From positions 17,465,501 to 17,529,500 of the forward strand of contig NC_091099.1 of assembly GCF_024713975.1 (NCBI RefSeq): a DNA stretch of 64,000 bases. Direction: 5' to 3'. The position numbers and the translations under genes are program-made. Positions 1 through 64,000 of the stretch are shown here, piece after piece. The stretch is from Paralichthys olivaceus (Eukaryota > Chordata > Actinopteri > Pleuronectiformes > Paralichthyidae). Under the pieces are notes generated by a model, which worked only from the letters and a program-made list of their open reading frames with translations, made no database searches and was not told the origin of the DNA. Within the stretch, counting starts at the first letter, position 1; every line of letters starts with the position of its first letter.

Positions 1-1041
1 TTTTTAAAACTCAACCCAAAATGAATCATTGGTTATGAAACACCACTGTTGGAAAAGAGAAGTGAATGTAAGTAGTTTTTCAACCACAGAAAGAGGCTGT
101 GATCACTTAGGATTCAAGATTGTTAGAATGAAATGCAATAGTCCCAAGATTTCAAGGAGTATAAAGCAATCAAAAATGACCATAGAAACGTCTCTACCCA
201 CTTCTGTTGATCATACCCAAATATCATGGTCATGGAGCTGAGCTGTGGTACTGAGGTACTGTCCAAACACCCACGCAACCGATTATGAATCCATCTCTGT
301 CAATTATGATTTCTCAGCCATTAGCATCAAAACACTTATCAAAAGCTAACATATCACTGAGTTGAACAGTTGTGTCAGAGTGATAAGAACTACCTAAAAT
401 GACAGAAAGTCTTTGGGAAAATGTTGTGAATACTTCCTCATATCCCATCCACTAACAGGCAGTGGGCAGGATCCGTCTTTATAAACAATCAGTGATGTGT
501 CCTACAATAAATACGAACAAGCTAGTTGCTTCATTTTCTAAGTAACCCTGCAGACCCGCTGAGGGACTTAACTTTAAGGTCACTTCTATATTTATCATAT
601 CCTGACCTGCAGGCAAACAGGTCATGTCTAACCCGTCATGTATATATAACAAGCACAGCTCCTCACGCAGGCTGTAATATGATACTGGACATATAACTTA
701 CAAACACCAAACTGCAGATATAACAGACAAACAACACTGAGCTGCCTTCATGTATCTGTATTAACAGATAACAACTTGAACTGTAGCAAATGATTACTTT
801 CATTTTGGTTAACAATATTTTAAAGAACAGAAAATCCCTATCAAGTGTAGGGTGCCATCATTCAATTTCTTCTTTGGCTGATATTTCATAACAGACAAAG
901 AAAAGGTAATCATTGACATTGTTACTTGAGAAATGACCAAAATCAAATTAGTTTATTATAAATGTTATGTTTAATGCCAAATTAATTAATCAACAACAAA
1001 TTGTTTTAAGCTATATAAAGAGGTGTAGACAAATCAAGTAC
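1..1041. other. Left edge: probable tasor2 intron or 3' region, no exon recognised
   Basis: I see no convincing exon here on either strand. The last tasor2 exon I can support (1042-1067) ends in a good donor at an incomplete codon, so at least one more exon must lie in this stretch or beyond the window. Short open frames on both strands have no recognisable domain. The sequence is AT-rich and looks intronic. Confidence 0.5.
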
Positions 1042-4000
1042 CTGAGAAATTGATTGTTCTGCAGAAGCTGAGAATGTTCATGGACATTTTTTCTTTTCCT
1101 TATTCAAACTGACAAAAACCACCCATCTCCATCAACAGAAATATTGCATCATTATTTCTTTGAAAACTTGGTCTTACCTTGGTTTCCTCAAAGATGGAAT
1201 CGTCCGACGTTGCCAATATGTAGAATCTGTACTTTGATTTACAGGATTTCTTCACAACTGAATTCAGTTTACTTCGAAAGCTCTCATCCATCTCTCGCTT
1301 CATTTGATCACAGAAGTCGAAAAGGTGACTTGGTTCAATATTTTTGTGACCTCTGTTCATTACAAAGTGTTTAGGTCCAAGTGGGACCTTTCGGACACCA
1401 CAAATGTCATCCATCATTGCCTCATAAAGTGTAGCACATTTTGTAGCAACACCAGATGCATCCGCATGTTGCTTTTGGTTATCTGTTCTTGGGGATAAGT
1501 TTTGAGGATGCATAGTCTTTTCATCCTCTGGGTTTTTCCTGTCACTCATGTCAACCTTGATTTTTTGTCCAGCAAGTGAGTGAGCGTCCAATAGATCCAG
1601 TGAATCCTCCTGCTCCTCCAGGCTTGAAAAGTGCACAGTTACAGGAGTAGCACAAGACAATACCAATTTGTCATCTGTATCCTGTTCGCTTATCTGTCCT
1701 CTCTTACTCCTTTTCAAAAGCTGTTTCATTTGTTCAGAGAAGATAAGACACTCCTGTTCCATTGATGCCTGTGTGGGGTCATCCTGTAGGCACCTTCGGG
1801 AAACCTGCTCCAGAAAAGAGTATGACCTTTTCTGACCAGTGTTAAAAACTGTGCACGTGAGTGAAGTTTGAGGTCCAGGGAAGAGAATTTCTTCTGTAAC
1901 GCTATTGTCATTGTCATCCTCAAATAAAGTTAATGTCTCTGTGTCGTCTTTCTGATCCATTTTCGGGTTCTCTTTAGTCGTTTGCCCAACTTTCTCAAGT
2001 AAACTATGTGTAAAGAAACCTTGGTGTCCATCACTTTTTGCCGACTCAACTGACTGCTTGGACAGAGGGGATGAAAGAATCATATTCCTTCTTTGGTTGT
2101 GATCAGGAGGATCTAAGTGTGCAAATGCAACTTCATCTGAGCTAGAGTTACAGTCATTAACATTCAACAGTCGATAACTTTTGGTAGAAAACTCACTGAA
2201 GTTTGGCTTTTCATCATTTAGTCCAGACTTTTCCTTGAAACTTTCTGTCTTCTCCATGGGCATGGTGATGGGTGTTGTGTAGGTGGGAGAGCATTCAATA
2301 TGTCCAACTTCAGAGATATGATCTGATTGACTTTCATCATTCTTAGAGGGTTTCACAGCCATAACAGGACGCTGATTGTATGAACAAGGTCCATTATCTA
2401 AACTTAACTGTGATGTTGTCTTCTGCCCGTCTTGGTCAATATTTGGTTTAATGGTTTGCAAACACTCAGCAGAGGGAGTAGATCTCGAGGAATGACAATA
2501 ATCTTGCCCTTTAGAAGTTTCCTTTAATATCTCTGTTCTTTCAAAACTATGTTGAGGAATTGGTGAGTCTTTGCTCTGTTGCTGCAATTTAACACCACGT
2601 ACCTTCTCAAACTTGTTTTTGAAAGATGATACAAGGTTACTTGATGATTCTTTGTGCAGTTCTTGTGAGGTAGAGGATAACACCTTCGCTGGCTTTAAAT
2701 AGCTTAATTTCTTGTTCGTACAGTCAGCCGAAGTGTGTCTTGGGGCCAAACAAGTAGAGAGGTTAGGCTTTTGATCAAGACAGTTTTTTGTATCAGTTGT
2801 TTCAATCTGGTTAGATTTGTTGGTATGGTTTGAATTGGTGAGGAACTTGTCTAGACATTGCAGAACATTCAGAGTTCTTTGTTCAACATCAGAATGCTGA
2901 ATGAAGTGAGGGCTGGCATGGCTATTAACTCTGGATGTGTAACAGAGTTTTTGCCCAGGAGGCTTTTTGTGATTTATGGGTTTTGAGCTTCTGCTCAGAC
3001 ATTTTGGAGTAATGTTTTTGCAGGTTTTGTCAGTACTGCTGCCAGGTAGCGGACAAGGTATGCACTCGTTTAGCACCTCATCCAAAGTTGGAGTCGGGCA
3101 TCTGTCATCAGACTCTTTTCCAAAGACGAATGTCTGGTTGGTTTTGCTAACATCAAGTAGTGATATTTTGCCAGCATGCACTTCCTCTTCTTTACGGTAC
3201 ATTATGGAAGTACTACATACCTCTGCAGGCATGTCAGGGTTTGCAGTTTCACTGTTAAATGGTATTCCTTTCTGGCCTTGAACATTGTCTATCTTACCAT
3301 GTGGGTGAGAGATAGGTAGTTTTACTATATTTGTTGTAATAAATGGAATTACAACCTCACTGTGAGCTTTTTCCAATCCCTCATTTGTAGCGTTCATTTC
3401 GAGATCTGTTTTAGTCAGTGCCTCCTTATCTTCCTCGTTTTTAATAACCTCACACTGAGGTGAATGTGACTGGTGATCAAGTAATTCTTGGGATGCGTTG
3501 TTGTCCTTTCTCTCTAACACAACTGATTTGGTTTTCTGATCATTGGGATCATCAGTACCTCTCATCTCCAAACTGTCCTTTGTCTGGGGAATAAACCCAG
3601 CTGCAGAGGAACCATTTAATAAACAAATGGTCTCATCAGATACGAGTAACGATGCCTTCTGACATGGTGCCTCATCTGGGTTTTCCTCATCTGCAGATTC
3701 GTCAGGAAAAGGTTCATCTTCATGTGGAGTGTAAGGAGCTTCTTCTGAAATAGAATGTTCCTCTGTCAAAGCACTATCATTTGCACAAGGTTTTCCCAAC
3801 CGTGTATCATGGCAGGCACTAGGGGGTTGCTCATCAAATGGTGCTTGGCGACTACCATCTGTAAAACAATCCTGAAGTGACTCAAGGCTGTCGCATACAA
3901 TATGTAACGACTGATCACTCAAATCACTGCCATTTGAGACGCAACTTTCGTTCTCATTAAGTTCATCCTCTTTTCCACAGTTATCTTCATCAGCAACCAT

Positions 4001-7000
4001 TTCACCTTTGTGAACTGTATGAAAATTCACATCTTCAGCAATATTTTCAGCCTTGCCAGGTGATACTGGTTTAGGTCCCTCGATCGCTAGCTGCTCTTCA
4101 TTTTCAAAACTATTTCCATTGCAAACAATACCCAATTCCTTCTTTGTAGAGTCATCCCCTTTGAAAATCGTTTTTGGAGGTTGCATATCCTCTTCTTGGC
4201 ATGGGTTCTCTTTCACTTCCCATTTTTCACCATCTTTAGGTTGAATTTCATCTTTCTCATCTATACGAAGCACATCATTTGCTTCTTTGTTGGATTCTGC
4301 CTCTTCATCAGTCATGGATTTGGATGAATCTGTTGCATGTTTTTGAACCAAACGTATCCCTGTAGTTTGTGAATGTTTTATATTAATGTCCACATGTGTC
4401 TTCTCATTGTGGCATCCATGTAACATGCGGCCAATCCAAAATGGGTTTTGAACATTTCCTGTCCAGATTAATACACTTCTCATCTTTTCTTGAATGTGAG
4501 TGAATGGTCTATCATCTTCAGCTTTTTGTGAAGGACCACAAGTTTTGCCATTTCCACAGTGGCTTCTGAGATCATTCACCTCATTAACAATCTCTGTAGC
4601 GTGTACCATCGGTTTGTAACACTGGAAAAAGAAATAGAAAACAGAACATAGGAATTAAATGCTAATTCAATGTTTCAAAGGCCAATTGTGCAATTCAAAA
4701 AATTTGTCCTGTAAAACATTACAAAAAGTAGCTACACTTGCACTGAAAAACGATGGGAAATATGTGTCAATACCAGCAGAAGTATAAGGCTAAATAATTG
4801 TTTCCTGACATGCAGCAAAGAACAATTAAAAACAGAAGTCGGAAAAGTCTCAACAAATGGCCAACCAAGAAAGCGGCTTCAACTAAGAATTTGGTTGAAA
4901 TCAACTTTGGAACTAAATCTATCCACACAGTATCACATGAAGCACCAATATAATGAGTGGTATGTGTAAAGGCCTTTCTTTTCAGTTGGTAAAATCCCTG
5001 TGGTCTTCATACAGTTCATCCACAGCATGATTTTCAGTATACAGACCAGCTAAGGAATGTGCATATTACTATTAGTACAGTAGAATTACAAAGATGATTA
5101 CTACTTTTACTAACTTACATTTTTACTTGTTGCCTGATCCTGACTCCTGAGTATATGTGTTCACACATAGAATTCCCCTGGATTTATACAGACTTTAAGA
5201 GGCCAGGCAGGTAAATTCTGCAGAAACTACTGAGCATCTCACTCGGACATTGGTGCTCACACATTCACTTCCTCAAAAGAAGAAATATTATGCTTGTTAA
5301 AATTTGGGTTATTTCTTGACAAGCTTTACATGATCCAGAGAAAATGCCTTACTTTCTTCATCTGTCCATTGCTGCATCTTCTCTGCCTGACACTTGGTTT
5401 AAACTCATGTCTCTTTGAGGCCCCCTCTCCCCATACAGCTCAGACTGCTCTGATTGGTCAGCTAGCCCAATCTTTTGTGCTTGGTTAACTGCTTCCAGCA
5501 TGAGTAGGAAATTTCGTGGACCTTTGGTTTTTTAAATTTGCCGACAATTTACATGCACAAAAAAACGAAATAACACATTAGCGGAAAGGGGAAAAGTGAA
5601 CAAGCATAATACGTCTCCTCTAAGCCTAAATGGCACAACTGGCATAACAATAAATTTGGATTTAAGATTACCAACTGACTTAGCCTAAGACCAGGTGAGA
5701 CAACTTGGCGCAACTGGCCCCTATTCCTTCAAATATTTAATATCACAAAGACTATCTGAAAAACACAGTTAAAATATGACATGTTTGCCTTCAGCATAAC
5801 ATTAACTTTAGAACCAAACCTGTAATGTTCTTGCCTCCTGTAGTCCCACTGCTGATTTGAGCGTATTCAAAATGTCACTTGCTTCTTTCAGTTCACTGGA
5901 CACAGAGGATTCTTTGCTGTGGATTTGTGGATCTAAAGTGACAGTTTCTGCACAAGAGTTTCTCAGTGACAAGTCCAAAAGCACAGATCCTTGGTCCAAG
6001 ACAGGGTTGTCATTTTTGCTCAAGTCCAAAACTTTTGAAATTGAAGGGTCTTGAGAGGCTGTTGTACTTGGGAAAGCACCAAATGACTTTGTCCTGTTCT
6101 CAGACTGAGCTGGTGCTGATACGATTTCACTGGACATTTCCAAAGAATCCCTCTCTTCTGAACAAAGGCTTGTAAAGTTTGAGTCAAGGTGATATAATCT
6201 GGATGTTGACCGGCTGTAAAACAGACCTATCCATATGTGGACGATGAGTTGTACCTCTTCAGTGGTGTCTTGAATGGAGAAATCCCACGGGCTATCAAAA
6301 ACGGGAAATGTGCAAACATGAGCTCTTTAAGTTAAATATATCTTCATCTCTTAATGTGAAAAGTCATGCTTAGATTCTTTGTATAAATAAGTAACACAAA
6401 ATACATACCCATGCAAGGCTCGGACGACAGCTCTGCCCTTAGAGCTACTTGCAAACTTGCTGTCTCTTTTGAAGTTATAGTTTTCTTTCCATCGTCTAGT
6501 GACTTGGACAGATTTATCCTTATTAACAAAGGTTCGGGAGTTCCTGAACTTTTGCCTGCGTTTCAGGGATTCTGAAGTCCTGCAGTGGTTGCGTTCACCT
6601 CTGTCTTCCTGACCAACAGAGCGGTGAGCAGTCTGAACTCTATCTGTATTCAAGTATTGATGATGGTGCAGCAATCTGGTAGAACCACTTAAAGGGTTTA
6701 CCCGGAAGGGTTTACCTGGCAAACCCAACAGCAGAGGGAAAGACCCAGGCAATGAGTAATCATGTTCTTTAGATATCAAACCAACCAAGTTACTGTCTCC
6801 CGCGTGGGGGATTGGTGAAGTAGTCTCAAGAGGCTGAGTGTGTCTAGCAGCAGGTTGTCTAAGCAGAGCATGAAGAAGTGACTCCTGTTCAGCACTGGGA
6901 ACATCTTTTATCAGGCCACACTTCTTGAAATTTGTCTCAGGTTTTATTTCAAGTGCTGGTTGTGGTGGAACCTTGTCAATACTGGCACTTAAGGCCAAGT

Positions 7001-10000
7001 CAGCAAGTAAATTCAAAGCTTCAGTAGATGAGCAAGCATTGTTCAATTTTTCCATATCAGTCTTACTGACAGAATTATCCCTAAAACATTCTTTGTGTTT
7101 TTGTTTGTCAGTGGGAAAATGAGTTGGGGTTTGAAAATGCAACCACCCTGTGAAGACAAAATAGAGAAGAAAAAATAAATTGCGTGTATTAGTACAAGGA
7201 ACTTGCCACCCACATGAACTATTGTTTTAAATTGGGTTACTTTGGGTTCATATTACTGGCAAAAATTCAGAAAAGGCAAGAGAAGAGCAAAAGCAATTAA
7301 TTAGCAAAGCACATATAGCATTGTGAGGACAATTGCAGAAGCCACAGAGCCAAGAAAATGTCAGTTATTTTCAAAGCCCTGCACAATATTCAACGGATTA
7401 TACAAATTAAACCACAAACATGCATTCCAAATGTAAAATAAATATGACTTACATTTCTTTTTGATATTGTCTTCAGAGATCCCTTGATGCTTTTTGAGCA
7501 TTTTAATCCTACTCCTTCTTGTGAAGATTGATGGAGGCCTTTGTAGGATTGGAGATTGTTTGTTTGAAAGGGCTTGTTCTTGTGTCTCTGATGAGTATTC
7601 CCTAAATTGAGAGTCCTGGCCCTCACTCTTTTGTACCTTATCTGGTTTCTCTTTCGGGGTCAGGCCTAGGGCATATGCAAAACGAGGGTCAACTGATGGC
7701 ATGTTTGTCATTTCCTTGACATCCACATTAGTGTCCTGGACACTTGTAGAGGCCTCCAATGCCTCTGCATCATCTTTGCCCTTTTTGAGACAAGGCTCAG
7801 TGTTGGCAATACTTTCCGTTGTTTCCTCTGACACATTTTTTTTTCTCTTTCCCTTTAACAGGACGGATTTTAGTTTACTCAAGATTAATTCACCCTTTGT
7901 TGCACACTTTCCTGTGAGGAAGGTACCAGTTTCTTTAACTTTCTCTGTTGGAGGAGTGTCTGTGCCATCATTCTTTGAAGAATGCTCACTACTCGCTGGA
8001 TGCAAAGGCAATGAACAATTGTCTGATTGTCTAAAGAGGCTATGTTCATTATTTATAAAACTAGCCACAATGTTCTGAAGAGGATTCCTTCCATCCTTGG
8101 ATATGATGGCATCCGTTTTGTCCACTGCTGTCAATGGCACAGTGTTTGATTCTTGCTCCATTTTGACTTTTTTGTTATCACTCAAAGAGGCATCAACCAA
8201 CACTTTTTCAGAGTACTGCTCATCGATTGTACATTGAAACTTGTGCTTTAAAGACTGAATCTGATCAGCAACATCCACAGAGCCATGAGGAACCAAGATC
8301 CGTCCACATTCACTGATAACAGGCTTCAAATCCCAGCGCTCGGTTTTCTTTCTCAGGGGACAGACTTCAAGATCCATTAAAATGGCTTCCTCCAAGCTCT
8401 GCTGTCCAGGGTCAGTTTTTTTCTCCTCTGCTACAGCTAAACCAACAGTAGCACATCTCACCTTGTTACGTTTTGATAAAAGTTTTACAACATTGCATTT
8501 GTGACTTCTTAATTTTCTCTGATCAATATTCAATAGATTGTTCAACTGTGAGTGGCCAGATGATTCAGTTTCAACACAAGCTTTATACTTCTTTTTCAGA
8601 CTTGGCCAGACTTTGGAATGCCCCTTACGCACTTTCCTTTGATTTGTTTCTGTGATGTTTGGGCAATCTATATTTTTGATTTTGACCGTCTCATGCAGAG
8701 AGTTGACTCCTGCTGTTTGTAATTTTGCTGCTGAAAAACCAGAAATCTGAAAGTCATCATGCTTTGCTGCTGACATAGAACTGATCACATTTAGACTTTC
8801 ATCAGTGACACTTCGCTCTGCTGATGTGATGCTGACAATCAGCTCTGCTGACATGTCATCTGATGTAGGGGAGGATAAGGGAGTTTTTGACCCTGTATCA
8901 TATGTTTTGATCAGTACAGCCAGGTCAGATTTTGAATTGTCTTCAGCTGCATCTTCTGCTTGCAAATCATTTGATGCAACATTCTGAGGTACAGTTATCA
9001 AATCAACTTGGGCTCTAGTACTTATTGGACAATTCTTCACAGATGTCTCAGCATTTACAAGAGATTTCTGGTCTGTCAACTTGTCTTCTGACCCCATGCC
9101 GATAGGATTGGTTGGTGCCTCCTCAGGAAATGACGGACAGATGTGAATACTGTCATCGAGACATTCCCTTTGCTCCTCTTCTTTAGCTGCCAGGATTTCT
9201 GAAGCCAAGGACACTGGCAGTTGAAAGGAGACTGGTTTGCTCATGTATGAAGTGAAACTCTGCCGTGCTTTGTCAGTCCAAACGGGGGACGAGTAGAGGT
9301 TTTTGTGGTCATCCAGCACATCATACTGATCTGGAAAGAGGCTGCCTCCCCCTGATGTACTTAAGTCCAACGCAGGGTTTATCAGTTCTGCGTAACTCCG
9401 CATGTGCTGTGCCAACACCTCACACAGTTCTTCAGTTGAGTTGAGGGGTGTTTTCTCAACTACACCTTCTGCATAACTTAGCACTGGTAGAACCTGAAGG
9501 ATTTCAGATGAAAGGGTTCCCGTTCTCTGTCCAGATTTTGTGCCTGGGATAAAAAAAAAAAAAAAGAAGAAAAGAATAGTTCTAAATCTCTGGTTTGGTC
9601 TTATAACAAAGCAAACTACATATGTCACTGAGTGGGGTTAATGTCAATTCATTTCAGGGGTGTGAAAACATAAGGTGAAAGTAAATGCATGCTGTAATCA
9701 CCTCTCTTTATGACCCGTGAGCCTGGGAAAATAAACATGCCGTGCAGGACCTCAGTTGCATTCAAAGCATTATCTAAAAAAAAATTAAAAATAAATTATG
9801 TAGTTGATAAGATAGAATTCTATAATTGCATTATAAATGTCACTGTTATAAACATCAGCATTTTCATATCTTACCATCATATGGGAAAAAATGGGATGAG
9901 TGCAACAGGAGAAGAAAACCACCATCATTCAGAGGAACAGTGAGAGCCTGAGCAAAAAAAAAAAAGAAGTTAGGTACATAATTTAATTGTTACCTCTGCC

Positions 10001-13000
10001 AAGGAGGTTGTGTTTTCATCTGCGTCTGTTTGATAGTTAGCAGTATGAAGCGAAAAATAATAAAACGATTTGCGTTAAACTATGTGGAGGGATGACCCGA
10101 GACGCAAACCATTCAATTTTGGAGAGGGTCCAGATTCATGATTTTTTTTATTTACCATGGCGAGAAGAACGTGCTCTCTGAGTGCCCTTTCAGTTGGTTT
10201 GTTTGATGGTTTATCTGTTAGCACGTTCTTTTACTATGTTTTATGACCAACCATAACTTGTAAGCGCAACATAAATTTAGTCCATTCACTGATTTAGTCA
10301 ATTGACAGGAAAATTCTACATTGCTTGACAAATTCAACTGGTTTTTGCTCAAGTTAATTGATTTTGCCAACTGAATAAACTTTTTTAGAATGAAAGACTA
10401 ATGTCTGAAAGATCTGTTATCAAAAGACTCACAAGATCTTTCTCCTTGATCTCCTGCAGAAGCTGAGCGAGTGAGTTTGTATCTTGCGCCTCAGAAGGAA
10501 CCAGCTCAAACACACTGCAGTATAAGCCACCCAGAGAGACTGAAAGACAACAAAAGACCCAACATCATTACTATACATGAATTCAAATCCAATAATTTTA
10601 ATAAACATTCCTTTGAATTGTAAATCTTGGACAATAAAGATATTTTTTTCGGACATCCGGAAAACCCACCTTCACTAGAGAAGCAGGTTTTAAAGGCAGA
10701 TCTTGGCAACAGCTGCATCAGATCAACCATGGAAATGGCTTTCTCAACTTTGACCACTGGAGGCCTTAAACAGAAAAACAAAGACAGAGAGAAAAATACA
10801 AGTCATTTAATTCAAGTCTAAGTTAATAAAGAGAGCAGTATAGATTTACTCTGCACCTTTAACTTACAGTTTTGTAGGAATCAGTGCCCCTTTGGTGGAC
10901 CTCAGCCCAACATCATAGGACCGGGTGCCTATTTGAAGCTGACCCCTCCAGGCCAAGTAATCACAACCTGAAATAAAATCACATACAACAACTATTAAAT
11001 AGCTATATGTTGTACATGTTCATTTCAGTTTATTTTCAATGAATTAAATACACTCATGGGGCACTTATTATGTGAACCTGTGAAATTAAACATGAAGTTG
11101 TGCATGTAAACATGATATAGCTGATTTACTAGACATGCACATTACTGAAAAATAAATGACTGCCATTATCTAAATTAAAAGCTGTAAATTGATTAACATG
11201 AATAATGTATTTCAACACTGGCACATTTGGGCTGTGGCTGAATTGCCAAGTAATAAACCTTATGAAAGTGCTATTGAACTGAATTTGCAAGATTTTCTGG
11301 ATTTTACTTACCCAGTTTTTTCTTCTCACTGAAAAGAGAAATCAGGAAACAAGTTATCAAATATTCTTTACGTGTATTAAGTGGTGTTGATATGCAGAGC
11401 AGAATACGTGGTGCCATCATGTTACAGTACCTTGTCTCTTGTGGTGTTACAAGTATTGCTTTGGTGTCCACATATGAAAATGGTACAATAGCAAAAGGAC
11501 AGGCAGCACTGGGAGATAGAGCTGTTTCACCGCTTCCATCATCCAACAGCTCATATAAGTAAAACTGAAAATACAAAACAAAAGGCATTTGAGCTACTTA
11601 ACGCCCTTTCATTCTTTCTTTCTTCAAATACTGTCAAATATCAAGGTGCTCAACAATACTGTGCTACCAAGGATGCATATAGACGAAGAGATAAAGACAC
11701 TTGAGCTGCTTTCAGACATGCACTGAACTCTGGATAATTTCAGGAGATTGTATGAGGCAAATGTCAGAGTCAGTTGCTTCGGAAACTCTCCAGAGTTTGC
11801 CCGCCCCCTCCTAAAAAGTCCAGATAAAGTCCACCATAATGTCCAATGAGCCAATGTGAGAACACAGATTAGCAGAGAACAGTGGAATCAAATCATCTCC
11901 TGAGTTAAGCACATCCCCAAGTTAAAATATCTGTTCACATTTCAGCACTCAGTTACCTGGGTTCTCCCAAAAGTAAGAAAGGAGCTGGTTTTGGCAGATG
12001 CTGAGGACAACTCTTCTGACTCATGGCAGTCAAACCCCACTGTGGGTGCTGTGAACTTCTGGGTGTAGTTCTCAAGAACCCTCTTAACTCTGCCCTGGTG
12101 AAAACAACAAAGGATTACAAATGATTTAGCTCATAACATATTATGTTCTAATAATAAATACATTTCAAGTTCCCAATTTTTTAGTACCTTTGTTAGCCTG
12201 ATGATGGCGACGTATCCAGATTTTCCATGATACCAGCAATTTAGATCCCAACAGTCAGAGTATCTTGACAAGTAAACACCTGAGTAGATACAGGAAACTT
12301 TCACTTGATGTGTTTTCAGGTAGAAATAAACACAAGGAGGGTTTGAATACATTATAATAAAGTACAATGTAACTACACATTACTCTGCAGTGACTTTCAA
12401 AAACAACTCATGTTTTAACAGCACACACCTTTAAATATGAATGTCTCAACTGTCAAGGACACACCACACGATAAACTGCTATCTGAATTACCTCACCCAC
12501 TGAATGACAGACCATGTACTTGCAACATTATGTTCTCCTCAATCGTTAACAATAAGAAATTTAAAAAGAGAAATTTACATCTATAACCTTAACGAATATT
12601 ATAGATACTTTAAGCTTCACTGTACAAGAATACATATTGCTTCACACTGATCAGGGCCTGCACTTAATTCTTAGTTTCCACAAAGCAACTCAATACACTT
12701 TATTCAGTGCACAACAACTTAAAGATATTGAAACGTAGAGATAATAGGATAATTAAAAAAGCATTGAAATGAGTAGGATGTGTAAAAATACACATTCAGT
12801 TAGATTCTCCCACAAATTAAAAATGGCAAACTTACAAAAGAAGAGGTAGAAGAAACAGCCAATGAATAGTTTGGCGGGTCTTGTATACTCCCTTACCTAA
12901 AGTCTCCTGTCAAATTGCTGTAAGTAACAAATCACAAAAAATACTAATAGATAACCTGTCCAAATGTCTCTGAAAAATCGATAAAGCAAGTTTGTGGTCC

Positions 13001-14900
13001 TAATAACAGAGGAAATCTGTTACATCATGTTTCTGATCTGGACAAAAACTGAAACAGATCAAAACAGAAACGGATGATTGGTAACAGTGCAACACTGCTA
13101 CATTTATTTTAATTGCATGTGACACAGCGGGGCCATGTTTTCACGGTCCACTCCAGTGTAATATTAAACTACTGTTCAATGAAAAACAGAGTCATTAAAA
13201 AGGACTTTGACCAGTGTTTACAATGTCCATACCGCCTGGGGTAGGCTGGGGTCTTCAGAAAATATAAACGTGTAGATATGTAGAGATGCTGGTATACACA
13301 TGTCTGACCAGGTGGGAATATTTGCACAGGTCTAACGCAGCAAAATTTTGACTGGCAACATTTCTAAATGGAAGTTAAGAGGCAAAACTTGATATATTAA
13401 AAAAACATCACAGTTAAAGGTACAGTGTGTAGAATGTATCTAAAATTGCATGTTGCAGCTGAATACCCCTCACATCACCCTCTCCTTCCAAACATGAAAA
13501 AGAACCTGTGGTGGTAAACATGGCGGCCTCCGTGAAGGGCCCCCTTGATGTAAATATAAAGTATTTAAATATAAAAGGTATTTTCTCGGGTAAAGAAAAC
13601 TACAATTCATACAATTTAGATGAAACAAACTAATGAAAACATCATGAGGATTATTCTACATTACATTTCTGTCAATAGATTCCTTTTACCTAAATCTTGG
13701 ACCTTTAGATTAGATTTCTTTTAAATGTTGCAATGGGCAGTGAAACAGGCAACACATACCGTCTCTCCCCCTCCTTCCAACACTCTTCTATACACCAAAT
13801 TAGTTTCTGTTTGACAACATAGTTTCTGTTTCACAGCACAATTTCTTCCACTTTCATTTTTAACATTAATGCAGCTCCTGCGCTTGCTTTCACTTTTAAA
13901 GGCAGAGGACCCCCATTCACTCAGCATGGACCTTATCTGCAAAAGAGACACTCTGAACAGCATAGATGCCTGGATAAAAACCTGGACATGACCATCAAGG
14001 TAATAACTCCATAGCATACTTTAAATCAATGACAAAGATTTAATGTCAAATGTTTTTTTTTGCTTTTGCTCTACCCAAGTTATATGTTCCAGTGATCATT
14101 GTTTACAAATCTTACACCGGTGTTATGCATGGAAACCTGACCTCATGTTCGGTCATGGCTTAGCTATTTCTACAAAACTGTCATGGATAGCTTGAGGAAG
14201 TGAAAGAAATCATAACTTACCCTTAAACGGATCTCCCAGAGTTGTGCATGCACTCTTTCCTGTGAGGACGCCAGTTTCTCCGAGCGCATGAGCCTTTAAG
14301 CAAATACAAATGAGAAAATCAGCGACCTCTGGAACGTGTGCTGTCTCACGTTAGTCGTCGTAGCAAGTCTGTACCTGGTTGATGTCATCAAACAGCAAAA
14401 ACCCAAAGGTTTCCTTCAATTCCTCTTCTGAATATCCTGCTTGTCTTCTCTTTGCTCGGAAGGCATTATACTGAAGTGAAAGATATAAAAAAAAAACACA
14501 GAATGGAAAATGAAATTTCCATTTCCTCAAGATCTCCTGTTTAACGGATTGATGTTTTTGAATCTGTTTTTGAATACAAAGCAAAGTAAGAGTGGTGTTT
14601 TGCTGCACTGCACATTTTAAACAATGTTGCCTTAACTTTTTAGTATGAGAACTCAAATAACACAGGATGCGATGACCTAAATAACACACTTTTTATATAG
14701 TTGCTGCAATGTGAATGCCATTGGACTGGTGGGATCAGGTCTGGACTAACCTTCTTCTCCAGCTGCTCATTCTTGATCAACACTGCGGACTTATACCTGA
14801 AAGACTGCTTGGACTCCTCAAACAAGTACGCACTTTGAAGTGGAGCCAAAATCGTGCTTTGAAAGACGTCAGAAGCGTCTGACACGGGCACTAAAACACC
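1042..14900 (-). CDS. tasor2: TASOR2 (FAM208B), HUSH-subunit TASOR paralogue, 3' end outside window
   Basis: Exons in gene order: 14900-14751, 14470-14375, 14293-14221, 12279-12188, 12094-11957, 11564-11431, 11328-11312, 10967-10868, 10764-10670, 10539-10433, 9947-9875, 9773-9702, 9543-7453, 7147-6409, 6291-5820, 4621-1178 and 1067-1042. All junctions are GT/AG and phases agree, giving about 2,640 codons. The first six exons or so match the TASOR-family DUF3715 (pseudo-PARP) region, with blocks such as LAPLQSAYLFEESKQSF, YSEEELKETFGFLLF, DLNCWYHGKSGY and ACPFAIVPFSY. Two giant exons (2,091 and 3,444 bp) encode a low-complexity acidic/Ser-rich middle. Conserved blocks return near the end (FLEQVSRRCLQDDPTQ, YRFYILATSDDSIFEETK). 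TASOR itself supports H3K9me3 silencing; the role of TASOR2 is less clear. The first exon has no in-frame ATG and an in-frame stop at 14901-14903, so the start lies in an unidentified upstream exon. The 17-bp and 26-bp exons are the least certain. Confidence 0.9.
9991..10165 (+). repeat. Dispersed fish repeat (family A), in a tasor2 intron
   Basis: It starts with a CTCTGCCAAGGAGGTT-like motif, followed by a TTTGTTAGCAG-like segment and a remnant reading GGTCCAGATTCATGATTTTTTT. Related segments occur near 22330, 55855 and, inverted, 63390. I recognise this as a common, strongly decayed teleost interspersed repeat but cannot assign a named family. Confidence 0.6.
13414..13709 (+). mobile_element. 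Non-autonomous inverted-repeat element (MITE-like), family B copy 1
   Basis: The left end reads TTAAAGGTACAGTGTGTAGA and the right end is its diverged inverse, CTTGGACCTTTAGA. The body shares long blocks with the copy at 51716-52082, for example TGCATGTTGCAGCTGAA, AAGTATTTAAATATAAA and ATTCATACAAT. There is no coding capacity. It lies in the intron between tasor2 exons 14293-14221 and 12279-12188. Confidence 0.7.
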
Positions 14901-15302
14901 TTAAAGTGGACACAAACAACAACAGCGTGACACAGAGTAAACTACAAGCCACCGAGCGAAGTTACAGCAAGTTGCGTTTTCGCTTTCCCAGCTTGGGGAA
15001 AAAACTTCCACCAGACTGGGACTATTTGTCCTGAGAGACACGACACACACTCCGTGTCCTTTTCTCGTCGACTCAAACGACATTAATAGTATATCTCATA
15101 ATAAACATACAAATATATATGTATATGTAATAATATAGGTCAGGTATAGTGGAGGTGTACACGCTCAAGTCACATTAATAGTCAAAGTTTCACGAGGAGA
15201 AAGTGTTTCGTCACCTTTACGCGCAGCAGCGATAAGTCCACTTTCCATCGCTGGACTTTTTAGGAAATCTGTCTTTCTCCCTTTGCCCTTCGTTGAAAAC
15301 TC

Positions 15303-15995
15303 TTGTCTCTGCTTTTACACATCACCACGGAAATGTTAGACGGTCCCAAGTGTGCTGATGCGTCAACTAAACCTCTCGCAGTCACTCGAGCTTTCGTCGC
15401 AGCTTCGACAGACATTAATGCGAAAAAACCAGGAAGTTGCAGAATAGAGCACAGTCAAACCACGCAGGAGCGAATAGATCTGCTTAGGTTATTGTTCCAT
15501 ATCGTTTCCCAGGTAAGAAATACGGTTAATGGTGGAATCTCCTCGGCTTCCTACGTGTATCGTAGTCCAGTCGGTGGATGCTGTTAAAGTCGCTCTTGAA
15601 AAAGAAACAGAAACCTACGGAGGGGAGAACCTCCATTTTGAAAGTCTACGCGGAGCTGCGGCGGTGGTGAGGCTGGTGTGGCTCTGCTGTTCCCTTTCCC
15701 CTGTCTGCTCCCCTCATCGAGGACTGATCATCACACACGAGCTTATCAGACATATGTTCTTACACTGACGACTCAACGCGTGCCACGATTTGGACGATTA
15801 AACACGAGATTCTGCCATGAAGAGAAAGTTGAGTTGATATCAACAGTGGCAGAAGCAACACGGGGTCTATTTATTCCTGTTAGTCTGGTTCTGTGACAGG
15901 ATATTAATTACTGCCAATGCTGCCACTGTCATTATTCTTTACTGTCATTTTTTGTATTTTTCACTGACCTGATCAGAGGTTATTGACAAAATAAA
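15303..15995 (+). other. Possible small divergent transcription unit upstream of tasor2
   Basis: A 60-70 codon open frame starts within 15303-15336 (internal ATG at 15333). It reaches a strong donor (CAG|GTAAGAA) at 15512/15513. A second, out-of-frame open stretch of about 79 codons covers 15529-15768 (for example LHFESLRGAAAVVRLVW). A canonical AATAAA at 15990-15995 is followed by a T/G-rich stretch. The pattern looks like a short gene or bidirectional-promoter transcript opposite tasor2. I do not recognise the protein, cannot place the downstream acceptor, and it may be noncoding. Confidence 0.35.
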
Positions 15996-15999
15996 GCTC

Positions 16000-17400
16000 C
16001 ATCAAGTATTTACCTTTTGTTGAGTCCATGGTGACAAAGTGGCAACAAATCCCCAACTATCCAAATCAAGTCAACGTCAAGTTGCTTTCGTGATCCTACA
16101 CAGTAGCCCAATATATACACTTGTTATAAGAATCAGATAAGACCTAGCTGGGTTCCATCATTAACCCATCTAGGCCAATTCCCCCAGGCCCCAAATGGGA
16201 GAAACCAGGGTTACCCACGTGGGCCCCTTTATAATGAACACATCTGGGCTGAAGCTTATGGGGCCACCATGGAAACTGGGGACAAAATAGACTGTGCCCC
16301 AGTTGGGTAGCTCAAAAGGGCTTCATATATCAGCCTAGATCCACAACATTTGGGCCTCATCTGTGGGTGGATGCTTGCATAATTGAGACTCTGGGCTCTC
16401 ACCACCAAAGTATGCAATCCATTGCTGTACCCAAAATCTCTTCCCTGTTCACTCATTTACTACTCCCTGGAAAATAGAGCACAGGAGAGATCGCTTTTTG
16501 AGCACAGTTGTATAATCTTAGTCAAATGTTTACTTCAACAGTGACAACACACCCGTAACCTACCCAGGCATTTTCACCCAAACCACAACATTTTTAAAAA
16601 GTTCATCAAAAAGTTCTGAAATCTTTTGTGGTGTAGAGCAATTTTTAATATGGGATATAATTGTGGAAAACCATCTACAGCAATAATATTGTTCAGGCCT
16701 TACACATGAAAATGGGATTGTGTCTGTTTCTGAATTGTCCATCAGCAGCAATCGCACATTACACCAAAAACAAGGAGACTTGGGCAAGAGTAAGATAATG
16801 CAAAGTCAGTCTATTTATTGTGAGCCTTGGCTAACTTCCCGAAGCAAAATCTAATACTAGCTTACTCCTCACCGTGAAGTCAAATGTTGCTGCTAGAACA
16901 CAAACTGCAGACAGTCACAATCATTGGTGAAGGAACTTTATGATATATAATAAATGAATCATAAAGAATAAATAAACAGCTCCCTTCATGCAGTCCTGGT
17001 CACAACATATGATGGCATAGTAAGCGTCACACTAGCATGCTAGCTTAGCCATGTAAGCTTTAAAAATGCAAAACCTTTTTACTTGTTAACACATTTAGGA
17101 GGTCGATGCATTTTAAAATATAATTTAAAACACTGCATTGTATACGTTGTTTCTTTTATGAGCTTTATTGTTACAGGTTAACAAGCAAGTACGACTATAA
17201 TATAATTTATGTTAGCATGAACAAGCTGGATTCAGAAACAGTCAATAAATAATCAAATTATAAAGTTAATTTATAATTAGGTCGATTTAATTTTTATTTG
17301 TGACTGGGAGGTATTTCGTTGTGTTTTATTTTCTTTAAATCAATTATTTAACTTGACTGTAGGACACTTCCTGCTTGTCAGTCGCCTACATTACCCAGAG
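16000..17400. other. Spacer between tasor2 and asb13
   Basis: No exon is recognised. The part at about 16150-16460 has repeated GGGCCCC and TACCCACGTGGGCCCC-like motifs. It resembles a decayed dispersed repeat of fish genomes, with no coding sequence. The remainder is AT-rich and unremarkable up to the GC-richer asb13 promoter at about 17360-17560. Confidence 0.45.
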
Positions 17401-17567
17401 TTCCACAGCACTGTTTGTCTCTTTCAGGACTACACCTCAGCCCCCCTTCAGCCCCGCGTGCTGCTGCAGCGATGATGTTGTCTCTGTCATTATTGATCTG
17501 CTCAGACATGACTTTCACGTTTGGCGGAATCTACGCGCTTCGCGGAGGAGAGGAGCAGTAACATGAA

Positions 17568-20500
17568 ATGGAGGCCACCCGGGCCAGACCGTCCTTGTAC
17601 GGAGAAATCGGTAAGTAGCTTACAGCTGGTGACCAACACTAGCCCGGGACAACCGTGTTGGCTAACAGTTGGTAGCTGGGATATCACACATGGACGAGAG
17701 CGGGTTCACGCAGCTTTCATTCCATGTTAGCAGCTGCGAGTCTCGGTCACATATCGAGCTCAACGTAGGAAGACAAGCGTTGGTAAATAAATGGAGAGCA
17801 TGGCACGAAGCTGGAAGCTCGTGAGGGAAGCCAGTGGGCTCTGAAGTACCTGTCACACAATGTTACACAGAGTTTCTAGTTTTAACAGCAGAGGCGACAT
17901 ATCTCATTTATCCAGAGATTGACATCACAGGTTAATGAACCCAATGACGTGAAATACAACCCAATAACAGACGATCCTCATAGTACAACCCATTAACAGA
18001 CGACCCTTATAGTACAACACAATAACAGATGATCCTTATATTATAATACAACACAATAACCAAAGATCCTAATATTATAATACAACACAATAATAGACTA
18101 TCCTTATAATACAACACAATAACCAATGATCCTTATAATACATCGCAATAAAAAACAATCCTTACAAAGTAAGACAACCCAATAACATACTCCTTACTAT
18201 GTAATACAATTCAATATCATACTTCTTACCATGTAATACAATAACATATTTCATACAATGTAATACAATACAATAACATACTTCATACAATGTAATAAAT
18301 GCAAGTACTAATAAATTCAACAGCAGTACAACAGGATCAAGACCTATCCAAGTGATTTTTGTCTCTTGTTTTATAAAGAATTGGTTGAAAAACTTCTTGG
18401 GCTCTCATTTCTCACTTTGTGTTTGGGCCCAAATGAACAACAAACTAATTATTCAACAATGTTTTTTTAAAGAGAAGTGACTAAATAAACATTGACTTGG
18501 GGAGAAGATTAGTTAAGAAAAGAAAAGTTATTTAACATAAGTAGACGGGGTCAGTTTTGTCTGGTGTTGCATGTTTGCAGCTCATGGTCTTGGATTCTGG
18601 ACGGACCGGTCTGCTGTGCATGAGGCCGCTGCGCAGGGCAGGGTGCTGCAGCTGCAGCAGCTGATCGAGGGCGGTGCAGCAGTTAACATCGTGGCTGTGG
18701 ACTCTATCACGCCGCTGCATGAGGCGTGCATACAGGGCCAGACCCAATGTGTCCGACTGCTGCTGGGCGCTGGTGCACAGGTGAACAGATCCACCAGAAT
18801 TGAGTCAAGTTAATGTCTTAGCTCATCAGTGCACGATAGACTGATTGTATGTGTGACGTTGTTGTGCCTCTGTGTCCGACAGGTGGATGCCCGCAACATC
18901 GATGGTAGCACTCCACTGTGTGATGCCTGTGCAGCTGGAAGCCTTGCATGTGTCAAGCTGTTGTTGGAGTATGGAGCCACAGTTAACCCTCCGCTGTTTA
19001 CCTTCTCACCTCTTCACGAGGCGTGCATGGGAGGTGCGTCATGTTTTGTACAACATCAGACAGGAATGTACTTTGAAGCACGAATCTGTGCATATATTTC
19101 ACCAAAATCTATTCAAGCCAAACAACAGCTCCTCTGCTCTTTGAAGGACAAAACATTTCCTCCTTTCAAGCCCACAGGAAATAAGTATCTCCTGACCTTT
19201 CTGTGCTCAGAGAGTCGTTTCATTTTGTTCTAAATAAAATACATTTTGCCTTTTTCTCTCGAAAGGTAATTCAGATTGTGTTCAGCTCATGATTGATCGA
19301 GGAGCTTTCATGGAGGCTCACGACTGCCACTACGGGACACCGCTTCATGTAGCCTGTGCCAGGCAACACTACAACTGCGCCAAAGTTCTCCTCAGTGCAG
19401 GTAACATGTGAAATGACAACATCATGATATTACAGTATTCAGATAATTACTACAACAAAATCAACTGTCTTGTCTCCATGGGACAGAAAAATGTCACATC
19501 AGTTCATTTCCCAGCTTTTCATCAAGCCCTGAAAATACATTTGACTAATTGTATTTTTTCAGTCGATCATTCTGCCTGTTATTTGTCACAGTTTTACTCA
19601 GCTTGTTAACATGGCTCACAATGTCGATATTCCATATGAGGGAGATTTAATTTGCCTATTCAAAGTAACAGCAGGTTTGTTTTCATATGTACCATAAATG
19701 ATATCAAGTTATTATGACATTTATAATGTACTCACTCACTCAAGCCATTTGTGTTTTTTCTTTCCTTTAGGGGCAAATGTTAATGCTGCCAAGCTACATG
19801 AGACTGCCCTTCATCATGCAGCCAAAACAAAGAACGTTGACTTAGTTGAGCTACTTGTGGAATTTGGGGGCAACGTGTATGCCAGGGATAACCTGAACAA
19901 AAAACCCATCCACTACACCAGTCTGGGATCTCCCTGTTACCTCTGCCTTGAGTTCTATGAGAGTAAGTTTGCTTACACACATATCTTATTGTTTCTATGT
20001 ACGGTATCCTGAGTGGCCCTGTTCAGACCTGGTACTAACATCCGTCTAACATCTGGTACTAACATCTGGCATTCCAATAGTCTCCACATGTGACTTCAGA
20101 TACCACATGTGATCAGATCTCACCTCCCTGCTTCTATATACAAATACACATGTACTATACTTCTGTTTACAAAGAGCATTGATGTTGTTTTTCGCCAGTT
20201 GGACTGTACAAATGGCTCCGTCAGTGTGTCTGTGAGTTAATGTGTGTCAGTGTGAAAGCTGAAAGTGTCTGCTGAGGAGTTGCTTCAATAGGTTTCTGTT
20301 ATGTAGCCCATGTACTCAACAAAATGCCAGGATGTTCAGGTATGAAGCTGTTCTGGTCTTACAATAACAATAAATACCTTGTTAAAACAAATGAATGGAT
20401 TCAGTTAGAAAAATAGGCCAGACTCCAACTCTCTATAAGAGCAGCGCTGCTCACATGCCTGGGACACACCTTAGACAAGTGGCTCATACAGACAGTATTG

Positions 20501-21026
20501 CCGCTCTAACCTGATAACATGGGCGCCAAAATAAAAAGAAAGACCTTCCGTGCATACAAGCGCCGTTCATACACCCAGTGTGGCCCGGGGCAGGAGAGAA
20601 ATAGTAGAATTTCAATATGTGGAGGTTCATTATAATATAGTGGTGGTGGTCACAAATATTCCAGTGTGTGGAAACCTTAGACAAAACATGATTTTGAAAT
20701 TGAAGTGGACGTCACTGCAGAGGATGTCGGCTGAGTATGACTCATTGGTCTCAAATGTGCCCTTGATGCGTCTTGGGTACAAGATGATACTACCAGAAAT
20801 GCACAGGGCCTGAGAGCAGCAGTCAAATAAAAAATTCTCTCTTGTTTTCTCTGCCCTAGATACTCCCCTGAGTCTACAGCAGATCAGCAGAGTGACAGTG
20901 AGGAGGACTCTCGGCACAAGAGCACGTGAGGTGGTTTCTCAGCTGGGCCTCCCCAATCGCATCATAAGTTTTCTTTCTTACACAGCACCTCCAATTGTTG
21001 AACTTTTATCACTTGGAGAAACTTGA
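17568..21026 (+). CDS. asb13: ASB13, ankyrin-repeat and SOCS-box protein
   Basis: Six exons: 17568-17610, 18581-18780, 18883-19033, 19266-19400, 19771-19962 and 20860-21026 (stop TGA). The CDS is 888 bp, 295 residues; human ASB13 is 278. Residues 15 to about 235 form ankyrin repeats with clear TPLH helices (DSITPLHEACIQGQ, DGSTPLCDACAAGS, YGTPLHVACARQHY, ETALHHAAKTKNVDLVELL). The last exon carries the SOCS box (SLQQISRVTVRRTLG followed by LGLPNRIISFLSY). ASB proteins are substrate receptors of Elongin B/C-Cullin-5 ubiquitin ligases. The chosen ATG has A at -3 and G at +4. An out-of-frame ATG starts five bases upstream and overlaps it. The usual BC-box cysteine is a serine (about residue 250), and the C-terminus extends past the family's usual end. 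Confidence 0.95.
17944..18310 (+). repeat. Degenerate AT-rich minisatellite in asb13 intron 1
   Basis: About ten imperfect units of roughly 33-42 bp follow one another. The core is ATAATACAACACAATAACA followed by a GATCCTTATA-like block. Units to the right drift towards CATACTTCATACAATGTAA. There is no open frame of note. It is most simply replication-slippage DNA inside the intron. Confidence 0.75.
20014..20330 (+). repeat. Probable dispersed repeat in asb13 intron 5
   Basis: The segment opens with CCTGTTCAGACCTGGTACTAACATC, with an internal repeat of CATCTGGTACTAACATCTGG. This resembles the start of a widespread teleost interspersed repeat that I know by appearance but cannot name. The right boundary is uncertain. 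Confidence 0.4.
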
Positions 21027-22245
21027 GCTGCAGCTCTGAGGAGGTTAAATCCAGACCTGTTAGGTCTGCTCTGGATCTCTCTCCAAAGAAAGTCATATGA
21101 CAGGAGATTTCATTAGATGACATACTCAGACTGTTGACCCATAACTAATGTTACATCAGCAGATTTGTAACCATGATACATCATCAGCTCATCAAGATGC
21201 AGTATTATGACAAATCTGTACGCAAACCACTGCCACAGACTCGGAGCTTCATATGCGGTTTATTTTGTCTCAAAATTCACGCAAGAAAAATTGAACGCCC
21301 CCCATGGCGGTAGAATCATCAATAGTTTGAGAAAAAAGAGGTACAATGAGCCAGCCACTTCTATAACGCCCTTAACGCAAGTAAATAGTGCATAGACAAG
21401 ATGTAGAATTTTTGTGTCAACAGCAGTGGTATATATGAACCATGAATTTTACAGGTGCTACAGAAAAATGAAAGGGGGAAGATCAGCGATAGGGTGGGGG
21501 ACTCAAGTCTTCAAAGGGACTAATCCAGGGAGGGGAGCATCAGCCACCGTTCCCACCTCCAGAGCAAATTTTGAGACTAAATTAACACCTTAGCTACACG
21601 AACATAGCACTGGAGTCGAGTTTTCTGCCCACCAAGGTAATTTGAAGTCTCGGAAGTTTTCATCTTTCACCTCTGGTTTCGTCTAACAACTCCTCACCAC
21701 TCATTTACATCAAGCATCATGCTTGACAGGTAGTTTTAAACTGGCTCCTAAAGGTGGTTACAAGAGGAAAGACAAGTTTAACGGCTGAAAGATCATAACA
21801 GCTGTCAGGTAAATGCCATGCATGCCAACACAGACTCTCCGGTCAGCTCTTCATACTTGTTATGCCAGAACAATCTACACCTCTGAATGTACAGTGCGGT
21901 AACCTTAGATCAGTCCCATCATAGATCAGCTCACCTACAGACTAAGCTGTTGAAAAATCAGCCACATTGAAGGAGCACATGTTCATCAGTCAGAGTCAGT
22001 TTTAATGTCAGTATTTAATATTACCCAATAGAGCTTTAAGTAAGTCAACATGTACTTGTCTTGCTCATCATGACAAAGTAAACTTGAATGTAGGTGTGAG
22101 TTCCTCAACTCGAAGTGGTCTGTCTCACTTGGATTGTATTTTCTTGTATATATTCAAATGAGTATTTATTTTTCACAGAAATTTGTAAATAATCTGGTTT
22201 TACCTTTATCAAATTAGTGTAAATAAAAAGACCCAAACTATTTTT
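21027..22245 (+). other. asb13: Probable asb13 3' untranslated region
   Basis: Noncoding sequence follows the asb13 stop. An AATAAA at 22222-22227 is the first well-placed polyadenylation signal that I noticed, giving a 3' UTR of about 1.2 kb. No other gene is seen. Confidence 0.45.
22222..22227 (+). terminator. asb13: Putative asb13 polyadenylation signal
   Basis: AATAAA in an AT-rich setting, followed within 30 bases by T-rich sequence (TTTTTATTTTGTGTATTTT). Confidence 0.4.
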
Positions 22246-22329
22246 ATTTTGTGTATTTTAATGTACTCCAACTTTTACATGTAGAATTAAAAATTGGATC
22301 ATCTTCTGCTGATTCATTTTTAGATTTGA

Positions 22330-22470
22330 TTGAAATAATGACCTTCACAAAGAAGGGTATGTTTTCTATGATTTTTGTTTGTTTCTTTGTTTGTCTTTTT
22401 TTATTCAAACTTGGAGCAGATCTGGATAAACAGGAAGATCAAGGATTTTCTTCTCACTTTATTTAACACG
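22330..22470 (+). repeat. Dispersed fish repeat, family A copy
   Basis: It shares the layout of the copy at 9991: an AAAGAAGGGTATGTTTTC-like start, a TTTGTTTGTC run, then GGAGCAGATCTGGATAAA and a GATCAAGGATTTTCTT-like end. Confidence 0.5.
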
Positions 22471-22499
22471 GTTAGATCGGATGTTAGACTTGCAAGTGT

Positions 22500-25400
22500 G
22501 GGCTTTGCGGTCTCTAGGCAACCTTCTATAGGTGGAAACTGCCGTGGGACATTAGGAAATATAAAATCTCTATCTCATTCATTTAAAATGGTATAAAGAT
22601 GCTAATTTGGGAGCCATGGAAAGAAAAGGTGACCAAAATTACTGTAAAATTTTATTGGGACAATAGCTCAAAAGCAATCATTACATTATAAGTGTAACTA
22701 AGGGTTGTCAGTAATCTGAGCCCAGTTATTGGTCTAATCTGCTTAGATCATCACAGTACATCACAGAACATCAAGTACTGTGATGTTAACAGCAAGTGAC
22801 AGTTTTCAGTTCAGGACTGATTAAAAATAGAGTCAAAACCTTTTGGTCGGATCAAAACTGATGAAAAGTCTACACAACAGCCTTTTTCCAGGCCTCACAG
22901 ACAGAAGTTCTCACAACATAGTCAGTTGCACAGACAGCAAGCAGCCGAAGATGAAAAAAGTGTCATCACTATCATCCCTGTCAAGGCTATCCCAGAATCG
23001 CCCCCCGGCACAGAGACGAGGGTGGCCTGGTACAGAGGACATAATATATGTACACTGAGGTTTAGACAGAGTAAACTGCAGCCATTTCCTGAAGGGAAAG
23101 TAGATACATTCATTCAGTCTGACTCATTTGAAAACATGTCCAAGCCTGAGCCACAGCTATAAAGTCTGACAAGTTGTTAATGGCATATAGAGAAACAGTG
23201 TGATATAAAACAGTATGTGACGTCAGACAAGGAGTGTTTCACATTGAAAAGTTCTAAAGAGGCCTTATCAGACTGCGCAGTTACAATGATTGCGTACCTT
23301 TTATTTTAAAGTGTTTATTATCATATTACGTTTCTTTTCTACATCAGATGTTAGAGATTGGGTTGGCTTTTTACATTTTTAACATGTCACAGAGGAACAC
23401 ATCAGCATAAGATTGCATTTATTGGCCATTTGTGTGTATATAAAGTTTAACAAACATATATAATAGGAAACAGTGACTTTGTTTTAACAATTCTTACAAT
23501 TAATGTAACTCAGACCAATACGTTTGTATTTTTTTTACAGTCCTAAAAGTGTCCCTGTCCTTGTTTCACTTTACAGGGTCAGGAGACATCAGTGTATATT
23601 CTATGGAGTTAGATTGAGGTAACATATGTCCTATAAACAAATAAGATTTTGGTTTTTTTAATGGGAATTTTTTTTGAAAAGCTTTGTTAGGCAAAAGCTG
23701 ACCCAAGTTTCTCTCCTAGACAATGATTGTGTAATTCTGACGTCTGATGTCAGATTGTGCAATGAAGGCCCTGTTCTTTACAACACTATGACGTAAATTT
23801 GATTATTTAAAATGGTATTTTCAAACTTTGACCCTTAATTTCTGACACTGAAATCTGCAGCAGCGTGTCAATAATCAGTGCAGAGATGAACATCTGACAG
23901 CCAAAGTCTGTCCAAGCTGTAAACTTACGTCTCAGCCCATGAGGATTGCATAATGTAAAGGGGCCTTAATGTCCTCTTCAAGGACATGTGGCCACATGGA
24001 CAGGAGGAGCCAGAGGTCAAATCCTGTGATAAATTTACAACCTGCTCTACCTGCTGAGTCACATGCACTGAAACATACAGAGTCAATATGTTTACATCAA
24101 TACTGTTGCTGCCAGGAATACAGGAAGATACACAAAGACGACAACATTCAATCTGTCACATCCGGACATGAAACTGAGTTAATAAAATGATGTGAATTGT
24201 GAAAGTCGGCTGTCAGGAAACCAGCTACTCTCTACTCTACTAAGAGGAAGCATAAGGGGCTATGGTAAGGGGGCAGTGAAGACAAATACCTGCTGTACTT
24301 GCACCTTTTAGTTTTACTTACCAAACAGAAAAACTGCAATAGGCTTCTAAAAACTACACATTCAACAGTTTCTTATTATAGCCAAAAACTCAACGTGAGG
24401 AAAGTGGTTTCAACAATGCTCACCATCACTTAAGCTCCTAGTGTTGGTGAGATACCCTGAGCTATAAATACTGCAGCTGTTCACCAGCTGACACTTTGCA
24501 AGAGGCCCCTTTGTTTTCTCTATGGATTTTAAACACATTGATTCTGTATCTTTTACACCAGCGAGTGTCAGTGGATATTCTTCGGTTTTACAGCATCGAC
24601 CCCTGACAAACAAATGAAGGCTTTGCAAGAGATATTTGACAAAACTTTTATTAACCAAAGAACTTTGCACTGCCTGTATGTAAAAAATATGTAAAGCCAA
24701 AACAATGAACTGGGGGGCAGATCAAAGTCATTTATCAACAAGTCATCAGCATTAGATAAAAGCAGTGGAACAGTAAAAGTGGGAGTCTAAAACTGCACAA
24801 AGCTACATTATAGATGGATTTCTTTTCACCATTAAGAACAAAGGACTCAACTTGATGGTTCACTCAACTTCTGTTTGCTTTACAAATGTTCAGAAAACAC
24901 TGTCAAACCGCTCTGTCAACAGTGAAGGAAGTGCCTCAGGGGTCAGAGTACAACCCAGAGGATGTGTTGTAACAACAAAACTCAAACACTCACACTCAGG
25001 ATTCATTTTACATACAAACACATTTTATTTTTTTCCACTGAATACATCTATGTTCATTTGATTTTCTCTCTGAAATGTTTTTAACCTTTTTTGTGGCCAA
25101 TGTTATGCTCATCATCTTAGCTTGAATATTTTTACCGTTGTCTCATTTAGTGGCTTTTTGCTCAAAACAACTGAGGCCATGACAATTTGTCTCTGCTTCC
25201 TGGTTCTTTAACCTGATAATACTCACAACAAACAACTGCACATATGATGTCTACTTACACACAAAAACTGAGATAATGGAAACGTGTCAACACTGGAATG
25301 AAAAATGAAATAAGAGCTACAAGTGGTGTAAAGTAGTTGGAAGTTATGTAGATAGAGAAAATTCCACACATTTCATTGATGCAAACACGTTTCAGTCACA

Positions 25401-25605
25401 CTGGCATGTATCACTTTTTTTGTAAACTAATTACAAGATTGAAAGACAAAAGTTTTATTTACATTTGGACGGAAATTGGATAGGCTTTTTCAGTGCAGAG
25501 ACGAAGCTAAAGCACTAGTGGTTGCATGATAATTCAATGACATGTGACAAAGACGTCACGTGCCTGTCTGAGAGGAACCCATATGTGAACCACCAGGTTA
25601 AATGT
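22500..25605. other. Convergent spacer between asb13 and net1, no gene seen
   Basis: Short open frames on both strands lack domains and splice support. The right end (about 25000-25605) is probably net1 3' UTR, since minus-strand AATAAA signals lie at 25454-25459 and about 25024-25029. Confidence 0.45.
25454..25459 (-). terminator. net1: Putative net1 polyadenylation signal
   Basis: Minus-strand AATAAA about 150 bases past the net1 stop. A second candidate lies near 25024. Either could be used. Confidence 0.35.
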
Positions 25606-28600
25606 CTACACCTCAGTTTCCTTCCTCTTCACTGAGCCTTGTAACTTCTTGTCCAGTCTGGTTTTTGAGAGCTTCTGAGGCCTGAGTTTTGGGCCAGAGA
25701 CGGGTGGACAGTTCTCGTCCGTCTCTTCGTCACAGATGGTGGCCGAGAGGGTGGAAGAGCGGCGTTTGGCTCTGATGGCTTCACCCTCCTGAACCCGAGG
25801 TGCAGCCTCCTGCGGCTGCTGAGCCATCGCGGTGCGCAGACAGTTGAGCCACTGCTGTTTGTGGTAGACGTCATTGACATGCAGGGTGTGGGACTGGCCA
25901 TGGGAAGGATCCAGAGAGCTCACACGGAAAATGTTCTTCACTGGAGAGACACAGTGAGCAAAGAAACAGTGACAAATGATCTCTAGGCTGTGAGAGACAA
26001 TAAAATCCATGAATTTCGTCCATTATCTTCAACACTTATCCTTTAAATGCACAATATGTACCTTTGGCCACGAGGGGTCTCTCAATCAAATCAATAACAA
26101 AAGATGTGTTATCGTTTGTGATTGTTTGGTGACGTTAAGCAACGTGGGATCACGGAAGCTGTCTTCACCATAATTGCAAATGAAAATGCAGATAAAAATC
26201 TACCTGAAGTGACTCGATATTGATGCAAAAATGTTCATGGAGGGAGTAATAAATCAAAGTCTTATTCACGTTATGCACAAACAGTGGAAGGAAAAAAACC
26301 TTATTATAGGGTGATCAAAACAAACCTTACACAACCTGTCATAAGTGGCTCATCTCACCCAGGTCACCACCTTTTCACATTGCCACTCTGGAAGGTCCTT
26401 AAAAACTCTCACTTCCAGACTCTTAACAAGCCTTTATCCAAGTGATGTTAGAGAACTTGACCAAGTGCAATAAAATCCAACTTTGCTATATTATCATTAT
26501 CATTATGTGCAATGTAACGATGTACTCCCTGTTTTTAATGCCCAACATTTTAAAATGACTCACCTAGCAGGTATGTGTACACTAAGTTGTATTCCAGAGA
26601 GTACAAATATACTAAACCTCTACTTAGCTGCTGCAGTATGGTATGGTAAACATGTAAATTATCACTAAAGTCTGTGGTTACATTGGCTCAGGCTTGTTTG
26701 TGCAACAGCAAATTGGGCATTATAGCAAAGAGAAGATTCAAGTTAAGCTCTGCTGAAGACTGAAGCCGCAACTCCTCCCTTAGAGATCAGAACATGTTCA
26801 CTGTGTAACAAGGTAATCGGCACGATTTAAACAAGCTTGTAAAAACACCAGACTGGGTGAGACCATATGGCAATGAGCGCCTGCTTCTACATGAGGGCTA
26901 CCATTAATGAGCATTTATCTATTAATTATTTTCCTCTTATTCATTTAGAGTCACAACAGAGAAAAATGCAAGAGCACAAATTTGTCTTCAAATGATTTTT
27001 CGGTCAAAAACTGAAAAGGTAAAAAATTTACAACAATACAAAGAAAAGAACGGGAGCAAGTTTACCAAATAATTAGTGAAACCATCAAAATTTCAAAATG
27101 GCAACACAACACTAACTCAACGCAAGTTTGGAGTGTAACACAAACTCAACCTACCTTTCTCTGTGTTGGTGAAAGCCCCTCTGAACGACCCCCCCATGCG
27201 GATTTCTCCGTCTTGCACGTCCTCCAGAGCCAAGTCCCTCACTGGGATTGGCTGTCGATACACCTGGAAGCAGCTCCTCTCATTACGTGTCACCGGCCGC
27301 GTCAAAACCAGCAGCTCGGAGAAGAGAAACACATGCAGCCGCTGTGGAGAGAGACGTTGACAGAGAGTGAAATTTACTTTGATGGACACATACATGTTGA
27401 CAGTACTTTTAAAGCATGTGGGTGAAATTATGATAAGAGATTAATCCTGATTCTCACCGAGCCACTCTTGTTCCGCAGCTCACCATGACACAGCAGTGTC
27501 TTGCAGTTGTCTATGAGAGGGTCTCGCTGCTTCTCATCCAGATACTCCAGTTTGTCTATATAATACTGACACTCAGACTCCCCCTTCCTCAAATTGATGT
27601 CGGACAGAATCTCCTGGATTATAGAAATCTGGATAATCAAAGAAAGATTTATCAGAAAACACACAGTAACCAGAAAAATAAATATCAACACTCTTATATC
27701 TGTGAAAGTAGAGATGTGTATGAGGCAGATATATATCGTACAGCTCTCTCCAGACTGATGACGTCTGGGTGATCAGGAGGAGTGTGTCTGAGGATCTCTC
27801 GCAGCAGCAGCGGGTATTTCACCAGGCGTGAACGTGGGATGTCCAGGAAGCTCCACAGGTCAAGTTTTCTGCTGAAGGGCGACTCGAGACAGCGCTGCAA
27901 GAAGTCCTGCACCCGCCTGTCCTGCTTCTTCTGGTCGAGCAGCGCTTTGGCCGCGAGCTGGTTGCTGCAGTAGTTTTTGTAAGCGTTCAGACCAGGCAGC
28001 TGCGAAGATAAGATAATCTGTTTCAAACGGTTTGAAACTAGGTGAAATGAATACCTTATTGGTTTCTTGTCATAAAGGAGGATCAAAGTTCCTTGAAATT
28101 TCTCAAAATCTCTTTAAACATACATAAACATTACTTCCAGATAAGAACCACACAATGTAAATGATTAACTACTCACATACAATGTTTTATTCATGTACCT
28201 TACACATAAGATTTGAAAATGTCAATTGTAACCTTACATCAACTAAAATATTTATCTATTTCATGGATTACTAAAATTAATCATGAGCTCACGAATTTAT
28301 AAATCAGTGACACTGTTAACACACTGGAACTTGATAAATCCAGATTATTGAAAGCATTTAAAGATTATATATCACTCTGGAAAGTCTTAAAATAAATTAA
28401 ATAATCTTTACTTCAGTTTCCTCCAAAAAGCCTTAAATTTAACTTACTAAATAGTTCATCTTGCTTTTAATAAAGAATTTTAATAAAACGCTAATGCAGA
28501 CTGTCAGGAGATAGAATATATTTTAATTAATTATACCCCAAACTAAAAAGTGTGGATGAAGCTGCAGCAGGCTGATCTATCCTGTAGCAGAGTTTCAGTC

Positions 28601-31600
28601 ATCACCATTGAACCTTTAGCCAATACTATCACAATTAGGAAGTCTTGTCTCATAAATCTCTAATTCCACAATATGAATTGAAAAAAATCATGAATGAATT
28701 GCATTAGTGGAAAGTTAACTTGTCATATAAATAACATGTATTGTTGTATACTGCAGTCTCTATAGGTTTTCTTTCCATTTCCCTTTATTCCGCTGGTATT
28801 AAACTGTTTTGTATGTGGCATTAAAGGATCTAAAAAAGATCCAATAGGAGCCATGTGTCTTTTGGGGTACGTACCTGTGTACATAAGCAACTGAATTTGC
28901 CTGTGTTTCTTAAGACGTTTTACCTCTCGTCCAAAAGGCTTCTTCAGTTCCAACTGACCCACTAGCTGTGGGGGGGTTCAACGACCTGTCTGTTTAACAT
29001 AACGACTCTCAACATAGGTAAAGACCCGCATAGGTAAAATACCTGAAACCTCGCTCTCGTCAGTGAGAACTGAAGAAGCTGATCAGTGGTGAAACTTCAT
29101 CATGAAACACAAGCAAGTCCAGTTGACTACATACACATGTTCAACTTCTCGTGATGCCATGAGCTTGATAGAGAATCTTCACAGATATTCTCTGAATGTG
29201 ATATCATCTCGAGCATACATACCCAGTCTATTACAATCTGTCCGATCTGAGCGACTGTTCCATCGGGGCCGGTTCCTTCTGTCAGTTTCATCAGTAAATC
29301 TGCAGATATAAAAGTTCACACATGGTTAAAAACACATACTAGCATCAAAATCCAATCATGGTCGGTGATTACTTACCCTCATGTAAGGGGATGTATGCGT
29401 CCAGGTCCCCAAATATGTGAGCTAACTCCTCCTCTGTCATGATGGAGAGCTTCAGCATTGGATCGTGGTACGCCTGAAAGTAAACAACGAAACAGTTGTC
29501 AAAGGGCAGAAATGGTTTGATTTTAAAAAATAAAATAAAAGTTACAATTTTAAGTTTTTAACCTTTCGTGCAAGTTGGAGATCTTCGATGAGATCCTGCT
29601 CTCCCCTGTACAGCTCATAAATTGCCTGGAGAAGGAATATTAAAACACGAGAGAAACCAGAGTGAGAGAAGTTCGTTTTTTACTTTGTGGAGTTCTGAGA
29701 TGACTGCACTTTAGTCTGAAATGCTCGACCTCTTGTCTCTTGATCTCTTTGGTGGAGAACGTGCTCTTCTGATGGACGTCCAGCGTCTCTGACCACAGCG
29801 TGCTGTTCCTCCGTTTCGTGGGAGTGGGACCTGCTGCCTTGCTGCCGGCTTTGAGGGACATCCCTGGTGACTTGCTGTCGCTGCGTAACGACATTGACTA
29901 GAACACAAAACAGGCAAACAAATTCAATTCATTTAAATTCTCATAAAGACAATTGGCTGAGTGATTGTCAGTGTAAAGACTTCTGCTGTGTACCTGGAGG
30001 GTCTGACCAAAGCGCCGCACTGCCCCGTTCTTTGAAGGAGATATCAAGTTGACGAGAGATGAAACTTTGGCCAAAGGTCGGACTCGCTTGTTGCTGGGTT
30101 CCTACGAATCAAGAAAATAAACTCTCTTCAGGTTCAACTCGATTGTACTGACATGTAAAGTGTAATTATAAAACTTTATACTCTTTGGATTTGCAGATGG
30201 TTATGTGCTATACTCAGTGTCTAGTTAGTGCTGAGAAAAGGTTTCAATAGGAAATCCTCTATTATTTAACTCTGGTCTCAAAAGTTACTTTGTTTATGTT
30301 GTTTTTTATCTTGAATAAAAAGTGTATTAAAACACCAGTGTACTGAACTGAACCTGTAATTCACGTTAGTGTTGATAGACTGATAATCTCGAGCGACGGT
30401 GTGGCTCAGATTATCTTTCACCGTTCTCATTTGCTCAGATTGTCAGTGGTTGTGACAGTCCGAGTGAGAGCGGGATTATCCTGAGCTCATAACACACGAG
30501 AGCGCTCATGTCCGTCTGTGTAGACGAGCACCTGAGTCATGCACAGGGATTAAAATTTGAGGCGTTAAAGCAGATCTGGTTGGTGCAGCATTCAAGACTG
30601 TGCTAGACGAGGCCTGCAGCCAGTGGACAGGCTGTCCTGGGTCTCACCTTGAGGTCGAAGCTCGACAGACTGACCGTGTCATCGTCCTTCTCTTTGCGCT
30701 TCCTCTTCTGTAGAAAAATAACAAGTCCACATTCATTACGTTCCCAGTTGCAATCCGAGCCCAAAAATCATCAGATATATCCCCACACATAATATATTAT
30801 TCCAAGCATTAGTACAAGTCATGTTTTATTTTCATCTGCTTCACAAACAGATACCAGTGTGAGGATGTGACCTCTGCAGTGGGACATGATGGTTTTTTCA
30901 AGATCAACTCACTAGACTGAAGTCCCACGGAGTCCCCGGTGTAAGAAAGGTGAAGGAGCTGCCTCTCTGGAGCGGAGGCCTACAAGAAAGCAGAGACAGT
31001 AAAAACAGGTTTATATCTACGTCATTGACAGAGTTGTAGCCAAAACTGAAGTGTGCTTCATGTTACATTGATTTTGATGGTAAATCACATGAATGTTATC
31101 GATTGGTGTCCACTATAGCCACACGCAGTCTATATTTAGGAGTCACAGGTGAACAGTTGCAGAGAATCCCAATCAGGAGAAGCTGCATAGTTTCTTAACC
31201 TTGTTTGAGCGTCTGAGATTTGTTTTGTTTTGTTAATTAATCAGAAGTTCACAAGCTTGTTTTTAAATTATTCTTGGGGTGCACTCCCCCTTTTTTTAGG
31301 TAGTTTTTTTTATATCTTATATCTCGTCTTTTTTGAATCACAGTGCGTTGGAAATGACTTCAGTTTGCCCACAGTGGTTTTTTTGTTGTTGTTTGGCTGC
31401 AACTAAAGACAAGTCTTTTTTATTTATGTATCTAAGAGAAGATGGAGATAGAGAATCACAGTTTTTTTTATAGGGAATGCATTAAAGCTCTGTTAACATG
31501 GTTGACCCCATTTGCATCCCATTTCTGTTACGTTCCAATGATGATGGAGGGATATTAGTGTTTAAAACCATGTAAGGCATTAGTCTGCTAGCTGCTTCTA

Positions 31601-32915
31601 AATATTTCAGTTATGGTGACAAAACAATAAAGCTACAGAGAGTTTCAGTGTCTTCATGTCCAAGGTCAGCTGCACAATCTACATCTTGGGCTCATGCCTT
31701 AAGCCATGCTGGAAATAACAGACTAATGAGAGAAGCATGAATGATACAAGAGAGTAATGAACTAAACAAGTACAGTTTATCTTGTGACTTGTCGAGGATA
31801 CATAGTGTAGAGAGTACATGCTAAATATCTGGCACTTTGCAATCATAAATGTGAAGCCAAAACAAATACCAAGTCTATCTGCAGATATCAATATTTGCAT
31901 TTTGGAAAATCTGCAGGAACAAATACAAGTGCAGAGCAGGTTAAATGACGCAGATGTTTATAATTGAAAAAAAGGAAATTACACTTTAGTATTCAATGTT
32001 GCATTAAAGTACCATACACCTGGAAAAAATCACCACTATGCTAAGTCCTGTAAGGAGGAATAAACAGTGAGCTGGTTCAGCTGATAACATAGATCTACAC
32101 TATAGAATAGAAAAAGATACAGCTTTGTGAATTAAACTGCTGTTAGCTTAGTCAAATGCAAAAGCAGCTGAAAAACGTGTAACATACAAACGGTCTCCAT
32201 ATAATTCATTGCTGCATCTATGATTCAATATCATTGACTCTAGTGCAGAGTGCAGATGTGATGTTTGACGTACATCATTTCAAACTGACTGCACTGTTGC
32301 TCAGGCAAAATAAGATCGTACAAGACTTTTCATTATGTTTGCAGATTTTACAAACAACTAATGGAGGAGAACAATCTGCAGATTAACAAATAATGAAAAT
32401 AATCATTGAATCTGATTTGAATACATCATCAGGGGCTTTAGGGTATTGATATGAGCATTTGTGGCATTTTATAGAAAAAATATCTAATCAGAAACCAACA
32501 GATGATGAAAATAATAGAAGAGGGGCCAGTTAATCTCTGCAGTAATCTTTCATGTACTTGTTTTTCAACTAGATTTCAAATAGTCTCAACCGCATTTAAA
32601 ATTAAAGGTGTGTTTTCCGTGGTGCACTTGAAAGCCTCGTTGATCAGTTACAGCAGCAGCCCTGCCCGTCACCGCGGACGAACCAGGAAACGAACATTAG
32701 TACGAATAAACAACGTTAGAGCCCAATAAAGAACCACAGTTGTATTCTCGGACGTGTTCTACGTACTTCTTGCTGTTGTTCCTCCGCAGGGTTTGAGGAG
32801 AAGCCTCTGCGGCGACGCTCCGAACGCTGGACGAGGACGTCCTCGACGTCATCCTGCGAACTTTCAGCTTCTTATTCTCCATCGTTCCTCCGCACGCTTC
32901 CTCCGTTTCTTCCAT
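25606..32915 (-). CDS. net1: NET1, RhoA-directed guanine nucleotide exchange factor
   Basis: Twelve exons: 32915-32767, 30979-30913, 30707-30648, 30101-29994, 29897-29730, 29625-29563, 29473-29377, 29299-29223, 27999-27742, 27628-27458, 27341-27155 and 25940-25606. All phases join, giving 579 residues (human isoform 1 is 596). The N-terminus has basic nuclear-localisation clusters (ENKKLKVRR, KRKRKEK) and the RGSSFTFLTPG block. The DH domain (about 185-365) includes AIYELYRGEQDLIEDLQLAR, LDLWSFLDIPRSRLVKYPLL and EILSDINLRKGESECQYYID. The PH domain (about 395-510) includes LLVLTRPVTRNER and RMGGSFRGAF. The protein ends in KRKETEV, a class I PDZ ligand. NET1 activates RhoA and is held inactive in the nucleus. 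An in-frame ATG at 32882 could give a form 11 residues shorter. Confidence 0.97.
26043..26240 (+). mobile_element. Probable MITE-like repeat in the last net1 intron
   Basis: It starts TTTAAATGCACAATATGTACC, followed by GGGTCTCTCAATCAAATCAA. This is the opening of a frequent, non-coding teleost element. The right end is not defined. Confidence 0.5.
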
Positions 32916-33049
32916 TTTGTGACCGGCTCCGTTCCTGAATCACTTCTATCAAAGTGTGGTCGTGACCAAGCGAGAAAAACACGACGTGCAGTCGCGTTAG
33001 AGCGGTCCCGACGCGTACAAAGAAAGCAGACGATCGATGACAACAGGAC

Positions 33050-33200
33050 ACACACCACGGCGGAAGTTTGAATATGGCGGATTCTTGGAAACGGACCAAT
33101 CAGGAGAGAGCCCGGAGCCGCGTTGCTCGGATACTGCGAGGTGGGAGGGACCAGAGAGATATTTGTAAAAGGACCTTGTTCTGAATGTGGTTCAGAATAA
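33050..33200 (-). promoter_or_regulatory. net1: net1 promoter / 5' UTR region
   Basis: GC-rich DNA just upstream of the net1 start. It holds an ATGGCGG motif (YY1-like) near 33073 and CCAAT on the plus strand at 33096-33100. No TATA box is evident. The extent is inferred. Confidence 0.4.
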
Positions 33201-33308
33201 TGGAAACCACACTTGTTCTGCTCGTTCATTCACATTTATTTCATTATGGTCACTTCTTCATTCAGCTTCTGCATGAACACTCACATGTAGATTCTCAGTT
33301 TACCTGTA

Positions 33309-33740
33309 TATCAGAATCAGACATACTTTATTAATCCCCGTAGGGAAATTCAAACGTTACAGAGCCCCTGAGAAAGAGGTGAAATAGCAAAAGCAGATAT
33401 AAACATAGCAATATAAAAATCAAGTAAGGCTAAAAGAAATAAAAGATATACATATGTAGAAATAAATGTATGTATAGATTTACATTTGTGCATGCGTGTA
33501 TGTTAAAGTTAAAGTATACACAGTATACATTATTAATCTGTATAATTTACAGGTTGTCATTGTACACAGGCAGGAATGATTTCCTGTGGCGTTCTGTCGA
33601 GCAGCGTGGGTGGATGAGTCTGCCACTTCTTCTTCTTCAAGCTGCCGCCCCAGCAGACAACAGCAAACATGGTGGCACTGGACACAACAGACTCATAGAA
33701 CATCCGCAGCATCGTCCCGTCTATGTTGAAGGACTATACC
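33309..33740 (-). mobile_element. 5'-truncated LINE, 3' end of the ORF plus tail
   Basis: On the minus strand, the right part translates to a reverse-transcriptase C-terminal block (DGTMLRMFYESVVSS, then FAVVCWGGS), followed by a tail. The tail ends in GGGATTAATAAAGTATGTCTGATTC, a very common 3' end of teleost non-LTR retrotransposons. The copy is short, frameshifted downstream and surely dead. Confidence 0.75.
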
Positions 33741-34124
33741 ACACACCACTATAATAAGAATGTACAGAAAATATACAGGCAAGTGTCTTCCCAATATCTA
33801 CATACAACAGACTTATGTGAACACATAAAGAAAAAGAAAACACTTTATTCGGAATGGTGCCATAACTGATCCAGTGAACAGGAGAATGGTCCTTAACCTC
33901 AAGATATTCACTTTACTGTCACATCTGACAAATGTAAAACCAAATATAGAAAAACTACAAAATCAAAAGTTTTGGTATTTTTGCTTTAATAATTACTCAA
34001 ACAATTATTTAGTTATCAAATTAGTTTCCAATAAATTTTCATTTCAACCGTTCAAAGTTTCAAAGCTCACCAAAAAACCTAGAGGTTATGCATATATATG
34101 TTCCCTGAGGGAGGGAAGTACAAA

Positions 34125-34163
34125 ACATCAGAATGGAGATTGTGTCCATCTCCATTCTGATGT
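34125..34163. other. Perfect 16-bp inverted repeat (hairpin)
   Basis: ACATCAGAATGGAGAT (34125-34140) is followed by a 7-base spacer and its exact inverse (34148-34163). No gene is nearby. It could be a hairpin RNA, the relic of a transposon end, or a slippage product. Confidence 0.8.
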
Positions 34164-34302
34164 GTTGTAACAAGCGTACTGACCAAAAGGGAGCAGTGCT
34201 GACATTTTATGTCCTATCTGGAGGTAAAATGTGATGAAAAATGACAACACAGAGAAGAATTTGTATGAAAATGAATGGCTACATCAACTGAGTTTCATAT
34301 AA

Positions 34303-34557
34303 ATGGCTGTGGGGAAGCTGTGGGTTGCCCACTAACCATGAAGTGAGTGGTTCAATCCCTGGTTCCTCCAGTCTGCATTCCTTAGTGTCCTTGGGTAAGA
34401 CACCAAACCCTAAATCACCCCTGACTTCTGTGCTGGCAGTGTATGGATGGTGTGTGGTATGAAAACTGCTGGGTCTACACCCAGTACTGTATGAATGAGT
34501 GTGTGAATGTGACTATATATAAATGCACCATAAAATGCATTCCATGTGTCATTTACC
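34303..34557 (+). mobile_element. tRNA-derived teleost SINE copy
   Basis: A degenerate tRNA-like head has a B-box-like GGTTCAATCC at 34349-34358. The typical body of this SINE class follows (GTGTCCTTGGGTAAGACACC, then a GAATGAGTGTGTGAATG tract and TATATAAATGCACCAT). It is diverged and not in a gene. Confidence 0.8.
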
Positions 34558-34559
34558 TT

Positions 34560-37543
34560 TTACATAATCAGTGTCATAAATATTTTTATTTTAGCTGTAC
34601 TGTCGCTCATATGGTCAAATGAGTCACAGACGTTAACAAACGACAGACATGTTGTTAACCTGAGTCTGTGTTTTATTCCACTTAAGCAGCACTGGTTGGT
34701 TTCTTGGCTTCTAGTGAAATGTGATATAGTGTAAAGACTCAATCAAACCATTGTTAACATTGCCCATATCAATGGTCTTTCCACTGATTACTACTTTGTT
34801 GTTTTTAACATACAGTATAACAACCACACCACAATTCTAATTAAGCAGTATTCAGTAAAAATGTGAGCTATTCGTGCTGTTTATCTGTTGACCAGATGTT
34901 GTTTATATACATATTTTTTTCATACCTACTTGCCTGTGCAGGATATTAATGTCTCTATAATTCATTGTGTTTGTTTGGTTTTCATGTCTTTGTTTAGCTG
35001 AATGTCTAAATGTGCAACATCTTATTTGTTTCCTATATTTTGCAGCTTCTTTTTCCATTGACATTGACAAATCATGTAGGTGTCAACATATTTGGCAAAA
35101 ACAATCTAGTTCTGGCTGATTTTCATCACTCAGCTGCCATGTACACCCTGCCATGAGCTGCAGAGAGAGCTGGTTTCAGATGGTGTGTCTGTAGGCACCA
35201 ACATCTTATTTCCTCTGAGGCCCCTATTTGTCTTTACAGTCTGGGTTCATGGACCAAACTGAAGAACTACAGCAAGAAAAAGAACAAACTTTTTAGTTCA
35301 GAGAAAATATATTAACATAATGTAAAATGTCTCATTTGAATACACTTGTTTGTGCTCAAAGACAGGGATACAAATATGCATAAAAACGAATGTGACCATA
35401 TGAATATTGCATCAGAACGCTGCCTGTTTGTAACTTTGTTTTAATTCAGTGCATATTACATTCGACACATCCTTCAGAGCTCAAAAACGTATTCTCATTT
35501 CAGTCAAAGCAAAAATAAAACATGTGAAATTATGAAAACAATGTCAGTAATTTCGCCTTTTTCTTTTTTTTAACCTTGGTGCACGTTTCATGAATGATTC
35601 ATCCTCCTAAGGGAAGACTTATGCTGTTTCATAAATCTTCCCTTTTACCTCCATGAAGGGATCCAGCTGAGATTTATAGGGATCCCTCTGGCCTGTATGA
35701 CGGTCCCCTATAGAACGGCCTGGCCATCAGTCAATTCCCTCATGTCCTTCATGAGCCCATCATCAGCACCTCAGTGAGGGCGCCTGTTCCAGTTTAATCA
35801 CCATATCTGTCCGTGTCATGATATACGGCGCCTGGTCTCACTGCTGTAGCTTCTTCATAAAGTCGGGGTGGAGGAGGCAGTTAGAAAATGCTCCTCATGG
35901 GCAAGAAAACACACTGTACCTTCATATTTATGACTCACAGTCAAACATAACATCTGTAGTCGTGTGAGTTTATATTTGGACAAGATAAAAACAATCCCCA
36001 CAAACACATGGATATGGTTGAAAAATGATGTCAACACAAGGTACATTTAGTTCTGTTGTGGGGTTTTTAATCATAACCAATGATTTTCCTCAGCAGATGT
36101 TTGTCCAGTGTCCAGGAACCGTTCATGTCCATATTAAAAGTTGAAACATTCTTAAGCTTGGAAATGGTATCTGACAAAACGTCATGTTAACACAAAGTCC
36201 ATTTCATAATTATTCTGTAGCTTTCGATTGTAACGATCAATCTCAACTTTTTGACATTCGCAATCATGGAAATTGGTCAAGCTCAATCTGCTCAGGTCAG
36301 GTTACGTTATGTTAAAAAGCTCTGGAGCAGTTACTTAGTGGCTCATCTCACGACAAGGGTGTGGTGAGACTACGATCTTCAAGATCAAGAATGAACTTTC
36401 ATTCGGGGTAAACATAGATATATACGTTTTTATTGATTAAAACCAACACACGAACAAACTTTCAGATATTTATTTTATAAATATCAAACTCATGTGAGAG
36501 ACATTTTAGTTTTCAGCCTCTGAATGAGTTTAAATGGGGCAAAAGCTTTATTGTGATGAAAACCCTTTATTATAATACTGTCATTTATGAAGAAAATACC
36601 TGCACAGTTCTTTCAGCTTTAAAAGAAAATCACTTTAAAAATAGCATAGCGGCTGTAACACACACCCAACATACACAATCTCAGCAGTACATTTCACGTT
36701 CAGTTAAAACAACCAATATATTAAAGGAAATTCTGTAATTGGAGGACGTACATGCAATGAGCTGCCAGATTTCAGACATAGAATGAGCCTTTAAAGAAAA
36801 GTAGGCAACTTATAAAATGGTCAGTTGAGGCTACAGTTCAGGAGTAGTTAAATAGTTCAGAAAATGTATAACATTTAATGTAAGATAATTGGAAAGAGAT
36901 TTCCTACATGAATAAAAGTGGATTCACGATAATATATATGTTGAGTAGTTGAGAGACAGGCGGGAGAAAAAAATAGGTCAAAGCACGACAGCAGCTGTGA
37001 GCAGTTATTGAATGAAGCAGGAGAATATACAGTAATTTATACATATGTGACCTACTTTTCGGCATCAACACAAGAACATGTTGTGTGTCAGTGTACTCAT
37101 GTACAGAGGCTCCACATGCTGACAGTCCACCTCCCAAAACACTGATTTCATATGGTGCTAGAGACTGGATACAAACATCTATGTCACCAGATGAAATCAG
37201 TTTCTGAGAGCAGTCCTTCACTCAACAAGTCTCCTCATTGTTAAAGACGTTAAAGTGCATCAGGCCAAATACGCACAGGACGTGTTGGATGGAGAAGAAG
37301 TGACTCCTGGTGTTGTGTAACAAGTGAGACTCCTGGCTGCTGATTGGATGCAGATGTAGGTCAAAAGTTGTCTGAAGAGGGAAGTTGTCTGTGTTTGCTC
37401 CCCTCTGCTCCACGTGCTGTTCTACAGAAGAACAGCAGAGGGCGTGGTTACATTGCAAGCCAGGGCCAAACCATAGACTTCATGGGCCCAACTTGTGACC
37501 CAGTGAAGAAGGAAATTTAACCTCATATAATTTAGAGATATAT

Positions 37544-37544
<1 letters not shown>
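34560..37544. other. Gene-poor spacer, no exon recognised
   Basis: AT-rich DNA with no credible coding exon. A short hairpin lies at 35611-35642. The part at 35100-35850 is less AT-rich than its surroundings and could hold conserved noncoding elements, which cannot be judged without alignment. Confidence 0.4.
35611..35642. other. Short hairpin, 13-base arms
   Basis: GGGAAGACTTATG and CATAAATCTTCCC flank a 6-base loop and pair at 12 of 13 positions. A small palindrome (TGAATGATTCA) lies about 20 bases to the left. Function unknown. Confidence 0.7.

Positions 37545-37634
<90 letters not shown>
37545..37634 (+). repeat. (AC)n microsatellite, about 45 units
   Basis: A pure dinucleotide tract of roughly 90 bases. 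Confidence 0.97.
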
Positions 37635-37637
<3 letters not shown>

Positions 37638-37974
37638 CCTGCTTCTGACAAACATAAAAGGTTTTATACTGATATAGTGTTGGACATCAGGATACCTCGC
37701 AGTCATTTTTGAGATTACATTTTAGTATCAGAGTTGAGTTTTTAAAGTATGATGTTGACATTCTGGGAAATAATTGGATGCATTTCACTTTCATGCAGAG
37801 AGTTAGATAGGATGATTGATAGCACTGTCATGTCGGTACATCAAATATGGCCAGTGGTTGTTTAGCTTTGTTTAAATACTAGAAACATGAGAATGAGCTA
37901 GTCTGGCTCTGTCTGCAAGAGAAAAAACATCCACCTACACACATCTCTAAAGTCTTTTTTAACTCTTTCTTAAC

Positions 37975-38150
37975 GCAAGAGGGTTTGAACCCCAGTTCAC
38001 CCGGGTTATTCTGTATTCTGATCCCCCTGCACCTGCTTTTGTTCATCTACTCTGGCCTCCTTCCGCAGTCCAAATACATGCACGCTAGGTTAACTAGCAA
38101 CTTCAGATTACCTGTAGCTGTGATTGTGAGGGTGAGTGTCTGTTTATGTA
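37975..38150 (+). repeat. Widespread teleost interspersed repeat fragment
   Basis: Contains GGGTTTGAACCCCAGTTCAC, then CTCCTTCCGCAGTCCAA and ACATGCACGCTAGGTTAACT. This is the body of a very abundant fish repeat. A fragment in the opposite orientation lies at 56815-56880. A poly-C run follows at about 38160-38172. Confidence 0.65.
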
Positions 38151-38213
38151 TCTTATGAACCCCCCCCCCCCCAAATATTTTGTATGTAAACAAGAGGATG
38201 TGCTTTAAATATT

Positions 38214-38520
38214 CAGATAAGATAAGATAAGAGGATCCTTTAAATTTGCTTTGGATAGTCACATCTGTAAAAGTAATAAATAAGCAAACATGCAATAAAA
38301 ACAAAATTAAATATGAGAATATAAATAGAATAGTAATAAAGTTTACAGTGTAAACAATATATACAGTGTGAGCAGAATACAGCCATTGAATTGCACAGTT
38401 AAAAATACACTCTGAAGTTGTCCATTTTGTTTCACCACTGGACAGAGTCAGGCTAACTGTGTTAAGTGCATTTAGCATTTTCTGTTCTGAGCTATAGAAT
38501 AAAAACTGTTGTTAACGTGA
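38214..38520 (-). mobile_element. Probable LINE 3' tail
   Basis: A GATAAGATAAGATAAGAGGATCC junction resembles the terminal short repeats of fish non-LTR elements. The AT-rich body reads as an untranslated tail on the minus strand. The family is not identified. Confidence 0.4.
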
Positions 38521-38639
38521 ATGTCTCAGGTCTGGTAGGTTTAATAATGATCTACTCCTGGAGCTGTGACTCATGTTCGCTCCCAGATGGCTTCATTTGA
38601 ACAGGAGTAGAAAAGGGTAAAGGTTTATCTCATTACACA

Positions 38640-39617
38640 CAAACCCAACACACAGGGATACAAAGATACTGGTTAATACATGTTTTCATTTCAGGGAAAG
38701 AAGTGCCGCAGTGCAACCTCACCACATCACACAAAAACAACACTGGAGCTGTTTCAGAGGAAGGAAATGAAATTCCACCCTCCTCGGGGTTTGCTGGTAA
38801 ATGCTATGCATCACCAATCTGGTATGATGACTAAATGAGATTGGTGACCCTCATGGGGCCAAGAGGCATCCAGAGGCTGTAGTCATCAATTTGGCTCTCA
38901 TCTCTCCAAGATTGGTGTCATCAAGCGTCCGAGAATCCAGGGTGAGTCAGCCGACGGTCACACTGCCATGAGGAGCAGAGGTCAGCCGAGACACGTGGAT
39001 GAGGAGGACATGATGGCTGACATACATCATGTCTGAGCTCATCATGAAAGGTTCTGCACGTCTGCAGTTGAGGTTTTTACTGTTAGTATTGCAGTGAACG
39101 CTCCTCTGTATTCTTAAGTGAGTTCACACGTGGGGCATGGTGGGGCAATTATGCTTAATGGCAACAGAAGGTGTGACCCCATGAATATGTGCTATCATGT
39201 GCTCACCTCGGCAGAACGGTTTCCTGTTCATCTTGATGTGAACGAAAGTGGTTTTGTTGACCCGACCTAACCAGAGGGGACATTTTGGGCTTGTTATGTA
39301 TTGACTGATGACTTTGATCAGTTTGAAGTTCAAACAGGTGGGCAGAAAATGAGTCAGCAAAACCATGGGCAGCCAAAAAACCATCTTCTGAAGGAGTCAC
39401 TCCTAAAATGGCCGTTTTACTTCAGATACAGGAAGGAAAATAAGTGATGATTCATTTTGAAATTCTTCTTCACAGACAAACATCTGTATCATTCACAAAG
39501 TCCTGCTGGATGGATGGATGGATTAAAGGAAAATCTCATGTCTGTCTCATGCCAGTTAGTTTAGCATAGCATAAAGACTGGAAACTGCTAGCCTGGCTTC
39601 AGCTACTGTTTGAAGTC

Positions 39618-39649
<32 letters not shown>

Positions 39650-41020
39650 ATATATAGTATTAAATAGTGAATATTCAACTGTTGCTTTAAGGCGATAGCA
39701 GAGTGTAATGAGAATCGACAGGATCTGGTGGAGATCAGAAACCCAGTCTGGGCTGTGGGCATTTGGCCAGATGAAAGTAATCAGCTCCACCTACCTCAGA
39801 CTATAAAACACTGGACTGAAGAGCCTCAGTCCATCTCTTTGTCTATGTATAAGAATCTACGATCATAACACTAACATTTGTAATGATTATGAAAGATATG
39901 TCTCATCAAAGACTATAAGCTGCGTTTGTCATGTACCAAGACTTAAAGCAATCAACCTTTTGACACATGAGTCATACAGACACATTTCCTGGACTTGTCA
40001 TTTTGAAGAGGCAGCAAACACAAAACGATGGAGGTGGTTATGAATGAGGATGGATGAACAGGAGGAAGAGAATTTGAGTTGTTTTAGTCAAATATGGGCA
40101 AAATAAATGTAACAGTATATTTGCTGTAACCAGGGGATTTTAGAGACTTGCCGGTCCTCCGTTAATGAGTCTAGACCTTTATTGCCTGGTCTGAGATCAG
40201 TAATGGTACAAACAAAGGAAGACTTCATCACACGCAGGATTTAAATGACAGAATGAGGTTTGCAGGGAGTGTGTTATATATGTATGTAGGACAGGATCCA
40301 GGTGTGGTCACCTGACAGTCACATAAGCAACATTCACAAATGAGAGCAAGACAGTGAAAATTCCACACAGACACGCTTATACAGACGATAATTTAGTATG
40401 AAGGGAAGATGTCTATCCTTGAAAATCAATCTCTCAGTGAGTGGCTTCACATTGAGTCTGTGAGAACAGACAGGAGTGAGAGGCGGAAAGTGTTTTCTCT
40501 CATTCTTGTGTCACTGCTTGTAAAATCAACAGATAGTGACCAAGAGGACGGACTCTTGTTGGATCACCCTTCGTAAATAACAGGGTTGGTTAAATTCCTT
40601 TCCTTCTTCAACTCAAACTTGTCTCTCTTGTCTTGACTCTTTAGTGACTGATAGCAGACATGACAGAGATCAGTCTCTCAGCATGGGCCACAGGCGACCG
40701 ACTGATTCAAAAATAGACTGAAAGTGAAACTGCTACGTCACTTTCTGTAACACCCATGACACGCACTTTAACACGAGTTGTTTCAGAGTAAAAGACTGAA
40801 AGTAAAACAGCGTCTTTTTCTTTATAGCACCGAATATACAACAAATATACACGTACACAAGCACAGTGATAAACATCAACACTAACCTGTTGCAGATGAT
40901 CCATCATCCACCACACGACACATGATGTCCTCACTGCACACACCACTTCACACTCTCCGCTGAACGGCAGTCCTGACCCACACTGCACTAAACTGATATA
41001 CTGTACTGTAGCCTCTATGT
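38640..41020. other. Gene-poor spacer, no gene recognised
   Basis: Contains an (AT)n tract at 39618-39644. A minus-strand open segment at 39207-39402 has splice-like ends and is discussed as a finding. No known gene is recognised. Confidence 0.4.
39618..39644 (+). repeat. (AT)n microsatellite
   Basis: A run of about 13 TA units followed by A-rich sequence. Confidence 0.9.
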
Positions 41021-41022
41021 CA

Positions 41023-41441
41023 GTGTGTGTGTGTGTGTGTGTGTGCGTGTGTGTGTGTGGATGCACTGACTAGCAGAGGAGTTATAAGATGGAGATGCCA
41101 CTGAGAGCACAGCCCCCTCTTGCTCTCTCCTTTTCTCTCCCTCTCTCTCTTTCTCTCTCACTCTCTCTCTCTCGCTCTGTTTCTCTTTACAGTTAGTTCG
41201 AGCTGTTTGTCCATTTCTATGCCAGAGTCATTATTGTAACTGTGACTCAACACAAGCTCACCCCCGCCCCCCCGCCACACACAGTTTTAAGTGTTTAGTG
41301 TTAACCCTTAAATGTCACTGTCAAAAAACGTCTTCACTTTGTATGGTCTATGCTCAAAATGGTCAAGTATAAGTTTACAGCTTTATATACAGTCTATGGT
41401 TTACAGTGGCAGCTGCTTAATTGCTCATTCTCTCTCTCTCT

Positions 41442-41500
<59 letters not shown>

Positions 41501-41509
41501 CACACACAC
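41023..41509 (+). repeat. Cluster of simple repeats: (GT)n, (CT)n, (TC)n(CA)n
   Basis: GT tract at 41023-41059, CT-rich tract at about 41121-41178, then a TC run at 41430-41442 leading into a CA tract up to about 41509. The tracts generate spurious open frames rich in His-Thr or Cys-Val. Confidence 0.95.
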
Positions 41510-42329
41510 GCATATTCAGCATGACAAAGCATCCCTGATCTCACGAACACAAACAAGCAATTACACCCACACACTTCATCCACATAATCCAGATTTATTT
41601 CCTGAATTAGACTCCTGACCTCCTCCAAATTAGCAAAAATAAATTGTGCGTGAAGAAAAACAGGAACATGTTAAACTGGCCGTGACTTGAAGAGTTCAAT
41701 TATTACCAGAACATCAACATGGCTTACACAAACTCTGCAGCTTCCTTCAAGTCCAACCACACAGAATGGGGGAATTCCCCAGAGAGAGCGGGAAAGGGAA
41801 GGGTGAAATCGTATCTGCATGGTGATGGTAGGTGAGAGTGCACGACTCACAGAGCAGGAATCTCACCATGCATTCCTTTGGTTTGACGGTAAATGGAATA
41901 ATTGTCCTCCTGTCAAAGACCAAAGGCTTAGTACAGATTTGGACACACACAGATACATACTGCCCCTCCCTGCATCCGTTCTTATATGGTGAGTCAGCTG
42001 GTTATATACCATGATTCACTGCCTCTTCTCCTCTCCTCTCTCCATCCTGACAGTGCCAGAGGAAGTGGCTGTGATGGCTGAGTCACGTCAACCTCTCACC
42101 CTGATCTCACCACAAGCCCCCCCCCCACCCATCACTGCAACATCACCCACACTTTGACCATCCTCCTGCAGTCATACGCACCTGTTACTGCTTCAACCTC
42201 CCCCCTCTCTCCAGCCGTGACACGTTTTTTCAGGAGCATGACAGAGCCAAGACCCAAATATAGTTACACATGTTAGTTCAAATTATATGTGCTATAGTTT
42301 GAATATTAAACTGATACTGAGAGGCAAGA

Positions 42330-42660
42330 GTTGACGTGGTTTGGGCATCTTGTCAGGATGCCTCCTGGGCCACTTCCTTCCGGCTGGAGACCCCGGGGTC
42401 AACTGAAGTCTTGTTCCACATAAACCATCAAACCTGAGAACACCTCAAGATCATCTAGGAAGAGCTGGAAAGAAGAGAGGCTCAGGAGTGGGATACCCTA
42501 CTTGGCCAGTTACCTCTATGAGCCAAGCCAAGATAAGCAGAAGAACCCACAGCCATAGAATCATGAAATCCTGGACGTCCACAGACCCGTGACTGGCCTC
42601 CACCTGCAAGCCAACACCCTGACCATCCTCCCCAGTCCTCACCGGCTGCTTCATCAGACT
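42330..42660 (+). mobile_element. Decayed LINE 3' coding end, copy 1
   Basis: The frame starting near 42331 reads ELTWFGHLVRMPPG followed by GWRPRGQ, the C-terminal signature of an abundant teleost non-LTR element. Further down, a GAAGAGCTGGAAAG motif matches the usual end of that ORF. Stops and shifts break it. Confidence 0.7.
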
Positions 42661-44385
42661 ACATCACTGCTATGACAGATAGAGAGACTGAAATTATATA
42701 AATCCTCAGTTCACTCTCTTTCTGCTCGTTATCTGTCTCTGATAATATCATTCTGACGGACCAGCTTTCAGACATGAGCCTTATCGAGACGGTTTCAGAA
42801 CAGATCTTGGTGTCATGACCCAGCCTGATGAACTGTCTTGTACCTCACAGTCTGCACTGAACAAAGAGCTAAATTAACATAGTCTGAGTTTTGTACTTCT
42901 GTTCAAGCAGAAGTTGAAGACTCAGAGTGGAGCTCTATTATATTTCCTGAAGAAGATATGATGTGATTGCTGGGAGCTTACTTACTTACATACAGCCACT
43001 GACACTGGCATCTACTGCAGCTTCCAGGTGCAAAAGATATTCTTAATAGTCAATAACTTGTTGATGTCTAAATAAAGGTTTAAAAGACACTGATGCTTGT
43101 TTTACTCTTTGGGTCTTTTTAGGGTGATGTGCATCACTATGATGGTATATTAGTCAGATACTATAATGAATAAGCCAGCATCACAGTGTGGATGGAAGTT
43201 ACAGATCAGTACAAAAAAGAACGTGAGGAGAGTTTCAAGGACATTTTTTTCTTCCTCTCTGCCTTGTATTTTATACACATTTAAAAAGTTACACAACCAG
43301 ACACAGATACATGGATACACGTGTGCCTCTGTGTATTATAGGTGGATGTAGATGTGTACATGACCCGTGCGTGGGCGTTGTGGTAATGTTAAGGTAACCA
43401 TCAGACGTCACACTCTGCCTCTCGTGGGTTCAGCAAGGTAACATGGTGACAGGAGAAAAACACAAGCACACTCAAACGAACCACAGGCAGTGTTATGTAA
43501 CAGTTCTACTCAAGTCTGCAGGTTTAAGACACCTCCTTGGTAACAATCACTATAGCACCACCAAGTAAAAGGACAGGATTGCATAATGACAGACTCAGTT
43601 TCTTCCAACAGCAGATAAATGCAACAGAACTGAACCCACGCGTTGAACATGTCATAAAGGTCATTCTTCTAATGTTTGGATCTGTATGTTTCAGCAGCCA
43701 TAGTTGTAATTAATAAAATGTGTGTGTTGTTTTGTCTTTTCAGCAAGGCCCCCACTCCAACAGCAAAAAGAGATGAATAGTTTCCCTTCAGAGGCGAAAT
43801 ACGACCTTGATTTTATCATGTTCTGAATCTGATTATGATGTTGTAATACGTGAAGCTGGTGGAGGAAACCAGCCAGCAAGTTGTCTTGATGTAAGCGTAA
43901 TGTAAATGATTTTGTGGTATCTGTGAGTAGACTGAGTGGGTGATGAGGTTACAGCGACAGGCTTTTTCTCTGTGGACTGAGAAACTGGGCACGAACACAA
44001 ACCGCCTACCTCCCTTTTTTTTTTTTCACCCGTTGTTTTTATTTTGTCCTTCGTAATATTCTCTGTACATTCATTCACCCACCTTCCATTTCCAAAGGGC
44101 TGTGGCCTTCAGAGACATTTAAATGCTACTCTACTTCTTTTTCTCTTCCAATCTCTTTTTGCCCACACAATATAAGCTCAGAGCGCTCACAGAAAGATAT
44201 TTACCAGACTGCAAACGTTTCAGAGAAAGAAATATCTACTGTGAAGACTGGCTTCCCCCCAGATTTGCAAATAATAATAAAACATTTTTTTTAAAAACAT
44301 ACTAATTGTATTCTTTCAGGAGCACAACAAAACCAAGACCCAGTATTTAATTTGCCAACATTTTACCAAATATAGTTAAAAAGCA
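42661..44385. other. Spacer without a recognised gene
   Basis: No exon or RNA gene is recognised on either strand. Short open frames lack domains. Confidence 0.4.
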
Positions 44386-44389
44386 CATC

Positions 44390-44540
44390 TAGTTAAGATG
44401 TCTCCTGGGGGCCTTTCTGTGGAGATGGAGACTCCAGAGTGGACTCAGAACTCGCTGAAGGGACTACATATCCCGGAGAATGCCCTAGGATCTTCTAAGA
44501 AGAGCTAGAAAGCATGGTTTAGGAGAGGTACATGGATGGA
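44390..44540 (+). mobile_element. Decayed LINE 3' coding end, copy 2
   Basis: It shares motifs with 42330-42530: AGATGTCTCCTGGGGG, GATGGAGACTCC and TCTAAGAAGAGCTAGAAAG. It ends in TGGATGGATGG, a frequent tail of this family. Confidence 0.6.
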
Positions 44541-46019
44541 TGGTGTTTCTTTTTATGATTTCAAGCATACAATTTTATGTATGACATTTAATTGTGTGTT
44601 TTACTGTTCTTTCAAAAACTTAAAACTGTGTTGTAAATCCCTATGGAGATGTGATATTATTCTTTCACTGCTAATTTCATCTCATCTGCCATTAAATACA
44701 ATGTTTTAAACAGAATCCCACAATGAGCAGCAACATCTGGAGCTGAGAGGAGTCATCAGCAGCCAGCAATTAGTTAGTGAGACCTGTCGAACCAGAGATG
44801 GACAAACGGGTCCTGGATCACGATGTATCTATATATACTATATATCTCTGTGAGGTTTACTTTCTCTGTCCATTCACCTGAAGGAACACGTAATCTGACA
44901 CGAAGATAGATACAGCAGTGAGAAGAGAGCAGGTCGCCCCCTACCTGAGCAGAGAAGGGGGCCACTGAAGGGGCCAGAATGTGGGTGCTATAGTTATTAG
45001 TAAACCTGGAATAATCTTTACAGCAAAAACCACATGTAAACACAACCCTGACACACAATCAGCAGTTGACTACTTATCATCGTCCAGCAGGCACCAACGT
45101 CTGCTGTTTCTAGATATGACCCTGATGACAGAAGTGACTGAGATTGAATCATAGTAATAAAGATGCAGGTTGTAAAATAATAATAAAACACTCCCTGCTA
45201 AAAACTCCCCAAAGAGCTGAAGGGAACTCCAGTTGAATCATTCAGAGTGATCACCTAAGTCATTAAGATTCATCCTCTGAGTAACATGAATGTCTGCACT
45301 AATGATCATTTCTCAGTAGCAGCACATAAGTTAAAAACAACCCTTTAATAATTTCAGCCTATTAAACTGACTTTCTAATAAACTCTTGATTCTTGTACTT
45401 CATCTAAATTCATCACAGAAAACAATCACCTGCATTTTATTTTCTCAAGCTGCGAAATAAAGAAACTAATTTTAGATCAAACAAAACCTTTTTATTATTT
45501 TGTGCATTCACCAGACTTTGAGGGTGAGAAGTTGAAGGGGATTCCCTGAAATCATCGACGTACATAAACTTTAACAAGCAACAGGTCTTTGTTATATCAC
45601 ATCTCTGCTCCTCTGTTCTCTCATGCATCTGCAGTCTGATTATTAGCTTCAAGGCACACATACATATTCAGTATACACTGCTTCTCATACAAATATCTTG
45701 TTCACACTCAAAATGAAAACCATGTGCAGCAAACTTCACCCTAATGCTCCTTTGTTATTTTTCTGCCTTGTTAACATAGACAAGCACTTAGAAATATCCT
45801 CCTGTCATGTTGTGGTATTGGCACAAAAAGTTTAAGGATGATCCCAAGAACCAACAAGGTCACAGACATGAAGTGTAAAATGAAACTGTGTTTGTGACAC
45901 CAGTACCAGACCAGACAAGTCACTTTGAGGGTATGTGGCACTTTTTCTATTTCCTTGTCCTTCATCGTTTGTTCACTGCAACAGTAAATATGTCAGACGT
46001 CTTCATCGCGTGGTTCATT
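44541..46019. other. Spacer and probable chchd3 3' UTR
   Basis: No coding exon is seen. A minus-strand AATAAA at 45491-45496 lies about 530 bases past the chchd3 stop and is a reasonable polyadenylation signal. Confidence 0.4.
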
Positions 46020-49000
46020 TTAACCTCCAGTGCTCAACTTATTCTGTAGATGGAAAGAAAACAAGTTATAACCAATCATGAAGAGAAATAATAAAAAGTC
46101 AAATGTGACAGTAGATGCAGAGTCATACTTTCTTGGCGTTGTCCACACACTGCATGTAGGCTGAGGCTATGCTCGAGCAAGACAGAGTTTTTCCTGTGTT
46201 GTCCTTGTAGCATTTTAGAATCTGACTTTGCAGGTCTCCACACACCGGCTGCACGTCGAAGCGCCTGAGAGGGCAGAGGCACAGAAGTGCAAATGTCAAA
46301 CATCACGCTGGTTCTGTGGTTAATGTCACCTAGCAGACAAACTACACTATTGTCACATGTGTAATGTTTAACTTTTTGCATAGGTCACTGCACTCTGTAA
46401 GCTCACCAAGCACAACAGTCATCCCAAAATAAATTTGTAGAAACAGTATTAACATAAATGACTCACGCAAAACGCTGGTGTGTCTCCTCTTTGCCCTTCT
46501 GGAAGCTCTCTGCTGTCACTTTATAAAACTCAGTGCACTGTCACAGACGTAAACACAACACACATCACCATCCAGATCAAATACCAATCAAAAAATCTGA
46601 AAAGAAACTCATATAATTCTTCTATTTCCTATTCTTATCATTATTTTTTCAAACCTTGTATAAGCAATTGCATAGGTGAGGAGGTAAAATGTAAAAACTG
46701 CTCTTTCATTCTTTCTTTTGTTAGAAAAATAAATCATTGAATAAGGTCAAATCTGTCAAGGCAACGCAGAGTTGTCTTTGCTGTGTCACAACTAGAGGCA
46801 AATTAATCACAGAGAGTTCGAACTAAAATACACAAAGAGAGAAAGTAAGAAACAACATGCACATTTTGAAGTCAATCACAGCTGTGTAATATTTTCATTT
46901 GTTTAAAACATTAACATGAGTCACATATACAGCAATTTCCAGTTTATATTGCTTTGTTAAACAGTTTAATAATCTAGGTGTAGTTTAACATTAATCTGGG
47001 TCATAGCACCACATAGTGGTAAAAACTGATCCATGCAGCTTAAAATAAATGAAAAGTATCCAAAAAGTTCATTTACCTTGGTTTCAAGTTTTGCGATGTG
47101 TTCCTTGTAGAGAGTGTCTCGTTTCTTCAACTGTTTCTCCTTCTCCTCCAGCTGATGAGCCTGAGTCCATAAACAATTTTATCACATGAAGAAAACTTCT
47201 AAAACAAAAATATATGCTCAAACTCTACATTTCACCGTTTTCTTATTAGAATAGTTTAGAGAGGGAAATTAAAATGAAGACCTGGGTGTCCCTGTGCTCA
47301 ACATATTGCAAACGTGATGGTAAATCTTTCTGGACATGAAAACTACTACTACCAAAATAATGAATTTTTACTTGGTGCTGCTGGGTTTGCTGTTGCTCAG
47401 CAAAGTTACATAGCGTTGCTTAAATACCAACAACTGTTTTGTGTATCTTCTGTCCTTCATGCTTAATGTTGTATTGTCTCTTCTGACACCGTGGACAAGT
47501 CTCGGGCTGTTAACCTCAATGGGGTTTAGTTAGAGAAGAATGAAAGTGAAAGATTAAAACATGCATTCTCTCCCATCTTACCTTCAGCTCCATCCTCTGA
47601 AACAAGACAATAGGGCAAGAAAGAGAAAAAGTAAGAGGAGTCGTATTTACAAGAGATCCTCATACTCACAGTACTGTGCACAAGGTTTAGGACCTTTAGA
47701 TATTAACCAGATACTGAAACAGACTTAAGCCAGAAGAGATCAAGTTCTCTAAAGTGATTTGAAAAACCTACTGTATCTGCCATGTATCCTGGAGACCCGG
47801 AGCTGCTTTAACCCAGTTTTGTTTGCTGCAGTTTCATGAGGTTGATCGATAAATAAAACACTTTGATTTGAATGCATTCCAACATTACTTTTATGGACTA
47901 AACCTTTTGCACAGTACTGCACATAAATGACATGCATGTGTTTTTTTTCTGCTCACATAAAGCTGCACCATGAGCCTCTCGTCCGCTGTCCTCATTCGCT
48001 CCTTCATGATGGCGTCCGTCAGCTTCTCCATGTGCGCCGACTTCTCCGCCTCCAGTGTCTTCTTCACCTGCTCCTCCACCTGAGCCTGAGCTGAAGCCGT
48101 GGCCTCGACCTGAGCCTGAGCCCTCATCTCCTCCAGTCTGCATATGTACGCACACATCACATGTCAGAACAGTTTCTATTGTGACCCCATGACCTCTTTC
48201 ATACAGTTCATATATGATGAGCTGAAGCTGATGAGTTAGTAGACTAAAAATTCATAATTCAGCAGTAATTTTGACAGTTGATTAAATGTTTTATATATAT
48301 TTTAACTAGAAAGTGAAGATTTTCTGTGATATTTATTTTGTCTTGTGAAATGAAAATATATGGGATTCCGAATGTTTGTTGGACAAAATGTGAAGACGTC
48401 TCACTGGGCTCAGGGAAATTAACATTTTTACTCTTTTCTTACGATTTGATTACATTTAATAATTAAGAAAATTATTCAAGGATTAATTGTTAGTAACAAG
48501 TTTGACACTTAATGAATAAATGTTAATTCATTTGCTGCTTCCAATGTCAAGAATTAAGTTTTAAGAGAATACTGACGGGAAGTACCTGATCTGATCTGAT
48601 GAACATCATGTGATATTATGATCAAAAGCTACTCGGTGGATCTTATGATTGTTTTTCAAACAGTTTCTGCTTCTTTGACTGTATTTATTTTACCATGTTT
48701 ACAGAGGAGTTTGGTCACAAAAGATTGTGTTGAGCTTGAATTAAGTTCTACTTTATGTCACCTTGTCAGACACACAATAGACCACCCCTTCTTACTGTAG
48801 CAGCAGCTCCTGTCTCTTCTGGTTGATCTCGTCCTCCAGACTTCTCTGCATCTCCTCTCTGATCTTCTGCCTCAGTTCTCCCTCCACCACTTCAGGAGAA
48901 ACAGGCAACGCTGTTTGTCAGACGAAGAAAAAGAAGAAAATCAGGAATTTAGTTTTGAATTTCTATTCATCAGGAATATAATTAATATTACAAAGTTCTG

Positions 49001-52000
49001 GCGGATCCTCCATAGTTTGCATAAATTAATATTAAATACATTTGTTTCTCCAATGAGACTGTAAAGGAAAACAGCACTTATCTAGCACTGTCAGAATAAA
49101 TGTCTATTAATTATATTAATAATTTTGAAGGAATGCGTGTGAATGTGTTTTTTAGATATTTATAGCCATTTTGTCTTAATTGACTAGACAGTTAGAGTGA
49201 AAGGTGGAGACAGAACAGGGGAAAACACACAGCAAAGGGCTGGGTCATAAATGAACCCGTGGCTGCTTGATATGTGGTACCCGAGCTACCAGGTGATGCT
49301 GTTCCAACAAGTCAAACCTGTGTCCCTGAGCTCTGATAAACCTCTACAGGCACATGAATACGTCACAACAGTAGATATCAACGTACCTTTGGCCGGTGGA
49401 GGCACTGAGGTCACTTCATCCTCAACAACAGGGGGCAGAGACAGGATGGGGATGGACTCTTCAGGAGCTGTTTCACATGGAGGTGGCTCAGACAGAGGTG
49501 GCATTACAGGCTCTACGAGGGGTTCACTGACCACAGGGGCATCAGTGGGTATGACGGCCAGCTCCACACAGTGACAAGGCGGGCAGGGCTCTTCAAAGGT
49601 GAGCTCTGGAACAGGAGGGGGGGCTGCTACTGGCTCAGGAGGAGGTGGAACCAGTGCACATGGAGGTGGAGAATCAGCAACTGGAGCCACAGCTGGAGGA
49701 GAGGGAGGTGGTAAATCAACAGCTGGAGCCACAACTGGAGTCACTTCCACAGCTGGAGGAGAGGAAGGTGGTAAATCAACAGCTGGAGCCACAACTGGAG
49801 TCACTTCAACAACTGGAGGAGGCATATCAACAGCTGGAGCCACAACTGGAGTCACTTCAACAACTGGAGGAGGCATATCAACAGCTGGAGCCACAACTGG
49901 AGTCACTTCAACAACTGGAGGAGGCATATCAACAGCTGGAGCCACAACTGGAGTCACTTCTACAACTGGAGGAGGCATATCAACAGCTGGAGCCACAACT
50001 GGAGTCACTTCTACAACTGGAGGAGGCAAATCGACAGCTGGAGCTACAACTGGAGTCACTTCAACAACTGGAGGAGGCATATCAACAGCTGGAGCCACAA
50101 CTGGAGTCACTTCTACAACTGGAGGAGGCAAATCGACAGCTGGAGCTACAACTGGAGTCACTTCAACAACTGGAGGAGGCATATCAACAGCTGGAGCCAC
50201 AACTGGAGTTAATACTTCAGCTGGAGGAGAGGGTGGTGGTAAATCAACAACTGGAGACACAACTGGAGTCACAACTTCAACTAGAGGAGGCAAATCAACA
50301 GCTGGAGCCACAACTGGAGTCACAACCTCAGCTGGAAGAGGCAAATCAACAGCTGGAGCCACAACTGGAGTCACTTCTACAACTGGAGGAGGCAAATCAA
50401 CAGCTGGAGCAACAACTGGAGTCACTACTTCAGGTGGAGGAGGCATATCAACAGCTGGTGACACAGCTGGAGTCACTTCTACAGCTGGAGGAGATGAAAC
50501 CAGTTCACATGGAGGTGGAGCATCAACCACAGCTGGAGTCAGTTCTTCAGCTGGAGGAGGCAGGACTACAGGCTTCACCTGAAGATGTAAAATCAAGCCT
50601 TCAGCTGGAGCTGGATCAACAGGACAGGATGGGATTGTTGGTTCTGGTGCAAGTTCAACAGTGGGTGGAGGTTTAACTGCTTCAACAGGTGGGGTTGAAG
50701 AGACAACAGTTTCAAGAGGTTTGACAGCAGGAGCAGCAGGAGCAGCAGGAGCAGCAGGTTCAGCAGGTGGATAAGCTAGTTTCACAGTTTCAGAGAGAAG
50801 AGATGGAGCTGAAGGTTCAGGTGGAGCTGCAGCTGATGGGGGTGACTCCACAGGTGGAGGAAGGACAAAAGGTTTGACGACTTGTTCTGCAATAGGTGGT
50901 CTAGAAGTGGGACTTTCTGGTGCTATGACGAGGGGTTCAGGAGGAGGTAGATCGACTGGCCCTGCTGCAGGAGGAGGTGCAGGCTCCAGATTTGCTGCGA
51001 CTTGTGGAGAAAGTGAGGATAGAGGGGGAGGTGGGGCTGAGACAACAAGGTCAGGTAGAGGTGAAGTTTTTGTCTCTGCAGGTGAAGGAGGAGCAGGAGC
51101 TGTTGCTTCAGATTCCAGAGAAGTTGTAGGAAGGGAGTGAAACTTTACAGGAGGAGGAGGCACTAGTTTTACAGGCGGAGGAGGAGAAGCAGGTTCCATT
51201 GATGGAGGCGTGGATGGTGGTGGAGGTGAGATGAATGTAGCAGGAGGAGGTGTCAGGAGAGGCAGCATGTCATCAACAGAGGGGGCGGAGGGTGGAGTTG
51301 GCGCTGGAGATTCAGGTGAGTGTGGAGGAGGAACTCCATTCTGTGGGAGCTGAGGGCTGACCACTGAAGGCTGTTTCATCCGGTTGATGACTCGGTCTGA
51401 CAGCTGGAGAGAGAAACACACATATTTATTGTGGTGAGCGCCACCTGCTGGGCTCATCAGGTGTATTTTCAAAATAGATGCCAATTAACCTTTTGTCCAT
51501 CAACTAATTAATCGAGTAATTGTTGCACCTACAAAATGTGTATTGATTCATCAGTATTAACAATCTATGACAACATCACCTCTCCCCAAAAAGTGAAGCC
51601 AAAGTGTTTAAATCACCCGCTTGTGGCTGGTTGTAGTATATAAATCAAATACATTCATCTGAAAGTTTTTTTTTTTTTATCACTTTAAGTAGTTGTTATG
51701 ATACTGATGTTTATTCAAGTGTGGAGAATTTAGTGACATCTGGTGGTGAAGTTGCATGTTGCAGCTGAACACCCCTCACCTCCCCCTCCACTTCCAAACA
51801 TGAAAGAGAACCTGTGGTAGTCTTATGTTGACATAAAAACTCAAAAGGTGTTTAGTTTGTCCAGTTTGTTCTACTGTAAAAAACATGGCAGCCTCTGCAG
51901 AGAGGACCCGCTCCTAGTGTTAATGTAAAGTATTTAAATATAAAGGGCCCATTGTCGGGTAAAGAAAACAATAATTCATACAATAGAAGAAACACACTAG

Positions 52001-52935
52001 TGAAAACATCCCTAGGAATAATTTTTATTCAATTTCTGCCAAACATCCCTTTTACCTAAATCTTACACACTGGACCTTTAAATGCATGAGTTTGACATGT
52101 AATATAGTAAATAGATATATGGTATATTTACATGAGTATGAGATCTTGTTAATTGCTACACAATTAGAAAACTTAATGAGAAAAGCACAACCTCATATTT
52201 TCTCTAGTTAAAAGTTGACACAGCACAATGTCCCTGACAGAGGTCAATATAAGTCACAGATTGATCTTTGCCTATAATTACTTTAGGATTACTGACAATT
52301 TTAAAGCACATCTGAAGCACAACTATTTTTTTAAATAATAATTTAGGAAAACTAAACTGCAGCATGCATGAAATAATATATTTTAATGTTGTCTAAAGCA
52401 AAATGGTTTATTTTCTGTCAGAGGCCTTTTTGTTTTTTATAGTGGCTATAGTGACTATTTAAAAAACGATTCAGGTAAAGATGTTTAAATTCAAACCTAG
52501 AGAGGATGTAGAAAGAATACACAAGATCCAGCGGGCAAGTGTACACAATTATTTACCAGCTATTATCATCATCATCATTATTATTATTATTACTAATAAA
52601 AAGCTGTTAGTTTAGAAAATGTTGCCTCATCCATGAAGATTACTGTTGGAAATATAAAAATGAAGCAGAATGTTTCATTGTTTGATTTAGAAATTAGAAA
52701 TTAATAAAAAAAAATCATCTTTTGATCCTGATTAGAAACTACTGAAACTGATCACAGGTCAGTGTTGATGCAGAAGTGGATGAAGTGTGTGCTTGACCCT
52801 TTAGTTTAAAGTCTCAGTTTCAATCCCATGCCAAGTTTTCCCGGAGCTTTCACTCACCCGGATGCCCTTCACAAAAGCTACTCCGCCTGCCTCACCCTCT
52901 TCTCGGGAGAGGTGACTCGGACTGTTCCCCCCCAT
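46020..52935 (-). CDS. chchd3: MIC19/CHCHD3-type MICOS subunit with a giant Pro-rich insert
   Basis: Nine exons: 52935-52858, 51403-49387, 48910-48796, 48137-47957, 47596-47582 (15-bp microexon), 47160-47077, 46537-46467, 46264-46129 and 46043-46020. Phases agree, giving 906 residues; family members are about 230. Residues 1-26 start MGG (possible N-myristoylation) and run into VKGIR, joined to LSDRVINRMKQPS, the MIC19/25 N-terminal signature. Residues about 40-695 are the Pro/Val/Ala-rich insert. Residues 700-850 form an Ala/Gln/Glu-rich coiled coil. The CHCH domain has twin CX9C motifs (Cys 862/872 and 883/893), and the tail is KLSTGG. MIC19 sits on the intermembrane-space side of the inner membrane, binding MIC60 and bridging to SAM50. 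The CHCH and tail resemble CHCHD3 more than CHCHD6, but the paralogue call is not certain. Confidence 0.88.
49677..50500 (-). repeat. chchd3: 51-bp coding minisatellite inside chchd3 exon 2
   Basis: About 15 units of 51 bp (17 codons) encode PPPVVEVTPVVAPAVDM or the variant ending VDL. The central eight or so units, from about 49815, are nearly identical. Within them a 102-bp dimer (L unit plus M unit) is repeated, with starts at 50027 and 50129. Outer units are more diverged and carry longer links such as PPSSPPA. The unit length is a multiple of three, so copy-number change keeps the frame. Confidence 0.95.
51716..52082 (+). mobile_element. Non-autonomous inverted-repeat element, family B copy 2
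   Basis: The right end is TCTTACACACTGGACCTTTA. The left end (AAGTGTGGAGAATTTAGTGA) is a diverged inverse of it. The body matches 13414-13709 in several blocks. It sits in chchd3 intron 1, just upstream of the expanded exon. Confidence 0.75.
52083..52857. other. chchd3: Remainder of chchd3 intron 1
   Basis: AT-rich intronic DNA with a short ATC/ATT trinucleotide run near 52565-52600. No other feature is seen. Confidence 0.6.
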
Positions 52936-53073
52936 CCACACCACCTCTGTAGCAGACTGTCAACCAGGAGACAACTGTAAATACTTAATCCACCAAACAA
53001 CGTGGATCACACCAATCTGCTGCACACTGAGATCTGCCCTTCCCACCGCCGACCCACAACTACAGCTGCTTCT

Positions 53074-53108
53074 ATTGGCTGCGGCTGAACAACAGCTCAT
53101 CTGATTGG
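53074..53108 (-). promoter_or_regulatory. chchd3: Paired CCAAT boxes upstream of chchd3
   Basis: In gene orientation CCAAT occurs at 53108-53104 and 53078-53074, 30 bases apart and 140-170 bases upstream of the start codon, in GC-rich DNA. This is the usual arrangement for NF-Y binding in housekeeping promoters. Confidence 0.5.
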
Positions 53109-53239
53109 CCGCCTGGGTCCTACAGCCAAATGCAGTGCAAGAGAACATTGTGTTCTTAAATAAGAAATTATTATTTCTCTTAACAAACACACCCTTTGTG
53201 CAAGATGCAGTCACACCAGTTGAATAATCTATATTTGTA

Positions 53240-55303
53240 GCCATGTTGTCATTTTATTTTCAGTGGTGTGTAAATGTGCAGGTTTATCCACATGTCAGTC
53301 AATAATACTGGTCCATACTGGTCCATTGCACCTGAGACAATATGACAAGAACACATGAAAACACACGGTGAAAGCATCTCCATGAACTCTACTGATGTAA
53401 CAGTCCTGATTTACAGCATCACACCAATGTGGGCAGTTAAATCCTCCTGATCCACAAGGAAAATTATCTGTCACTCTTATCAAATAAATACTCAAATCCA
53501 AGAACAAATGCAAAGGAAAAGAAAGTTGCATCACAATTTGGCATCTACTTAGAAATGACTACTGTTACTGTTAGGTGATATTCTGTGTAGTAAATTGACC
53601 ATCATACGAATACGTTATCCAAAAAAACAAAACCAACAACGTATTGATCCTATTAACTTATTATTCTGAGAGCTACACTGTTAAAAAACATCAGTGAGCG
53701 ACACTGTGACTGAAATTAAAAATGAAAATAGCCTCTGTGGTGTATTTTGATTACCACAGACACCAACATTATATAGCATATAGATCTTTAAATGTTTTTA
53801 ACCTTTGAAAAATATGATATGTTTTTGTGAATCGTATTTAAACCAACAATTGATGCAAATTTTACTTCAAACTGTTCTTCACAATCTCCTCGAGCAAAAA
53901 GTGAGATAGTCATTGAATGAAAACACTTTTAAAATCCCCAAAAATATTCAATTTACTGTGACACAAACCAAAATCAGCAGCGAATTTGAGAACTTTATCT
54001 CTTTAAAAATTGACAATTAAGCAAATTAATAATATAAAAAACTTATCACACTAATTCTTGACATATCAAATTTTAAGTTGATATGATAAAATAGTTGGTA
54101 TTTAAAGGTCCTGGATCTCACATTCAGAAAAGTAGTTATTACTGAAACCAGAGGCCATTGCATGAACTGCAGTCAGTGTCCTGTTACTAGCATTCACTCT
54201 GTAACTAGAGCTGAGATCCTACATACAACCAAAATAACCGTTTTCACCACAACTCACATTTCAGTTCACATTTTCAAGTTTCAACAAAAAACAGTTTTTA
54301 TATAGTGGAGTGAGGTCAGTGGACTAAGGTGTCTGTACTGAGCAGAGGTGGTTTGAGACAACGATGATGTTAAACTAACGTCAGATATGAGCAGATGAGA
54401 GCAGAAGGACGTTAGACTGTAGTTGAGTCACAACTAAAGGTAACAGGTTTAAAAGAACCTTAGCTAATGTTGCAGTTACCACTGTGGGGAATGGGAAAGG
54501 CTTTGGGCATAAACAGATAAGAATAAACATGTCATTCCTAATTTTTCCTGGGAAATGTTCCTGGAGTTATTTACGTTCGAATCAGGCCACAGGCAGTTAG
54601 CAGATAACAGATGAAGATCATCATTGACATTCATTTGAGGAACGGTTTCAGTTCTGTTTTTGCTCTCCACCAACTCCCGAGGGAAATATCAGCTTATTTA
54701 GCTGCTGAACTCTCCACTATGATCACCAGCCAGTCAGTGACTGTGTCGGCTGCATGACGCTGAGCAGGGGATGTAAAGTCATTTTAGAGTTTTGTGGTTT
54801 AAACTGCGACTGAAAACACTGCTGATGGGAGCAGAAGTCAAAAAGTTCAGTTACAAGCAGTAAAAACTAAAATATTTAACTGAATGAAGCCAAAATGCTG
54901 CACAATTGGGTGATTAATCTCTGAGTGACCTCTTTCGGTAACAGCTCATGTGATTCATTAAAAATATTGATCGTGTGATCAATATAAAATAATGAAGCCT
55001 AGAACCAGGTCTGGAGAGGCCTCTGACACAGGAGTCGTTCCCTGGACCTCAGGTCCAAAAAGCTCTTTGGGCTGAGAAGTGACAGTTTTGAGCGGTGAAC
55101 TAATACATTGTAGGTTTTTGTCTTTTCATGTAATTTTAATAACCAAAAACCAGAATATCACCACCCATTAACCTGCTGTATGTTTCTGAGTGTGTGTGAG
55201 CTTTACTATAACCAAAAATAAATGACTTCATAAAAACTGCTGGAGGGCAGCTGACCCAATCCGAGAGTCCAACACAGTGGCTGTATTTCAAGTAGGTCTG
55301 TCT
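53240..55303. other. Spacer between chchd3 promoter and slc35b4, no gene seen
   Basis: AT-rich DNA without credible exons. The right end is presumably the slc35b4 3' UTR. I could not settle its polyadenylation site. Confidence 0.4.
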
Positions 55304-58300
55304 TCACTCCGCCTTCTTCTCCTTGGCGCTTGGTCCGCGCAGAGCCGTCCGCACACTGCTCCACACCTCCGTGTACAGCAGAGTGCCCAGGAAGACCACG
55401 GCGGTGCCCACCCAGTGCCAGGTGGTGAAGGGGTTTTGGAAGTACATGATGGAGAAGATGAGGCTGAGAAACTTCCTCAGTGTCACCACCAGAGTGACGG
55501 TCAGTGAGGCACACTCGGTGGTCAGGATGAAAACGCCACGGATGCACACGTACCTGAAGACGCTGGTTAAGGTCTGCAACAAGAGTGTCATCATTATTTT
55601 TGTGTTGGTGTCACATTTACATGATGTTTTGTGTGTTTCGAGTGTATGGCCACATCTATGAGGAGAAAATCTAAATCTAAAATCTTTAACCCTAAATAAT
55701 GTAATAAATTGTGATTTTATCCTCCAGAGCAGTGATTCTTGAGCTTGTGACACGGTATCATGGGAGATAGTGGAGTTTCAGAGGTGAAAACCAGATTATC
55801 TGCTTAATGATTTACCAAAGCAAATTATAGTATTTCTCTACTCTTGAGGAGGTTTTTTCTTCATTTACACAGTATATTTAATGTTCTCACCCCGTCAGTT
55901 TGTTCGTTGATTTGTTTATTTGTTTGTCAGCAGGATAACTCTGACAAACAGATTTTCATAAAACTTGATGGAGGGATGGAACATGAGTCAAGAAAAGAAC
56001 CCTTTAAATTTTGGCACAGATCCAAATAAGGAGGAAGATCCAGAATTTTTTTAATCTTTCACATTAATTGGCCCTAACACTCAGCTGTACTTAATGACGG
56101 ACATGTCGACAATTAACAATGAGCTTTTGTTTTGGCAGGATACTGTGTGATGACGTTGATCAGCAGATAGAGCCACATTATTGGCACAGACACTCCAACC
56201 ACAGGAACCACCGCAGGAGCTGCAGAGAGGAGATGCTTATTTACATCAGTGTGAAAAGTGAAAAAGTCACAAACATTAACGTTTCACCCCCGACTCACCG
56301 CTCTGACTGAAGAGGACGCAGTGGTGGTAGATGTCTGTGGAGAGGAGGAGGAAGCCCGGCAGAGGGAGGAAGTGCTGAGAGAGAAAAGAAAAAGAGACAT
56401 TTACACAGCGAGAGACAGAGGCTTAGAGGAAGCTTGAAGTTTCCCTGCAGGCATTTGAATGTGTTGTGCACGTCCTGCGTGTCCGAGCAAGAACAACACT
56501 CACATTATAGAAGAGAGCCTCTTTGGAATGTTTCCCATACTGCTTGTACAGCGTCTCCTGGAAAATACCCATCCTCGCAGACATCAGGAGAGCAAAGGTC
56601 AACATGCCGATACCTACGAGAACAGAAATCCTTCCATTAGCAACACTGCTTATTCTTTGAGGGTCCTGGGAGAGAGAAGCCAGACACAACATACAGGAAT
56701 AGAGTCGCTAATCAGTCCAACATGCTTGTGATTGGACCGAGAGGAAGCTGGAGTACACACAGGAAATCCAGGTATGTGGAGAAAATACTAACTCATAAAG
56801 AAAGGCCTTGACTAAAACAGGGACTCAGACCCTACTAGTTGTGAGGTGAGAGCTCCAACCGCTGAACCACCATGCCGCCGAAGAGCAGAAATGAAAAAGA
56901 AAAACTTTGGTTTTACCACTTGGGAAATTGTTTCACTTGTGTATGTGTGTGTGGTCTGAGTAGTCCTCATGTTGTGGGGACCTAAATCTCATTACACAGT
57001 CACATTATGGAGACTTGTCCTCCTTGTGGGGACACGAATTAAGTCCCCTTATTGTCAATCACAAGTCTCGAGGAAATCAATGTAAGTCAGTGTAATGTCC
57101 TCTGCTGCCATGGAGACACGACTGTGTGTAGTGTAGTTGAGATCAAAATGAGAGCTGAGTTGTAAGATGGGTTGTGGAGTGAACCATTCATACTAATGAA
57201 ATAATAATAACCACCATGGAATGATGTTGTAATATCTACTGAAAACTCATCATGCTGATGGGCCTCATTTTTAACTGTCCCTCAGGCCACTTGTTAACTT
57301 AGACATTAAAACAGCTAACAGCAGCTGAGAGCTGAAAACAAATGGTTGGAAGAGTCCGTCAACAATCAATAATAATTAGCAATAATTCTGATTTATCATT
57401 AATCAATTACCAAAGTTTCATGAGTTCCAGCTTCCTTGTCGTGCAGATGTGTTGATTTTTTTCTCTCTTGTATGACATTGTAAATAAAACATCTCAACTA
57501 TTCTCTGGCAATTTATTGACTGAACAATTAGCTGATGAATAAAGACAAAAGCTCATACCTCAGTAGATGGTGAAAATCATCATCATAACCCCCGACCCAA
57601 ATAAAATGTAATTTTGTGAGTCAGAACTGACCTATGAGCCAGCGCACGAAGGTGTAAAATCCCTGCTCTCCTGATCCCTCAGAGGCCACATTCTGCAGGA
57701 AGAAAAACAAGAGGTCACAAAAAGTATTAGCAGTTGTAAAAATTGCGTATATTGAGTATATTCAGACAGAAAACTGTGCATTGTGTAAAAGCATGTATTG
57801 CATGAGAACCAGGGACTGTTGTGCAGAGGACTCACCACTTGTTTGGCAGACATGATGGTGCAGATGAATATTCCAGCTGAAACTAAAACTATAGACAGAT
57901 ATTTACTGGCTGAGTACCTGCAGAGAGACAAGGTGGGACACAAATAACTACAACACTTCTACACGTGGGTGCACAGTGATGGTGCAGACGAGTGTCAGAG
58001 GACACATTGGTACCTTTTCTTCAGGATGATAATCCCCAGGATCATGTTGGCGATGAGGGATCCCTGCGGAGAAACAAGCAGCGGGTCAGACTGAGGTGGA
58101 GGTGATGGGTGGGGTTTGTGTGACAGGTGAAGCTCGTACTGATCTGAAGATCATGTGCAGCGGCATGGCGATGTTAAAGTTGAGAGCGTAGTTGTTGATC
58201 ACGCTGACGGTGAAGAACATTGTCACCATGATCACATAGTTCCTGCAAAAAAACAGGCATAAGAGGTTTGTTTTAAGTGTCTGTTTATCTTTTCTACAGC

Positions 58301-59560
58301 GGTATATTCTTTTCAGTTTATCCTGTTCCTCTAGTTTGTTTTGGGTTATTATTTGTGTAAGTTAATTTTCTGCAAAGTTAAAAGCCCCACAGTCCACATT
58401 AAAGGGAGCTCCTCTCTCCCACAGAAAACTCCTGAAATCAGAAGCAGTCATCAGTAGTCAGGCTTAAAACGTCACAATATCACAATACTGTGATTGGGCC
58501 TCTGACCTCTGACCCCTCTGGGAGAGGTTGACATTCACCTGATGGGGATTGTGGGTTTCTTCCTCCCGAAGTTGGTTTGGAAGATGAAGCCTTCCAACGC
58601 GATGAATAGAAACTGAGCGAAGGTGACGATGTTGCCGCATCCTGGAAACTGTCTAAAGAAAGAGAAGAAAACAACAACACTTGACTACTTATAATATGTT
58701 GTTTATTTACTGTCTGGTTTCCTGTGGAAATAAGATGACAGGTATTTTACAGTCATGTCAATCACTACACTCACTGTTGAGCAATAACTGTAATGAATGA
58801 AAATACAACTTTCTGCTGCTCCCAAACAAACTCTGAACCACAGTGAGATTTGAAACAAAGACTGAAATCTAGGTTTTTAATGTTGATTGATTGATTTTTA
58901 ATCTATGTGGAAATATACACATTTCAAGAACGAGATGTGGTTGAGTTGCTAAATGGAATTATTCACACACTTCCCTCAATCTACAGGCTTGTGTTCCCCT
59001 TAGAGATTTTAAACCTTTACCATGTTTTTAATAAATCTTCTTCTGACTGTTTTTATTCATTTATTTGTATTGTGTTGTTTTGTTGTTGCTGGTGATTAAT
59101 TGTTTGTTGCTGTAGTGAATGTTTCTTGAAGTCCTCAGGCTTCTCTTGGAAAAGAGATCTTGATCTCAATGTGACTGCCTGATTAAATACAGATTGAATA
59201 AAAAATGATTCTGACCTATTTAAAGTCATCAGGGAAACTTTCTCACACAAATAACTTGCAGGAAATAGACGGTTTGTGCAACCAGGAATGATTCATTCTC
59301 TCGTTTGACTGGAAACATTAAAACCAATTATACAACCTGAGAAGCATGACGACACTACTCTGCGCCTCGTGCACAAGTTCATTCCCAGTATCCACAGCGG
59401 GGCGGATGCTGCAGGTTGAGGGCAGACAGACGCAGGTGACAACAACATGACGCCGGTGAAGTGATCAGAAGTTTGCCACTGACCTGACGAGCAGCTCCAG
59501 AGACACCACGTTGCTGCAGCACCCGACAAACACCAGGGCGATGGCGAACACTGTCGCCAT
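55304..59560 (-). CDS. slc35b4: SLC35B4, UDP-sugar transporter of ER/Golgi
   Basis: Ten exons: 59560-59484, 58652-58539, 58242-58140, 58063-58014, 57917-57836, 57692-57632, 56613-56504, 56374-56299, 56219-56144 and 55553-55304. Phases agree; 332 residues, human 331. The family carries UDP-xylose and UDP-N-acetylglucosamine across ER/Golgi membranes. Conserved blocks include ALVFVGCCSNVVSLELL, PGCGNIVTFAQFLFIA, FTVSVINNYALNFNIAMPLH, SLIANMILGIIILKKR, LLMSARMGIFQETLYKQYGK and RGVFILTTECASLTVTLVVT. The hydrophobic pattern fits about ten membrane helices. The chosen ATG has a perfect GCCACCATGG context. An in-frame ATG 36 codons upstream is probably not used. The tail KKAE is a KKXX-type ER-retrieval signal. 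Confidence 0.97.
55855..56085 (+). repeat. Dispersed fish repeat, family A copy, in slc35b4 intron 9
   Basis: TTTGTTTGTCAGCAGGATAA, then AACTTGATGGAGGGATGG and GGCACAGATCCAAATAAGGA, with a GATCCAGAATTTTTTT end. This is the best-preserved of the four copies seen. Confidence 0.65.
56815..56880 (-). repeat. Fragment of an abundant fish repeat in slc35b4 intron 6
   Basis: GTGAGGTGAGAGCTCCAACC followed by GAACCACCATGCCGCC is the inverse of the start of a repeat class found in most teleosts. It belongs to the class represented at 37975. Confidence 0.5.
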
Positions 59561-60855
59561 GGTGGCCGCAGAGAAAAGACGCGTCTCTTTATGAAGCGCT
59601 GGGTGATCGGAGCATTTCTGCAGACGAGCAGCTGCGCGAAACCTTTCCTGCTTCCTCGAAAACTCCACGTCCGAATGCGAGATGGTGCTCTAAGTTACCG
59701 CGGGCGCTCATGGGAGTTGTAGTTCGCCTGTGACGTCGCTGGTAAAGGAGTCCTCAGCGTCCTGCTTGTCTCATGCCCGGCTGGTGAATCCGCTGCGGAT
59801 GTCCTCAGGAGTGAAAATCACAGGGAGATAAATCAGAAGGAGAATAAATGAATGGGTTGTGAGCAGCACGTCACTGCGCAGTGCGTGCGTGGCGTGCTGC
59901 GTCATCGGTAGAGAGGCCTTCAAGACGAAGAGGTCTCACTCGGACTGAATTTATAAGCACCAGCAGAAAGAACAGGAAATGGCTCACCCATGGGCTGTAC
60001 CCGTTTAGCTGCTGCCTAACTATATTACATCTATGAATGAAATCTCCTTAAAATTCGATCAAGGTGCACCACATTGCACACACCTCCAAATATACAGTAA
60101 TTAATTACGTATACAGTAATTAATGATGTGATATTGTACAAATTTATTGTGGCAGATCAGTGAGACAATTTGAACTACTTCATGTGCTTTAAGTGGTTTG
60201 TCAATATCAGTTCATTATATATTCAAATGTTTTGTACCATGTTATTCTCTGTATACAGTTATTTATGTTACTGACACATTTTCTTACTGCTACTATTGTA
60301 TACTGTTATAACTGCTTTCAGTGTTTTTTTTTTACCCTGTTATATTCTTTCAATATTTTACACTTATATAGAAGATGTACGTATCTTTGACTGGAGAGAG
60401 AAGACCCCAAACATTTACAAACAAAGCAAGGGACAATAATATAGCACACAGCAGATACAAAACAAACAAGAGAATAAAGTAGGGACAGAAATAAGTAAAG
60501 ACAGAAGTTACAACCTTAGACTAGACAGAGAAAAAAAGAGAGAAAAAATAGACCAAACTGTTAATAAGTAAGGAATGAAGGAAACACAACAGATTATGGA
60601 ACTGATATTTGAAGGTAATTTATTCCAACCACAAGCATGAATGCCATAAAGATAAAATAAAGAGGCTCTGATCAGAGCTTCTTAATGAGTAATAAGGTGT
60701 ACTAGTAACAAATAATGTTTAATCAATGAAGAAAGTCCGAAGTAATGAAGATGAAAATAAATGGAATGCGATTAATAAAACAAAATTAAAGTTTGAGCAC
60801 AAACACGAGTGCAGGTTGTAAACAAGCAGCTTCCTTTCATAGACGATCTTTGCCG
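59561..60855. other. Divergent promoter spacer, slc35b4 and golt1b
   Basis: The GC-rich slc35b4 promoter covers about 59560-59950, with a TGACGT half-CRE near 59730. From about 60000 to 60800 the DNA is AT-rich and no gene is seen. Confidence 0.5.
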
Positions 60856-60861
60856 GATAAC

Positions 60862-61015
60862 GTCATGACGTGGCTGTGGGGGACGTGTCTGTGGAACAAA
60901 CCGCTGCTCCACTGCTGCGGAGGCATCAACACTTTCGTGAGCTTCAACGTTCAAATCAGCGGCTTTGATCCGCTGAGTTTCAAGTGCTTTGATCGTCTCT
61001 CCAACTGACGTCACC
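60862..61015 (+). promoter_or_regulatory. golt1b: golt1b proximal promoter with UPRE and CRE motifs
   Basis: TGACGTGG, the core of the unfolded-protein-response element, lies at 60866-60873 and overlaps an ACGTCATGACGT palindrome. A full CRE palindrome, TGACGTCA, lies at 61006-61013, two bases before the start codon. Another lies at 61143-61150 in intron 1. Such sites are bound by XBP1, ATF6 and CREB3-family factors, which control secretory-pathway genes. Use here is inferred. Confidence 0.55.
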
Positions 61016-63688
61016 ATGATCTCTCTCACAGACTCTCAGAGTAAGTTCAGCTCGAGCTGTTTCTCTGCTTTGTTTCTCCAACCTTTTCAATCCGGTTCAT
61101 GTGTGAGGATCAGAGCCCAAACGCTATTGGCTGAGAGCAGTGTGACGTCATGTATCAACGTCATTGCAACTCGTATTAAAATAAAGTTTACAAATAAAGT
61201 AGTAATAACTTATATATATTTTATGTTATATGTATTCATAACATGTTATATGTTTTACTTTATATGTTTTCATTATTTCATTATATTTTTACGCTACATT
61301 TTCATTATTACATTGTATTTTTACTTTATATTGTTTCCATTATACTGTTCATACAGGCTCCTAGTTTTTATTCAGTTCCTTCATTCAATAAAACTTTGTT
61401 TATAAATATACAATGGTCCTCGCTATGGAAGGATTACTGGAAGAGCCCAGTGAGCACAGGGCTAGTTTTTTTTTATCACACAGATTTTCATTCAGGTGCT
61501 TGTTCCTGATAAGATGGTTTTAATAAAGACATCATGACTGACAACTGATTCTGATTAACAGTTGGTCATGTTCTTGCACAGACTCTGGCTCCAAATTACG
61601 TGTTTGGCACAAGATGGCAGCGTTCTTATTTCTAACTATTGGACAGACAAAATGATCAGTCAGAAGACATGCTTTAATTGATTAATTGGGAAAAAAGATC
61701 AGTTAGTTAACCGCTTATGAGTTTAATCATTAGTTTTATTTATGTTCTACTCATTAAGTTTTATAGTGACTAATGCTCACTCCACATTTTGCTCAGAGTT
61801 CTGTTATCCATTGTTTGAAAACTGTCATGCTCCTCGTTATACTCCACAGCTGTTGCTTTGACTACAGAAGTTACATTTTTGTTTTGATAATAGTAATATG
61901 ATATAACCATGTGTAAGCTCCAACTACTCTTTTGTCTCTTAACGTCTCCAGAAATCGGCATGGGGCTGACAGGGTTTGGCGTGTTTTTCCTCTTCTTCGG
62001 GATGATGCTGTTTTTCGATAAAGCTCTCCTCGCCATAGGAAATGTGAGTTTATCACTTATCTCAACACACTGTCAATCATCTCCCTTGTGTTGACTGAAA
62101 GATGTCTTGACCCGTGATTGTCTCTGTGTTTGTTGTTCAGATTCTGTTCGTCTCTGGTTTGTCCTTCGTCATCGGCCTGGAACGCACGTTCAGATTTTTC
62201 TTCCAGAGACACAAATTCAAAGCCACCAGCTTCTTCCTGGGAGGAGTGTTGGTGGTTCTGATCGGCTGGCCGATCGTCGGTGTCGTTCTGGAGATCTACG
62301 GTTTCTTCCTCTTGTTCAGGTCAGCTGGAGCAGACAGAAAACAAACTCGTCATTTTGTCATATTCTTGAATGAATGTGAACTGATTTCCCCTTCACCTCA
62401 TTCTGTGTAACAGGGGATTCTTCCCGGTGGCAGTGGGCTTCATCAGACGAGTTCCTGTGCTCGGCTCTTTGCTCAGTTTACCAGGGATCAGTACTGTGAG
62501 TATCACGTTGAGCAATTAAACCATGAAAAAATGAGCATACATTTAAATGATTAGAGATTCACAGAGTTGAGGATTCATCACGTTCTGCTGGACGTGCCCA
62601 CTCATGGTGGGAACTGCTTTACAAATAAATCTGAATTTAACTGAAGTTGTTCATGTAGTTGAAGCTGAGCTGACTTAAATATTCACTTTAAAAGATGAAT
62701 GTGCTCTACTCTTGTTGATGTTACTATTAGTTATACCATTATTTTTTAATAGATTATTATTTCTATGATCTACAACCAGGCAAATATGACCTGTATATAA
62801 TTTAGTGGTTTCTGAACCTTTCATCGTGGTGAGAAAGAGTTAACGTCTGTGGAAGAAGCTACAGTTGAGATATGTCTTTGTCTACACATAGTAGAATTGT
62901 GTATCAAATATAACAGGTAGGTTGTGACTGAAATGTGAGTGTTTTTCTCTCGTGCCTCTTCAGCACAGTGTCTCTGTTGTTGTGAACTCGGCCTCATGGG
63001 ATTCTCCTCTGAATCTGTTAGTGTGTGAGGCCTTCACAGGTTCATAAAGACAGTCAGTGTTCAACATGATCCACTCAGTGTAGCTCTGTGCTGAATGTGA
63101 TACACTGTGACACACTACTGGTCTCAGCACAGTTTTACAAATCTGTTGCCTCTTCAGAGAAACACTTTTATTGTTTCAGAACCAAGTCTGTACAAAACAA
63201 TTGTAAACTAAAGGAGAAGCAGAATTGTATTGAACGATTTAAAGTTTTTTATCTGAAGTGAAGACAGACACAACTAGAATGTTGTTAAATTTCAGTCAAG
63301 CTGCATTGAATTTCACACGCTTATTGATATAAGTCCCCTTAACATGCCTGATCCAAGAGTCTTTCCCTGGGAAAACAATGAAAATGTTAAATATGTTTCT
63401 CATAATGTTCAGAGACATTTCATCCTCCCACCAAGTTTCATGGAAATCTCTTAAGTAATCTTTGTATGACGTGATCAGCAAAAAAGCAAAAGGACAGAGG
63501 CGATAACATATTCTCCTTGGAGGTTATTATATCTATCAGAGAGTTAGTGCATAGTATTTCTATCATCTTTAAAAATATACAGTCTACATCTGTGTGTGTA
63601 TTTTCTCTGTGGCCTGTAACTAACCCTGTTTTGTCTTTTTCATTTTCAGCTGGTGGATAAAATTGGTGAGAGCAACACGATGGTATAA
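61016..63688 (+). CDS. golt1b: GOLT1B (GOT1B), Golgi vesicle-transport membrane protein
   Basis: Five exons: 61016-61040, 61952-62043, 62141-62319, 62414-62495 and 63650-63688 (TAA). The CDS is 417 bp, 138 residues, the same length as human GOLT1B. It starts MISLTDSQKIGMGLTGFGVF. Four hydrophobic helices follow, with family blocks FGMMLFFDKALLAIGN, GLERTFRFFFQRHKFKATSF, FIRRVPVLGSLLSLPGI and the end DKIGESNTMV. Yeast Got1 acts in ER-Golgi transport and interacts genetically with Sft2. Introns are compact except the last (about 1.15 kb). All splice sites are GT/AG. I see nothing unusual in the protein. Confidence 0.97.
63390..63535 (-). repeat. Dispersed fish repeat, family A copy, in golt1b intron 4
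   Basis: On the minus strand it reads AATAACCTCCAAGGAGAAT, then GAAACTTGGTGGGAGGATG. It is the same family as at 9991, 22330 and 55855, in inverse orientation. Confidence 0.6.
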
Positions 63689-64000
63689 CAGTGGGTTGTT
63701 TCCTATTGGAGGAGAGTTTCAGTATTTATCGTAGCTTCTAACGGTTACTGTATATTTTGGTCATTGCCACTCGATGACTGTGAATCATCATTTATTTTTC
63801 TGCACAAAGTTCGTATGTGGACATTTGACTGACGGGAAGTTTCGTCTGTCGGATGGAAACAGTTTTGGACAAAGTTACCAGGATAGATGTTTTTATTTTA
63901 AAGGTTGGAAGCAGGTCTCCCTTTTTTGGATCATTCCAGTCTTGATATTTATGGACTGAAAATGTGGGACCACTGGATTAACTCACAGGAGAGTCTGGGG
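63689..64000 (+). other. golt1b: golt1b 3' untranslated region
   Basis: Noncoding sequence after the stop, running to the window edge. No polyadenylation signal was found inside the window. Confidence 0.6.

Follow-up and report, generated by a model that had tools for sequence, protein, structure and literature searches.

A chchd3-like MIC19 gene of Paralichthys olivaceus with a very probably coding, proline-rich second exon of 672 codons

The window, the whole stretch of 64,000 nucleotides that was analyzed (bases 17,465,501-17,529,500 of contig C7), carries on its minus strand a gene of nine exons, which were joined into a stop-free frame of 2,721 bases, resulting in a predicted 906-residue protein of the MIC19/MIC25 family. 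We read this gene as a chchd3-like MIC19 copy in which exon 2 has grown into a long, proline-rich, translated and tether-like segment, and assign to this reading a probability of roughly 0.6. The gene name MIC19 is right, and exon 2 is very probably coding. A preliminary description had reported a 672-codon exon rich in Pro and Val within a MIC19 gene, free of stops, with proper splice sites and the right phase on both sides, and a protein of about four times the family length. These points were borne out by the results given below, human MIC19 being about 227 residues long.

Gene model and family assignment

The coordinates of the exons and of the parts of exon 2 are collected in Table 1. All eight introns of the gene model are of the GT-AG type and all exons join in phase. 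Splice sites were scored using hand-entered acceptor and donor weight matrices. The acceptor of exon 2 scored 10.8 bits, the best in the gene, and its donor 9.1 bits, the third of eight. Using the same matrix, the acceptors of exons 3, 4, 6, and 7 were weak (0.2 to 3.8), which counts against the reading given above.

Table 1. Features of the chchd3-like gene in the window (positions are those of the window).
Feature	Position	Strand	Remarks
Coding exon 1	52858..52935	-	MGGNSPSHLSREEGEAGGVAFVKGIR; ends in phase 0
Coding exon 2	49387..51403	-	2,017 bp = 672 codons + 1 base; rich in Pro, Val, and Ala
Exon 2, pre-array part (codons 1-315)	50459..51403	-	starts LSDRVINRMKQP; Markov openness test
Exon 2, tandem array	49664..50458	-	unit type PAVDMPPPVVEVTPVVA; no selection signal
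Exon 2, post-array part (codons 581-672)	49388..49663	-	acidic; cysteine cluster PCPPCHC
Coding exon 3	48796..48910	-	conserved coiled-coil part begins here
Coding exon 4	47957..48137	-	coiled coil
Exon 5	47582..47596	-	15 bases, RMELK
TGCATG, possible Rbfox site	47560..47565	-	bases 17-22 of the intron 3' of exon 5
Coding exon 6	47077..47160	-	coiled coil
Coding exon 7	46467..46537	-	joined gene model
Coding exon 8	46129..46264	-	twin CX9C (CHCH)
Coding exon 9, including stop	46020..46043	-	joined gene model

The joined protein matched the MIC19_MIC25 model PF05300 with 105.5 bits against a curated cut-off of 33 (E 5e-30). Both CX9C motifs are kept at the C terminus (CGDLQSQILKC and CSSIASAYMQC); the CHCH model PF06747 gave 20.5 bits with the whole protein and 23.7 bits with the C-terminal part, both below its cut-off of 27.2. 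Exon 2 itself opens with the family segment LSxxVxxRM, here LSDRVINRM. Together with the coiled coil, these features make up the likeness to vertebrate MIC19 (CHCHD3), and the C-terminal GG is also as in human MIC19. The window copy differs from vertebrate MIC19 in the length of the protein and of exon 2 and in exon 1, which is treated below.

Openness and splicing of exon 2

No stop is present in the frame of exon 2, as opposed to 40 and 51 stops in the other two sense frames. In first-order Markov simulations of the same make-up, the pre-array part was open in none of 2,000 runs; the corresponding simulations gave 58 open runs of 2,000 for the 92 post-array codons and none of 2,000 for exon 2 as a whole. 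Proline codons outside the array are varied (CCT 68, CCA 40, CCC 13, CCG 3), which counts for the reading given above.

The length of exon 2 equals 1 modulo 3. Skipping of exon 2 breaks the frame, since the end of exon 1 is in phase 0 and exon 3 relies on one base supplied by exon 2. The best in-phase (phase-1) donor inside exon 2 scored 3.9 as against 9.1 at the true end; the highest score of all inner donors, 7.5, belongs to a site in the wrong phase. Because skipping breaks the frame and a good in-phase inner donor is lacking, exon 2 is most likely constitutive, and the MIC19 product, if the gene makes one, is most likely long, as far as splice signals and phase can tell.

Tandem array

A tandem array takes up about 40% of exon 2; 12 of its units have 17 residues (51 bp) and two have 20 residues, and they are followed by one last partial unit, the end of which was set by hand. 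The units are near-identical, with 88% matches over 13.9 copies in TRF and three consecutive identical copies. Two long open frames, of 335 and 357 codons, were observed on the antisense strand at 49575-50676; they are a trap for gene finders. A separate or antisense gene at exon 2 was considered and rejected, these frames being a product of the 51-bp period. As this period holds several frames open, the array adds little evidence for coding. Comparison of 66 pairs among 12 units yielded a pN/pS of 0.75 in the coding frame, as against 0.67 to 0.78 in four other frames, one antisense frame yielding no ratio; no selection was detected in the array, and the comparison is uninformative on this point. 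The near-identity of the units suggests that array length may differ between individuals.

Other MIC19/MIC25 copies in the genome

A family search of the whole genome (588 Mb, 25 contigs) yielded 11 matches, a count that is a lower bound, and 10 of these fall in four loci on contigs C7 (the window copy), C23, C6, and C2, giving at least four MIC19/MIC25 loci. The eleventh is a stray match on C6 with an E-value of 0.69. Exon 2 measures 2017 bp in C7, 862 bp in C23, 94 bp in C6, and 97 bp in C2, each length being 1 modulo 3. In all four copies, GIR or GVK precedes the phase-0 end of exon 1, and exon 2 starts with LS and ends in phase 1; the join between exons 2 and 3 was checked in the window copy and in the C23 copy.

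The C23 exon 2 (C23:6879883-6880744) comprises 287 codons with 36% proline and starts LSENVLNRMREPAAPP. Its acceptor scored 8.6 and its donor 10.3, it ends in phase 1 and joins exon 3 in frame, and its position and phase are those of the window exon. Both copies share the proline-rich nature and the place of exon 2 and, further downstream, a 15-base exon 5, which in C23 is a candidate exon. They differ in that the 17-residue array is missing from the C23 exon, where only short repeats (periods of 3, 12, and 27) occur, and in that the C23 copy has kept the RRVSF motif and the myristoylation consensus, both lacking in the window copy. The C23 gene also extends over about 58 kb (exon 1 at 6878383, CHCH exon at 6936589), compared to 7 kb for the window gene. 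In the C6 and C2 copies, exon 2 has the same position and phase with only 31 and 32 codons, respectively, the open frames ending by 49 and 60 codons.

Identity of the CHCH exon to that of the window copy is 28/45 for C23, 24/43 for C6, and 21/42 for C2; C6 shares 22/42 with C2, slightly less than with the window copy. The likeness of exon 1 to a human MIC25 peptide is 65% and 50% for C6 and C2 and 48% for C23. Judged by this exon 1 likeness, the C6 and C2 copies look MIC25 (CHCHD6)-like.

A UAA-family sugar transporter lies just upstream of the window gene on the same strand (55304-58500; 8e-101 using exons joined by hand). We take it to be slc35b4 (SLC35B4); in human, SLC35B4 shares a chromosome arm with CHCHD3. 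Because its CHCH exon is nearest to that of C23 and because of this SLC35B4-like neighbor, the window gene most likely belongs to a pair of chchd3 copies from the fish duplication. Zebrafish mic19a and mic19b, named in PMC9534849, are a parallel pair.

Elsewhere in the window, a RhoGEF domain exon (27697-28110) and ankyrin-like and long frames (1,100-20,000) were observed. This group resembles NET1-ASB13-TASOR2 of human 10p15, and a gene-order break may separate it from the chchd3-slc35b4 pair.

Origin of the long exon

A whole-genome search with exon 2 returned only exon 2 itself, and a 40-base tag from it occurred once in the genome search. The C23 exon, missed in the former search, was found by tblastn on selected stretches with the low-complexity filter and composition correction switched off (E 8e-33); the earlier miss is therefore no evidence of uniqueness. 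With a 287-codon exon of the same kind in the C23 copy, the long exon is not unique to the window gene. Moreover, since the four copies share the place and phase of exon 2, the long exon is the family's own exon 2 grown long and no foreign insertion. The preliminary description had seen an exon interrupting the MIC19 frame, which these results replace by an ordinary family exon of unusual length. The alternative that the exon belongs to a different gene was also looked for, and the same layout in C23, the in-phase joins and the LSxxVxxRM start all speak against it.

Homology of the two long inserts beyond composition was considered and found weak. Following removal of the first 14 residues, 57 of 500 full and 55 of 500 local shuffles reached the score of the C7-C23 comparison; with the first residues included, 6 full and 2 local shuffles of 500 did so. 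With the array removed, the counts were 28/500 (full) and 52/500 (local). The pre-array part of C7 compared to the C23 exon gave 17/500 and 61/500, and the post-array part 151/500 and 89/500, respectively. The common six-mers LPPLVE and PLVEPV are insufficient evidence. As the inserts are hardly more alike than shuffles, their common origin rests on place, phase, and composition. One inherited long exon followed by fast drift is possible, as is parallel growth in both copies.

N terminus

Exon 1 of the window copy is divergent, its stretch from MGG to VKGIR being unlike the family motif of the other three copies. The PROSITE pattern for N-myristoylation at Gly-2 fits three of the four copies; the exception is the window copy, which has Pro as residue 6. 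Likewise, the R(R/K)V(S/T)F motif (PKA site region) is lacking in the window copy and present in the other three, and an RRVSF-type motif was not found further upstream on the same strand within the window. The conserved MIC19 frame noted in the preliminary description was upheld for LSDRVINRM, the coiled coil, and both CX9C motifs, but not for exon 1.

A seven-G run is located in and after the start codon of exon 1 (52858-52935). A frameshift in exon 1 was considered and rejected: the +1 frame reads VRVTSPEK, reminiscent of RVTFE, but 351 of 2,000 shuffles reach its score. For frame 0, 215 of 2,000 shuffles do so, and the other frames are no better than shuffles. An assembly slip or a compensated frameshift at the seven-G run is conceivable, although unsupported by this shuffle test.

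According to PMC6235283, vertebrates conserve the N-myristoylation motif. With both the N-terminal lipid-anchor consensus and RRVSF missing, contact of the window copy with the outer membrane is doubtful, and whether this copy would bridge the inner and outer membranes is uncertain.

Exon 5

The matching interval of the C23 copy contains 26 short candidates, of which a 15-base one (EIGLK) was chosen by eye as the candidate exon. TGCATG, the Rbfox site, occurs five times in the 6,916-base span of the window gene, and none was found within 500 bases 3' of the C23 candidate exon. In zebrafish hearts without Rbfox, exon 5 of both mic19a and mic19b is included less often (PMC9534849). Given the occurrences in the gene span and their absence near the C23 candidate, the Rbfox link is a hint only. 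By analogy, the exon 5/Rbfox parallel hints that the gene may be live and spliced in heart.

Outside comparisons

Five matches to solved structures were obtained with the protein (E 0.22 to 0.68) and taken as chance, as was a single 14-residue match among viral contigs. In prokaryote genome contigs, 42 pattern matches yielded no relatives. In titles and abstract openings of a literature that mostly excluded subscription papers, no description of a long proline-rich MIC19 was found. Among the heart proteins of a crucian carp proteome is a Mic19-like isoform X1 (CHCHD3A; PMC10007964). Predicted long Mic19 proteins may well be present already in public annotation.

A similar case is skNAC, a variant of alpha-NAC that carries a proline-rich exon of great length. 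Inclusion of this exon is reportedly specific to muscle (Yotov and St-Arnaud 1996, as cited in PMC10340688). In both cases a conserved protein is altered by one in-frame proline-rich exon; they differ in that the skNAC exon is optional and muscle-only, whereas exon 2 of the window copy, being 1 modulo 3, cannot be skipped in frame.

Properties of the insert and proposed role

Proline makes up 30% of exon 2, and only four Phe and one Tyr are present in its 672 residues. The net charge is -31 outside the array and -30 inside. A cysteine cluster, EEPCPPCHCVEL, was observed in the post-array part (49388-49663); exon 2 encodes seven cysteines, unusual for a chain in the oxidizing intermembrane space.

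By calculation, 640 residues would form a polyproline-II rod of about 198 nm, as against a span of about 25 nm for a disordered chain. At a rod length of about 200 nm, the rigid spacer of the preliminary description is unlikely; the insert is better accounted for by a loose tether or a crowding chain. The overall interpretation in that description was partly upheld: it was kept as regards a gene of the MIC19 family whose exon is in frame and most likely constitutive, and given up as regards rigidity. Judged by composition and charge, a flexible, acidic, disordered tether is the form that fits the insert better, and it is probably a flexible spacer enlarged by repeat expansion.

In PMC13293838, MIC19 is described as connecting the SAM complex of the outer membrane with the MICOS complex of the inner membrane. 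In the proposed mechanism, the insert, disordered and acidic, would form a flexible tether in the intermembrane space, with a mean span of about 25 nm, and would keep the N-terminal segment away from the coiled-coil region and the CHCH domain; docking of these two on MIC60 would be preserved. The tether would then loosen the coupling of the two membranes instead of holding them at a fixed distance; alternatively, it may fill space near crista junctions or present Pro-rich binding sites.

Discussion

Neutral growth is a serious rival to this reading, and one that we consider possible, if rather unlikely. Here, exon 2 would be translated while its length reflects drift through slippage and unequal crossing-over among codon repeats rich in proline, in a length-tolerant linker and without new function. 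Near-identical array units free of coding constraint, the little sequence common to the two long exons, and the other two copies, which manage with 31 and 32 codons, are all in line with such growth. The open codons outside the array are less easily accounted for, as they run into the hundreds in both copies (407 in C7, 287 in C23) with similar composition and net negative charge.

Following duplication of chchd3 in fish, the window copy may also have become a new MICOS-linked protein, in which the CHCH end that docks on MIC60 is kept, the outer-membrane lipid anchor and PKA motif are lost, and a very long, repeat-variable, acidic, Pro-rich chain would crowd or regulate crista junctions without bridging the two membranes. 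This suggestion is put forward as an unlikely one.

A short working protein, formed by partial splicing out of exon 2 or by cutting of the chain after import, is more improbable still. Acceptor-like sites within exon 2 are strong (up to 11.4), and the best internal intron that keeps the frame, which would remove codons 298 to 550, has a summed score of 15.3 bits; its donor, however, scores only 3.9, and 420 codons would remain. Alternative in-frame acceptors scoring above 5 lie at codons 21 (7.3) and 275 (9.8), but use of either drops the conserved LSDRVINRM, and skipping of the whole exon breaks the frame. Cleavage of MIC19 by OMA1 near the N terminus under stress, reported in PMC13293838, counts for a shortened product.

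That exon 2 stems from another gene through assembly or annotation error, or that its array length is an artefact, is scarcely credible: repeat counts are open to misassembly and the seven-G run is present, but exon 2 begins with the family LSxxVxxRM and is in phase with both of its neighbors, exons 1 and 3. The C23 copy is organized in the same way, and the 40-base tag was found once in the genome search.

With a MIC19 copy carrying a grown, translated exon 2 as the preferred reading, exon 2 linkers of 672, 287, 32, and 31 codons in one genome form a natural length series. Such a series could show either that linker length sets crista-junction geometry or that MICOS tolerates any linker. If array length varies between individuals, the question of linker length could be asked within one species.
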